Assembly (NCBI GenBank): GCA_016183425.1
Contig: JACPEP010000014.1
Span: 1 to 38,147, forward strand
Direction: 5' to 3'
Source: Chloroflexota bacterium
Lineage (GTDB): Bacteria > Chloroflexota > Dehalococcoidia > JACPEP01
DNA length: 38,147 bases
The notes beneath the pieces were generated by a model. It was not told the DNA's origin. It saw only the letters and a program-made list of their open reading frames with translations, and searched no databases. This document shows, piece by piece, positions 1 through 38,147 of this stretch. The position numbers and the translations under genes are program-made. Position 1 is the stretch's first letter; each line of letters starts with the position of its first letter.

Positions 1-1
1 C

Positions 2-2338
2 GAATCCGAGGCCCTGGACAGGCGCCCCGTAGCCCCAGGCTTCAGCCTGGGGCATGAAGAGATTTTCTATACCCCAGACTTAAGTCTGGGGTATCAAGAC
101 CACCCAAGTCTGGGGTATCAAGCGGCGTCCGAAGCCCCAGGCTTCAGCCTGGGGTATGAAGAGACAGCCGCCCCACCCCAGCCCCAGCTCATCATCGGCA
201 GCAACACCACCTGGACCCTGGCCGGCAGCCCCTACGTCATCACCTCCAGCGTCCTGGTGAGCACCGGCGTCACCCTCACCGTGGAGCCGGGGGTGGTGGT
301 AAAGTTCGACGACAACCTGGGGATGCAGGTGGACGGCACCCTCATCGCCCGGGGCACCGCCTCTCAGCCCATCACCTTCACCTCCAGCCGCATCACCCCC
401 GCCCCGGGCGCCTGGGGCTTCATCAAGCTCACCGATAGCAGCGGGGATGCCACCTTCGATGGCTCCGGTAATTATCTTAGCGGCTCCATCCTGCAATACG
501 CCGTGGTGGAGTACGCCGGCGCCACGGGGAGCGGGGCGGTGTGGCTGGAGAGGGCCGCCCCCTTTGTTGACCACAGCACCATCCGGAACAACAGCCAAAG
601 CGGCATCTACGCCTACAACAGCGTCAACCTGAAAATAGCCAACAACACCATCTTCGGCAACACCGCAACCTTCGGCGGCGGCATCTACGCCTACAACAGC
701 ACGGTTACCATCACCATCAACACCATCGTCAGCAACACCACCTCCTCCGGCTTCGGCGGCGGTGGCGGCATCAATGCCTACTACAGCACGGCCACCATCT
801 CCGGCAACACCATCTCCGGCAACACCGCCGCCGGTGCCGGTGGCGGCATCTACGCCAACAATGGCACGACCACCATCACCAACAACACCATCTCCGGCAA
901 CACCGCCTCCCACACCGGCGGCGGCATCCTCTCCCCCGGTGGTACAGTAACCATCTCCGGCAACACCATCGTCAGCAACACCGCCGCCGGCTTCGGCGGC
1001 GGCGGTGGCATCTCCGCTACTAACGGCGGCACGGTTACCATCTCCGGCAACACCATCTTCGGCAACACCGCAACCTTCGGCGGCGGCATCATCGCCGACT
1101 ACGGCAGCACGGTCACCATCTCCAGCAACACCATCTCCGGCAATACCGCCTCCAGCGGCGGCGGCATCTACGCCTACCACGGCAGCACGGCCACCATCTC
1201 CGGCAACAGGGTGGTGGGCAACATCGCACCAAACTATGCCGGCATTTACAGCGGCACCACCGTGGTCACCAACAGCATCGTGGCCAACCAGGCCACCAGC
1301 GGCTCCAGCGGCTACGGCAGCGTCTATGTTAGTTCCGGCTCAGCCTTCAGTTGCAACACTGTGGTGAGCAACACGGCCGTCACCTGGGCGGGGGTGGCCA
1401 TCGGTGGCAGCCCCGCCGCCCTGGGAAACAACAACCTGTACGGCAACACCTCCTACGAGGCCTACAACGATAGCAGCAGCGCCATATCCGCTACCAACAA
1501 CTGGTGGGGCACCACGGACACGGGCGCTATCGATGCCGAGATCTACGACTTCTTCGACGATATCGCCAAAGGCGTCGTCAGCTACAGCCCCTACCTCACC
1601 GCCCCCGCCCCCTGTGCCCCGCCCGCCCCGCCCACCGGCCTCGGCGCTATCCCGGGCTCGGGTTCCCTCCGCCTCTCCTGGAACGCCAACCCGGAGGGGG
1701 ATATGGCCGGCTACCGGGTCTACTGGGATACGGACGCTGGCTTCCCCTACGCCAACGTTATCACCGCGGGCAACACCACCGCCTACACCCTCACCAGCCT
1801 CACCAACGGCATCACCTACTTCGTGGCGGTGACGGCCTACGACACCGCCGGTGACGAAAGCTGGTACTCAGGGGAGGTATCCGCTCTGCCCTCCATCATC
1901 ACTACGGGCGGCACGGTGACTGGACGAGTCGACGCGCAGGGCCGGGCCAACGACGGTGGGGTTCTCATAACCGTAGTCGGTAGCCTTTTCACTTCCACAA
2001 CCGCCGCCGATGGCATCTTCACCCTGGTCGGGATACCCAGCGGCACCTACACCGTCACTGCTTCTATGCCTGGATACCTCTACGCGCAGCGAGCAGGGGT
2101 GGCCGTGAGCGACGGGACCGTCACCGCCTTGTCTGGCGTCAGGCTCCTGGGCGGCGACGCCGATAGGGACGGCGACATCGATATCGCCGACCTGGTGCTT
2201 CTGGGGGCCAACTTCGGCCTCCCCGTGCCCCCCGCCGATACGCGGGCCGACGGCAACGGAGATGGTTTGGTGAATATCTACGATATTGTACTAATAGGGA
2301 TAAATCTGAGCCGCGCCGCCCCCAGCCCCTGGCCTTAG
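2..2338 (+). CDS. Secreted parallel beta-helix / fibronectin III / dockerin protein, 5' partial
   Basis: A surface or secreted protein, probably a carbohydrate-binding or adhesive scaffold. The frame is open from base 2 with no ATG, GTG or TTG before GTG 257. The beta-helix domain begins before that codon (TTWTLAGSPYVITSS at about 204-250), so GTG 257 is not the true start and the 5' end lies off the window. Order: palindrome-encoded linker (to about 165); right-handed beta-helix built from repeated 'ISGNTISGNTA..GGGIYA' rungs (about 190-1600); fibronectin type III (about 1620-1895, 'LRLSWNANPEGDMAGYRVYW'); carboxypeptidase-regulatory-like beta sandwich (about 1910-2150); C-terminal dockerin-like pair of Ca-binding loops (DADRDGDIDIADL, DGNGDGLVNIYDI). 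The substrate cannot be told. A second dockerin-bearing protein ends the window on the other side. Confidence 0.85.
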   Translation, partial: ESEALDRRPVAPGFSLGHEEIFYTPDLSLGYQDHPSLGYQAASEAPGFSLGYEETAAPPQPQLIIGSNTTWTLAGSPYVITSSVLVSTGVTLTVEPGVVVKFDDNLGMQVDGTLIARGTASQPITFTSSRITPAPGAWGFIKLTDSSGDATFDGSGNYLSGSILQYAVVEYAGATGSGAVWLERAAPFVDHSTIRNNSQSGIYAYNSVNLKIANNTIFGNTATFGGGIYAYNSTVTITINTIVSNTTSSGFGGGGGINAYYSTATISGNTISGNTAAGAGGGIYANNGTTTITNNTISGNTASHTGGGILSPGGTVTISGNTIVSNTAAGFGGGGGISATNGGTVTISGNTIFGNTATFGGGIIADYGSTVTISSNTISGNTASSGGGIYAYHGSTATISGNRVVGNIAPNYAGIYSGTTVVTNSIVANQATSGSSGYGSVYVSSGSAFSCNTVVSNTAVTWAGVAIGGSPAALGNNNLYGNTSYEAYNDSSSAISATNNWWGTTDTGAIDAEIYDFFDDIAKGVVSYSPYLTAPAPCAPPAPPTGLGAIPGSGSLRLSWNANPEGDMAGYRVYWDTDAGFPYANVITAGNTTAYTLTSLTNGITYFVAVTAYDTAGDESWYSGEVSALPSIITTGGTVTGRVDAQGRANDGGVLITVVGSLFTSTTAADGIFTLVGIPSGTYTVTASMPGYLYAQRAGVAVSDGTVTALSGVRLLGGDADRDGDIDIADLVLLGANFGLPVPPADTRADGNGDGLVNIYDIVLIGINLSRAAPSPWP
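31..160. repeat. Cluster of short palindromic repeats inside an open frame
   Basis: There are two identical 20-bp palindromes at 33-52 and 135-154 (CCCCAGGCTTCAGCCTGGGG). A 26-bp perfect palindrome lies at 69-94 with arms ATACCCCAGACTT, and a half copy at about 105-121 (AAGTCTGGGGTATCAAG). Each is followed by ATGAAGA or ATCAAGA. The copies stay in frame with the downstream beta-helix gene and would encode 'FSLGYE' and 'LSLGYQ' peptides. They belong to the same family as 2479-2510 and 10222-10249. They resemble REP-like or MITE-like elements; mobility is not shown. Confidence 0.8.
640..1215 (+). repeat. Coding tandem repeats of the beta-helix rungs
   Basis: Imperfect direct repeats centred on ACCATCTCCGGCAACACC recur roughly every 60-80 bases. 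Each encodes one or two helix rungs (TISGNTI, GNTA..GGGI). Such arrays can expand or contract by slippage and can collapse in short-read assembly. Confidence 0.75.
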
Positions 2339-2366
2339 TAGGGGCGGGTTTTAAACCCGCCCCTAC
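2338..2366. repeat. Perfect 29-nt palindrome just after the stop codon
   Basis: The 14-bp arms GTAGGGGCGGGTTT / AAACCCGCCCCTAC flank a single base. The first base is the last base of the stop codon. No T run follows, so it is more like a dispersed palindromic repeat than an intrinsic terminator, although the hairpin could protect or end the transcript. Confidence 0.75.
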
Positions 2367-2400
2367 GACCCCGATGCATATAGTCGGGGTCGCCCCCGAC
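2367..2400. repeat. Two overlapping, mutually exclusive hairpins
   Basis: GACCCCGA (2367-2374) can pair with TCGGGGTC (2384-2391). Alternatively GTCGGGG (2383-2389) can pair with CCCCGAC (2394-2400). The middle arm is shared. This lies directly after the 2338-2366 palindrome and looks like nested repeat debris; no gene is present. Confidence 0.5.
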
Positions 2401-2478
2401 CCTCCGCCTCTGGCAGATCAGAGACAACGCTGACTACTAGTGGGAGATGCGGCCTGAGACCCAGGCTTAAAGTCACAT

Positions 2479-2510
2479 ACTATACCCCAGACTTAAGTCT
2501 GGGGTATAGT
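2479..2510. repeat. Perfect 32-bp palindrome of the left-end family
   Basis: The arms ACTATACCCCAGACTT / AAGTCTGGGGTATAGT match with no mismatch and share their core with 69-94. It sits in the space between two convergent genes and has no T tract. The 222 bases between the genes hold only palindromes and no coding frame I can support. Confidence 0.8.
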
Positions 2511-2560
2511 TCATTCACAAACACCTTGGGTTAATGCGACCTAATTAGCAAGACTTTACC

Positions 2561-3391
2561 CTAGCCCCTCTCCTCCCTTAGGGCCTGGTACACCCGCAGG
2601 GTGTTCATCCTCTGCCACTCGGGGTTGAACTCTCGCCAGCCGGGGCGGCCCAGGTAGCGCTCTCGAAAGGAAATCCTCTCCGCTGTTTCCTGGGGGCTCC
2701 ATCCCCTGTCCAGGGCCTCCCCCACCCTTTCCAGCCACTCCTGGATGAGGGCGGCCTCCTCCGCGAGATAGCTGCGGTCGCATACCTCCCCGTGGCCGGG
2801 CACCACCCAGTCCACCTCCAGGGCGGCGATGGTCTTCAAGGAGTCCAGCCAGGGGCGGGGAAGGGAGTTGGCCATGTAGGGCATGCTCCGATAGACGACA
2901 TTGTCTCCGGTGCAGACCACTCTTTCTTGAGGGATGAATACCGCCGTTTGTCCCGGCGTGTGCCCCGGCAGGTGAAGAAGCTCCATGGTATGCCTGCCCA
3001 AGTGCAGTTGAAGCTGCTGGGAAAAGGCGATGCTGGGAGGGCGAGGAGCGTAGCTGTCCAGAAGGGGAAGGCCCGAGGGGTCCAGGGGAGCGATGCGCCC
3101 CCGGGCATCCTCTGGGGTGGGCGGAAAGGCGAGAAAGTATTCCCTGGTTTTGGCGCTGGCGACGACGGGCGCGGAAAAGAAGAAATTGCCCAGGGTGTGA
3201 TCTATGTGGTACTCGGTGTTGATGACATAGCGCAGCTCCCCCCGCCGCGCCATCTCCTGCCGCCAGGCCATGGCATCGGTGGGACACTGAGGGGCGTCTA
3301 TCATGACCAGTCCTTCATCGGTGACTACGAAGCTGGTATTGCACCCCTGGAAGCCGGTCTCCACGAAGACCCGGGATGTCAGCGACTGCAC
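2561..3391 (-). CDS. Metallo-beta-lactamase-fold hydrolase with altered zinc motif
   Basis: A member of the metallo-beta-lactamase superfamily, about 276 residues, likely cytoplasmic; the substrate is unknown. I chose GTG 3391, 20 bases after the ubiA-like stop and preceded by AAAGGGG. A longer frame back to 3466 would run into the upstream gene. The usual HxHxDH zinc signature reads ExHxDH (E60, H62, D64, H65). The later ligands are intact: PGHTPGQ, CTGDN and VPGHGE. A glutamate at the first position may change metal content, and related lineages do vary here. It is probably co-transcribed with the prenyltransferase gene before it, which hints at isoprenoid or envelope chemistry but does not prove it. 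Confidence 0.8.
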   Translation of the reverse strand: MQSLTSRVFVETGFQGCNTSFVVTDEGLVMIDAPQCPTDAMAWRQEMARRGELRYVINTEYHIDHTLGNFFFSAPVVASAKTREYFLAFPPTPEDARGRIAPLDPSGLPLLDSYAPRPPSIAFSQQLQLHLGRHTMELLHLPGHTPGQTAVFIPQERVVCTGDNVVYRSMPYMANSLPRPWLDSLKTIAALEVDWVVPGHGEVCDRSYLAEEAALIQEWLERVGEALDRGWSPQETAERISFRERYLGRPGWREFNPEWQRMNTLRVYQALREERG

Positions 3392-3410
3392 GGCAACTTT
3401 CCCCTTTCTA

Positions 3411-4364
3411 CTACCCTCTAAAGAGCCACAGGATCCCCAGGGCAACCACGATCCATAGAAAAACATCTATCATGATGGGCAAATCGCTGAGGAGGATATC
3501 CTCCGGACTGCCTCCCTGGTTCTTGGAGTGAACCAGGTATAGATAGCGAAAGATGCCATATAGAACAAAGGGGATGGTGGCCATCATGGCATTGTTAGTG
3601 GGCAGGTTAGGGGCCGTGAAGGTGTACAGGCTGTAGGCGATGACAGTGGCCGGAGTCACCACCCCCATCATTTCATCCAGGAGACGGGGGGAGTATTCTG
3701 CCAGAATGCCCCGGTGTTGAGAAGCGTTGCCCTCCAGAAGGACAAGCTCATGGCGCCGTTTGCCAAAACCGAGGAAGAGGGCTCCCAGAATGGCGCAGAC
3801 GTAGAGCCAGGGGGATACCGGCACGCCGATAGCCACGGCCCCCCCCAAGGCCCGCAGCAGAAAACCAAAGGCGAGGGTGAAGACATCGATGATTACCATA
3901 TGTTTGAGAAGGAGGGAGTAGGCCACCATAGCGGCAGCATAGGCCAGGAGCACCAGGCCAAAGGCCCCTTTCCACCACAGCCCGAGCGCCAGGGACAAAG
4001 ATAAAAGTAGAGCTGCCCCCAGTCCGCCATAGATGATGGGAAGCTCCCCGGAGGCCAGGGGGCGATGCCGCTTCTGGGGATGCTCCTTGTCCTGTTCCAG
4101 GTCCAGAAGGTCATTGACCAGGTAAATCCCGCTGGACAAGGCGCAAAAAAGGAGGAAGGCCAGGACGGACTGGCCCACGAAAGTAAGCGCCACATCCCCG
4201 GCTGTCGGTCGCCAGGATTCGTTGATGGAGAAGAGGAGGGCCAGAAAGACCAGCAGGTTTTTAGTCCATTGCTTGGGGCGGAGGGAAACCAAAAGGAGTG
4301 TTAACAACTTGCTTTGGCCCGATTTTCTTTCCTGCCCGCCACCCCCTGAGGTCAACTTTTGCAT
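3411..4364 (-). CDS. UbiA-family prenyltransferase, decaprenyl-phosphate phosphoribosyltransferase-like
   Basis: An integral membrane prenyltransferase of 317 residues with about eight or nine hydrophobic segments. 'SLRPKQWTKNLLVF' near residues 27-40 and 'NDLLDLEQDKEHPQKRHRP' at 84-102 are typical of the branch that moves phosphoribose onto polyprenyl phosphate (DPPR synthase-like) rather than ubiquinone or haem prenylation. The Asp residues of NDxxDxxxD bind Mg-diphosphate. The product would feed arabinose- or ribose-containing envelope glycans, fitting the mannosyltransferase and flippase genes at 10.3-15.1 kb. The start is at or next to the predicted transcription start, so the message is probably leaderless. 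Family call firm; exact acceptor inferred. Confidence 0.85.
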   Translation of the reverse strand: MQKLTSGGGGQERKSGQSKLLTLLLVSLRPKQWTKNLLVFLALLFSINESWRPTAGDVALTFVGQSVLAFLLFCALSSGIYLVNDLLDLEQDKEHPQKRHRPLASGELPIIYGGLGAALLLSLSLALGLWWKGAFGLVLLAYAAAMVAYSLLLKHMVIIDVFTLAFGFLLRALGGAVAIGVPVSPWLYVCAILGALFLGFGKRRHELVLLEGNASQHRGILAEYSPRLLDEMMGVVTPATVIAYSLYTFTAPNLPTNNAMMATIPFVLYGIFRYLYLVHSKNQGGSPEDILLSDLPIMIDVFLWIVVALGILWLFRG

Positions 4365-4370
4365 AGAAGC

Positions 4371-4399
4371 ATGATAGCCCAGGCGGTAGAGGAGGTCAA
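4371..4399 (-). promoter_or_regulatory. Sigma70-type promoter of the ubiA-like gene, leaderless
   Basis: On the minus strand TTGACC (4394-4399), a 17-base spacer and TATCAT (4371-4376) sit only six bases before ATG 4364. Transcription would begin at or next to the start codon, so no ribosome site is expected and none is seen. It is divergent from, and close to, the 4427-4455 promoter. Confidence 0.65.
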
Positions 4400-4426
4400 C
4401 ATCGAGACTTCAAAGCCTCTCATGCC

Positions 4427-4455
4427 TTGACGGTAGGGCAAACCGTTGGTACAAT
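4427..4455 (+). promoter_or_regulatory. Sigma70-type promoter of the zinc-ribbon gene
   Basis: TTGACG (4427-4432), a 17-base spacer and TACAAT (4450-4455). The predicted start of transcription near 4462 leaves a short leader carrying GGGAGGT before TTG 4489. Confidence 0.65.
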
Positions 4456-4488
4456 CGGGCCAACAAAAAGGAAAAGGGAGGTTGATAT

Positions 4489-4821
4489 TTGAACTGTCCC
4501 CGGTGTGGTGGCGCCAACGGAGAGAATAGCCGTTTTTGTAGTGCCTGCGGCACCCCTCTCCGGGAAGCCCGGCTGTTAGCATGTCCCCGCTGTGGCACTC
4601 AAAATGCCGGGGATAGCCGCTTTTGCTCTTATTGCGGTATGTCCCTCTCCGCTGCGGTCCCGGAAAGGGAGCCCGAAAAGCCAGGCCGGGAGACTAAGGC
4701 AGGGCCCCCATTGCTCCTTTCAGCTAATATCCCCCTAGAGCCACACTGGGATGACATTACCCCATGGTTATTGGAAGCCGAGGAGGCGCCATCGTGGCTG
4801 GAAGAGGATAATCAATCTTGA
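4489..4821 (+). CDS. Double zinc-ribbon protein
   Basis: A 110-residue protein with two four-cysteine zinc ribbons: C3/C6 with C17/C20, and C32/C35 with C46/C49. Both have the 'CPRCG..N....RFCS.CG' pattern of DZANK/zinc-ribbon modules. The remainder is acidic and low in complexity, ending in a Trp-rich 'WDDITPWLLEAEEAPSWL' stretch. I chose TTG 4489 because GGGAGG lies just before it and the first cysteine pair follows at once. Such proteins often serve as adaptor or nucleic-acid-binding modules; the function is not known. It has its own promoter, and its stop overlaps the -35 box for rsfS. Confidence 0.8.
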   Translation: MNCPRCGGANGENSRFCSACGTPLREARLLACPRCGTQNAGDSRFCSYCGMSLSAAVPEREPEKPGRETKAGPPLLLSANIPLEPHWDDITPWLLEAEEAPSWLEEDNQS

Positions 4822-4845
4822 ACTCCCTATGAAAAGTGATATAAT
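4818..4845 (+). promoter_or_regulatory. Sigma70-type promoter of rsfS
   Basis: TTGAAC (4818-4823), a 16-base spacer and TATAAT (4840-4845). The -35 box overlaps the stop codon of the gene before it. Confidence 0.65.
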
Positions 4846-4874
4846 GAACCTAAAGGCCTAGAAGGAGGGTCGCC

Positions 4875-5219
4875 TTGGAGGCCAGCCTACTGGCAAAAAA
4901 GGCGGTGGACGTAGCTTCAGAAAAGCAGGCTACCAACATCGTCCTCCTTGACCTAAGGGAGGTTTGCTCTTTTACAGATTACTTCCTCATCTGTGAAGGA
5001 GAGACAGAGCGCCATCTGGAGTCCCTTTCCCAGGAGATAGAAAAAAACCTTGCCCAGGAGGGTATATCTCTCCACCATCGGGAGGGCACTCCCAGTTGCG
5101 GTTGGTTGCTCTTGGACTATGGTTCCTTGGTTGTCCATATCTTTGCCGCCAAAGAACGGGGGTACTATCAACTAGATAGCCTATGGAGTGACGCCACTCC
5201 TTTGGTACGTATTCAGTAG
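4875..5219 (+). CDS. rsfS: Ribosomal silencing factor RsfS
   Basis: A 114-residue protein of the RsfS/YbeB/Iojap family. It binds ribosomal protein L14 (uL14) and blocks subunit joining when nutrients are short. Family marks: 'DLREVCSFTDYFLICEGETE' early on and 'GWLLLDYGSLVVHIF' followed by a Tyr- and Leu-rich end with 'YYQLDSLW'. Length is normal for the family. The start is TTG 4875 with GGAGG seven bases upstream. It stands alone, with its own promoter, convergent with ndk (3 bases between stops), so no terminator space exists between them. Confidence 0.93.
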   Translation: MEASLLAKKAVDVASEKQATNIVLLDLREVCSFTDYFLICEGETERHLESLSQEIEKNLAQEGISLHHREGTPSCGWLLLDYGSLVVHIFAAKERGYYQLDSLWSDATPLVRIQ

Positions 5220-5222
5220 CGC

Positions 5223-5684
5223 CTATCCCTTTTGTTCCTCGAAAACCCAGGGGTCTATGTCCCGAGGCGCCGAAAAAATCTCCTGGGGAGAGAAGAAGAG
5301 GGAGATCTCTCTGGCGGCTGTCTCGGCGGAATCTGAGCCATGCACCAGATTGCGACCGATGTCCAGAGAGAGATCGCCCCGAATACTTCCGGGAACAGCG
5401 TTTAGGGGATCGGTGGCGCCCATGGTTTGCCTCACTGCTTCCACGGCTCGGTGGCCCTCCAAGACGGCGGCGATGATGGGATATGATGTTATGTAGCCTA
5501 TCAGCCCGGGGAAAAAAGTCTTGCCCCGATGAACGGAGTAGTGCTCCTCGGCCAGAGCTTGGCTCATGTGAATCATCTTCATAGCCACTATTTTCAATCC
5601 CCGCCGCTCCCAGCGGAGAATGATCTCTCCGGCCAGGCCTCGCTGCATAGCGTCCGGCTTGATGAGAACCAAAGTACGTTCCAT
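5223..5684 (-). CDS. ndk: Nucleoside diphosphate kinase
   Basis: A 153-residue cytoplasmic enzyme that moves the gamma phosphate of ATP to other nucleoside diphosphates through a phospho-histidine. Seen: 'TLVLIKPDA' at the N-terminus, the ATP-site segment 'GSIRGDLS', and catalytic H115 in 'NLVHGSDS'. Length is normal. Its ATG overlaps the stop of rmuC by one base (TAATG), so translation is likely coupled. It is the last gene of the minus-strand run that starts at thiL. Confidence 0.96.
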   Translation of the reverse strand: MERTLVLIKPDAMQRGLAGEIILRWERRGLKIVAMKMIHMSQALAEEHYSVHRGKTFFPGLIGYITSYPIIAAVLEGHRAVEAVRQTMGATDPLNAVPGSIRGDLSLDIGRNLVHGSDSAETAAREISLFFSPQEIFSAPRDIDPWVFEEQKG

Positions 5685-6706
5685 TAATGCTCCTTGCCTG
5701 GTAATTCTTCTTCAAAGAACAGTTGACCTTGATGGTGATCGTCCGCTTCCGCTGTCGGCAACTGGGGGGTGGCGGTATGGCTGACAGTGAGAAGGTGCTC
5801 TCCCAGGCGTTCTAGCTTCCGCCTGGCATCGTCGTAGCGGTCCCGGGCGTTCTTTAGGTGGTTTCCCAGAGTATCGAAGTCCTTCTGAAAGTGGTTGAAG
5901 TCCCCCTGGAGGCGGCTCAGAAGATTCAAGATCTCTTTGGCGCTGGCCTCGATTTGCAGCCCTTTGAGACCGAGGACTATCGCCTGCAGGTAGGCGTAGA
6001 AGCTGTTCGGAGAGACGGGAACCACCCTCCGCTCTAGAGCGTAGCCTGCCAGGCTCTTGTCCTCTCCCGAGGAATTGTCTTTGATGATGGTCTCGTAGTA
6101 AACGTTTTCGGCGGGGATATACATGAAGGCGAAGTCGAAGGTGCCCTCGTCGGGGAGGATGTAGCGGGCCACGGCGTCGATGTGCTTCTTCACGTCAGTG
6201 GCGAAACGCCGCCGCGCCGAGCGCTGCTCTTCCTCGGTGGCCGCCTCGGTGAGGCGCTGGAAGTTGTCCAGGGGAAACTTGGCGTCTACCGGCACCAGCC
6301 CCCCGCCCAGGCGAATGACCGCATCGGCGATCTCTCCGTTCTTAAATCGGTGCTGAGGGTGATAGTAGCCGGCGGGGAGCATTTGGGCCAGGAGCTCGCC
6401 CAGGAAAAGTTCCCCCATCACCCCCCGTGGCTTGGGAGCCCGCAGTGCCTCTTGAAGGGAAGAGAGGTCCCGGCCCACCTGGTATACTTGTTTTGTTGCT
6501 TCGGATAGCTCCCCCAGCCTCTCCCGAAGGTCTCCCACCACCCGTGTCGTGTTATCCAGGCGCTGCCCCACCGTCTGATGTAATCCATCTCTGAGCTCCC
6601 TCTGAAAGGTGTGAAGCTGTGCCTCCAGAGAGCGGCGGTGCTCCAGTGTACTCCAGACGAGAACACCGGCAAGTACGACGAGTAGAAGGATGATGACTAG
6701 TTCCAC
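5684..6706 (-). CDS. rmuC: RmuC-family DNA recombination protein
   Basis: A 340-residue RmuC-family protein, a putative nuclease-fold factor that limits recombination at inverted repeats. An N-terminal membrane anchor ('LVIILLLVVLAGVLVW') leads into a coiled coil (about 25-90). The conserved core follows: 'GELFLGELLAQMLP', 'DAVIRLGGGLVPVDAKFPLDNF' and 'FMYIPAENVYYE'. The VDAKFP aspartate and lysine fit the PD-(D/E)xK-like centre proposed for the family. It is 17 bases after the sensor-like gene and overlaps ndk. Its role is of interest because the window itself is rich in palindromes. Confidence 0.9.
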   Translation of the reverse strand: MELVIILLLVVLAGVLVWSTLEHRRSLEAQLHTFQRELRDGLHQTVGQRLDNTTRVVGDLRERLGELSEATKQVYQVGRDLSSLQEALRAPKPRGVMGELFLGELLAQMLPAGYYHPQHRFKNGEIADAVIRLGGGLVPVDAKFPLDNFQRLTEAATEEEQRSARRRFATDVKKHIDAVARYILPDEGTFDFAFMYIPAENVYYETIIKDNSSGEDKSLAGYALERRVVPVSPNSFYAYLQAIVLGLKGLQIEASAKEILNLLSRLQGDFNHFQKDFDTLGNHLKNARDRYDDARRKLERLGEHLLTVSHTATPQLPTAEADDHHQGQLFFEEELPGKEH

Positions 6707-6723
6707 GGCTTCATCCTTCTATT

Positions 6724-7620
6724 TTACCCCGTTAACCCCAATGACGACATGCCTGACGGGGGGGTGGGGAGCGACTCTAGCACGGCCACAAGGCTCGGAG
6801 TCACTCCGGAGCATATGGGGCAGTCGCTGTGAGCAATTGAGATATGACTGTTTAGATTCTCCACCAGTTTACGGATCTCCTCTGACATCCAGTAGCGCTG
6901 GTTCAAGTAAGAGCGCGTGATACGATTCAGTCCGTCGATCTCTCTCACCCGGTGCGTCAAATCCCGTTGCTGCTCCTGGATGGTGTTCCAGCCCCTTCGC
7001 ACTATTAAGAACAAGGCCAGGTAGAAACCTATAGTGGCCATGACTGCGAACAGGTATATGGCCTCACGCGTCCGGTCAATGAACTCGGCAAAGGGGGCAT
7101 AGTACTGGTATATCTCGAAGGCGCCCGCCGGCTGCCGAGGCTCCGAAAATATGATCGGGGCGTAGACCTCGATGAGGGTACCCAACAGCCGCTCGCGGGC
7201 GTTCTCCGCGCTGGAGGGCACCGAGATCTCGGCGGCGGTGCCGCCACCCAGGGCGGTGGCTAGCTCCGGCTTTATGGGGTATTGCTCCCCCACCTGGCCT
7301 TTGTCAGTGGAGTAGATGACCCGACCGTCTCGGCTCCAGATCTTAATGCGTGCCGTGCGTCGAGAAACCACGCTTTCCTGGACAAAGCGATGAAATTCGT
7401 CATACCGTTGACCAGTCATGGGGTTTTGCAGGTCGGCGGGTGTCAGCTTATTCAGCACCCGATCGGCCAGGGTGTCTACGGCCTCGTTTTTGGCCTCATC
7501 GAGGATATTTTGCCTGGTGATGGTGGTGAGGCCCCAGGTCATAAGAAGGGCTGTCGCCACCGTGACGAAAAAGCTGACGATAGAAAACTGGACTAGCAGG
7601 TTCTCTCTCAAGGTTTTCAT
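6724..7620 (-). CDS. Two-pass membrane sensor-like protein without a kinase domain
   Basis: A 298-residue protein built like the input half of a sensor kinase. TM1 lies at about residues 9-31 and an extracytoplasmic domain at about 32-185, with 'IKIWSRDGRVIYSTDKGQVG' of a Cache/PAS-like sensor. TM2 is at about 187-212. A short helical segment with a 'WNTIQEQQRDLTHRV' coiled coil follows, ending in 'DCPICSGV'. No His-box, ATPase or cyclase motif follows. The start has AAGGAGG six bases upstream. It may be a truncated kinase, a partner for another kinase, or a stand-alone sensor; I cannot name it. The last ~30 residues look poorly conserved. Confidence 0.7.
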   Translation of the reverse strand: MKTLRENLLVQFSIVSFFVTVATALLMTWGLTTITRQNILDEAKNEAVDTLADRVLNKLTPADLQNPMTGQRYDEFHRFVQESVVSRRTARIKIWSRDGRVIYSTDKGQVGEQYPIKPELATALGGGTAAEISVPSSAENARERLLGTLIEVYAPIIFSEPRQPAGAFEIYQYYAPFAEFIDRTREAIYLFAVMATIGFYLALFLIVRRGWNTIQEQQRDLTHRVREIDGLNRITRSYLNQRYWMSEEIRKLVENLNSHISIAHSDCPICSGVTPSLVAVLESLPTPPSGMSSLGLTG

Positions 7621-7699
7621 CTTTGCCTCCTTATTTACGGGATGAACCGATAGACGTCAGCCAGGGGAAGTCGCCATGTTTTGCCTTTATCTCACCTTC

Positions 7700-7882
7700 T
7701 TACACCACGTGATAGATGGCCTTAGTGCCGCAATGGCGGCATCGAATCTGTAGCGGCATAAACGGCAGGGCCAACAGGTAACTTCCCAGAGTGAGCATGG
7801 CCAGCACCCAGAAAGAGGTGCCCAGATAGCGTCCCAGGGCAATGTTCTTACTTTCGCATTTTGGACAGTAGCTAATGACCAT
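7700..7882 (-). CDS. Small zinc-ribbon membrane protein
   Basis: A 60-residue protein with CPKC (6-9) near the N-terminus and CRHC near the C-terminus, flanking one hydrophobic stretch ('FWVLAMLTLGSYLLALPFM'). The two CxxC pairs could bind one zinc on the same side of the membrane if the hydrophobic part forms a hairpin. It lies 17 bases after tsaB in the same direction and is probably co-transcribed. No function is known to me. Confidence 0.7.
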   Translation of the reverse strand: MVISYCPKCESKNIALGRYLGTSFWVLAMLTLGSYLLALPFMPLQIRCRHCGTKAIYHVV

Positions 7883-7899
7883 ACTAACCTCCTAACATT

Positions 7900-8604
7900 T
7901 CACAACAGGGAGGGGCTTTGGGAAAAGGGCTGTTTGGGTTGGGTAATGACGGGGTGGCGGAGGTAGAGGGGTTGCAGGGTGGCCAGGTCTTCTGTCTGGC
8001 CTTGAGCGAGGCGCTGCCAACCCAGCAGAGCCAGAGGGGCGGCTCTGGGCCAGGCGGCGGCTCCGGCAGCTATCACCCCCCGTCGCCCTAGCACCCCCTT
8101 CAGGCGAGATACCGTTGCTGGCGACAGAGTGCCGCAACAGAATATGGGGCCTGACGGGGGAAGGGGAAGCCCTTCTATGACCGTGATGTGCTCGGCGACC
8201 AATTGAGTCCATTTGCTTCGCCTGGTGTAATATAGAGCAGCGGCCACCTCTCCCCGCCCCACCTCCAAAAGAGGGCAGACGGGCCAAGGCAGAAAGGCAT
8301 ACTGATAGGCCATGGCCTCCAGGGTGCCCACGGCCACCAGGGGGATCTCCAGGGAAAAGGCCAGCCCCTTGGCGGTAGCTACACCGGCACGGAGACCATT
8401 ATAGCTTCCTGGCCCCTTGGTCACCACCAGCCCGGTAAGCTGCTTCAGGTCAGCACCGGCTTGAGCCAGCAGATACTGGGCCACTGGCACCACCTCGGCG
8501 GTGGCACCGTGTTGGGCTCGCCAGGTGTACTCCGCCAACACATCTCCCTGGCGGGCCAAAGCCAGGCATAAAACCGCCTGAGAGGTATCGATGGTCAGTT
8601 CCAT
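7900..8604 (-). CDS. tsaB: tRNA threonylcarbamoyladenosine biosynthesis protein TsaB
   Basis: A 234-residue inactive ASKHA-fold partner of TsaD, needed for the t6A37 modification of ANN-decoding tRNAs. It begins 'LTIDTSQAVLCLALA' and carries the family motif 'TKGPGSYNGLRAGVATAKGL' at about residues 62-81. The C-terminal region is longer and less conserved, as is usual. The start overlaps the end of tsaE by 10 bases. tsaD is not in the window. Confidence 0.93.
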   Translation of the reverse strand: MELTIDTSQAVLCLALARQGDVLAEYTWRAQHGATAEVVPVAQYLLAQAGADLKQLTGLVVTKGPGSYNGLRAGVATAKGLAFSLEIPLVAVGTLEAMAYQYAFLPWPVCPLLEVGRGEVAAALYYTRRSKWTQLVAEHITVIEGLPLPPSGPIFCCGTLSPATVSRLKGVLGRRGVIAAGAAAWPRAAPLALLGWQRLAQGQTEDLATLQPLYLRHPVITQPKQPFSQSPSLL

Positions 8605-9131
8605 CTCTCTCCCTCCCTTTCGGGCAACATCTTACCCAGGGCGACCACTACCTCTCTATAGTGCTCGCCTTGCGGGACGAAAAACAGGCGCCGGATATGC
8701 TCCCCCAGGTACTCTATATGAACCTGGAGATGCTCCCTGGGAAAGGCAGACAACCCCTTTTCCGCCCATTCTATCACCAGCACCCCGCCCTGGTATACCA
8801 CGTCGTCCAAACCGAGCTCCGCCACCTCCTCCAGGCTGTCCAGGCGAAAGAGGTCGGCGTGGTACAAGGGAAGTCTGCCCTGGTACTCTCCCAAAAGAAC
8901 GAAGGAAACGCTGGTGACATAGTCGGTCACCCCCAAAGCATGGGCGATACCCTGGGTGAAGCAAGTCTTCCCCGTGCCCAGGCCGCCGATAAGAAGGATA
9001 ACATCCCCCCTTCCCACCAGCCGCCCCAAGAGTGCTCCCAAAAGGTGCGTTTCCTCCGGACTGTGGCTGACAACCCTCAGGCTCTCTGGCTGTCTTCCCC
9101 CAGCTACCTCTGGGCTCGAAAGTGGTCCCAT
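8595..9131 (-). CDS. tsaE: tRNA threonylcarbamoyladenosine biosynthesis ATPase TsaE
   Basis: A 178-residue P-loop ATPase that drives turnover of the TsaBD complex. Walker A is GGLGTGKT (49-56), then 'GVTDYVTSVSFVLLGEY' (switch I region) and 'LYHADLFRL', with 'VLVIEWAEKG' as the Walker B-like strand. It is slightly longer than usual at the N-terminus. The ATG at 9131 abuts AAAGGAGG with almost no spacer, so a non-standard start within the first ~18 codons is possible. It overlaps the end of thiL by 28 bases. Confidence 0.93.
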   Translation of the reverse strand: MGPLSSPEVAGGRQPESLRVVSHSPEETHLLGALLGRLVGRGDVILLIGGLGTGKTCFTQGIAHALGVTDYVTSVSFVLLGEYQGRLPLYHADLFRLDSLEEVAELGLDDVVYQGGVLVIEWAEKGLSAFPREHLQVHIEYLGEHIRRLFFVPQGEHYREVVVALGKMLPEREGERWN

Positions 9132-10129
9132 CCTCCTTTGCCAATAGAAAGGGCCTCGTCCCTCTCGTCCACTACTGTTACCCCCTGGCCGGGCATCACC
9201 TGGCCGATAACGGTGATGGGCACCCTCACCCGGCGGGCTACGTCAGCCACCGTTTCTCTCGGAGCGGCGAACAGCAGCTCGTAATCTTCGCCGCCTGATA
9301 GGGCCATCTCCCGCCAATCCTGAGGAAAAGCGGCCTGCAGTTTGGGGTGGACGGGTATGGCCTCCAGGTTGATTCTGGCCCCGACGCCGCTGGCGCGGCA
9401 CAGCTTGGCCAGGTCATCCACCAGGCCGTCGCTGACGTCTATAGCCGCCCGGATCCCTGCTTCCACCAAAGCCCGGCCTTCGGCCAGGCGGGGCTCAGGT
9501 TGCAGGTGGGCACGACGCAGCCAGGTCGCCGTCTCTCGGTCGAAGGATAGCTTCTGGGATAGCAATCTACAGCCGCCCGCAGAGGATCCCAGATGCCCGG
9601 TGACGGCGATTGCCTCTCCCACTTGAGCGGCGGAGCGCCTCAGTACCTGGGGCGAGCCGTCCAGAGCGGTAGGAGCCTCCCCCACCACCGCCACAGTGAT
9701 GGTCAAAACAGGCGAAGCCACGAAATCCCCCCCGGCTACCACCACGCCCCAGGGTTCGGCCAGTTCCAGGAGTCCGCGATAGAATTGGAGAACCTCCTCC
9801 ACCGCAGTTTCAGCAGTGAGGCCGAGGGTTACCAGGCAATAGCGGGGCAGGCCGCCCATGGCGGCGATGTCGCTGAGGTTGATGGCCAATGCCTTCCACC
9901 CTAACTCGTGCCAGGTGGCCTCCGGCACAGTAAAGTGGACACCCGCAACCAGGGTATCTGTGGTGGCCAGCTCAAAGGTATTCCGGCAGTGCCAGAGGGA
10001 GGCATCATCACCGATGCCTATTAGAAGACGCCCTCCTGCGGAGCTAGCAGGAGCGTCCTTCTCACCCCGGCCCACCAGGTCGGCCACCAGCTCTATGAGG
10101 GGAAACTCTCCCAACTCTCGTACCTTCAT
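9104..10129 (-). CDS. thiL: Thiamine-monophosphate kinase
   Basis: A 341-residue enzyme of the PurM/SelD/HypE fold that phosphorylates thiamine monophosphate to the coenzyme thiamine diphosphate. Metal and ATP motifs: 'LLIGIGDDAS' near 35-44, 'TTDTLVAGVHF', 'ALAINLSDIAAMGG', 'VVAGGDF', 'IDVSDGL' and 'GGEDYELLF'. Length is normal. It is the first gene of a seven-gene minus-strand run. It has no ribosome site, and the promoter sits so close that the message is probably leaderless. Confidence 0.95.
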   Translation of the reverse strand: MKVRELGEFPLIELVADLVGRGEKDAPASSAGGRLLIGIGDDASLWHCRNTFELATTDTLVAGVHFTVPEATWHELGWKALAINLSDIAAMGGLPRYCLVTLGLTAETAVEEVLQFYRGLLELAEPWGVVVAGGDFVASPVLTITVAVVGEAPTALDGSPQVLRRSAAQVGEAIAVTGHLGSSAGGCRLLSQKLSFDRETATWLRRAHLQPEPRLAEGRALVEAGIRAAIDVSDGLVDDLAKLCRASGVGARINLEAIPVHPKLQAAFPQDWREMALSGGEDYELLFAAPRETVADVARRVRVPITVIGQVMPGQGVTVVDERDEALSIGKGGWDHFRAQR

Positions 10130-10138
10130 GACAAAGGG

Positions 10139-10168
10139 ATTATAAACCTTTTATCCGCCCTCTCACAA
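10139..10168 (-). promoter_or_regulatory. Promoter of the thiL-tsaE-tsaB run, near-leaderless
   Basis: On the minus strand TTGTGA (10163-10168), an 18-base spacer and TATAAT (10139-10144). Only nine bases separate the -10 box from ATG 10129, so the leader would be about 0-3 bases. Confidence 0.6.
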
Positions 10169-10221
10169 CCTGACTGTGGAGGGTGTTGGCTTTTGCCCGC
10201 CCGCCCTGAAAATTTGGATCA

Positions 10222-10249
10222 GATACCTCACACTTGAGTGTGGGGTATC
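10222..10249. repeat. Palindromic repeat, diverged copy
   Basis: The 12-bp arms GATACCTCACAC / GTGTGGGGTATC carry one mismatch and flank TTGA. The outer GATACC/GGTATC and overall layout match the 69-94 and 2479-2510 elements. It lies between two divergent promoters. Confidence 0.65.
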
Positions 10250-10301
10250 CTCCCAGACCCCGGTCAAAGGGGTGAATCTCTCTGGAAAAATTCCGTAAGG
10301 C

Positions 10302-10330
10302 TAGACCGAGGACGCCGGGGCTGGTATAAT
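10302..10330 (+). promoter_or_regulatory. Promoter of the mannosyltransferase / fusion-protein pair
   Basis: TATAAT (10325-10330) is perfect. The best -35 is TAGACC (10302-10307) at 17 bases, four of six matches. GAGGTGA follows in the leader before TTG 10359. Confidence 0.5.
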
Positions 10331-10358
10331 CTCAAAACGATAGCGACGAGGTGACATT

Positions 10359-11066
10359 TTGAAGACAGCCATCGTCATGCCCACCTACAACGAAGCGGAG
10401 AATCTTCCCCTTATGGCAAACCAGCTATTCTCCCTGGGAGTCGAGGGCCTGGGTCTGATTATTGTAGATGACAACTCCCCCGATGGCACGGGCCAGATCG
10501 CCGACTCCCTGGCCCAGCAGTATCCTCATCAAATAAAGGTCGTTCACCGGCCGGGAAAGATGGGCGTGGGCTCGGCCTATATCCATGCCTTTCGAATGGC
10601 TCTTGATATGGGAGCCGATTATATCTTCGAGATGGACGCCGACTTTTCTCATCCTCCTGAAGTCGTACCCACTATGATTGCCATGATGAAGGATTACTAT
10701 GTGGCGGTGGGTTCCCGGTACGTAGATGGGGGTGGGGTAGACCCTAAGTGGGGTCTCTGGCGTAAGTTTCTCAGCTGGGGAGGAAATGTTTACGCCCGCT
10801 GGGTGACTGGTGTCAGGGTTAAAGATGCCACCGCTGGCTTCAAATGCTTTCGCCGCCTGGTCCTGGAGGAGCTGGATCTGGCCAAGGTAGAAAGCGGGGG
10901 CTACGTCTTCCAGGTAGAAATGGCCTATGCTTGCCAGAAGCGGGGCTATCGGGTGGTGGAAGTGCCGATAACCTTCATCGAGCGTGCCCGCGGTCGCTCC
11001 AAAATGTCCTGGGGCATTATCTGGGAGGCGGCGTGGCGGGTATGGCAAATCAAGAGACGCTACTGA
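10359..11066 (+). CDS. Polyprenol monophosphomannose synthase (GT2, Dpm1-like)
   Basis: A 235-residue GT-A glycosyltransferase that moves mannose from GDP-mannose to a polyprenyl phosphate on the inner membrane face. Motifs: 'MPTYNEAENLP' (7-17), 'VDDNSPDGTG' (36-45), the metal-binding DAD at 93-95 in 'EMDADFSHPP', 'DATAGFKCFRR' and the acceptor-loop end 'ERARGRSKMSWGIIWEA'. The C-terminal membrane domain found in some relatives is absent. TTG 10359 follows GAGGTGA. It ends 14 bases before the YfhO/flippase fusion, and the two are surely co-transcribed. The lipid-linked mannose it makes is a likely donor for the next gene's GT-C-like half. Confidence 0.92.
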   Translation: MKTAIVMPTYNEAENLPLMANQLFSLGVEGLGLIIVDDNSPDGTGQIADSLAQQYPHQIKVVHRPGKMGVGSAYIHAFRMALDMGADYIFEMDADFSHPPEVVPTMIAMMKDYYVAVGSRYVDGGGVDPKWGLWRKFLSWGGNVYARWVTGVRVKDATAGFKCFRRLVLEELDLAKVESGGYVFQVEMAYACQKRGYRVVEVPITFIERARGRSKMSWGIIWEAAWRVWQIKRRY

Positions 11067-11080
11067 GAGGGCCCTGAGGC

Positions 11081-14000
11081 TTGGGGCAGGGTCTGGGGCG
11101 ACGGGATATACTGGCGGTTGCTTTCCTCCTGGCGTTAGCCTTCGCTTTTTTTGGCCCGGTAACCCTAGGCGATGAGGTTCTTCTCCCCACCGATAATCTT
11201 TATCTTTTCCCTCCCTGGCGAGAGTTCGCCTCTCGCTTCAACATTACCTATCCTCACAACGAGCTCATCAGCGATATGGTGCTCCAGAACTACGCCTGGA
11301 AGGAGTTTATTAAGAAATCCTACCTCAGCGGCTACTTTCCTTTGTGGAATCCCTACATCCTCAGCGGCACGCCTTTTTTAGCAACGGGGCAAGAGGGGGC
11401 ACTATACCCCTTAGGGATTATTTTCATTATTCTGCCCGTACCTCAGGCCTACGGCTGGTTCTCTCTACTCCACCTGTTTTTGGGCGGGCTCTTCATGTAC
11501 CTCTACCTGCGCACTCTGGAAGCGGGACGCTGGGGTGCTTTAGTTTCGGCAGTGACCTTCGCTTTCGCCGGTTTTCTTATCGTGAGCCTTCTCTGGCCCA
11601 TGATCGTGAGCACCATCATATGGCTGCCGTTACTCCTTTTGGCCACGGAACAGGTGATACGGGGTGTGGAGGCAAAAGAGTGGTCACGGGTCACCGCCTG
11701 GATGCTGGCGGGAGCGATAGGAATGGGGATCCAGCTCCTCACCAGCCATGTGGAGTACAGCTTCTACATTCTGTTCACTCTTCTTTTCTATTCTGGGGCA
11801 AGGCTGATCTTTTTGGTGTTCCAGACCAGGCGGCTAGGGCCATCGGTGAGGGCGGGAGCTATTCTGGTGGCTATGGTGGGCTTGGGGACAGGACTAGCGG
11901 CGGTTCAGCTTGTTCCTTTCTCTGAGTTGGCAGGGCAGAACTACCGCATCGGTCAATTGAGCTACGAAGAGGTGGTGGGGTACGCCTACCCTTTGAGGCA
12001 GGTGGCGGCCTTTTTGATGCCCGATTTCTTTGGCAACCCCACTCACAGCCAGTATTGGAATGTCCTCGATGGTGGGATGAAGACGGTTGTGGGGTCAATG
12101 GATGCCTTTGGCAATGCCAGGGGCTACCCCTTCTGGGGCGTCAAGAACTATGTGGAGGGCACGGCCTATCTGGGTTTCCTACCCCTGGTCCTGGCCGCCA
12201 TCGCCATCCTACGCAAAAGAAGCAAATATGTCTGGATTTTTGCTACCTACGGCGCTTTCTCCCTTCTATTGGTCTTTGGCACGCCTCTATTTCGACTCTT
12301 CTTTTACGGCATTCCTGGCTTCCAACAGCTCCATACCCCCTTTCGCTGGGTGTTTCCCTACTCGGTGAGCGTGGCGATCTTGGCGGGGCTGGGGGCCGAT
12401 TATCTTGTTAGAAACCTTGGGGACCGGGGGAAGAGCCTGGCTACTTATTGGGGAGGAGTTGGGTTAGGAGCGGGTGGTTTTTTTCTCCTTGTTGGCTTGG
12501 TGCTGAGCCGCCTCTTCGTCGCTCAAAGCCTGGCCTGGCTAGAGGAGATACGGCAGCGCTCCGAGGCCTTATCTCGGGCTTTCCCCACCCCCGAGATGCT
12601 CTACTCTTACCAGTTTCGAAACTTCCTCCTTTTTGCTCTTTTCATCACCGCCTCGGGCCTGATAGTGGCGCTGCTGGCCCGAAGGCTTCACCCCTTCGCC
12701 TTACTCAGGGCAAGCTCTGGAGGGCTTATGCCCGAAGAGGTGAGACGGGGTTGGCTTCTTCCCGCAGCCTTGGTGGGGGTGGTAGCGGGAGAGCTCTTTC
12801 TCTTCGGATACAACTTCAACTCAGCGACGGAGGCCAAGCTTCTAGATTTTGTGCCGCCATCCATTGAATGGTTGCAAAGACAAGAAGGCGAGGAGCCTTT
12901 TCGCGTGGTAAGCTTCCACTACCAGGATGTCTTGCCGCCCATCACGGCCATGGCGGCGGGGTTGCAGGACATTAGGGGATACGACACCATTATTTTGAAA
13001 CAGTACGTGGAGTTCTGGAGTCTCCTGGAAGAGCCCCATGGTCTCCTGTACAGCAAAATCCACAAGCTGGTGGATACCAGGTCTCTCTCCTCTCCCCTTC
13101 TGGACCTGATGAACGTAAAATATGTCCTTACCACAGAGTCCCTTTCCCTTCCTCACTACACCTTAGCCTACCAGGGGGAGGTGAATATCTATCAGAACGA
13201 GGATGTTCTGCCCCGGGCCTTCGCCGTCTTCGGAGCTCAGGTGGCGAAGGACAAGGAGGCGGCTTTGGCCTCCCTGGCCGCGCCAGACTTTAACCCAAGT
13301 CAGAGGGTTATCCTGGAGGGCGAGGCAAGTCCTATGGAGCCCGGCACATCTTATCCTTTTGTGCCAGGTAGCGTTACCCGCTACGAGCCAAACCAGGTGG
13401 AGGTAGCCATAGAGATGCCTCGCGCGGGCTACCTGGTGCTGAGCGATTCCTACGACCCGGGATGGCGGGCGTGGCGAGACGGCCAGGAGGTGCCCCTACT
13501 GAGAGGGGACCGCATCTTTCGGGCCGTTTTCCTGCCACCAGGAAAACACACCGTCCTCTTCAAGTACTTCCCCGACAGTCTTCGTTTAGGACTCCTTCTC
13601 AGCCTGGCCAGCGGCGTGATTATATTGCTGGGAGCAGGGGCTTTGGGGTGGCGAAGGCTCTACGGGATGGAGAGCGACACTTCTACAGCCCGAAGAGTGG
13701 CCAAGAATAGCCTCACTCCCATGGCGGCCCAGATCGTAGGCAAGGTTCTGGACTTCGCATTTATCATCTTCGCCCTTCGCTACCTGGGTCCTGAGAACGC
13801 GGGCCGATATTCCTTTGCCGTAGTGCTCATCGGCTACTTTCTCATCTTCACGGATTTCGGCCTGGGCACCCTTCTCACTCGGGAGGTGGCCAAGGACAAG
13901 GCACAGGGTGTCCGTTACCTTGGCAACGCGGTGGCCGCCCGTCTGGGGCTGTTTGTCGTCTCCTTACCCTTTCTTTTGGGCATTGTGGCTATCTACTCGT

Positions 14001-15115
14001 GGCGTTTCGGCCTATCGGCCGATACTCAGTGGACGATATTCCTCTTCGCCGTGAGCTTGATTCCCAGCGGCATCGCCGGCGCCCTCAGCTCCGTGTTCAT
14101 GGCCCACGAGAAGATGGAGTACCCGGCGGCCATGACTGTAGTCACCACCCTCATCCGAACTACCTTAGGCGTGATGGTCCTCCTCTGGGGGTGGGGCATT
14201 GTGGGCTTGGGCGGGGTATCGGTGGTGGCCAGCACTTTCACGGCGATGATCTTTTATTTCCTGGTGAGGCATCTACTCCTCCTACCTCAATTGAGGCTAG
14301 ACATTCCTTTTCAACGCCAGATGCTGAGCAACGCCGCCCCTCTGATGGTTAACAACTTCCTGAGCACCGTGTTTTTCCGCCTCGATGTCATGCTCCTCCA
14401 GCCCATGCGGGGTGATCGGGACATGGGGTACTACACCACCGCTTACCGCTTCCTCGACGCCCTAAATCTTATACCCTCCCTTTTCACCCTGGCCCTCTTC
14501 CCAGTGATGTCCCGCTATGTGCCCCAGGCGCTAGACTCTCTGGCCCGCCTCTACCATAGGGCGCTTAAGGTACTGTTCATCATTAGCTGGCCCATAGCTG
14601 TGGGGACAACCCTTATCGCTGACCGCATTATTATTTTCTTCTTTGGGCAGGAATACGCTCCTTCCATCGCCGCCTTACAGATCCTCATCTGGTTCTTGCC
14701 CTTCAGCTTCGTCAATGCCTTGACCCAGTATGTCCTAATTGCCCTAAACCAGTTGCGATTTTTGACGAAGGCCTTTCTTATTGTCGCTACCTTCAACTTC
14801 GTGGCCAACCTGGTGCTCATCCCCATCTACGGCTTCCATGGAGCGGCGGCGGTGACCATTCTCAGCGAGATAGTTCTTCTCATTCCTTTCCTCTACGCCA
14901 TCTTTCGCCATTTGGGGCCCGTCCCCCTTCTGCAACTGGGGTGGCGCCCTCTAGTGGCCTCTCTGGGCATGGGGCTGGCTCTCTTTCTAATGCGCCAGTG
15001 GAGCCCGGTGGTCTTTATCCCCCTGGGGGCAGTAGCCTACGTTGCCCTTCTTTTTCTCATCGGCACCTTTGACCGTGAGGATATCGCCTTGCTGCGGCAG
15101 TTACGAAGCCGCTGA
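11081..15115 (+). CDS. Fusion of a YfhO-like membrane protein and a polysaccharide flippase
   Basis: A 1344-residue protein joining two integral membrane proteins. Residues 1 to about 860 resemble the YfhO/GT-C-like family: 'LLPTDNLYLFPPWREF', 'GYFPLWNPYILSGTPFL', many membrane spans, then a periplasmic beta-rich end ('YLVLSDSYDPGWRAWRDG') and a last span. From residue 863 ('MESDTSTARRVAKNS') a full MATE/Wzx-type flippase follows, with 12-14 predicted spans ('VLDFAFIIFALRYLGPENAGRYSF'). No stop or frameshift separates them, but ATG 13667 could be a separate start. The natural reading is a glycan assembly and export pair acting on lipid-linked sugars. The start is TTG 11081; the ribosome site is weak (GAGG). 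Confidence 0.85.
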   Translation: MGQGLGRRDILAVAFLLALAFAFFGPVTLGDEVLLPTDNLYLFPPWREFASRFNITYPHNELISDMVLQNYAWKEFIKKSYLSGYFPLWNPYILSGTPFLATGQEGALYPLGIIFIILPVPQAYGWFSLLHLFLGGLFMYLYLRTLEAGRWGALVSAVTFAFAGFLIVSLLWPMIVSTIIWLPLLLLATEQVIRGVEAKEWSRVTAWMLAGAIGMGIQLLTSHVEYSFYILFTLLFYSGARLIFLVFQTRRLGPSVRAGAILVAMVGLGTGLAAVQLVPFSELAGQNYRIGQLSYEEVVGYAYPLRQVAAFLMPDFFGNPTHSQYWNVLDGGMKTVVGSMDAFGNARGYPFWGVKNYVEGTAYLGFLPLVLAAIAILRKRSKYVWIFATYGAFSLLLVFGTPLFRLFFYGIPGFQQLHTPFRWVFPYSVSVAILAGLGADYLVRNLGDRGKSLATYWGGVGLGAGGFFLLVGLVLSRLFVAQSLAWLEEIRQRSEALSRAFPTPEMLYSYQFRNFLLFALFITASGLIVALLARRLHPFALLRASSGGLMPEEVRRGWLLPAALVGVVAGELFLFGYNFNSATEAKLLDFVPPSIEWLQRQEGEEPFRVVSFHYQDVLPPITAMAAGLQDIRGYDTIILKQYVEFWSLLEEPHGLLYSKIHKLVDTRSLSSPLLDLMNVKYVLTTESLSLPHYTLAYQGEVNIYQNEDVLPRAFAVFGAQVAKDKEAALASLAAPDFNPSQRVILEGEASPMEPGTSYPFVPGSVTRYEPNQVEVAIEMPRAGYLVLSDSYDPGWRAWRDGQEVPLLRGDRIFRAVFLPPGKHTVLFKYFPDSLRLGLLLSLASGVIILLGAGALGWRRLYGMESDTSTARRVAKNSLTPMAAQIVGKVLDFAFIIFALRYLGPENAGRYSFAVVLIGYFLIFTDFGLGTLLTREVAKDKAQGVRYLGNAVAARLGLFVVSLPFLLGIVAIYSWRFGLSADTQWTIFLFAVSLIPSGIAGALSSVFMAHEKMEYPAAMTVVTTLIRTTLGVMVLLWGWGIVGLGGVSVVASTFTAMIFYFLVRHLLLLPQLRLDIPFQRQMLSNAAPLMVNNFLSTVFFRLDVMLLQPMRGDRDMGYYTTAYRFLDALNLIPSLFTLALFPVMSRYVPQALDSLARLYHRALKVLFIISWPIAVGTTLIADRIIIFFFGQEYAPSIAALQILIWFLPFSFVNALTQYVLIALNQLRFLTKAFLIVATFNFVANLVLIPIYGFHGAAAVTILSEIVLLIPFLYAIFRHLGPVPLLQLGWRPLVASLGMGLALFLMRQWSPVVFIPLGAVAYVALLFLIGTFDREDIALLRQLRSR

Positions 15116-15137
15116 TCTACAAGGGGGGAGGGCTAAG

Positions 15138-15165
15138 TTGACAAGGTTGGCCGTCATGCTATAAT
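15138..15165 (+). promoter_or_regulatory. Near-consensus promoter of the aromatic-acid cluster
   Basis: TTGACA (15138-15143) and TATAAT (15160-15165) are both perfect, with a 16-base spacer. The predicted leader is about 38 bases to GTG 15210. It is the strongest promoter seen in the window and the likely main entry for the catabolic genes. No clear operator dyad is visible around it. Confidence 0.75.
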
Positions 15166-15209
15166 CGTTTAGCGTGTTCTGCCTGGAAAAAAGGAGATAA
15201 AGAGAGGTC

Positions 15210-16658
15210 GTGACACAAGAAGCAAAATTGGCCACCGAGATGGGTTACCGTGGGCTCCGAGATTGGATAGCGGGGATGGAGGGGTTAGGTGAGCTACGGA
15301 GGGTGGAGGGAGCCACCTGGCAAGAGGACATCGGCATGGCCACAGAGCTGGCGGGACGGCGAGGAGGGCCAGCCCTTCTATTCGATGATATTCCTGGTTA
15401 TTCCCCCGGCTATCGCGTTCTTTCCAACAGCTTCGGCAGTGTAAGGCGCATCGCCTATACCCTGGGTCTGCCTGTGGATGCTCCTCCGTCTCAATTGCTC
15501 CGCTTATGGCTGAATAAGCTCCGTACCAGCCCCCTAATTCCTCCCCGCTACGTTTCCCATGGCGCGGTGATGGAGGAGGTTCACATCGGCAGCGCTGTAG
15601 ACCTTCTGGAGTTTCCTAGCCCCATTTGGCACGAGGCCGACTCAGGACGCTACCTGGGCACCGGCAGCGCCGACATCACCCGGGATCCAGAGGAGGGATG
15701 GGTCAACCTGGGCACCTATCGTGTTATGCTCCACGACCGGAACCGTCTCGGCTTCTATATTTCCCCGGGTAAGCATGGCCACATCCACCGGGAGAAGTAC
15801 TTTGCCCGGGGAGAGCCCTGTCCGGTGGTGGTAGCCAGCGGCATGAACCCCCTTCTTTTTCTGGCCAGCGCCACGGAGATTCCGCCTCGAGTATGCGAGT
15901 ACGATTGGGCGGGGGGTATCCGAGGTGAACCTTTTGAGGTCATCCAAGGGCCGGTGACCGGTCTCCCCATCCCCGCCGATGCCGAGATAGCTATCGAGGG
16001 GTTTGCCTATCCTCGCGAGCGGCACCTGGAGGGGCCCTTCGGAGAGTGGACAGGGTACTATGCCTCGGGGGTTCGAGAGGAACCCGTCATCCAGGTGCAG
16101 GCGGTCTATCACCGTCGCCATCCCATCCTGGTGGGATCACCTCCCAACAAGCCTCCCGACGAGCAGGCGCGCTTTCGGGCCTTCCTGCGCTCCGCCCTTC
16201 TTCTAGAGGACCTGGAGAAGGCCGGGGTACCCGATGTGGAGGGGGTATGGTGCCACGAGGTGGGAGGCTCCCGCCTTCTTTTGCTGGTGGCCATCAAGCA
16301 ACGCTACCCGGGCCATGCCCGCCAGGCAGGCCATGTGGCTGCCATGTGTCATGCGGGAGCCTACCTGGGCCGATACGTCATCGTGGTAGACGAAGACATA
16401 GATGTCACCGACCTAGGGGAGGTGATGTGGGCGGTATGCACCCGAGCCGATCCGGCCACCGCCATTGACATAATTCATCGGGCATGGAGCGGCCCTTTGG
16501 ACCCCGCCATCGAGCCGGGGAAGGAGGGTTTCAACTCCCGAGCTATTATCGATGCCTGCCGTCCTTATGAATGGCGGGACCGCTTTCCCTCTGTATGCGC
16601 CCCCTCTCCAGAGATGAAACACAAGGCAGAGGCGAAGTGGGGACATCTTTTAAAATAA
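15210..16658 (+). CDS. UbiD-family decarboxylase, first copy
   Basis: A 482-residue prenylated-FMN-dependent (de)carboxylase. Family residues are visible: 'WVNLGTYRVM' (metal Asn and catalytic Arg), 'SPGKHG' (metal His), 'AEIAIEG' (metal Glu) and 'EGPFGEWTGYY' starting at residue 274 (catalytic acid pair). Family members act on aromatic or alpha,beta-unsaturated acids, in either direction; the substrate cannot be read. It has about half its residues in common with the copy at 24974. GTG 15210 follows GGAGATAAAGAGAGG. It opens the cluster and is followed after about 55 bases by the ring-hydrolase gene. The flavin prenyltransferase UbiX is not in the window. Confidence 0.9.
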   Translation: MTQEAKLATEMGYRGLRDWIAGMEGLGELRRVEGATWQEDIGMATELAGRRGGPALLFDDIPGYSPGYRVLSNSFGSVRRIAYTLGLPVDAPPSQLLRLWLNKLRTSPLIPPRYVSHGAVMEEVHIGSAVDLLEFPSPIWHEADSGRYLGTGSADITRDPEEGWVNLGTYRVMLHDRNRLGFYISPGKHGHIHREKYFARGEPCPVVVASGMNPLLFLASATEIPPRVCEYDWAGGIRGEPFEVIQGPVTGLPIPADAEIAIEGFAYPRERHLEGPFGEWTGYYASGVREEPVIQVQAVYHRRHPILVGSPPNKPPDEQARFRAFLRSALLLEDLEKAGVPDVEGVWCHEVGGSRLLLLVAIKQRYPGHARQAGHVAAMCHAGAYLGRYVIVVDEDIDVTDLGEVMWAVCTRADPATAIDIIHRAWSGPLDPAIEPGKEGFNSRAIIDACRPYEWRDRFPSVCAPSPEMKHKAEAKWGHLLK

Positions 16659-16715
16659 CCCCTTCTCTGTCTTGTGAGGTAACTATTGTCGTTGGTGCTG
16701 TGAAAGGAGGTGGCA

Positions 16716-17768
16716 ATGCCCAGGTTCACCGGTAGACCGGCGGCGGAGTTTGACTTCCGGGATATTCTTTACGAGAAGAAGAACTGGGTAGCCACCGTAA
16801 CTATCAACCGACCCCAGGTGTACAATTCCTACAGCACACTGGCCCTCCAAGAAATGACCCAGGCCTTTCACGATGCGGCTTGGGATGATAACGTGGCCGT
16901 GGTAGTTCTTACCGGAACTGGGGAGCGGGCCTTCTGCACCGGCGGAGATGTGAAAGAGTACGCCACCGACTACACGCAACGCCCTCGGGACTACTGGAAG
17001 TGGATGGGCATCTACGCCGAGTGTCATCAGGCTCTCCTCAACATAGGTAAGCCCACTATTGCCCGCCTCAACGGTATGGTGGTGGGTGGGGGAAACGAAT
17101 TCAACATGGCCTGTGATCTGGCCATCGCCGCCGAGCACGTGGTCATCCAGCAGGTGGGGACGAGGGTAGGTAGCGTCGCCGCCGGCGGCGCCACCCAGTG
17201 GCTCCCCATCATAGTAGGCGACCGCCGGGCCCGAGAGATCTTGTACCTCTGCGAGCCTATCCCGGCCCAGAAAGCCCTGGAATGGGGACTGATTAACCAG
17301 GTGGTTCCCTCCCTAATGGGTGAGGGAGGGGCACCTATAACCGACCCTCAACAGAAGGCGGAGGCCCTTAAAAATCTGAGCCGCGCTCGGATTGACCTGC
17401 GGCCCCTGGATGAGGCAGTAGCTATCATGGCCCATAAGCTCATCGATAAATTTCCCGAGTGCACCCGCTACACTAAACAACAGGTGAACTTTTGGAAGGA
17501 TATGGCATGGTATCAAACCATTGGCCATGCTCGAGACTGGCTCTCCGTCCATTTCTCTTCTCTGGAGCCTTATGAAGGGATGACCGCCTTCGTGGAAAAG
17601 CGGGCGGCCGGCTATCGAGAGCTGAGGGAGAAGGCGGCGGCGGGGGGCTCTAGCGAGTTCCTCTGGGGACCGTACACTCAGACCTGTCCCCAATGCGGGA
17701 GCAAGGGCATCCCCCAGGGGTTCAAATACTGCGGCTTGTGCGGGGCCAGCCTGGTGGAGGGAAAATAG
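16716..17768 (+). CDS. BamA/Oah-like cyclic-CoA ring hydrolase with C-terminal zinc ribbon
   Basis: A 350-residue crotonase-fold protein. I chose ATG 16716, six bases after AAAGGAGG, over GTG 16710, which overlaps that site. It matches what I know of 6-oxocyclohex-1-ene-1-carbonyl-CoA hydrolase, the ring-opening enzyme of anaerobic benzoyl-CoA breakdown: 'ILYEKKNWVATVTINRP..YNSY', 'ERAFCTGGDVKEY' (71-82), 'RLNGMVVGGGNEFNMACD', 'GSVAAGGATQWLP' and the family-specific end 'LDEAVAIMAHKLIDKFPEC'. Some parts recall BadI (2-ketocyclohexane-carboxyl-CoA hydrolase), so the exact ring is open. Odd: a zinc ribbon (C324, C327, C339, C342) is added at the C-terminus, which I do not know in characterised BamA. 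Dch-like follows at once. Confidence 0.8.
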   Translation: MPRFTGRPAAEFDFRDILYEKKNWVATVTINRPQVYNSYSTLALQEMTQAFHDAAWDDNVAVVVLTGTGERAFCTGGDVKEYATDYTQRPRDYWKWMGIYAECHQALLNIGKPTIARLNGMVVGGGNEFNMACDLAIAAEHVVIQQVGTRVGSVAAGGATQWLPIIVGDRRAREILYLCEPIPAQKALEWGLINQVVPSLMGEGGAPITDPQQKAEALKNLSRARIDLRPLDEAVAIMAHKLIDKFPECTRYTKQQVNFWKDMAWYQTIGHARDWLSVHFSSLEPYEGMTAFVEKRAAGYRELREKAAAGGSSEFLWGPYTQTCPQCGSKGIPQGFKYCGLCGASLVEGK

Positions 17769-17771
17769 GAG

Positions 17772-18542
17772 ATGGCCCCCTTTGAGAGCCTCCTGTACCA
17801 ACAGGGGGACCGGTATGTCAGAATAACTCTGAACCGGCCTCCCCTGAACATCCTCAATATTCAGATGATGCGAGAGCTGAGCCAGGCCCTGGCCACAGCG
17901 AGGGATGACCCACGGGTACATGCGGTAGCCATCGGCGCTCAGGGTAAGGCCTTCTGTGCGGGAGTTGACATAAAAGACCATATCGCGGAGCGGGTGCCGG
18001 AGATGATAGATGCCTTCCACGGTATCTTCCACACTCTTCGAGAGATGCCTCAGCCTACCCTGGCGTTAGTGAACGGGATGGCCCTGGGGGGTGGCTTTGA
18101 GCTGGCCCTCTTCTGCGACCTGGTTATCGCTGCCCAGGAGGCTACCTTCGGTCAGCCGGAGATAAAGGTAGGTGTCTTTCCCCCCCTGGCAGCGGTGATG
18201 CTACCTCGACTCATAGGTCGAAAAAAGGCCCTGGAGGCCGTTCTGCTGGGAGAAACCATGTCGGCCCAGGAAGCGGCCCGTCTGGGCTTGGTAAACAAGG
18301 CCGTTCCCCAGGACAGGCTGGAGGAGGAAGCCAACCTGTGGTTGAGCAAGCTCTCCGCCTTGAGCGGGACGGTGCTCCGCCTCGCTAAGAAGGCGACCTA
18401 CGCTGGGATAGACACCGATTTCGGCCCCGTGTTGGGCCAGGTGGAGGCGATTTACCTCAAGGAGCTGATGTCTACCCACGACGCCCAGGAGGGGCTCAAT
18501 GCATTTTTAGGGAAGAGAAGCCCGCTATGGGAGGATAAGTGA
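17772..18542 (+). CDS. Cyclohexa-1,5-dienecarbonyl-CoA hydratase (Dch)-like crotonase
   Basis: A 256-residue enoyl-CoA hydratase-family protein. Several segments are those of dienoyl-CoA hydratases of the benzoyl-CoA pathway: 'LNRPPLNILNIQMM' (20-33), 'FCAGVDIKDH' (61-70), 'GMALGGGFELALFCD' (102-116) and 'GQPEIKVGVFPPLA' (127-140). Dch adds water to cyclohexa-1,5-diene-1-carbonyl-CoA. It lies 3 bases after the ring-hydrolase stop, with GGAGG inside the end of that gene. The pairing of Dch-like and Oah-like genes is the best evidence for ring cleavage in this cluster. The hydroxyl-acyl-CoA oxidising step between them may be the SDR at 22221. Confidence 0.82.
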   Translation: MAPFESLLYQQGDRYVRITLNRPPLNILNIQMMRELSQALATARDDPRVHAVAIGAQGKAFCAGVDIKDHIAERVPEMIDAFHGIFHTLREMPQPTLALVNGMALGGGFELALFCDLVIAAQEATFGQPEIKVGVFPPLAAVMLPRLIGRKKALEAVLLGETMSAQEAARLGLVNKAVPQDRLEEEANLWLSKLSALSGTVLRLAKKATYAGIDTDFGPVLGQVEAIYLKELMSTHDAQEGLNAFLGKRSPLWEDK

Positions 18543-18545
18543 GGG

Positions 18546-19214
18546 GTGGGAGTAGAGACAGTGAATAGTATCAGCTTCAGGTTAGTCCACCTTTCGGTGA
18601 GCTATAATACAGCATTATTCCCTTTTGATATCCTGGAATTGAGTAGGATGTTGCCCTCGGTAGGCTATGTTATTTTACAGGAATTACCCGTACAATTTGG
18701 CGCTCGCCTTGGAATGAGCGGAGTTTTAGCTAAGAAAGGCGATACCGCACTCTCACTCAATTCTGAGCGTTATACGGTCACGACTCAAACTCAGGAACCA
18801 AATGCAGCTTTAGAAGAATTTGAGTTCATAGAAAGATTAATAGAGGAGGAATTTGGTTTCAGGGGCGAAGAGCATGCCTCATTTTATGAGGTGATTTCAG
18901 AAGCCACTGTAAGGACAAAAAAGAACCCACTTCTGATGGTAGAAGAACACTCAAGAAGCATCAGCTTACTTGGCAGACTATCGAAAGCCCTTGGGCATCC
19001 CGTGGGGGTTTTTGGCTTTCGGTTGGTTCCTCCGGGTGCAGACCCGAACCGTCCAGATTGGTTTGACATACGAATCGAGCCTGAAGTACTCAATTGCACG
19101 AGGCGGCTATCTATCAGCATCATCTTTAGAAATCATGAAAGACCCAAAGTTCTTCAGTTTGTAAGAACATTGCCGCAAGTTTTAACAAACCTGGTTGCGG
19201 AATTGGAGGAATAG
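18546..19214 (+). CDS. Unknown protein, first gene of an AT-rich three-gene cassette
   Basis: A 222-residue protein that I do not recognise. Mixed alpha/beta, no membrane span or signal peptide. It has a hydrophobic N-terminal strand ('SISFRLVHLSVSY'), an acidic middle ('LEEFEFIERLIEEEFGF') and a 'PDWFDIRIEPEVLN' then 'ISIIFRNHERPKVLQFVRTLPQVLTNLV' end. The start is GTG 18546, or GTG 18561 just inside. Codon use and base composition are clearly more AT-rich than the flanking crotonase genes. It begins 3 bases after the Dch-like stop and is followed by another unknown gene 4 bases on. Confidence 0.65.
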   Translation: MGVETVNSISFRLVHLSVSYNTALFPFDILELSRMLPSVGYVILQELPVQFGARLGMSGVLAKKGDTALSLNSERYTVTTQTQEPNAALEEFEFIERLIEEEFGFRGEEHASFYEVISEATVRTKKNPLLMVEEHSRSISLLGRLSKALGHPVGVFGFRLVPPGADPNRPDWFDIRIEPEVLNCTRRLSISIIFRNHERPKVLQFVRTLPQVLTNLVAELEE

Positions 19215-19218
19215 CCAG

Positions 19219-19806
19219 ATGCTGAATGCTGAGACAAGAGTGATTACACCGAACCTCGCAACCTTTTGGGCAACAAAAAGCATTGAATTTGAACAGGAGG
19301 TGGAGGGTGGTGATGGTGATAGGGAGGAGTTGAAGAACGTTCCTATCATAAGCAATCGAAGCTCCGCCCCCACGATGAGGTTTCCTTCAGTATTTGAACC
19401 CGTAATGGAGAGGAATGTCTCATTTAGAATTGCATGGCCGCTGGAGACGTTACCACGTCGTCCCCGGATTTCGCCATTCAAAGCAGAGATAAAAACGGAG
19501 CAAAAAGCTAAAGCCCTTCTTACTTCAGAAGTGAAGAGGCTCATCACTCCTCTCCAGGCGATTGTCCGAACAAAGTCTCTAGAAACTGGGATTGAGATAA
19601 GATCTATAGTTCTTTCATACTTCAGAGATCCTGAGGAGGATCACGCTGAGCTTGTTTTCGAAGTTCATGTGGCGGCTACTCCAAGCCAAGGCCTTGCCTT
19701 TTGGGATTGCCTAGGGTCTGCAATAGATAGGTGGAGGTCTAGATTAACGCCAAGACTGGCTGAGATTCTTAACGATCGGGTTGGTATTCATGTAGTTTGG
19801 TCTTGA
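19219..19806 (+). CDS. Unknown protein, second gene of the AT-rich cassette
   Basis: A 195-residue protein I do not recognise. I chose ATG 19219, ten bases after GGAGG; the frame could start earlier but that would overlap the gene before. No signal peptide or membrane span is seen. Segments: 'RPRISPFKAEIKTEQKAKALLTSEV', a predicted beta-rich 'GIEIRSIVLSYFRDPEEDHAE' with 'LVFEVHVAA', and a 'FWDCLGSAIDRWRSRL' helix. It sits between the first unknown gene and the HEPN-like gene with spacings of 4 and 1 bases, so the three are one unit. Confidence 0.65.
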   Translation: MLNAETRVITPNLATFWATKSIEFEQEVEGGDGDREELKNVPIISNRSSAPTMRFPSVFEPVMERNVSFRIAWPLETLPRRPRISPFKAEIKTEQKAKALLTSEVKRLITPLQAIVRTKSLETGIEIRSIVLSYFRDPEEDHAELVFEVHVAATPSQGLAFWDCLGSAIDRWRSRLTPRLAEILNDRVGIHVVWS

Positions 19807-19807
19807 C

Positions 19808-20179
19808 ATGCCTAATAATTTTGACCCAGTTGAATTCTTAAGGGTTGCGCAGAAATTGGGGAGGGGAACTGCGGTGCAGGGAGAATTGAGAACATGCGTT
19901 AGTAGGGCCTACTATTCTCTCTTCCTTCTTTCTCGTGAACGCGTTAAAGGAGCGTTGACACCGAAACAATTGAGGAAGGACATTCACAAGAACGTTATCA
20001 GTGAGGTTAAGAGAAGACATCTAACATTAGGCAACCAGTTGGATCGACTGCGTTGGTTAAGAGTCGAGGCGGACTATCACCTAATAGCCTCACAAGGGCA
20101 GTTTATGAATTGGGACAAGAATTGGCGGGATGCGGAAGTGATAGCCACAGCTATTTTGCCCAAACTGCGACGGATTTGA
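19808..20179 (+). CDS. HEPN-domain-like protein, third gene of the AT-rich cassette
   Basis: A 123-residue all-helical protein. 'RTCVSRAYYSLFLLSRERVK' (28-47) and 'LRWLRVEADYHLI' (81-93) resemble the two core helices of HEPN proteins. R85 and H91 form an Rx5H pair that fits the Rx4-6H nuclease signature of HEPN RNases. Such proteins are often toxins or defence effectors, though some HEPN proteins lack activity. The start is ATG 19808, one base after the stop of the gene before. The two unknown proteins in front could be partners or inhibitors. Function inferred from motif only. Confidence 0.6.
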   Translation: MPNNFDPVEFLRVAQKLGRGTAVQGELRTCVSRAYYSLFLLSRERVKGALTPKQLRKDIHKNVISEVKRRHLTLGNQLDRLRWLRVEADYHLIASQGQFMNWDKNWRDAEVIATAILPKLRRI

Positions 20180-20231
20180 GTGCTATGATTACTGGTACCA
20201 AAGAAAGCCCGGTGATAGCAAGGGAGAAACT

Positions 20232-21026
20232 ATGACTTATGAAAGCATCCTTTTAAGCAAAGAAGACGGCATCGCCACCATTCGCTTCAACCGGCCGGCG
20301 ACGCTGAACTCTTTGACCTTTCAGACCTATCGGGAACTGGAACGGGCGACTTTGGAGGTGCGGGACGACAAAGACGTCCGGGTGCTTGTCATCACCGGCC
20401 AGGGTCGAGGCTTTTGCTCTGGGGGAGACGTGAATGAGATCATCGGCCAGCTCTTCGGAAAGAGCTCGGAGGAGGTGCTGGAGTTCACCCGTCTCACCTG
20501 TCGAGTAACCAAGAACCTGGTAGAGCTAGGAAAGCCTTCTATCGCCGCTATTAACGGCATCGCTGCCGGGGCGGGGTCTGTCATCGCCTCCGCCTGCGAT
20601 ATACGCATTGCGGCTCAAAGCGCCCGTTTCGCCTTTCTCTTCGTGAGGGTGGGACTCTCGGGGGCAGACATGGGCATCGCCTGGCTTCTTCCTCGCCTGG
20701 TGGGGACGGGCAAGGCCCGGGAGCTTTTGCTCACGGGCGACATCCTCGGCGCCCAGGAGGCGGAGCGGATAGGACTGGTGAACCGGGTGGTCGCCGATGG
20801 GGAGCTGGAGACAGTGGCCGTGGAGCTGGCCCGCAAGCTGGCCAAGGGGCCGCCCATCGCCCTCAAGGCCACCAAGGAGCTCCTGGACAAGGAGCTAACC
20901 ATAGATTTTGCCTCTGCCCTGGAGCTAGACGCCTACTCCCAGGCTGTCTGTCTCCAGACTGAGGACCACAAAGAGGGCTATCGAGCCTTCCTGGAGAAGC
21001 GAGAGCCCCAGTTCAAAGGGATATAG
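20232..21026 (+). CDS. Enoyl-CoA hydratase/isomerase family protein
   Basis: A 264-residue crotonase. 'IRFNRPATLNSL', 'GRGFCSGGDVNEI' (first oxyanion loop), 'AAINGIAAGAGSVIASACD' (second loop) and 'FLFVRVGLSGADMGIAWLLPRLVG' place it in a branch common in aromatic and dicarboxylic acid clusters. It probably hydrates an open-chain enoyl-CoA after ring cleavage; that is inference. The start ATG 20232 follows AAGGGAG. It resumes the GC-rich catabolic series after the AT-rich cassette. Confidence 0.85.
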   Translation: MTYESILLSKEDGIATIRFNRPATLNSLTFQTYRELERATLEVRDDKDVRVLVITGQGRGFCSGGDVNEIIGQLFGKSSEEVLEFTRLTCRVTKNLVELGKPSIAAINGIAAGAGSVIASACDIRIAAQSARFAFLFVRVGLSGADMGIAWLLPRLVGTGKARELLLTGDILGAQEAERIGLVNRVVADGELETVAVELARKLAKGPPIALKATKELLDKELTIDFASALELDAYSQAVCLQTEDHKEGYRAFLEKREPQFKGI

Positions 21027-21053
21027 CCTGGTGATCGAGCGGGAGATTGTCTA

Positions 21054-22217
21054 ATGGTGGCCGTGGCACTGCAATCCAGCGCTGACGTCTTTCTGTCGTC
21101 CCATCTGGTGGAGATGAGGGCTCGGCTGCGCCGTCTGATGGACGAGTCTGCCGCTCTCCACGCTGAGGAAGAGGAGAACGTGGATGGAGCAGCGCAGAAG
21201 TGGCTAGGGCTACTGGCGCGAGAGGGAGCTCTACGTCTCGCCGTTCCACGGCGTTATGGGGGAGAATACGAGGAAGTGTGTGCCCTGCCCCTGTGCCTGG
21301 CCAGAGAAGAGTTGGCCCGGAGCTCGTCGCTAGCGGACACCATGCTGGCTATGCAAGGATTGGGGAGCTACCCCATAACCCTGGCCGGTAGCGAGGAGCA
21401 GAAGGAGCGCTATCTGCCCCCGGTGGCCCGAGGCGAGAAGATAGCCACCTTCGCCATCACGGAGCCGGACGCAGGCTCTGACGTGGCCAGCCTAACCACC
21501 AGGGCGGAGGGTAGGGCGGGGAGATATGTGCTTAACGGCGTCAAGCGGTTCATCTCTAACGCTGGCCTCGCCCATACCTATGTTGTTTTTGCCAAAACCG
21601 ATCCCGGTGTTGGGACGCGGGGTATCTCTGCTTTTGTTGTGGAGGCGGGGACGCCGGGGTTGAAGGTGCGACGGATGGACTTGATAGCTCCTCATCCCAT
21701 AGGGGAGGTGGTTTTTGAGAACTGCGCCATTCCAGAGGCGGCTCGGCTGGGGACCGAGGGAGATGGTTTCGCTATCGCCACGGGTACTCTGGCCCTGTTT
21801 CGGGTGACGGTGGGGGCGGCGGCGGTGGGGATGGCCCAACGGGCCCTGGAGGAGGCGCTGGCCTACGCCAGAAAACGCATCCAGTTCGGGCGGCCCATCG
21901 CTCAGTTCCAGGCAATCCGCTTCATGCTGGCGGACATGGCTACCGAGCTTCAGGCAGCCCGTCTTCTGGTGTATCAAGGGGCATGGAGCCGGGATAATGG
22001 CCAAGGGAAGCCTATAGAGTCCTCCATGGCCAAACTCTATGCCACGGAGATGGCCCAGCGGGTCATCGACCAGGCCCTTCAGATCCATGGCGGTATGGGG
22101 GTGGTCAAGGGGACGGCCGTGGAAAGGCTATATCGGGAGGTGAGGGTGTTGCGCATCTACGAGGGAACCTCGGAGATACAGAAGCTCATCATCTCCAATG
22201 AGCTGCTCAGGGAGTGA
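21054..22217 (+). CDS. Acyl-CoA dehydrogenase
   Basis: A 387-residue FAD-dependent acyl-CoA dehydrogenase. It has the full family order: N-terminal helical domain; 'FAITEPDAGSDVASLTTRA' (FAD and substrate contact); 'GVKRFISNAGLA'; 'ARKRIQFGRPIAQFQAI'; 'QIHGGMGV'; and the catalytic glutamate in 'LRIYEGTSEIQKLII' near residue 371. It oxidises acyl-CoA to enoyl-CoA and passes electrons to an ETF, not seen here. Likely substrates are the ring-opened dicarboxylyl-CoA or a cyclic acyl-CoA. It is 27 bases after the crotonase and 3 before the SDR. Confidence 0.92.
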   Translation: MVAVALQSSADVFLSSHLVEMRARLRRLMDESAALHAEEEENVDGAAQKWLGLLAREGALRLAVPRRYGGEYEEVCALPLCLAREELARSSSLADTMLAMQGLGSYPITLAGSEEQKERYLPPVARGEKIATFAITEPDAGSDVASLTTRAEGRAGRYVLNGVKRFISNAGLAHTYVVFAKTDPGVGTRGISAFVVEAGTPGLKVRRMDLIAPHPIGEVVFENCAIPEAARLGTEGDGFAIATGTLALFRVTVGAAAVGMAQRALEEALAYARKRIQFGRPIAQFQAIRFMLADMATELQAARLLVYQGAWSRDNGQGKPIESSMAKLYATEMAQRVIDQALQIHGGMGVVKGTAVERLYREVRVLRIYEGTSEIQKLIISNELLRE

Positions 22218-22220
22218 CCT

Positions 22221-22982
22221 TTGAGGCTAGCGGGTAAGATAGTCATCGTCACCGGTAGCAGCCGAGGCATCGGCAAGGCCATTGCCCTGGCCATGGCTCA
22301 AGAGGGGGCACAGGTGGTGGTAGCCGCCCGCACAGAGCAGGAGTCGGCAGGCCCTCTACCAGGCACTATCTATAACGTGGCCGAGGAGATCCACGCCTTG
22401 GGAGGGCATGCCCTGCCTATAAAAGTGGACGTCACCGACGAAGACCAGGTAACGGCTATGGTAAGGCGCATCCTGGAGGAGTGGGGCCGTATCCACGTGT
22501 TGGTGAACAACGCCGGCATCCTCATCCAGGGGCGAGTGGTGGACGTCCCGCTACGGCGCTGGGATCTGGTGATGCGAGTGAACCTGCGGGGCACCTTTTT
22601 GTGCACCAAGGCCGTTTTGCCTCACATGATGGAGCGGCGGGAGGGGAGCATCATCAACATCTCCTCTTGGGTGGGACGACAGGCCAGCCCGGGCTCTGTA
22701 GCCTACAGCGTCTCCAAGGCGGGCATCGAGATGTTCACTGCTGGGCTGGCTGAGGAGGTCAGGGAATACGATATCGCCGTCAACTGCCTCTCTCCCTATC
22801 GCATCGTGGATACGGAGGGTGCCCGCTACCTTCATCCGGGCGCCGACCGTTCTCGATGGGAGCCGCCGGAGCTCATGGCTGAGGCGGCCGTCTTCCTGGC
22901 GACGCGGACGGCGGCCACCCTGACCGGCAAGTCCATCGTCAGCCAGGAGTGGAAGGCATTACAGGCAGGTATTGCCCATTAA
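22221..22982 (+). CDS. Short-chain dehydrogenase/reductase
   Basis: A 253-residue NAD(P)-dependent SDR with TGSSRGIG (about 11-18), NNAG, 'GSIINISSWVG' and the catalytic 'YSVSK'. The start is TTG 22221. In the benzoyl-CoA pathway the hydroxy-ring intermediate is usually oxidised by a zinc alcohol dehydrogenase (Had/BamQ). None is present here, so this SDR is a reasonable stand-in between the Dch-like and Oah-like steps. A beta-hydroxyacyl-CoA dehydrogenase is the other option. Confidence 0.88.
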   Translation: MRLAGKIVIVTGSSRGIGKAIALAMAQEGAQVVVAARTEQESAGPLPGTIYNVAEEIHALGGHALPIKVDVTDEDQVTAMVRRILEEWGRIHVLVNNAGILIQGRVVDVPLRRWDLVMRVNLRGTFLCTKAVLPHMMERREGSIINISSWVGRQASPGSVAYSVSKAGIEMFTAGLAEEVREYDIAVNCLSPYRIVDTEGARYLHPGADRSRWEPPELMAEAAVFLATRTAATLTGKSIVSQEWKALQAGIAH

Positions 22983-22995
22983 GCGAGGTAATTCC

Positions 22996-24717
22996 ATGGT
23001 CAAAGCTGTGTCTCGTAAGATAACCAGCCTGATAAACGAGGTGATTGATGCCGATGTCCTGGTGGTGGGCGGAGGTTTGGCGGGGTGCATGGCCGCCATC
23101 AAGGCCAAAGACCAGGGGGTCAAAGTGGTCTTGGTGGACAAAGGCTATATCTCTCGCAGTGGCCAAAGTCCCTTCGCTGCCGGCTCTATAAACATCTTTA
23201 CCCCAGAGGATGACCTCTCGTTGTGGCTGCGGGAGATCGTGGAGCGGGGAGAGTACCTGAACGACCAGGAGTGGGTCAAGCTGCAACTGGAGAATATCTA
23301 CTCCCTGACCACCGAGCTAGATGCCTGGGGCAAAGAGTACGGCCTTACTGTTTTGGAGCGAGATGAGAAGGGGAGCCTTCTTAGGCGTAAGGCCAGGGGC
23401 AATATCAACACTCTTACCTCCGTCATCAATGCCCTGCCCATGATGGATACCCTGAGGCGGCGGCTGGTGAAGCTGGAGGTGCCCCTCTATGAGCGTATTA
23501 TGGTCACCGACCTGCTGACAGAAGATGGACGGGTGGTGGGGGCCCTGGGCCTCAACTATCGGGACGGTAAGCTGTATCTCTTTCGGGCCAAGGCAACTAT
23601 TCTGGCGGCGGCGGGGTGTGGCTTCAAGTCTTTCTTCATCGGCCATCGTAACCTGACGGGCGAGGGGCAAGTAATGGCCTATCAGCTGGGGGCGGCGCTG
23701 CGCAACCTGGACCAGGCCATGTCCAACACCACGGCGCGAGAGGTGGATATTCACGGCCTAAGCTTCATGGTGGGCTTCGGGGGCCGCTTCCTGAACGGCC
23801 GGGGAGAGGAGTTCATGTGGCGCTACGACCCGGAGGTGGGAAATCGCGCCCGGCTCACCCGCCTTACCGTGGCCATGGCCAGGGAGGTGGCAGAGGGGCG
23901 GGGGCCCATTTACATGGACCTGACCCAGGTGCCCACCCATGACCAGACACTGCTGAAGCAAATCGTACCTGAGGGTTTCCGCTCACTGGAGAGTGTGGGA
24001 TTGAAACCCTTCCGCGAGAAGATCGAATGGATGCCCGCTTTCGAGGGCACCCTGGCCCACGGCGGCGGCGTCCACATCGACCTGGGGTGCGCCACCGGCG
24101 TCCCGGGCCTCTTTGCCGCCGGAGACAATACCTGCACACCAGAGCACGGCACCTGGTCCATCACCGGACTTAACCTCTCCTTCTGCATCGTCTCTGGTAA
24201 GGTGGCTGCCGATAGCGCCGTCCCGGAGGCCTCCAGAGCCAGTCTTTCTGCTTTGGGGAACCTGGATGTAGCGCCCCTGGTAGACGCGCTCTTGGCACCG
24301 CTGGATCGAGAGGGGGGGTCTAACCCCGAAGAGGTCATAGCTCGAATCCAGCAAACCATAATCCCTTATCCCGTCGCCTACCTGAGGCGAGAGGAAACGT
24401 TGCAAAACGCCCTCGCCCGCATTCAAAACACTCGCCAGTGGGAGATACCCCGACTTCGGGCGCGCAATCTGCGGGAGCTGGTCAAAGCCAGAGAGGTGAG
24501 AAACATGGCCCTCATCGCCGAGGCCATAGTCCAGAGCGCCCTCTACCGACAGGAGAGCCGCGGCTTCCACTACCGGGAGGACTATCCGCTGACGGACAAC
24601 GACCAATGGCTGAAGTGGATCATGGTGAAAGAGGAGAGAGGGGAGATGAAGGTTCGGGGGGAGGTCTTCCCCACCCCTTACATCCAGCCCCCCACTGGCA
24701 AATACCCACCGAGGTGA
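22996..24717 (+). CDS. Fumarate reductase/AprA-type flavoprotein
   Basis: A 573-residue FAD enzyme of the fumarate reductase / succinate dehydrogenase / adenylylsulfate reductase alpha family. I chose ATG 22996 after GAGG; an earlier TTG (22972) overlaps the SDR. FAD-binding 'DVLVVGGGLAGCMAAIKA' is near residue 20. 'LAHGGGVHIDLGCATGVPGLF' and 'AGDNTCTPEHGTWSITG' are the family's flavin-capping segments. A helical tail ends in a Pro-rich strand. The next gene is a 2x[4Fe-4S] ferredoxin, as in AprAB. It may reduce or oxidise a pathway enoyl-CoA or acid; sulfur chemistry is unlikely in this context. Substrate unknown. Confidence 0.85.
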   Translation: MVKAVSRKITSLINEVIDADVLVVGGGLAGCMAAIKAKDQGVKVVLVDKGYISRSGQSPFAAGSINIFTPEDDLSLWLREIVERGEYLNDQEWVKLQLENIYSLTTELDAWGKEYGLTVLERDEKGSLLRRKARGNINTLTSVINALPMMDTLRRRLVKLEVPLYERIMVTDLLTEDGRVVGALGLNYRDGKLYLFRAKATILAAAGCGFKSFFIGHRNLTGEGQVMAYQLGAALRNLDQAMSNTTAREVDIHGLSFMVGFGGRFLNGRGEEFMWRYDPEVGNRARLTRLTVAMAREVAEGRGPIYMDLTQVPTHDQTLLKQIVPEGFRSLESVGLKPFREKIEWMPAFEGTLAHGGGVHIDLGCATGVPGLFAAGDNTCTPEHGTWSITGLNLSFCIVSGKVAADSAVPEASRASLSALGNLDVAPLVDALLAPLDREGGSNPEEVIARIQQTIIPYPVAYLRREETLQNALARIQNTRQWEIPRLRARNLRELVKAREVRNMALIAEAIVQSALYRQESRGFHYREDYPLTDNDQWLKWIMVKEERGEMKVRGEVFPTPYIQPPTGKYPPR

Positions 24718-24721
24718 TGTA

Positions 24722-24937
24722 ATGCCTATACTAGGAATCGATCGGGAAAAGTGCATCAACTGCGACAAGTGCTATCAGATCTGCCCCATGGATGTCTTTG
24801 GCAAAATAGGGCGACTGGTCTACGTAGCCCATCAGGAAGACTGCATGTGCTGTTTCCTGTGCGACATAGACTGTCCGGTGACCGGTGCCATCATCATTGA
24901 CGGTCGTCGGAGCCGTCCTATACCTTTCCCATATTGA
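24722..24937 (+). CDS. 2x[4Fe-4S] ferredoxin, partner of the flavoprotein
   Basis: A 71-residue ferredoxin with two complete cluster motifs, 'CINCDKCYQICP' and 'CMCCFLCDIDCP', close to the AprB type. The start ATG 24722 overlaps a GAGGTGATGTA leader that runs through the end of the flavoprotein gene. Spacing is four bases, so coupling is likely. It should carry electrons between the flavoprotein and a low-potential carrier. Confidence 0.9.
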   Translation: MPILGIDREKCINCDKCYQICPMDVFGKIGRLVYVAHQEDCMCCFLCDIDCPVTGAIIIDGRRSRPIPFPY

Positions 24938-24973
24938 ACCGGTTCGGGTTAGCGGTAGAAAAGGAGGTTGTTC

Positions 24974-26416
24974 GTGCCCAACAAAGACCTGCGGGAATGG
25001 ATGATTAAGGCAGAAGAACTAGGTGAGGTGCAGCGGGTGGAGGGAGCTCACTGGGATATAGAACTGGGGGCCATCGTGGACCTCTTTCAGAGGAAAACAG
25101 GCCGCCCCGCTCTCCTCTTCAACAACATCCCAGGATACCCCAAGAACTATCGCATCTTATCCAACACCCTTATGTCTCTGGGGCGTATCGCCCTTACCCT
25201 GGAGATGCCCACGGAAACGAAAGCGGTGGACATGGTAAAGGCGTGGCGAGAGCTGTGGCCAAAGCTGGAGCGAATCCCACCCCAGGAGGTGAGCGATGGG
25301 CCGGTTTTGGAGAACATAAACACCGGCGATGAGATCAATCTGCTCAAATTCCCGGTGCCCAAGTGGCACGAGCTAGACGGGGGGCGCTATATCGGCACCG
25401 GCTGCTTAGTTATCATGCGCGACCCGGACACGGGATGGGTCAACCTGGGCACCTATCGGGTCATGGTCCATGATGAAAAGAACGCTGCCCTCTACATCTC
25501 ACCGGGCAAGCACGGCCGCATCATAAGGGAAAAGTACTGGAAGCGGGGCCAGGCCTGTCCCGTAGCGATAGCCTGCGGTCAGGACCCTCTCCTCTACTTC
25601 CTGAGCTCTGTAGAGATACCCTATGGGTGGAGCGAGTATGATGTTGCTGGGGCCATCCGTAAGGAGCCGGTGGAGGTCATCAAAGGCCCCGCCACCGGGC
25701 TGCCTATCCCCGCTTCTGCCGAGATCGTCTTCGAAGGGGAGGTTCGAGACGATGACCGATTGGATGAGGGACCCTTCGGAGAGTGGACAGGGTACTATGG
25801 CAGCGGCATTCGTCCCGAGCCGGTTATAAGGGTAAAAACCGTTCTCCACCGCAACGACCCCATTCTTTTGGGGGCGCCCCCCCAGGTGCCTCCTTGCGAT
25901 GTTACCTTTCCTCGGGGGTTGCTACGCTCCGGTCTCATTTGGGACGAGCTGGAGAAGGCGGGGGTTCCGGGCATCCAGGGGGTGTGGGCCCACGAGGCGG
26001 GGGGCAGCCGTCTTATGCTCATTATCGCCATCAAGCAGCTTTATGGTGGCCACTCCAAGCAGGCCGGCCTCATCGCCTCTCAGTGCCACGCCGGGGCCTA
26101 CGCCAACCGCCTGGTGGTGGTGGTGGACGAGGACATCGATCCGTCCGATACCAATCAGGTGCTGTGGGCCATCTGTACCCGAAGCAACCCTGAGGAGGAC
26201 GTGGAGATTATCCGTAAGTGCTGGAGCACCCCCTTGGATCCCATGGCCTATCCTCCAGAGCTTCGCATATTTAACTCCCGAATGGTCATCGACGCCTGTC
26301 GCCCCTGGGAGCGACTGGAGACCTTTCCCCCTGTGGCGACTATCAGTCAAGAGTTGCGCCAGCAGATCGAGGCTAAGTGGGCCTATCTTTTCGACGCTCC
26401 CTACTTTCGGGGTTAG
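24974..26416 (+). CDS. UbiD-family decarboxylase, second copy
   Basis: A 480-residue prenylated-FMN enzyme, paralogue of the 15210 gene. GTG 24974 lies six bases after AAGGAGG; the frame opens at TTG 24968. Motifs are intact: 'WVNLGTYRVMVHD', 'SPGKHG', 'EIVFEG' and 'EGPFGEWTGYY' from residue 265. The catalytic stretches are also nearly identical in DNA to the first copy. The two may form a hetero-oligomer, or act on two related acids or in two directions. It is followed by the cytochrome gene after 62 bases. Confidence 0.9.
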   Translation: MPNKDLREWMIKAEELGEVQRVEGAHWDIELGAIVDLFQRKTGRPALLFNNIPGYPKNYRILSNTLMSLGRIALTLEMPTETKAVDMVKAWRELWPKLERIPPQEVSDGPVLENINTGDEINLLKFPVPKWHELDGGRYIGTGCLVIMRDPDTGWVNLGTYRVMVHDEKNAALYISPGKHGRIIREKYWKRGQACPVAIACGQDPLLYFLSSVEIPYGWSEYDVAGAIRKEPVEVIKGPATGLPIPASAEIVFEGEVRDDDRLDEGPFGEWTGYYGSGIRPEPVIRVKTVLHRNDPILLGAPPQVPPCDVTFPRGLLRSGLIWDELEKAGVPGIQGVWAHEAGGSRLMLIIAIKQLYGGHSKQAGLIASQCHAGAYANRLVVVVDEDIDPSDTNQVLWAICTRSNPEEDVEIIRKCWSTPLDPMAYPPELRIFNSRMVIDACRPWERLETFPPVATISQELRQQIEAKWAYLFDAPYFRG

Positions 26417-26478
26417 TGCCGGCAAAATACTACGGAAATAGAAGAGATGAAGGAAAAATTGAAAGGAGAGATGTTGTA

Positions 26479-26949
26479 ATGGTACATAGAATTCTCCTCG
26501 CTTTTGGGGCAGTGGGTCTGGCAGCTTTGGTAGCTCTGTTCGGGATGGCCTGCGGCGCTGCCGCGCCGACGCCAACTAAAGCCCCCACAGGGGCGACTCC
26601 CGCCCCCGGCGCCGCCGTCCCCGCTCCTTACAAAGGCAAGACCAACCCTCTCGCCGTCACCGATCAGGCGGCGGTGAGCGCGGGCAAGAAAATCTATGAT
26701 GCTAGCTGCACCTCCTGCCACGGCGAAAAGGGCGATGGCAAGGGGCTGGTAGGGGCTTCCCTGAAGCCACCCCCCGCCGACTTTACCTCGGCAGCCTCGC
26801 AGCAGGCCCTGGACAAAGAGCAGGACCGCCTTTTGTGGCGAGTCAGCGAGGGAAAAGAGGGCACCGCCATGCCCGCTTTCAAGAGTCAACTGAAGGAAAA
26901 CGAGATATGGCAGGTTCTCACCTACATTAAGAGTCTGACCAAAAAATAG
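26479..26949 (+). CDS. Membrane-anchored monohaem cytochrome c
   Basis: A 156-residue class I cytochrome c. A hydrophobic N-terminus ('LLAFGAVGLAALVALFGMAC') suggests a lipoprotein or uncleaved anchor; the lipobox GMAC is imperfect. A Thr/Pro/Ala-rich linker (about 28-52) follows, then the haem motif CTSCH (77-81) and the probable distal Met in 'GTAMPAFKSQL'. ATG 26479 follows AAAGGAGAG. It would act outside the membrane as an electron carrier. Its place between two UbiD genes is unusual and suggests respiratory coupling of the pathway, not direct chemistry with UbiD, which is cytoplasmic. Confidence 0.88.
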   Translation: MVHRILLAFGAVGLAALVALFGMACGAAAPTPTKAPTGATPAPGAAVPAPYKGKTNPLAVTDQAAVSAGKKIYDASCTSCHGEKGDGKGLVGASLKPPPADFTSAASQQALDKEQDRLLWRVSEGKEGTAMPAFKSQLKENEIWQVLTYIKSLTKK

Positions 26950-27074
26950 CGGCTTTTCAGCGCACCAACTCTTGACGTTAAAGACACCAATTTGTTAATC
27001 TTATCACACAACTTGGGTTAGAAAATAATGCTTTTTGCCTTTGGTTGTTTTAGTGGGCAAGGAGGTTGAGAAAG

Positions 27075-28619
27075 ATGGCCATTGTCGTCAAGAAGGATGT
27101 AACTAGTCTCAGATCTGCCTTAGACTACATCAGAGAGAGGGATGAACTCCTGGAGACCGATGAAGAGGTTGATCCGGCCTTAGAGGTGGCAGGACTTCAG
27201 AAGGCCTTAGAGGGCGGGCCAGCCATCCTCTTCAATAACGTGAAGGGCTACCCGGGGAAAAGGATTGCGACCAACATCTTCGCCTCGGAGGAGCGCCTTT
27301 CCCAAATGTTCGACGTGGAGGACCCCAGGAAGTTCAAGTTCAAAGCTCTAGAGGCTCTCTATCACCCCTTACCTCCCCGGGAGGTGTCGGATGCGCCGAG
27401 TCAAGAGGTAGTGATCACCAAAGACATCGATGTGTGGCCAGTGGTACCTATGATCTCTCACACTCCTCAAGACCCGGGGCGTACCCTGGGGGGGGGCAAC
27501 ACCCTAATAACGGGCAAGCATTTCTGGGGTGGCGCCCACGTCAGCTTCAACCGAATGAACTTCCGGGGCAAGGACTACTCCAGCTTCCAGGTTTCTCCCG
27601 GTTCCCACACGGATATGGTGGTCACCGCCTGGTACCGCAAAGGGCCTATCCCCATGACCATCAACATGGGCGTGCCGCCGGCGGTTACCCTCATGGCCGG
27701 CTCCGGCTTCATGTATATGGTTCTGCCCAAGGGTTGTGATGAGCTGGCAGTAGCCGGAGGTATTCAAGGCTCTCCCATCCGTATCGTCAAGGCCAAGACC
27801 CAGGATGCCTATTCCCTGGCCGATGCCGAGTACGTCATCGAAGGCTATCTGGATACCACCCAACACGTGTGGGAGAGCCCGGAGGCAGAAAAGGACGGCC
27901 AGCAAGGGGTTCATCCCTTCCACCCCGAGTGGTCAGGGTACATGGGGAAGGCTTACCGCACTTACAAGTTCCAGGTGACGGCGATAACCCACCGCAAGGA
28001 TAACCCCATCTACTATCCCCTCATCGTTCACAGCTACGACGACCACAACATCGACTGCAAGATGAGGGAGGCTGCTTTTATGGAGATAGGGGAGAGGATT
28101 AGACCGGGGTTCGTGGTGGACACCCATATTCCCCTCGGTCTCACCGACTGGGGAGGGGTTATCTTCCAGGTGAAGAAGCGGCTCAAGCGGGACGATGGCT
28201 ACCAGAAGAACATCCTTACCACTACCATTGCTGCTTCCCAGGGGATGCGTCTGGCCATCGCCGTGGACGAGGACATCGATATCTATACTGCCGAGGATGT
28301 TCTGTGGGCACTGACCACCCGGGTTGATCCCCAGACGGACATTCAAATAGTAGCTCCCGGTGGGGTGGGGCAGACCTTCCAGCCGGCGGAGCGCAGCGCG
28401 GCGGCGCCCGGCGCCCAGTGGGTGCGCTCCGAATCCAAGTATCGGGGCGGGATGGCCATCGATGCCACCGTGCCCTTCGAGTATCAATGGGCCTTCGAGC
28501 GTGCTCAGTATCCCATCGACAGGGTTGACCTGAAGCAATGGTTCTCGTCCCAGGACATTGCCAAGGCCCTTGCCTCCCAATCGGACTATGCCAGCAAGCT
28601 GGCCAAAAGGGGGATATAG
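27075..28619 (+). CDS. UbiD-family decarboxylase, third and divergent copy
   Basis: A 514-residue UbiD-family protein, longer than and unlike the other two copies. ATG 27075 is nine bases after AAGGAGG. It keeps 'PAILFNNVKGYPGKR', a 'SPGSHTD' metal-His segment, 'AEYVIEGY' and the C-terminal 'VDEDIDIYTAEDVLWALTTR'. The 'EGPFGE' acid pair is replaced by 'HPFHPEW', so the first catalytic Glu is lost and the second kept. Divergent members of this kind act on substrates such as aryl-CoA or phenylphosphate. The CoA-transferase gene that follows makes an aroyl-CoA such as phthaloyl-CoA thinkable, but only as inference. Confidence 0.85.
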   Translation: MAIVVKKDVTSLRSALDYIRERDELLETDEEVDPALEVAGLQKALEGGPAILFNNVKGYPGKRIATNIFASEERLSQMFDVEDPRKFKFKALEALYHPLPPREVSDAPSQEVVITKDIDVWPVVPMISHTPQDPGRTLGGGNTLITGKHFWGGAHVSFNRMNFRGKDYSSFQVSPGSHTDMVVTAWYRKGPIPMTINMGVPPAVTLMAGSGFMYMVLPKGCDELAVAGGIQGSPIRIVKAKTQDAYSLADAEYVIEGYLDTTQHVWESPEAEKDGQQGVHPFHPEWSGYMGKAYRTYKFQVTAITHRKDNPIYYPLIVHSYDDHNIDCKMREAAFMEIGERIRPGFVVDTHIPLGLTDWGGVIFQVKKRLKRDDGYQKNILTTTIAASQGMRLAIAVDEDIDIYTAEDVLWALTTRVDPQTDIQIVAPGGVGQTFQPAERSAAAPGAQWVRSESKYRGGMAIDATVPFEYQWAFERAQYPIDRVDLKQWFSSQDIAKALASQSDYASKLAKRGI

Positions 28620-28671
28620 GGCGTCCCCCGACGCTTCAAAAACGGGTCGAAAGGCGAAATAAGTGTGATAG

Positions 28672-28710
28672 CAAAGATAGGGACAGGGTTTTGCCCTGTC
28701 CCTATCTTTG
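28672..28710. repeat. Perfect 17-bp-arm palindrome between UbiD-3 and the CoA-transferase
   Basis: The arms CAAAGATAGGGACAGGG / CCCTGTCCCTATCTTTG flank TTTTG. No T run follows, so it is not a standard intrinsic terminator on the plus strand. In RNA it would be a very stable hairpin just ahead of a translated gene (start 28738). It may attenuate transcription, protect the message end or be a dispersed palindrome like those at the left end. Confidence 0.7.
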
Positions 28711-28737
28711 AGCTTGGGGGTGGGAAAGGAGGTTGGT

Positions 28738-30006
28738 ATGACTGATTCAGGGCGGGAAAAAGAGGGGCTGCTGGCTCCCTACCGGGCGTTAGACCTGACC
28801 AATGAGCTGGGATTCTTGTGTGGCAAGATCCTGGGCGACCTGGGGGCCGATGTTATAAAGGTAGAGCCTCCCGGCGGAGACCCGGCCCGCCGCATGGGCC
28901 CCTTTTACAAAGACATCCCCCACCCCGAAAAGAGCTTGTATTGGTTTTCCTACAATAACAACAAACGGGGCATTACGCTGAACCTGGAGACGGCCACAGG
29001 CCAGGAGCTTTTCAAGGGCTTGGCAAAAACGGCCCACTTCGTCATCGAATCTTTTCCACCGGGGTACATGGATGGGCTGGGGCTGGGCTACCAGACGCTG
29101 CGGCAAATCAACCCCCAACTGGTGATGGCCTCCATAACGCCTTATGGCCAGACGGGGCCCTATAGCCATTATCGAGCCTCGGACATCGAGCTTATGGCCA
29201 CCAGCGGCGCTATGTCCCTGGCCGGGGACCCGGACCGCCCTCCGGTGCGCGTCACCGTGCCTCAATCATATATGTGGACGGGCATGCACGCCGCCATGGG
29301 CTGCCTTATGGCCCACTACTATCGGGCGGTCAGTGGGAAGGGGCAGCACGTAGACGTATCGGGCCAGGACAGCCTGCTGCCCGTTTTAGCCCATGCCCCC
29401 ACCTTCTGGGATGTGCTGGGGGAGAACCCGCGGCGGGCCGGCCCCTACCTCACTGGTCGCAGCGTTAAAGGGGCACGGATGCGGGTTTTTTTTCCCTGTC
29501 AGGACGGTTATCTCAACTTCATCGTCTACGGTGGCCCGGCGGGCATCAAGACCAACCAGCAGCTCACCGAGTGGATGGACGGTCGGGGCATGGCCTCGGA
29601 GTATCTCAAAACAAAAGAATGGAACCAGTTCGACATCGCCACGGTGAGCCAGGAGGAGATCGACCACATCGAGGCACCCGCCGCCAAGTTTTTCGAATCT
29701 ATCACTAAAGAAGAATTTTTCCAGGAGGTGGTGAAGCGGGACATGCTGGGCTATCCCGTGGCCACCGCCAAGGAGGTCATGGAGGATGCCCAGCTCAAAG
29801 CCCGCGGCTTCTGGCAAAAGGTAGAGCACCCGGAGTTGGGGGAATCTATAACCTATCCTGGTGCCTTCGCTCAGCTCTCCCAGGGCCGCGTTGAAATCCG
29901 ACGCCGCGCCCCTCTCATCGGTGAGCACAACGAGGAGATCTACTGCCAGGAGCTGGGATTGTCCCGCCAGGAGCTGGTGATGCTGAGGCAGGCAGGGATT
30001 ATCTAA
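28738..30006 (+). CDS. CaiB/BaiF class III CoA-transferase, first subunit
   Basis: A 422-residue family III CoA-transferase. ATG 28738 follows AAAGGAGG. 'LGDLGADVIKVEPPGGDPAR', 'NNNKRGITLNLETATGQELF', 'MASITPYGQTGPYSHYRASD' and 'GQHVDVSGQDSLLP' are family segments. The Asp of 'GQDSL' is in the place of the nucleophile that holds the acyl anhydride. The enzyme moves CoA between carboxylic acids and would activate the pathway's substrate. The second transferase at 31984 has Glu at this place, so the two may form one enzyme, as in benzylsuccinate and phthalate CoA-transferases. Confidence 0.9.
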   Translation: MTDSGREKEGLLAPYRALDLTNELGFLCGKILGDLGADVIKVEPPGGDPARRMGPFYKDIPHPEKSLYWFSYNNNKRGITLNLETATGQELFKGLAKTAHFVIESFPPGYMDGLGLGYQTLRQINPQLVMASITPYGQTGPYSHYRASDIELMATSGAMSLAGDPDRPPVRVTVPQSYMWTGMHAAMGCLMAHYYRAVSGKGQHVDVSGQDSLLPVLAHAPTFWDVLGENPRRAGPYLTGRSVKGARMRVFFPCQDGYLNFIVYGGPAGIKTNQQLTEWMDGRGMASEYLKTKEWNQFDIATVSQEEIDHIEAPAAKFFESITKEEFFQEVVKRDMLGYPVATAKEVMEDAQLKARGFWQKVEHPELGESITYPGAFAQLSQGRVEIRRRAPLIGEHNEEIYCQELGLSRQELVMLRQAGII

Positions 30007-30085
30007 GAAAGGATTATATGTCATTTTTGTCCTTATTTTTTCTGTTAGGTGAACTCGGAGTACACTTATTCCCCTATTATCTGAG

Positions 30086-30700
30086 ATGGCGTCCATGTGT
30101 CTACCTATAGAGGTAAATATAGTGCGAACCCATAATTTGATTGATCAATTTCTTACCAAAATTGCTAACATAGGTGGAATCAACCTCGTGAAGATAGCAT
30201 TTTGCCAAGGCCACAGCGATCTCTCGGCCTTTCGTGGTATCGGCACTTGTGAACTAAAGCAAGTAGCACGCCCCGACGACATAAATCAACTTTCGGAACA
30301 CTATTTAGTGTGGTATAAGCCAAATGAAGTTAAGCTTCCTGGTTGGTATGTTGATGGCTCGGTAAACTATCGCCTATGTGAGTACGTGGATGGACTTGTG
30401 AATGAATCAATCAAGATGACTGATGAAGTGTCATCCCTTGTTCAATCGTTCAAGAAAGGGCTGGAGAATCCAGTTGAGATTCTTGTTGCATTTGATACCT
30501 CTCATAATATGGCTGTTATTGTTGACGGGACCAAACGTGCCCTGGCACTTCACTATCTTAAGCATAAGGAACCAGAAGTTTTGGAACAACTAATCAGTTC
30601 TAGGCATCCTATCCACATTTTGCAATTGAACTCGACTTACTGTAAAATTCTGTTCCCCTGTGATTTTTTAAAGCTATGTCTTAGAACGCAAAAGGACTAA
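30086..30700 (+). CDS. Unknown protein in the second AT-rich patch
   Basis: A 204-residue protein, not recognised with certainty. The middle is acidic and helical. 'MAVIVDGTKRALALHYLKH' recalls the 'VDGNHRxxA' strand-helix of ParB/sulfiredoxin-like folds, which bind nucleotides. Cysteines are scattered without a CxxC pair. Base composition is much more AT-rich than the CoA-transferase genes around it. The start ATG 30086 has no good ribosome site. It may be a transferred accessory gene; function unknown. Confidence 0.55.
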   Translation: MASMCLPIEVNIVRTHNLIDQFLTKIANIGGINLVKIAFCQGHSDLSAFRGIGTCELKQVARPDDINQLSEHYLVWYKPNEVKLPGWYVDGSVNYRLCEYVDGLVNESIKMTDEVSSLVQSFKKGLENPVEILVAFDTSHNMAVIVDGTKRALALHYLKHKEPEVLEQLISSRHPIHILQLNSTYCKILFPCDFLKLCLRTQKD

Positions 30701-30776
30701 TAGATGTACTCCCTCATAATCATCGCCATACTGTCGCCACAGCAGGCAACAGCGGATATGCGGATATATAGTTCGC

Positions 30777-30811
30777 TTCCCTTGCCCAAATGCCTTGTGC
30801 ACTTCGCAAAG
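30777..30811 (+). repeat. Diverged direct repeat, copy 1
   Basis: The core CCAAATGC, then CTTG and GCACTTCGCAAAG are shared with 31294-31333, with small insertions between. The stretch 30701-30924 holds no gene I can support; a 60-codon frame there lacks a ribosome site and overlaps this repeat. Confidence 0.45.
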
Positions 30812-30924
30812 ATCGGGAAACGTTATGCGCCATCGGCGCGGGTTTGCTATGAACGTGATATTAAAGATAACTGGAACTGTAGTTAGGTAACAATGAAGAA
30901 TGTGAGCTTAGTGGGGTATAGGGG

Positions 30925-31245
30925 ATGAGCTGCCCAGTTTGCACAGGTTCTTATCTACCTTATGATGTTTCTGTGGTTGAAAAACGAGGAAGAAGGGTCA
31001 TTCTGCAAGGAGCCATTTACGCGATAGTTGGCCCCGATGATGCTAACTATACCCCGTTCTCAGATTACTTCACAGTTTCACTTTACCCCCGAAAAGGCAG
31101 AGTGAAATATCTGAAATTCAAGACGCAAAGTGAACTAAACAAGTGGGGATTTATCCGCGAGACGCGAATAAGGTGCGAGGGGTGCTTGCACGAGACGGAC
31201 GGAAAAGAGATAGTTTTTGATGTAACAAAAGTGGAGTTCCTGTGA
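30925..31245 (+). CDS. Small zinc-ribbon-like protein, unknown
   Basis: A 106-residue protein with CPVC (3-6) near the start and CEGC near residue 88, which may bind one zinc. The middle is predicted beta-rich ('YFTVSLYPRKGRVKYLKF'). The start ATG 30925 is preceded by a weak GGGG. It is AT-rich, like its neighbour at 30086, and ends 136 bases before the hemerythrin-like gene. No function known to me. Confidence 0.55.
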   Translation: MSCPVCTGSYLPYDVSVVEKRGRRVILQGAIYAIVGPDDANYTPFSDYFTVSLYPRKGRVKYLKFKTQSELNKWGFIRETRIRCEGCLHETDGKEIVFDVTKVEFL

Positions 31246-31283
31246 GGGCCCTGTCGACTCTTAAGAACACCTCGCCAAACACA

Positions 31284-31335
31284 AGCTTTGCGGTTCCCTT
31301 CGCTCACCCAAATGCACTTGGCACTTCGCAAAGCT
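31284..31335. repeat. Diverged direct repeat, copy 2, with inverted flanks
   Basis: Copy 2 spans 31294-31333. AGCTTTGCG (31284-31292) and CGCAAAGCT (31327-31335) are a perfect 9-bp inverted pair around most of it, so the copy could fold into a hairpin. It lies in the spacer before the hemerythrin-like gene. Confidence 0.5.
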
Positions 31336-31381
31336 CAAGAGCCTTAAGCGAGCTTACAGAAATGGTGTCAGGAGGAAGAAT

Positions 31382-31936
31382 ATGAGACCCACAGAGCAAT
31401 TGATGGAAGAGCATAACGGGATAAAGCGGATGCTGCGCATCATGGACAGGGTTTGCCAGAAGCTGGAGTCCGGGCAGGCAGTGGAAACAGAGCACCTGGA
31501 CGGGATACTTGAGTTCATCCGGGTCTTCGCCGATCGTTGCCATCACGGCAAGGAGGAAGACCTCCTTTTCCCCGCTATGGAGGCGGCCGGAATTCCCACT
31601 GAAGGGGGACCAGCCGGCGTGATGCTGGTGGAGCATAACTTGGGCCGGGGCTATGTCAAAGGCTTTGCTGAGGCCATCGCCAGATATAAGGCGGGTGAAC
31701 AGCAAGCGTCTCCCCAGATCGTCGAAAATGCTCGGGGTTATGTCGCCCTTTTGACGCAGCACATCGATAAAGAGGAAGGAATTCTCTATCGGATGGCGGA
31801 TAGACATATTTCTAAAGAGAAGCAAAGGGAGCTGCTGGAGGAGTTTGAGAGGGTGGAAAGGGAGAGGATCGGGCCCGGCAAGCACGAGGAGTTCCATCGG
31901 CTTCTGGATCGTCTGGGTTCAATTTACATAACGTAG
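31382..31936 (+). CDS. Hemerythrin-like HHE-domain protein
   Basis: A 184-residue four-helix protein with the expected metal ligands: 'LMEEHNGI', 'FADRCHHGKEEDLLFPAM', 'LVEHNLGRG' and 'LTQHIDKEEGILY'. Together these make a likely di-iron site that binds O2, NO or peroxide. The C-terminal helix has 'GKHEEFHRLLDRL', as in stand-alone HHE proteins. The start ATG 31382 follows GGAGGAAGAAT. It sits between two CoA-transferase genes and could protect oxygen-sensitive enzymes of the pathway; that is inference from position. Confidence 0.88.
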   Translation: MRPTEQLMEEHNGIKRMLRIMDRVCQKLESGQAVETEHLDGILEFIRVFADRCHHGKEEDLLFPAMEAAGIPTEGGPAGVMLVEHNLGRGYVKGFAEAIARYKAGEQQASPQIVENARGYVALLTQHIDKEEGILYRMADRHISKEKQRELLEEFERVERERIGPGKHEEFHRLLDRLGSIYIT

Positions 31937-31983
31937 CTGTCCTCCAGGTTGGGAGTGACGTGCAAGACAAGGAGGCATCCGGG

Positions 31984-33204
31984 ATGGGCGAGAAAATGGT
32001 GTTTGAGGGAATAAAGGTGGTGGAGTTCACTGGGTTCGCCGCCGGCCCAGTCACTGCCAAGCACCTGGCGGATCACGGGGCCACGGTGGTGCGTATCGAG
32101 TCCCGGACCCGCCCCGACGGTTTCAGGACTCACTACCCCCCCTTCACCGACAACAAGCCAGGCCTGAATCGCTCCGCATGTTTCGCTCTCTGTAACGAGA
32201 ACAAGTACTCGGCGGCCCTCAACCTGCGGGCACCGGGGGCCATGGACCTGGCCCAGCGCTTCATCGCCTGGGCGGACATCGTCATCGAAAACTTCACCCC
32301 GGGCACTATGAAACGTTTGGGCCTGGGCTACGATGAGCTGCGCCAGTTGAAGCCCGACATCATTATGGTCAGCACCTGCAACCAGGGGCAGACGGGCCCC
32401 CACGCCAGTCACCCTGGCTTTGGCTCCCATCTGACCTCTTTAAGTGGCTTCACTCACCTTATTGGCTACCCGGATCGCACGCCGGTCATTCTCTATGGGC
32501 CTTACATCGATTACATCGGGGTGGGCTATGGCGTCATCGCCATCTGTGCCGCTCTGGATTACCGGCGCCGCACCGGCAAGGGGCAATACATAGACCTGGC
32601 TCAGTACGAGAACGGCCTCCAGTTCCTCGTTCCTGTTATTCTGGACTACCAGATCAATGGCAGAATCGCCCAGCGCATGGGGAACCGGAGTCCCGATGCC
32701 GCCCCCCACGGCGCCTACCCCTGCTTGGGGGAAGACCGATGGTGCGCCCTAAGCATCCACAGCGACGAGGAGTGGCAGCATCTATGTCAGGTGATGGGCA
32801 GGCCAGAGCTGGCCCGGGACGAAAGGTTCACCACCTTCCTGGGTAGGAAGCAAAATGAAGAGGAGTTGGACCGGCTAATAGGGGAGTGGACATCTCAGCT
32901 AGAACCGAAAGTGGTTATGACCCGCCTTCAAGAGGCGGGGTTGGCGGCAGGGGTGGTGAACACCATGGCCGATATCTTCTCCGACCCCCAGTTGGAGCAT
33001 CGCCACGTCTGGTGGCCGTTAGAGCATCCGGAAATGGGAATGACTCACTACGAAGGGCCGCCCTTCGCCCTCTCCGAGACCCCGGCGAAGCTAGACAGGC
33101 CGGCCCCCTGTATCGGAGAGCACAGCCGTCAGGTCTACACCGAGTTCTTGAGCATGTCGGGAGAGGAATACGAGGAGCTGGTGTCTAAAGGGGTGATAAA
33201 CTAA
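31984..33204 (+). CDS. CaiB/BaiF class III CoA-transferase, second subunit
   Basis: A 406-residue family III CoA-transferase. I chose ATG 31984, seven bases after AAGGAGG; an earlier GTG (31960) lacks a site. 'VVEFTGFAAGPVTAKHLADHGATVVRIE', 'NENKYSAALNL', 'QGQTGPHASHPGFG' and 'GQYIDLAQYENGLQFL' are visible. The nucleophile position is Glu ('QYENG'), not Asp, which in two-subunit members marks the structural partner. Together with the 28738 gene it may form a heteromer. The stop is six bases from the convergent Mo-hydroxylase gene. Confidence 0.88.
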   Translation: MGEKMVFEGIKVVEFTGFAAGPVTAKHLADHGATVVRIESRTRPDGFRTHYPPFTDNKPGLNRSACFALCNENKYSAALNLRAPGAMDLAQRFIAWADIVIENFTPGTMKRLGLGYDELRQLKPDIIMVSTCNQGQTGPHASHPGFGSHLTSLSGFTHLIGYPDRTPVILYGPYIDYIGVGYGVIAICAALDYRRRTGKGQYIDLAQYENGLQFLVPVILDYQINGRIAQRMGNRSPDAAPHGAYPCLGEDRWCALSIHSDEEWQHLCQVMGRPELARDERFTTFLGRKQNEEELDRLIGEWTSQLEPKVVMTRLQEAGLAAGVVNTMADIFSDPQLEHRHVWWPLEHPEMGMTHYEGPPFALSETPAKLDRPAPCIGEHSRQVYTEFLSMSGEEYEELVSKGVIN

Positions 33205-33210
33205 CCGCTC

Positions 33211-35487
33211 CTATTTCCCTGCCGCCTCTTTCTCCCTGAGGGCCACCAGGATTTTCTCGGGCGTGATGGGCAGGTCTTTGATGCGCACCCCCATAGCGTC
33301 ATAGATGGCATTGGCGATGGCGGGAGCCGTTCCCACCAGACCCGGCTCCCCGACCCCCTTGGCCCCGAAGGGGCCCTCGCGATGGGCTTTCTCCACCAAG
33401 AGAGGCTCAATGGTGGGCATGTCCAAGGCCGACGGTATTTTGTAGCTCAAAAAGGATGGGTTAGTAACCTTCCCCACCTCGAACTCCATGTCCTCGTAAA
33501 GGGCGTAGCCCAATCCCATGGAGAGGGAGCCTTCTATCTGCCCTTCACAGTTGACGGGATGGATCACCCGGCCGGCATCGTGAGCAGCCACCAAGCGGAG
33601 CACTTTGACCTGTCCCGTAATCGGGTCCACCTCCACCTCCGCCCCCTGGGCGGCGTAGATCCAGAAAACGCTTTGAAGAGAAAAGTAGTCGGTGTCGCCC
33701 ATGAAATCTGGGTAGTAAAAGCCCCGCCCCAGCACGGTAGCCGGGGTACCGTAGCGCTGCCGCATCGCCTGGGGGATGGTCAGTGCCCGATGGGGTACTC
33801 CCTTGACATAAATCTTGCCATCCTTCATCTCCAGGTCTTCCACAGCGGCCTCCAGGGCATCGGCCGCCATCTTCAAGAGCTGACCCTTGGCGTCCTGGGC
33901 CGCCATCTTCACCGCGTTGCCCATGTGAAAAGTGGAGCGGCTGGCGGTGGTGGAGGTATCAAAAGGAGTAACAGAGGTGTCGGGGACAACCTTGTTCACC
34001 TGGTGGAGGGGGATTCCCATCTCCTCGGCGACGATTTGACACAGTATGGTCTCTGCCCCTTGCCCTACCTCGGTGGTGCTGCTGAGAACCTCCACGGTGC
34101 CATCCTCGTTCACCTTGACAAAGGCTGCCGAGCCGAAGGGGGTCTTGACGCCCCGCTCGAAACAGGCGATGCCCCGACCCTGATTGGGGCCCAGGGGTCT
34201 TTTGCCCCACTCCATATGCTCGGCCGCTTTCTGAATGCACTCTTTGAGGCCCACGGATTCCAGCACTTGTCCGGAGACGTGGACGTTCTCCTCTTCGTAG
34301 GCGTTTTTTAACCTTATCGCCACCGGATCGAGGCTGAGACGCCGGGCGATGTCGTCCATCTGAGACTCGTAGGCCCAGGCTAGTTGCGGGCCGCCGTAGC
34401 CTCGACAGGCGCCGGCCACCGGCTTGTTGGTATAGACGACGTATCCATCTAAACAGAGGTTGGCAATTCGATAGGGCCCTGCGGCCGACACACCGGCCAG
34501 TCGGGCCACCGTGGGCCCTTTTTCGGCGTAGGCGCCTGTGGCCCAGAAGACCTCTACCTTTCGCGCCAGAAGGGTACCGTCCTTTTTGACCCCCGTTTTG
34601 ATGTGGATAATGGCAGGATGGCGCACCAGAGACGAGGTAAACTCTTCCTCCCGGGTGTAGACCACCCGCACCGGGCGGTTCCTCACCTTGTGGGCCAGGG
34701 CCACGGCGCAGGCCTCCGCCTTCAGTCCCCCCTTTCCCCCGAAGTTGCCCCCGATATAAGGAGGGGAGATAATCCGTATCTTGCTCATGGAGATTTTTAG
34801 GGCGTCGGACAGCTCCTTGCGCGCCCGATAGGGGGAGTCGTTATTGGCCCACAGGGTTATGCGTCCTTCCGAATCCACCAAACAGATAGCAATGTGGGGC
34901 TCCAAGCAACAATGCTGGATCATCTGAGTGGTATAAGTATCCTCGAAGACGAAGTCCGCTTCCCGGAAGGCCTTCTCCACATCCCCCGTTTCCAGGTGGA
35001 AGTCGTTACAGATATTTCTACCCTTCACGGGGTTTATGACAGGAGGATGGGCATAGGTGTGTATGTTCTCGTGGATAAGAGGAGCCCCTTCTTGGTATGC
35101 TTCTACAGGGTCAAAAAGGGCGGGGAGGGGCTCGTAGGTCACCTGAATAAGGTCCCGAGCTGCCTCGGCGGTGGCTTCATCCACCGCCACCACCCCCACC
35201 ACCGCCTCGCCGGCGTAGCGCACCTTATCCTGGGCTAAGAAAGGTTCATCCACGAAGGATTCCCCATGAAGGAAAGGGAAGTCCTTGCCCGTTATCACTC
35301 CCCGAACGCCGGGCAGTTTTTCAGCGGCAGTGGTGTCGATGCTGAGGATTCGAGCGTGGGCGTGTGGACTGCGCAATAGCTTGCCGTGCAACATACCGGT
35401 CAGCCGCATATCCTCCATGTAGGAGGCGATGCCGCGCACCTTATCTCGAGCATCCAGGCGAGGGACGGATTTGCCCACAACCTCCAT
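33211..35487 (-). CDS. Molybdenum hydroxylase large subunit (xanthine dehydrogenase family)
   Basis: A 758-residue Mo-cytosine/molybdopterin-binding subunit. Seen: 'GKSVPRLDARDKVRGIASY' at the start, 'PPYIGGNFGGKGGLKAEA', 'AGACRGYGGPQLAWAYESQ', 'TEVGQGAETILCQIVAEEMG' and 'GAKGVGEPGLVGTAPAIANAI', which holds the catalytic Glu. The loop 'ACRGYGGPQ' is not the AYRCSFR loop of CO dehydrogenase, so CO oxidation is unlikely. Given the neighbours, a 4-hydroxybenzoyl-CoA reductase-like or other N-heterocycle/aromatic hydroxylase is reasonable, but the substrate is not read from sequence. The FAD subunit gene is 17 bases upstream. Confidence 0.9.
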   Translation of the reverse strand: MEVVGKSVPRLDARDKVRGIASYMEDMRLTGMLHGKLLRSPHAHARILSIDTTAAEKLPGVRGVITGKDFPFLHGESFVDEPFLAQDKVRYAGEAVVGVVAVDEATAEAARDLIQVTYEPLPALFDPVEAYQEGAPLIHENIHTYAHPPVINPVKGRNICNDFHLETGDVEKAFREADFVFEDTYTTQMIQHCCLEPHIAICLVDSEGRITLWANNDSPYRARKELSDALKISMSKIRIISPPYIGGNFGGKGGLKAEACAVALAHKVRNRPVRVVYTREEEFTSSLVRHPAIIHIKTGVKKDGTLLARKVEVFWATGAYAEKGPTVARLAGVSAAGPYRIANLCLDGYVVYTNKPVAGACRGYGGPQLAWAYESQMDDIARRLSLDPVAIRLKNAYEEENVHVSGQVLESVGLKECIQKAAEHMEWGKRPLGPNQGRGIACFERGVKTPFGSAAFVKVNEDGTVEVLSSTTEVGQGAETILCQIVAEEMGIPLHQVNKVVPDTSVTPFDTSTTASRSTFHMGNAVKMAAQDAKGQLLKMAADALEAAVEDLEMKDGKIYVKGVPHRALTIPQAMRQRYGTPATVLGRGFYYPDFMGDTDYFSLQSVFWIYAAQGAEVEVDPITGQVKVLRLVAAHDAGRVIHPVNCEGQIEGSLSMGLGYALYEDMEFEVGKVTNPSFLSYKIPSALDMPTIEPLLVEKAHREGPFGAKGVGEPGLVGTAPAIANAIYDAMGVRIKDLPITPEKILVALREKEAAGK

Positions 35488-35504
35488 AGGTCACCCCTTT
35501 GTTG

Positions 35505-36374
35505 TTACCAAGGGATCCTTGATAAAGACTCGTGGAGAGCCTTCTCGGTGAGAACCTGGCTCATGTGCCGCCGATATTCAGCTCGGGAGCGGGGGGAAGT
35601 CTCCCGGGCAGCCACCTGGGCGGCCTGGGAAATACGTTCATCATCCAGCTTTTGCCCCCGCAGGAAGTCTTCGGCTTTACGTGCCCTCATGGGCATCGGT
35701 GCTACCGAGGCAAAGGCGACGTGCGCCTCACGGCATTGGCTATGGGACGAGAGGGCAACCACGGTGGCCACTCCTACCAGGGTCTCGTCCACCGCCGTTT
35801 GTTTGGGCACCCAGAGATACGTTCCGGCGCTGTGAGGGAGGGGTGGTGGCACTTGAACCTCCACTACCATCTCCTCGGAACTGAGGACCGTTTCAAAGGG
35901 GCCGGCGAAGAAGTCGCCGAGAGGCACCACCCTTTCCCCTTCCTGGCTGGCCAGCTTCAATCGAGCGCCCAGAGCCAGAAGGGAGGGGGGCATATCGGCG
36001 GAGGGGGAGGCGGTGCAAAGGTTGCCGGTCACGGTGCCCCGATTGCGAACTTGAAGGATACCGACGGCCTGAGCGCTTTCCCCAAGGAGGGGATAGCGCT
36101 CTTGCACAATGGGCGACTTCACGATGGATTGAAGGGTAGCCAGGGGGCCTATCTTTAACCCCTCTCGGTCATCGTAGGAGATATAATCCAGGTTCGGTAT
36201 GCCTTTAATATCGATGACATATTGAGGGTTCTTGACGCCCTGCTTCATAAACACCAGAAGGTCGGTGCCCCCCGCCATGATGCTGGCCTGCTGACCATAG
36301 CGCGCCAGCAAAGACATCGCTTCCGAGAGGCTGGTAGCCAGGAAATACTGGAAGGGCCGAAGCTTTCTTAGCAT
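35505..36374 (-). CDS. Molybdenum hydroxylase FAD subunit
   Basis: A 289-residue FAD-binding (CoxM/XdhB-like) subunit. 'IMAGGTDLLVFMKQG' (about 32-46) and 'NRGTVTGNLCTASPSADMPP' are the FAD-binding loops; a CO-dehydrogenase-C-type domain follows. The extra Cys-rich insert that carries a [4Fe-4S] cluster in 4-hydroxybenzoyl-CoA reductase beta subunits is not apparent. The start ATG 36374 is first in this two-gene unit. The usual third gene, a [2Fe-2S] subunit of about 160 residues, is missing from both sides. Confidence 0.88.
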   Translation of the reverse strand: MLRKLRPFQYFLATSLSEAMSLLARYGQQASIMAGGTDLLVFMKQGVKNPQYVIDIKGIPNLDYISYDDREGLKIGPLATLQSIVKSPIVQERYPLLGESAQAVGILQVRNRGTVTGNLCTASPSADMPPSLLALGARLKLASQEGERVVPLGDFFAGPFETVLSSEEMVVEVQVPPPLPHSAGTYLWVPKQTAVDETLVGVATVVALSSHSQCREAHVAFASVAPMPMRARKAEDFLRGQKLDDERISQAAQVAARETSPRSRAEYRRHMSQVLTEKALHESLSRIPW

Positions 36375-36419
36375 GGTTTTCTCGCCTTCACCCCCCGTCT
36401 GAACGTCGCCAATGGGGGA

Positions 36420-36448
36420 ATACTACCACAACTGAGGCGGCGCTTCAA
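36420..36448 (-). promoter_or_regulatory. Candidate promoter of the Mo-hydroxylase pair
   Basis: On the minus strand TTGAAG (36443-36448), a 17-base spacer and TAGTAT (36420-36425), four of six matches each. It lies between the stop of the subtilase gene and ATG 36374. Confidence 0.4.
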
Positions 36449-36453
36449 CAGGA

Positions 36454-38147
36454 CTAAGGGGAAAGGGCCAGGTCTATGGGGCCGCTGCGGAGGTAATTTC
36501 GGGCTAGAAGCCCGAAGTCGGCGATGTTTACCTGCCCACTGGCGTCAAAGTCGGCCCAGCACTGGTAAGTGGAGACCGGCTTGTCGAAGCTCCATATGCC
36601 CACAGTCGCCCACTGGAGGAACTCGGGCACGCAGGCGTTGGGATTACCCGACCTTAGATAGCCCTTTACCAGAATTCCAAAGTCGGCGATGTTCACCTGG
36701 CCGCTCATATTGGCATCCCCTTCCCTGAGGGTGCTTATGTTGAGGGTAGTGGTAGGGGGGGTGATGGCCAGGTCTTTCTTACGGTTAATCAAAGTATGGG
36801 GACCGACGACGGTGACGGTGTAGGTTCCCGGAATGATGTTGGGCAGGGAGAAGGCCCCGGTGTTAGTGGTGGTCACCACATAGGCGTTTACCGGGTTACC
36901 ACTCATGGTCACACTGAGGGGGACTACCCAGTTGGTGATGGGCCGTAAGCTGCCCTCCAGAGTTAGCTGGCCTTCCAGAGTGGCTCCAGTGGTGCTTATC
37001 ACCGTGATGTAATTCGATCTGGTTATGACGCCGGTGCCGAAGGGGCCAGTAGCCGCCAGAGACACAGTATAAGTTCCAGTAATATTGTAGACGTGGCTTG
37101 GATTGGGAAGGTTGCTGGTATCGCCATCCCCGAAATCCCAAGCCAGACTGGTCACCATTCCGCTGAATGTGCTGCTGAACTGTACATTGAAGGGAGGAAT
37201 GCCCACTCGGGGGTTGGCGACGAAATCAAGACAGGGGGAGCCCACGGCGGTAACTAAGCCGCTTTTGGTTTGTTGGCTGGAGGAATAAACACTGGCGACC
37301 TGAAGGCTCACCGTGTAGATCCCGCCGCAGGAGTAGGTGTGGGTAGGATTCTGAAGAGCGCTGGAGGTGCCGTCGCCGAAGCTCCATAGCCGGCTCAGGG
37401 TCCCGTGACCCTCGGTGCCCGTGGTAGTATCCGTGAAGGCCACCGTCAGGGGCACCGGGCCGGTGACCGGGCTGCCGGTGAAGTCGGCGAAGAGAGAGGA
37501 CAGGCTTCTAATGTAGGCGCTACGGGTTTGGGTGCTAGAATCGCCGCCCAAGCCTAGTACCGTTAGGGAGGGGGAAAAGACTCCCCCAGTGGTGTAGGTA
37601 TGCGTGGGGTTCTGAAGGGTGCTGGTAACACCGTCGCCGAAGCTCCACAGGCGAGACGCCACGTCGCCGCTGGAAGTATCAGTGAAAGCTACGGTAAGCG
37701 GCACCGAACTGGTCAGGGGGGAAGCGGTAAAGGTGGCCGTCACGGGATTATAGGCGTGGATGTAGCTGGTTTTGGTCAGGGTATCAGACAGGCTACCCAA
37801 GCCGCTCACGGTAAGGGACACGGTGTAAACGCCTTTGACGGTATAAGTGTGGGTAGGGTTCTGAGCCGTGCTGGTGGCTACATCGCCGAAGCTCCAGGAT
37901 CGGGTGATAACGGTTCCCGTTGAGGTATCGGTGAAGGCCACCGTTATAGGAACAGTACCTGTCAAGGGGAAAGCGGTGAAGCTGGCCACGGGAGCGGTGG
38001 TGGTGGGGGGAGGGGTGCCCAGGTTAAGCCGCCCGGCGCCGAAGACGTTGTCCTTGCCGGTGGCCCCCAGGTCTACCGCTCGTCCCTCCAGGAAGGCCCG
38101 GGTCTGGGTGACGGTGGACAGGGGGAAGGACTGCATCACCAGGGCAG
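36454..38147 (-). CDS. Secreted subtilase with four PKD domains and dockerin-like end, 5' partial
   Basis: The frame is open to the window edge, so the start is missing; a GTG at 38139 is only internal. The first 40 residues ('RAFLEGRAVDLGATGKDNVF' then GAGRLNLG) look like the final helix and strand of an S8 subtilisin domain. Four PKD domains follow (about 38000-37120 downward), each with 'WSFGDG' or 'WDFGDG' and 'NPTHTY'. Then comes a carboxypeptidase-regulatory-like sandwich ('NIIPGTYTVTVVG'), and two dockerin-like half-repeats ('GDANMSGQVNIADFGILV', 'ADFDASGQVNIADFGLLARN') separated by a Cys-containing insert. It is secreted and probably surface-anchored or assembled. The catalytic triad lies off the window. 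Confidence 0.85.
   Translation of the reverse strand, partial: ALVMQSFPLSTVTQTRAFLEGRAVDLGATGKDNVFGAGRLNLGTPPPTTTAPVASFTAFPLTGTVPITVAFTDTSTGTVITRSWSFGDVATSTAQNPTHTYTVKGVYTVSLTVSGLGSLSDTLTKTSYIHAYNPVTATFTASPLTSSVPLTVAFTDTSSGDVASRLWSFGDGVTSTLQNPTHTYTTGGVFSPSLTVLGLGGDSSTQTRSAYIRSLSSLFADFTGSPVTGPVPLTVAFTDTTTGTEGHGTLSRLWSFGDGTSSALQNPTHTYSCGGIYTVSLQVASVYSSSQQTKSGLVTAVGSPCLDFVANPRVGIPPFNVQFSSTFSGMVTSLAWDFGDGDTSNLPNPSHVYNITGTYTVSLAATGPFGTGVITRSNYITVISTTGATLEGQLTLEGSLRPITNWVVPLSVTMSGNPVNAYVVTTTNTGAFSLPNIIPGTYTVTVVGPHTLINRKKDLAITPPTTTLNISTLREGDANMSGQVNIADFGILVKGYLRSGNPNACVPEFLQWATVGIWSFDKPVSTYQCWADFDASGQVNIADFGLLARNYLRSGPIDLALSP

Follow-up and report, generated by a model that had tools for sequence, protein, structure and literature searches.

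Which reaction might a flavoprotein of the AprA/FrdA type carry out together with a small ferredoxin if both are encoded among genes for the degradation of aromatic acids? This question is raised by a stretch of 38,147 nucleotides (the window) on contig C38 of a Chloroflexota bacterium of the class Dehalococcoidia, whose genome of 2.7 Mb is 95% complete. We refer to the flavoprotein subunit as Fp and to the ferredoxin as Fd (Table 1).

The Fp-Fd pair and its gene neighborhood

The original prediction described an FAD subunit with a small 2x[4Fe-4S] ferredoxin four bases behind it, which is confirmed by the open reading frames, the Pfam matches and the junction sequence (TGA-tgta-ATG). Fp matches FAD_binding_2 (PF00890; 149 bits) and Succ_DH_flav_C (PF02910; 72 bits) and starts with an ATG preceded by an AGGT-type ribosome site; an alternative, longer TTG start is possible at 22972. 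Fd matches Fer4_21 (38 bits) and contains the motif CxxCxxCxxxCP twice. The closest relatives of Fp are found in G164 (Chloroflexota, 63% identity) and PH28_bin88 (Bacillota, 60%), followed by G075 (47%) and two Actinomycetes bins (44%). Since the first two are similar over the full length and likewise have an adjoining ferredoxin, the pair is far beyond chance.

Fp and Fd are part of a single tight, operon-like run of genes on the plus strand that extends from UbiD1 (15210) to UbiD2 (24968), with a putative promoter about 45 bp upstream of UbiD1. The Oah-like protein in this run is the sole clear Oah candidate of the genome. Pfam and NCBIfam searches yielded no match for the three consecutive ORFs downstream of the Dch-like gene; by eye, the third of them (123 aa) appears HEPN-like. 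Judged from the sequence, UbiD2 more likely starts with the GTG at 24974 behind AAAGGAGG than with the TTG at 24968. The closest solved UbiD is PDB entry 7pda.

Several other genes of the window lie outside this run. A 1344-aa ORF at 11081-15115 matches MATE/Wzx flippases in its C-terminal part and, weakly, glycosyltransferases in its N-terminal part. A lipoprotein-type cytochrome c (26377-26949) is located between UbiD2 and UbiD3, and downstream of the divergent UbiD3 lie two CoA-transferase genes of the CaiB type (27066-33204), a layout that recalls phthalate CoA-transferase/decarboxylase clusters. Genes resembling those of 4-hydroxybenzoyl-CoA reductase occupy 33211-36374 on the minus strand and score below cut-off.

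Table 1. Positions of Fp, Fd and surrounding features in the window.
Feature	Position	Strand	Basis and remarks
Putative sigma-70 promoter	15138..15165	+	consensus match only, 12/12, TG before second hexamer
UbiD1, UbiD-family (de)carboxylase	15210..16658	+	family match; opens the run
Oah-like ring-opening hydrolase	16710..17768	+	210.8 bits vs cut-off 464.45
Dch-like (dienoyl-CoA hydratase-like)	17772..18542	+	187.8 bits vs cut-off 292.5
Three consecutive ORFs (222, 203, 123 aa)	18546-20179	+	between Dch-like gene and enoyl-CoA hydratase gene
Enoyl-CoA hydratase	20232..21026	+	PRK08258 family, above cut-off
Acyl-CoA dehydrogenase	21054..22217	+	AcrC and cyclohexane-1-carbonyl-CoA dehydrogenase models below cut-off
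Short-chain dehydrogenase (SDR)	22221..22982	+	ends 13 bp 5' of Fp
Fp, flavoprotein subunit, complex-II-type FAD protein (573 aa)	22996..24717	+	Pfam, NCBIfam, trees, model
Fd, 2x[4Fe-4S] ferredoxin (71 aa)	24722..24937	+	Pfam and motifs; C-terminal tail ending PIPFPY
UbiD2, UbiD-family (de)carboxylase	24968..26416	+	30 bp 3' of Fd
UbiD3, third UbiD-family protein	27066..28619	+	family match; different branch by comparison with other UbiDs

Relation of Fp to AprA, PAPS reductase and complex II

Two quick maximum-likelihood trees place Fp in a clade of 54 (SH-aLRT 99) and 65 sequences (SH-aLRT 98), respectively, which in both trees is sister to AprA and PAPS reductase (PAPSR) and stands apart from Sdh/Frd and NadB. 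The original prediction called the pair AprAB-like, and AprA/PAPS reductase is indeed the nearest characterised branch in the trees. An AlphaFold model of Fp that is usable overall (pLDDT 77.6, pTM 0.82, with the FAD and pocket loops below 50) finds its best Foldseek match in the PDB in the alpha subunit of PAPS reductase (8a8o_A), followed by SdhA/FrdA, with which Fp shares the fold (TM about 0.8) and both Pfam domains. Like AprAB and PAPS reductase, the pair combines an FAD subunit with a 2x[4Fe-4S] partner, and the RSG motif is retained. AprB has a long tail and a cluster insert, both of which are absent from the 71-aa Fd. Among NCBIfam models, Fp scores best against TfrA of the CoM/CoB fumarate reductase, yet far below the cut-off (236.5 vs 718 bits), and Fd is not TfrB-like. 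The scores against the aprA (95.2 vs 641.75 bits) and nadB models (164 vs 452.75 bits) are also below their cut-offs, and the NCBIfam search did not assign Fp to any equivalog.

We aligned Fp with FrdA, SdhA and NadB from E. coli, AprA from Archaeoglobus and PAPS reductase from Methanothermococcus; identity in the pocket is about 23-30%, so that the alignment may slip by a few columns. The positions which we take to be catalytic or involved in covalent FAD binding in FrdA (H44, H232, T244, E245, R287, H355, and R390) are G56, N244, L255, S256, L287, L353, and S388 in Fp. Hence, both the covalent-FAD His and the catalytic residues Arg287, His355, and Arg390 are lost. FrdA, SdhA, and NadB agree with each other at the tested dicarboxylate columns, whereas Fp does not; Arg290, His351, Arg386, and Thr259/Glu260 of NadB are all changed. 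Moreover, the partner of Fp is a small ferredoxin unlike SdhB with its [2Fe-2S], [4Fe-4S] and [3Fe-4S] clusters, and the run contains neither an SdhB/FrdB-type iron-sulfur subunit nor membrane anchors. With every tested residue lost, a fumarate, succinate, or aspartate enzyme is ruled out.

A similar picture emerges for the presumed APS-binding residues of AprA. W234, R265, R317, and H398 are replaced by I215, A241, L290, and L353 in Fp, and only N74 is kept (N66). A search for ATP sulfurylase (Sat, PF01747) in the 95% complete genome was negative. The loss of APS residues, the separate clade and the lack of ATP sulfurylase rule out a true AprAB, in line with the original prediction, which had also reported that sulfur genes are missing nearby; this holds for the annotated genes of the window.

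A small 2x[4Fe-4S] ferredoxin gene is found within 1.5 kb on the same strand in at least 28 of 60 clade members, often overlapping, which is a lower bound because some contigs end close to Fp. In many of these ferredoxins, the C-terminal tail terminates with P-x-P-Y or with a Trp variant of it. An adjacent ferredoxin of its own is thus a frequent but not universal feature of the Fp clade. We found no clade member with a known substrate, and the open-access literature searched contains no description of an Fp-Fd pair together with UbiD. Pairs of an FAD protein and a ferredoxin also lie beside ABC transporters on plasmids of Paracoccus and Rhizobium (L149, L151), one of these transporters being of the sulfonate type. 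On an Ilyobacter plasmid (L148, 4227-9234), three related FAD proteins are encoded in tandem, preceded by a ferredoxin gene and followed by Tat genes. At a Bradyrhizobium locus, the ferredoxin alone is found among the listed genes.

The sister position to AprA and PAPS reductase invites the question of whether Fp might act on organosulfur compounds or sulfur oxyanions. In the 65-sequence tree, relatives from Rhizobium NXC24 and a Paracoccus aminophilus plasmid fall inside the wider Fp clade; the former is encoded near SsuA/PhnD and SfnB genes and the latter beside an ABC transporter. Because the Rhizobium pair is close to sulfonate-type genes, some clade members may have sulfur compounds as substrates and possibly form a sulfur branch in cultured bacteria. 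For the pair studied here, we consider a sulfur substrate quite unlikely, as the four APS-binding positions are changed, ATP sulfurylase and neighboring sulfur genes are missing, and such a function would leave the exact co-occurrence with UbiD expansion described below unexplained.

Association of the pair with UbiD

The arrangement Fp-Fd-UbiD is not confined to the window and occurs twice on one contig of G040. In PH28_bin88, which has two UbiDs, genes for UbiD, UbiX, and a tricarboxylate-type transporter are located upstream of Fp-Fd, and the UbiD is 62% identical to UbiD2. A genome of the same phylum with just two UbiDs (G742) encodes UbiD 4 bp from Fp. Furthermore, UbiD lies near Fp in G164 and on either side of it in G075. 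A UbiD gene is present on the same strand at a gap of at most 700 bp in 7 of 59 clade members, compared to 0.41 expected from random placement, a null that ignores the general clustering of catabolic genes (Poisson tail 3e-7). For a wider distance of 3 kb, a hand estimate yields only weak enrichment in UbiD-dense genomes. Hence, our argument rests on the tight same-strand test and on the phylogenetic profile, which is the stronger test of the link.

For this profile, we considered 197 Dehalococcoidia genomes and scored Fp as present if a clade member was found at E <= 1e-70; UbiD counts from 14 upward are read as at least 14. The eight genomes with Fp, which span six families, are exactly the eight with at least eight UbiD genes, a number that none of the other 189 reaches (Fisher p 2e-14, uncorrected for relatedness, and with an E-value limit and a threshold of eight UbiDs that were not preregistered). 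The next-highest genomes encode 7, 4, and 3 UbiDs and no Fp. Outside the Dehalococcoidia the rule is looser, as G042 encodes Fp without a UbiD match and G160 and G122 encode Fp with one UbiD each. One Chloroflexota genome of 6.5 Mb (G043, identical to G836; loci L012, L017, and L057-L083) contains 89 UbiD genes; it also encodes more than 30 paralogues of the Fp type, and its contamination is listed as 7%.

Such co-occurrence and adjacency might also be expected of a UbiD helper, i.e., an anaerobic oxidant that activates UbiD by taking electrons from reduced prenylated FMN (prFMN). How anaerobes oxidise prFMN is, to our knowledge, not settled, which leaves room for such a factor. However, more than 30 diverse paralogues in one genome and the variability of the pocket suggest enzymes acting on substrates, Dehalococcoidia genomes with one to seven UbiDs manage without Fp, and G042 has Fp though no UbiD was detected. 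We therefore regard a role of the pair in UbiD activation as very improbable.

In 57 neighborhoods, solute-binding proteins (18/57) are found along with UbiD (8/57) and AMP-forming CoA ligases (8/57), with the names of the neighbor clusters assigned by eye except for UbiD and one ligase. Many Fp paralogues lack a nearby UbiD or Fd. FAD proteins outside the clade can also be close to UbiD (L048, 935 bp; L096, 918 bp), and UbiD adjacency is thus not unique to the Fp clade. The UbiD partners of the pair are 28-62% identical to UbiD2, a diversity too great for one-to-one co-evolution of UbiD and Fp. At locus L147 (5079-12864), in a genome of the phylum to which PH28_bin88 belongs, genes for Fd, Fp, UbiD, and another FAD protein stand in a row with those for a molybdopterin oxidoreductase and its iron-sulfur subunit as well as for an OYE-type enzyme.

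Co-occurrence with UbiD or Oah genes had been proposed as a check on the pair, and the two partners differ in this respect. The UbiD part stands, both in the tight adjacency and in the profile, whereas no Oah-like or Dch-like gene was found at the other Fp loci examined, which rules out that the pair travels with Oah/Dch. What is conserved is thus the link between UbiD and Fp(-Fd), to which the window adds the benzoyl-CoA genes as local neighbors.

Ring reduction and the reaction of the pair

The shared run with Oah-like and Dch-like genes could indicate that the pair replaces a missing aromatic ring reductase, as was originally suggested. However, bzdN (493.5 vs 453.8 bits), bzdO (670.1 vs 448.6 bits), and bzdQ (428.6 vs 380.2 bits) all exceed their cut-offs on the same contig and lie, together with a second activase-type subunit, at 76.8-81.0 kb of C38, about 39 kb downstream of the window. 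As these genes encode a class I benzoyl-CoA reductase of the bzd type, no ring reductase is missing, and the other Fp loci examined do not include Oah/Dch. A stand-in role is hence largely refuted for benzoyl-CoA and, overall, hardly credible. The benzoyl-CoA route looks present, with Fp-Fd as an addition to it. The pair resembles the class I reductase in its ferredoxin-linked redox chemistry, its setting in anaerobic aromatic degradation and its occurrence in the same genome, but the protein families are unrelated and the genes lie elsewhere on the contig. The bzd genes are followed by an 832-aa protein with NuoG/hydrogenase-type iron-sulfur and GltD-type domains (L103, 2850-9840; C38, 76.8-83.8 kb), which, judging by these domains, is a possible NAD(P)H:ferredoxin electron supplier.

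We propose, at about an even chance, that the pair is an FAD:ferredoxin oxidoreductase of a substrate-diversified kind, whose target is a C=C or ring bond in an aromatic or cyclic acid that UbiD enzymes handle. The proposal draws on fold and clade, the linkage of the Fd gene, the UbiD statistics, and the neighboring genes. While the analysis establishes the gene pair, its fold and clade, the loss of residues, and the tie to UbiD, as well as a canonical ring reductase elsewhere in the genome, we infer from these that Fp and Fd form a complex and that FAD is bound non-covalently, and likewise the type of substrate, the reaction, and its direction, with genomic context pointing to an aromatic or cyclic acid as the substrate of Fp. 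Fp and Fd would form a cytoplasmic two-subunit oxidoreductase, in which Fp provides non-covalently bound FAD and the substrate pocket. Fd would dock on Fp, its two [4Fe-4S] clusters wiring the FAD to the low-potential ferredoxin pool. The Fp clade has lost the dicarboxylate residues of FrdA/SdhA/NadB as well as the APS residues of AprA, and its pocket differs among paralogues. Most likely, Fp would transfer a hydride (plus a proton) to or from its FAD, the other party being a C=C or ring bond in a compound that derives from an aromatic or cyclic carboxylic acid and is also handled by a UbiD-family (de)carboxylase. In the window, this UbiD/Fp/Fd module is placed in an operon-like run with Oah and Dch, genes of the lower benzoyl-CoA pathway.

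Reduction with electrons from ferredoxin seems more likely to us than oxidation, although sequence cannot reveal the direction. In the oxidative case, Fp would desaturate or aromatise a cyclic acid that the pathway produces and pass low-potential electrons via ferredoxin to the ATP-dependent benzoyl-CoA reductase. Aromatisation yields enough energy to reduce ferredoxin, the degradative run that holds the pair also includes genes for an acyl-CoA dehydrogenase and an SDR, and the genome encodes a ferredoxin-consuming class I benzoyl-CoA reductase. This reductase could, however, receive its electrons from the adjacent NuoG/GltD-like protein, and we consider the oxidative direction rather unlikely.

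Returning to the reductive reading, a ferredoxin-dependent resorcinol reductase is mentioned in the part of the literature consulted (PMC10470551). Ferredoxin-linked reduction of an aromatic ring via its keto tautomer would be in keeping with an FAD/Fd enzyme linked to UbiD, but a sequence for this reductase was not found, and the comparison serves as a lead only. The 'Magic' cluster of benzene activation is ruled out as a match, as its flavoproteins are GlcDE-like and belong to another family than Fp (PMC13101534). A bolder version of the proposal, which we put forward as improbable, sees in the Fp clade a large enzyme family that is ferredoxin-linked and ATP-independent and that reduces or dearomatises phenols or aromatic acids in their free form, e.g., via keto tautomers. 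Its diversification would have kept pace with that of UbiD, with every UbiD/Fp/Fd set making another recalcitrant compound accessible to anaerobic degradation.

The pair probably represents an unrecognised redox step in the anaerobic breakdown of aromatic compounds. For uncultured Chloroflexota, which encode as many as 89 UbiD genes, Fp offers a second handle on what these organisms degrade, as its family is present only in the UbiD-rich members of the class. If reduction of aromatic or vinylogous acids by ferredoxin is indeed what the pair catalyses, a new biochemical step would be added to the anaerobic turnover of aromatic carbon, and the pair might then supply a candidate gene for those ferredoxin-dependent ring reductions that are known solely from old enzymology.
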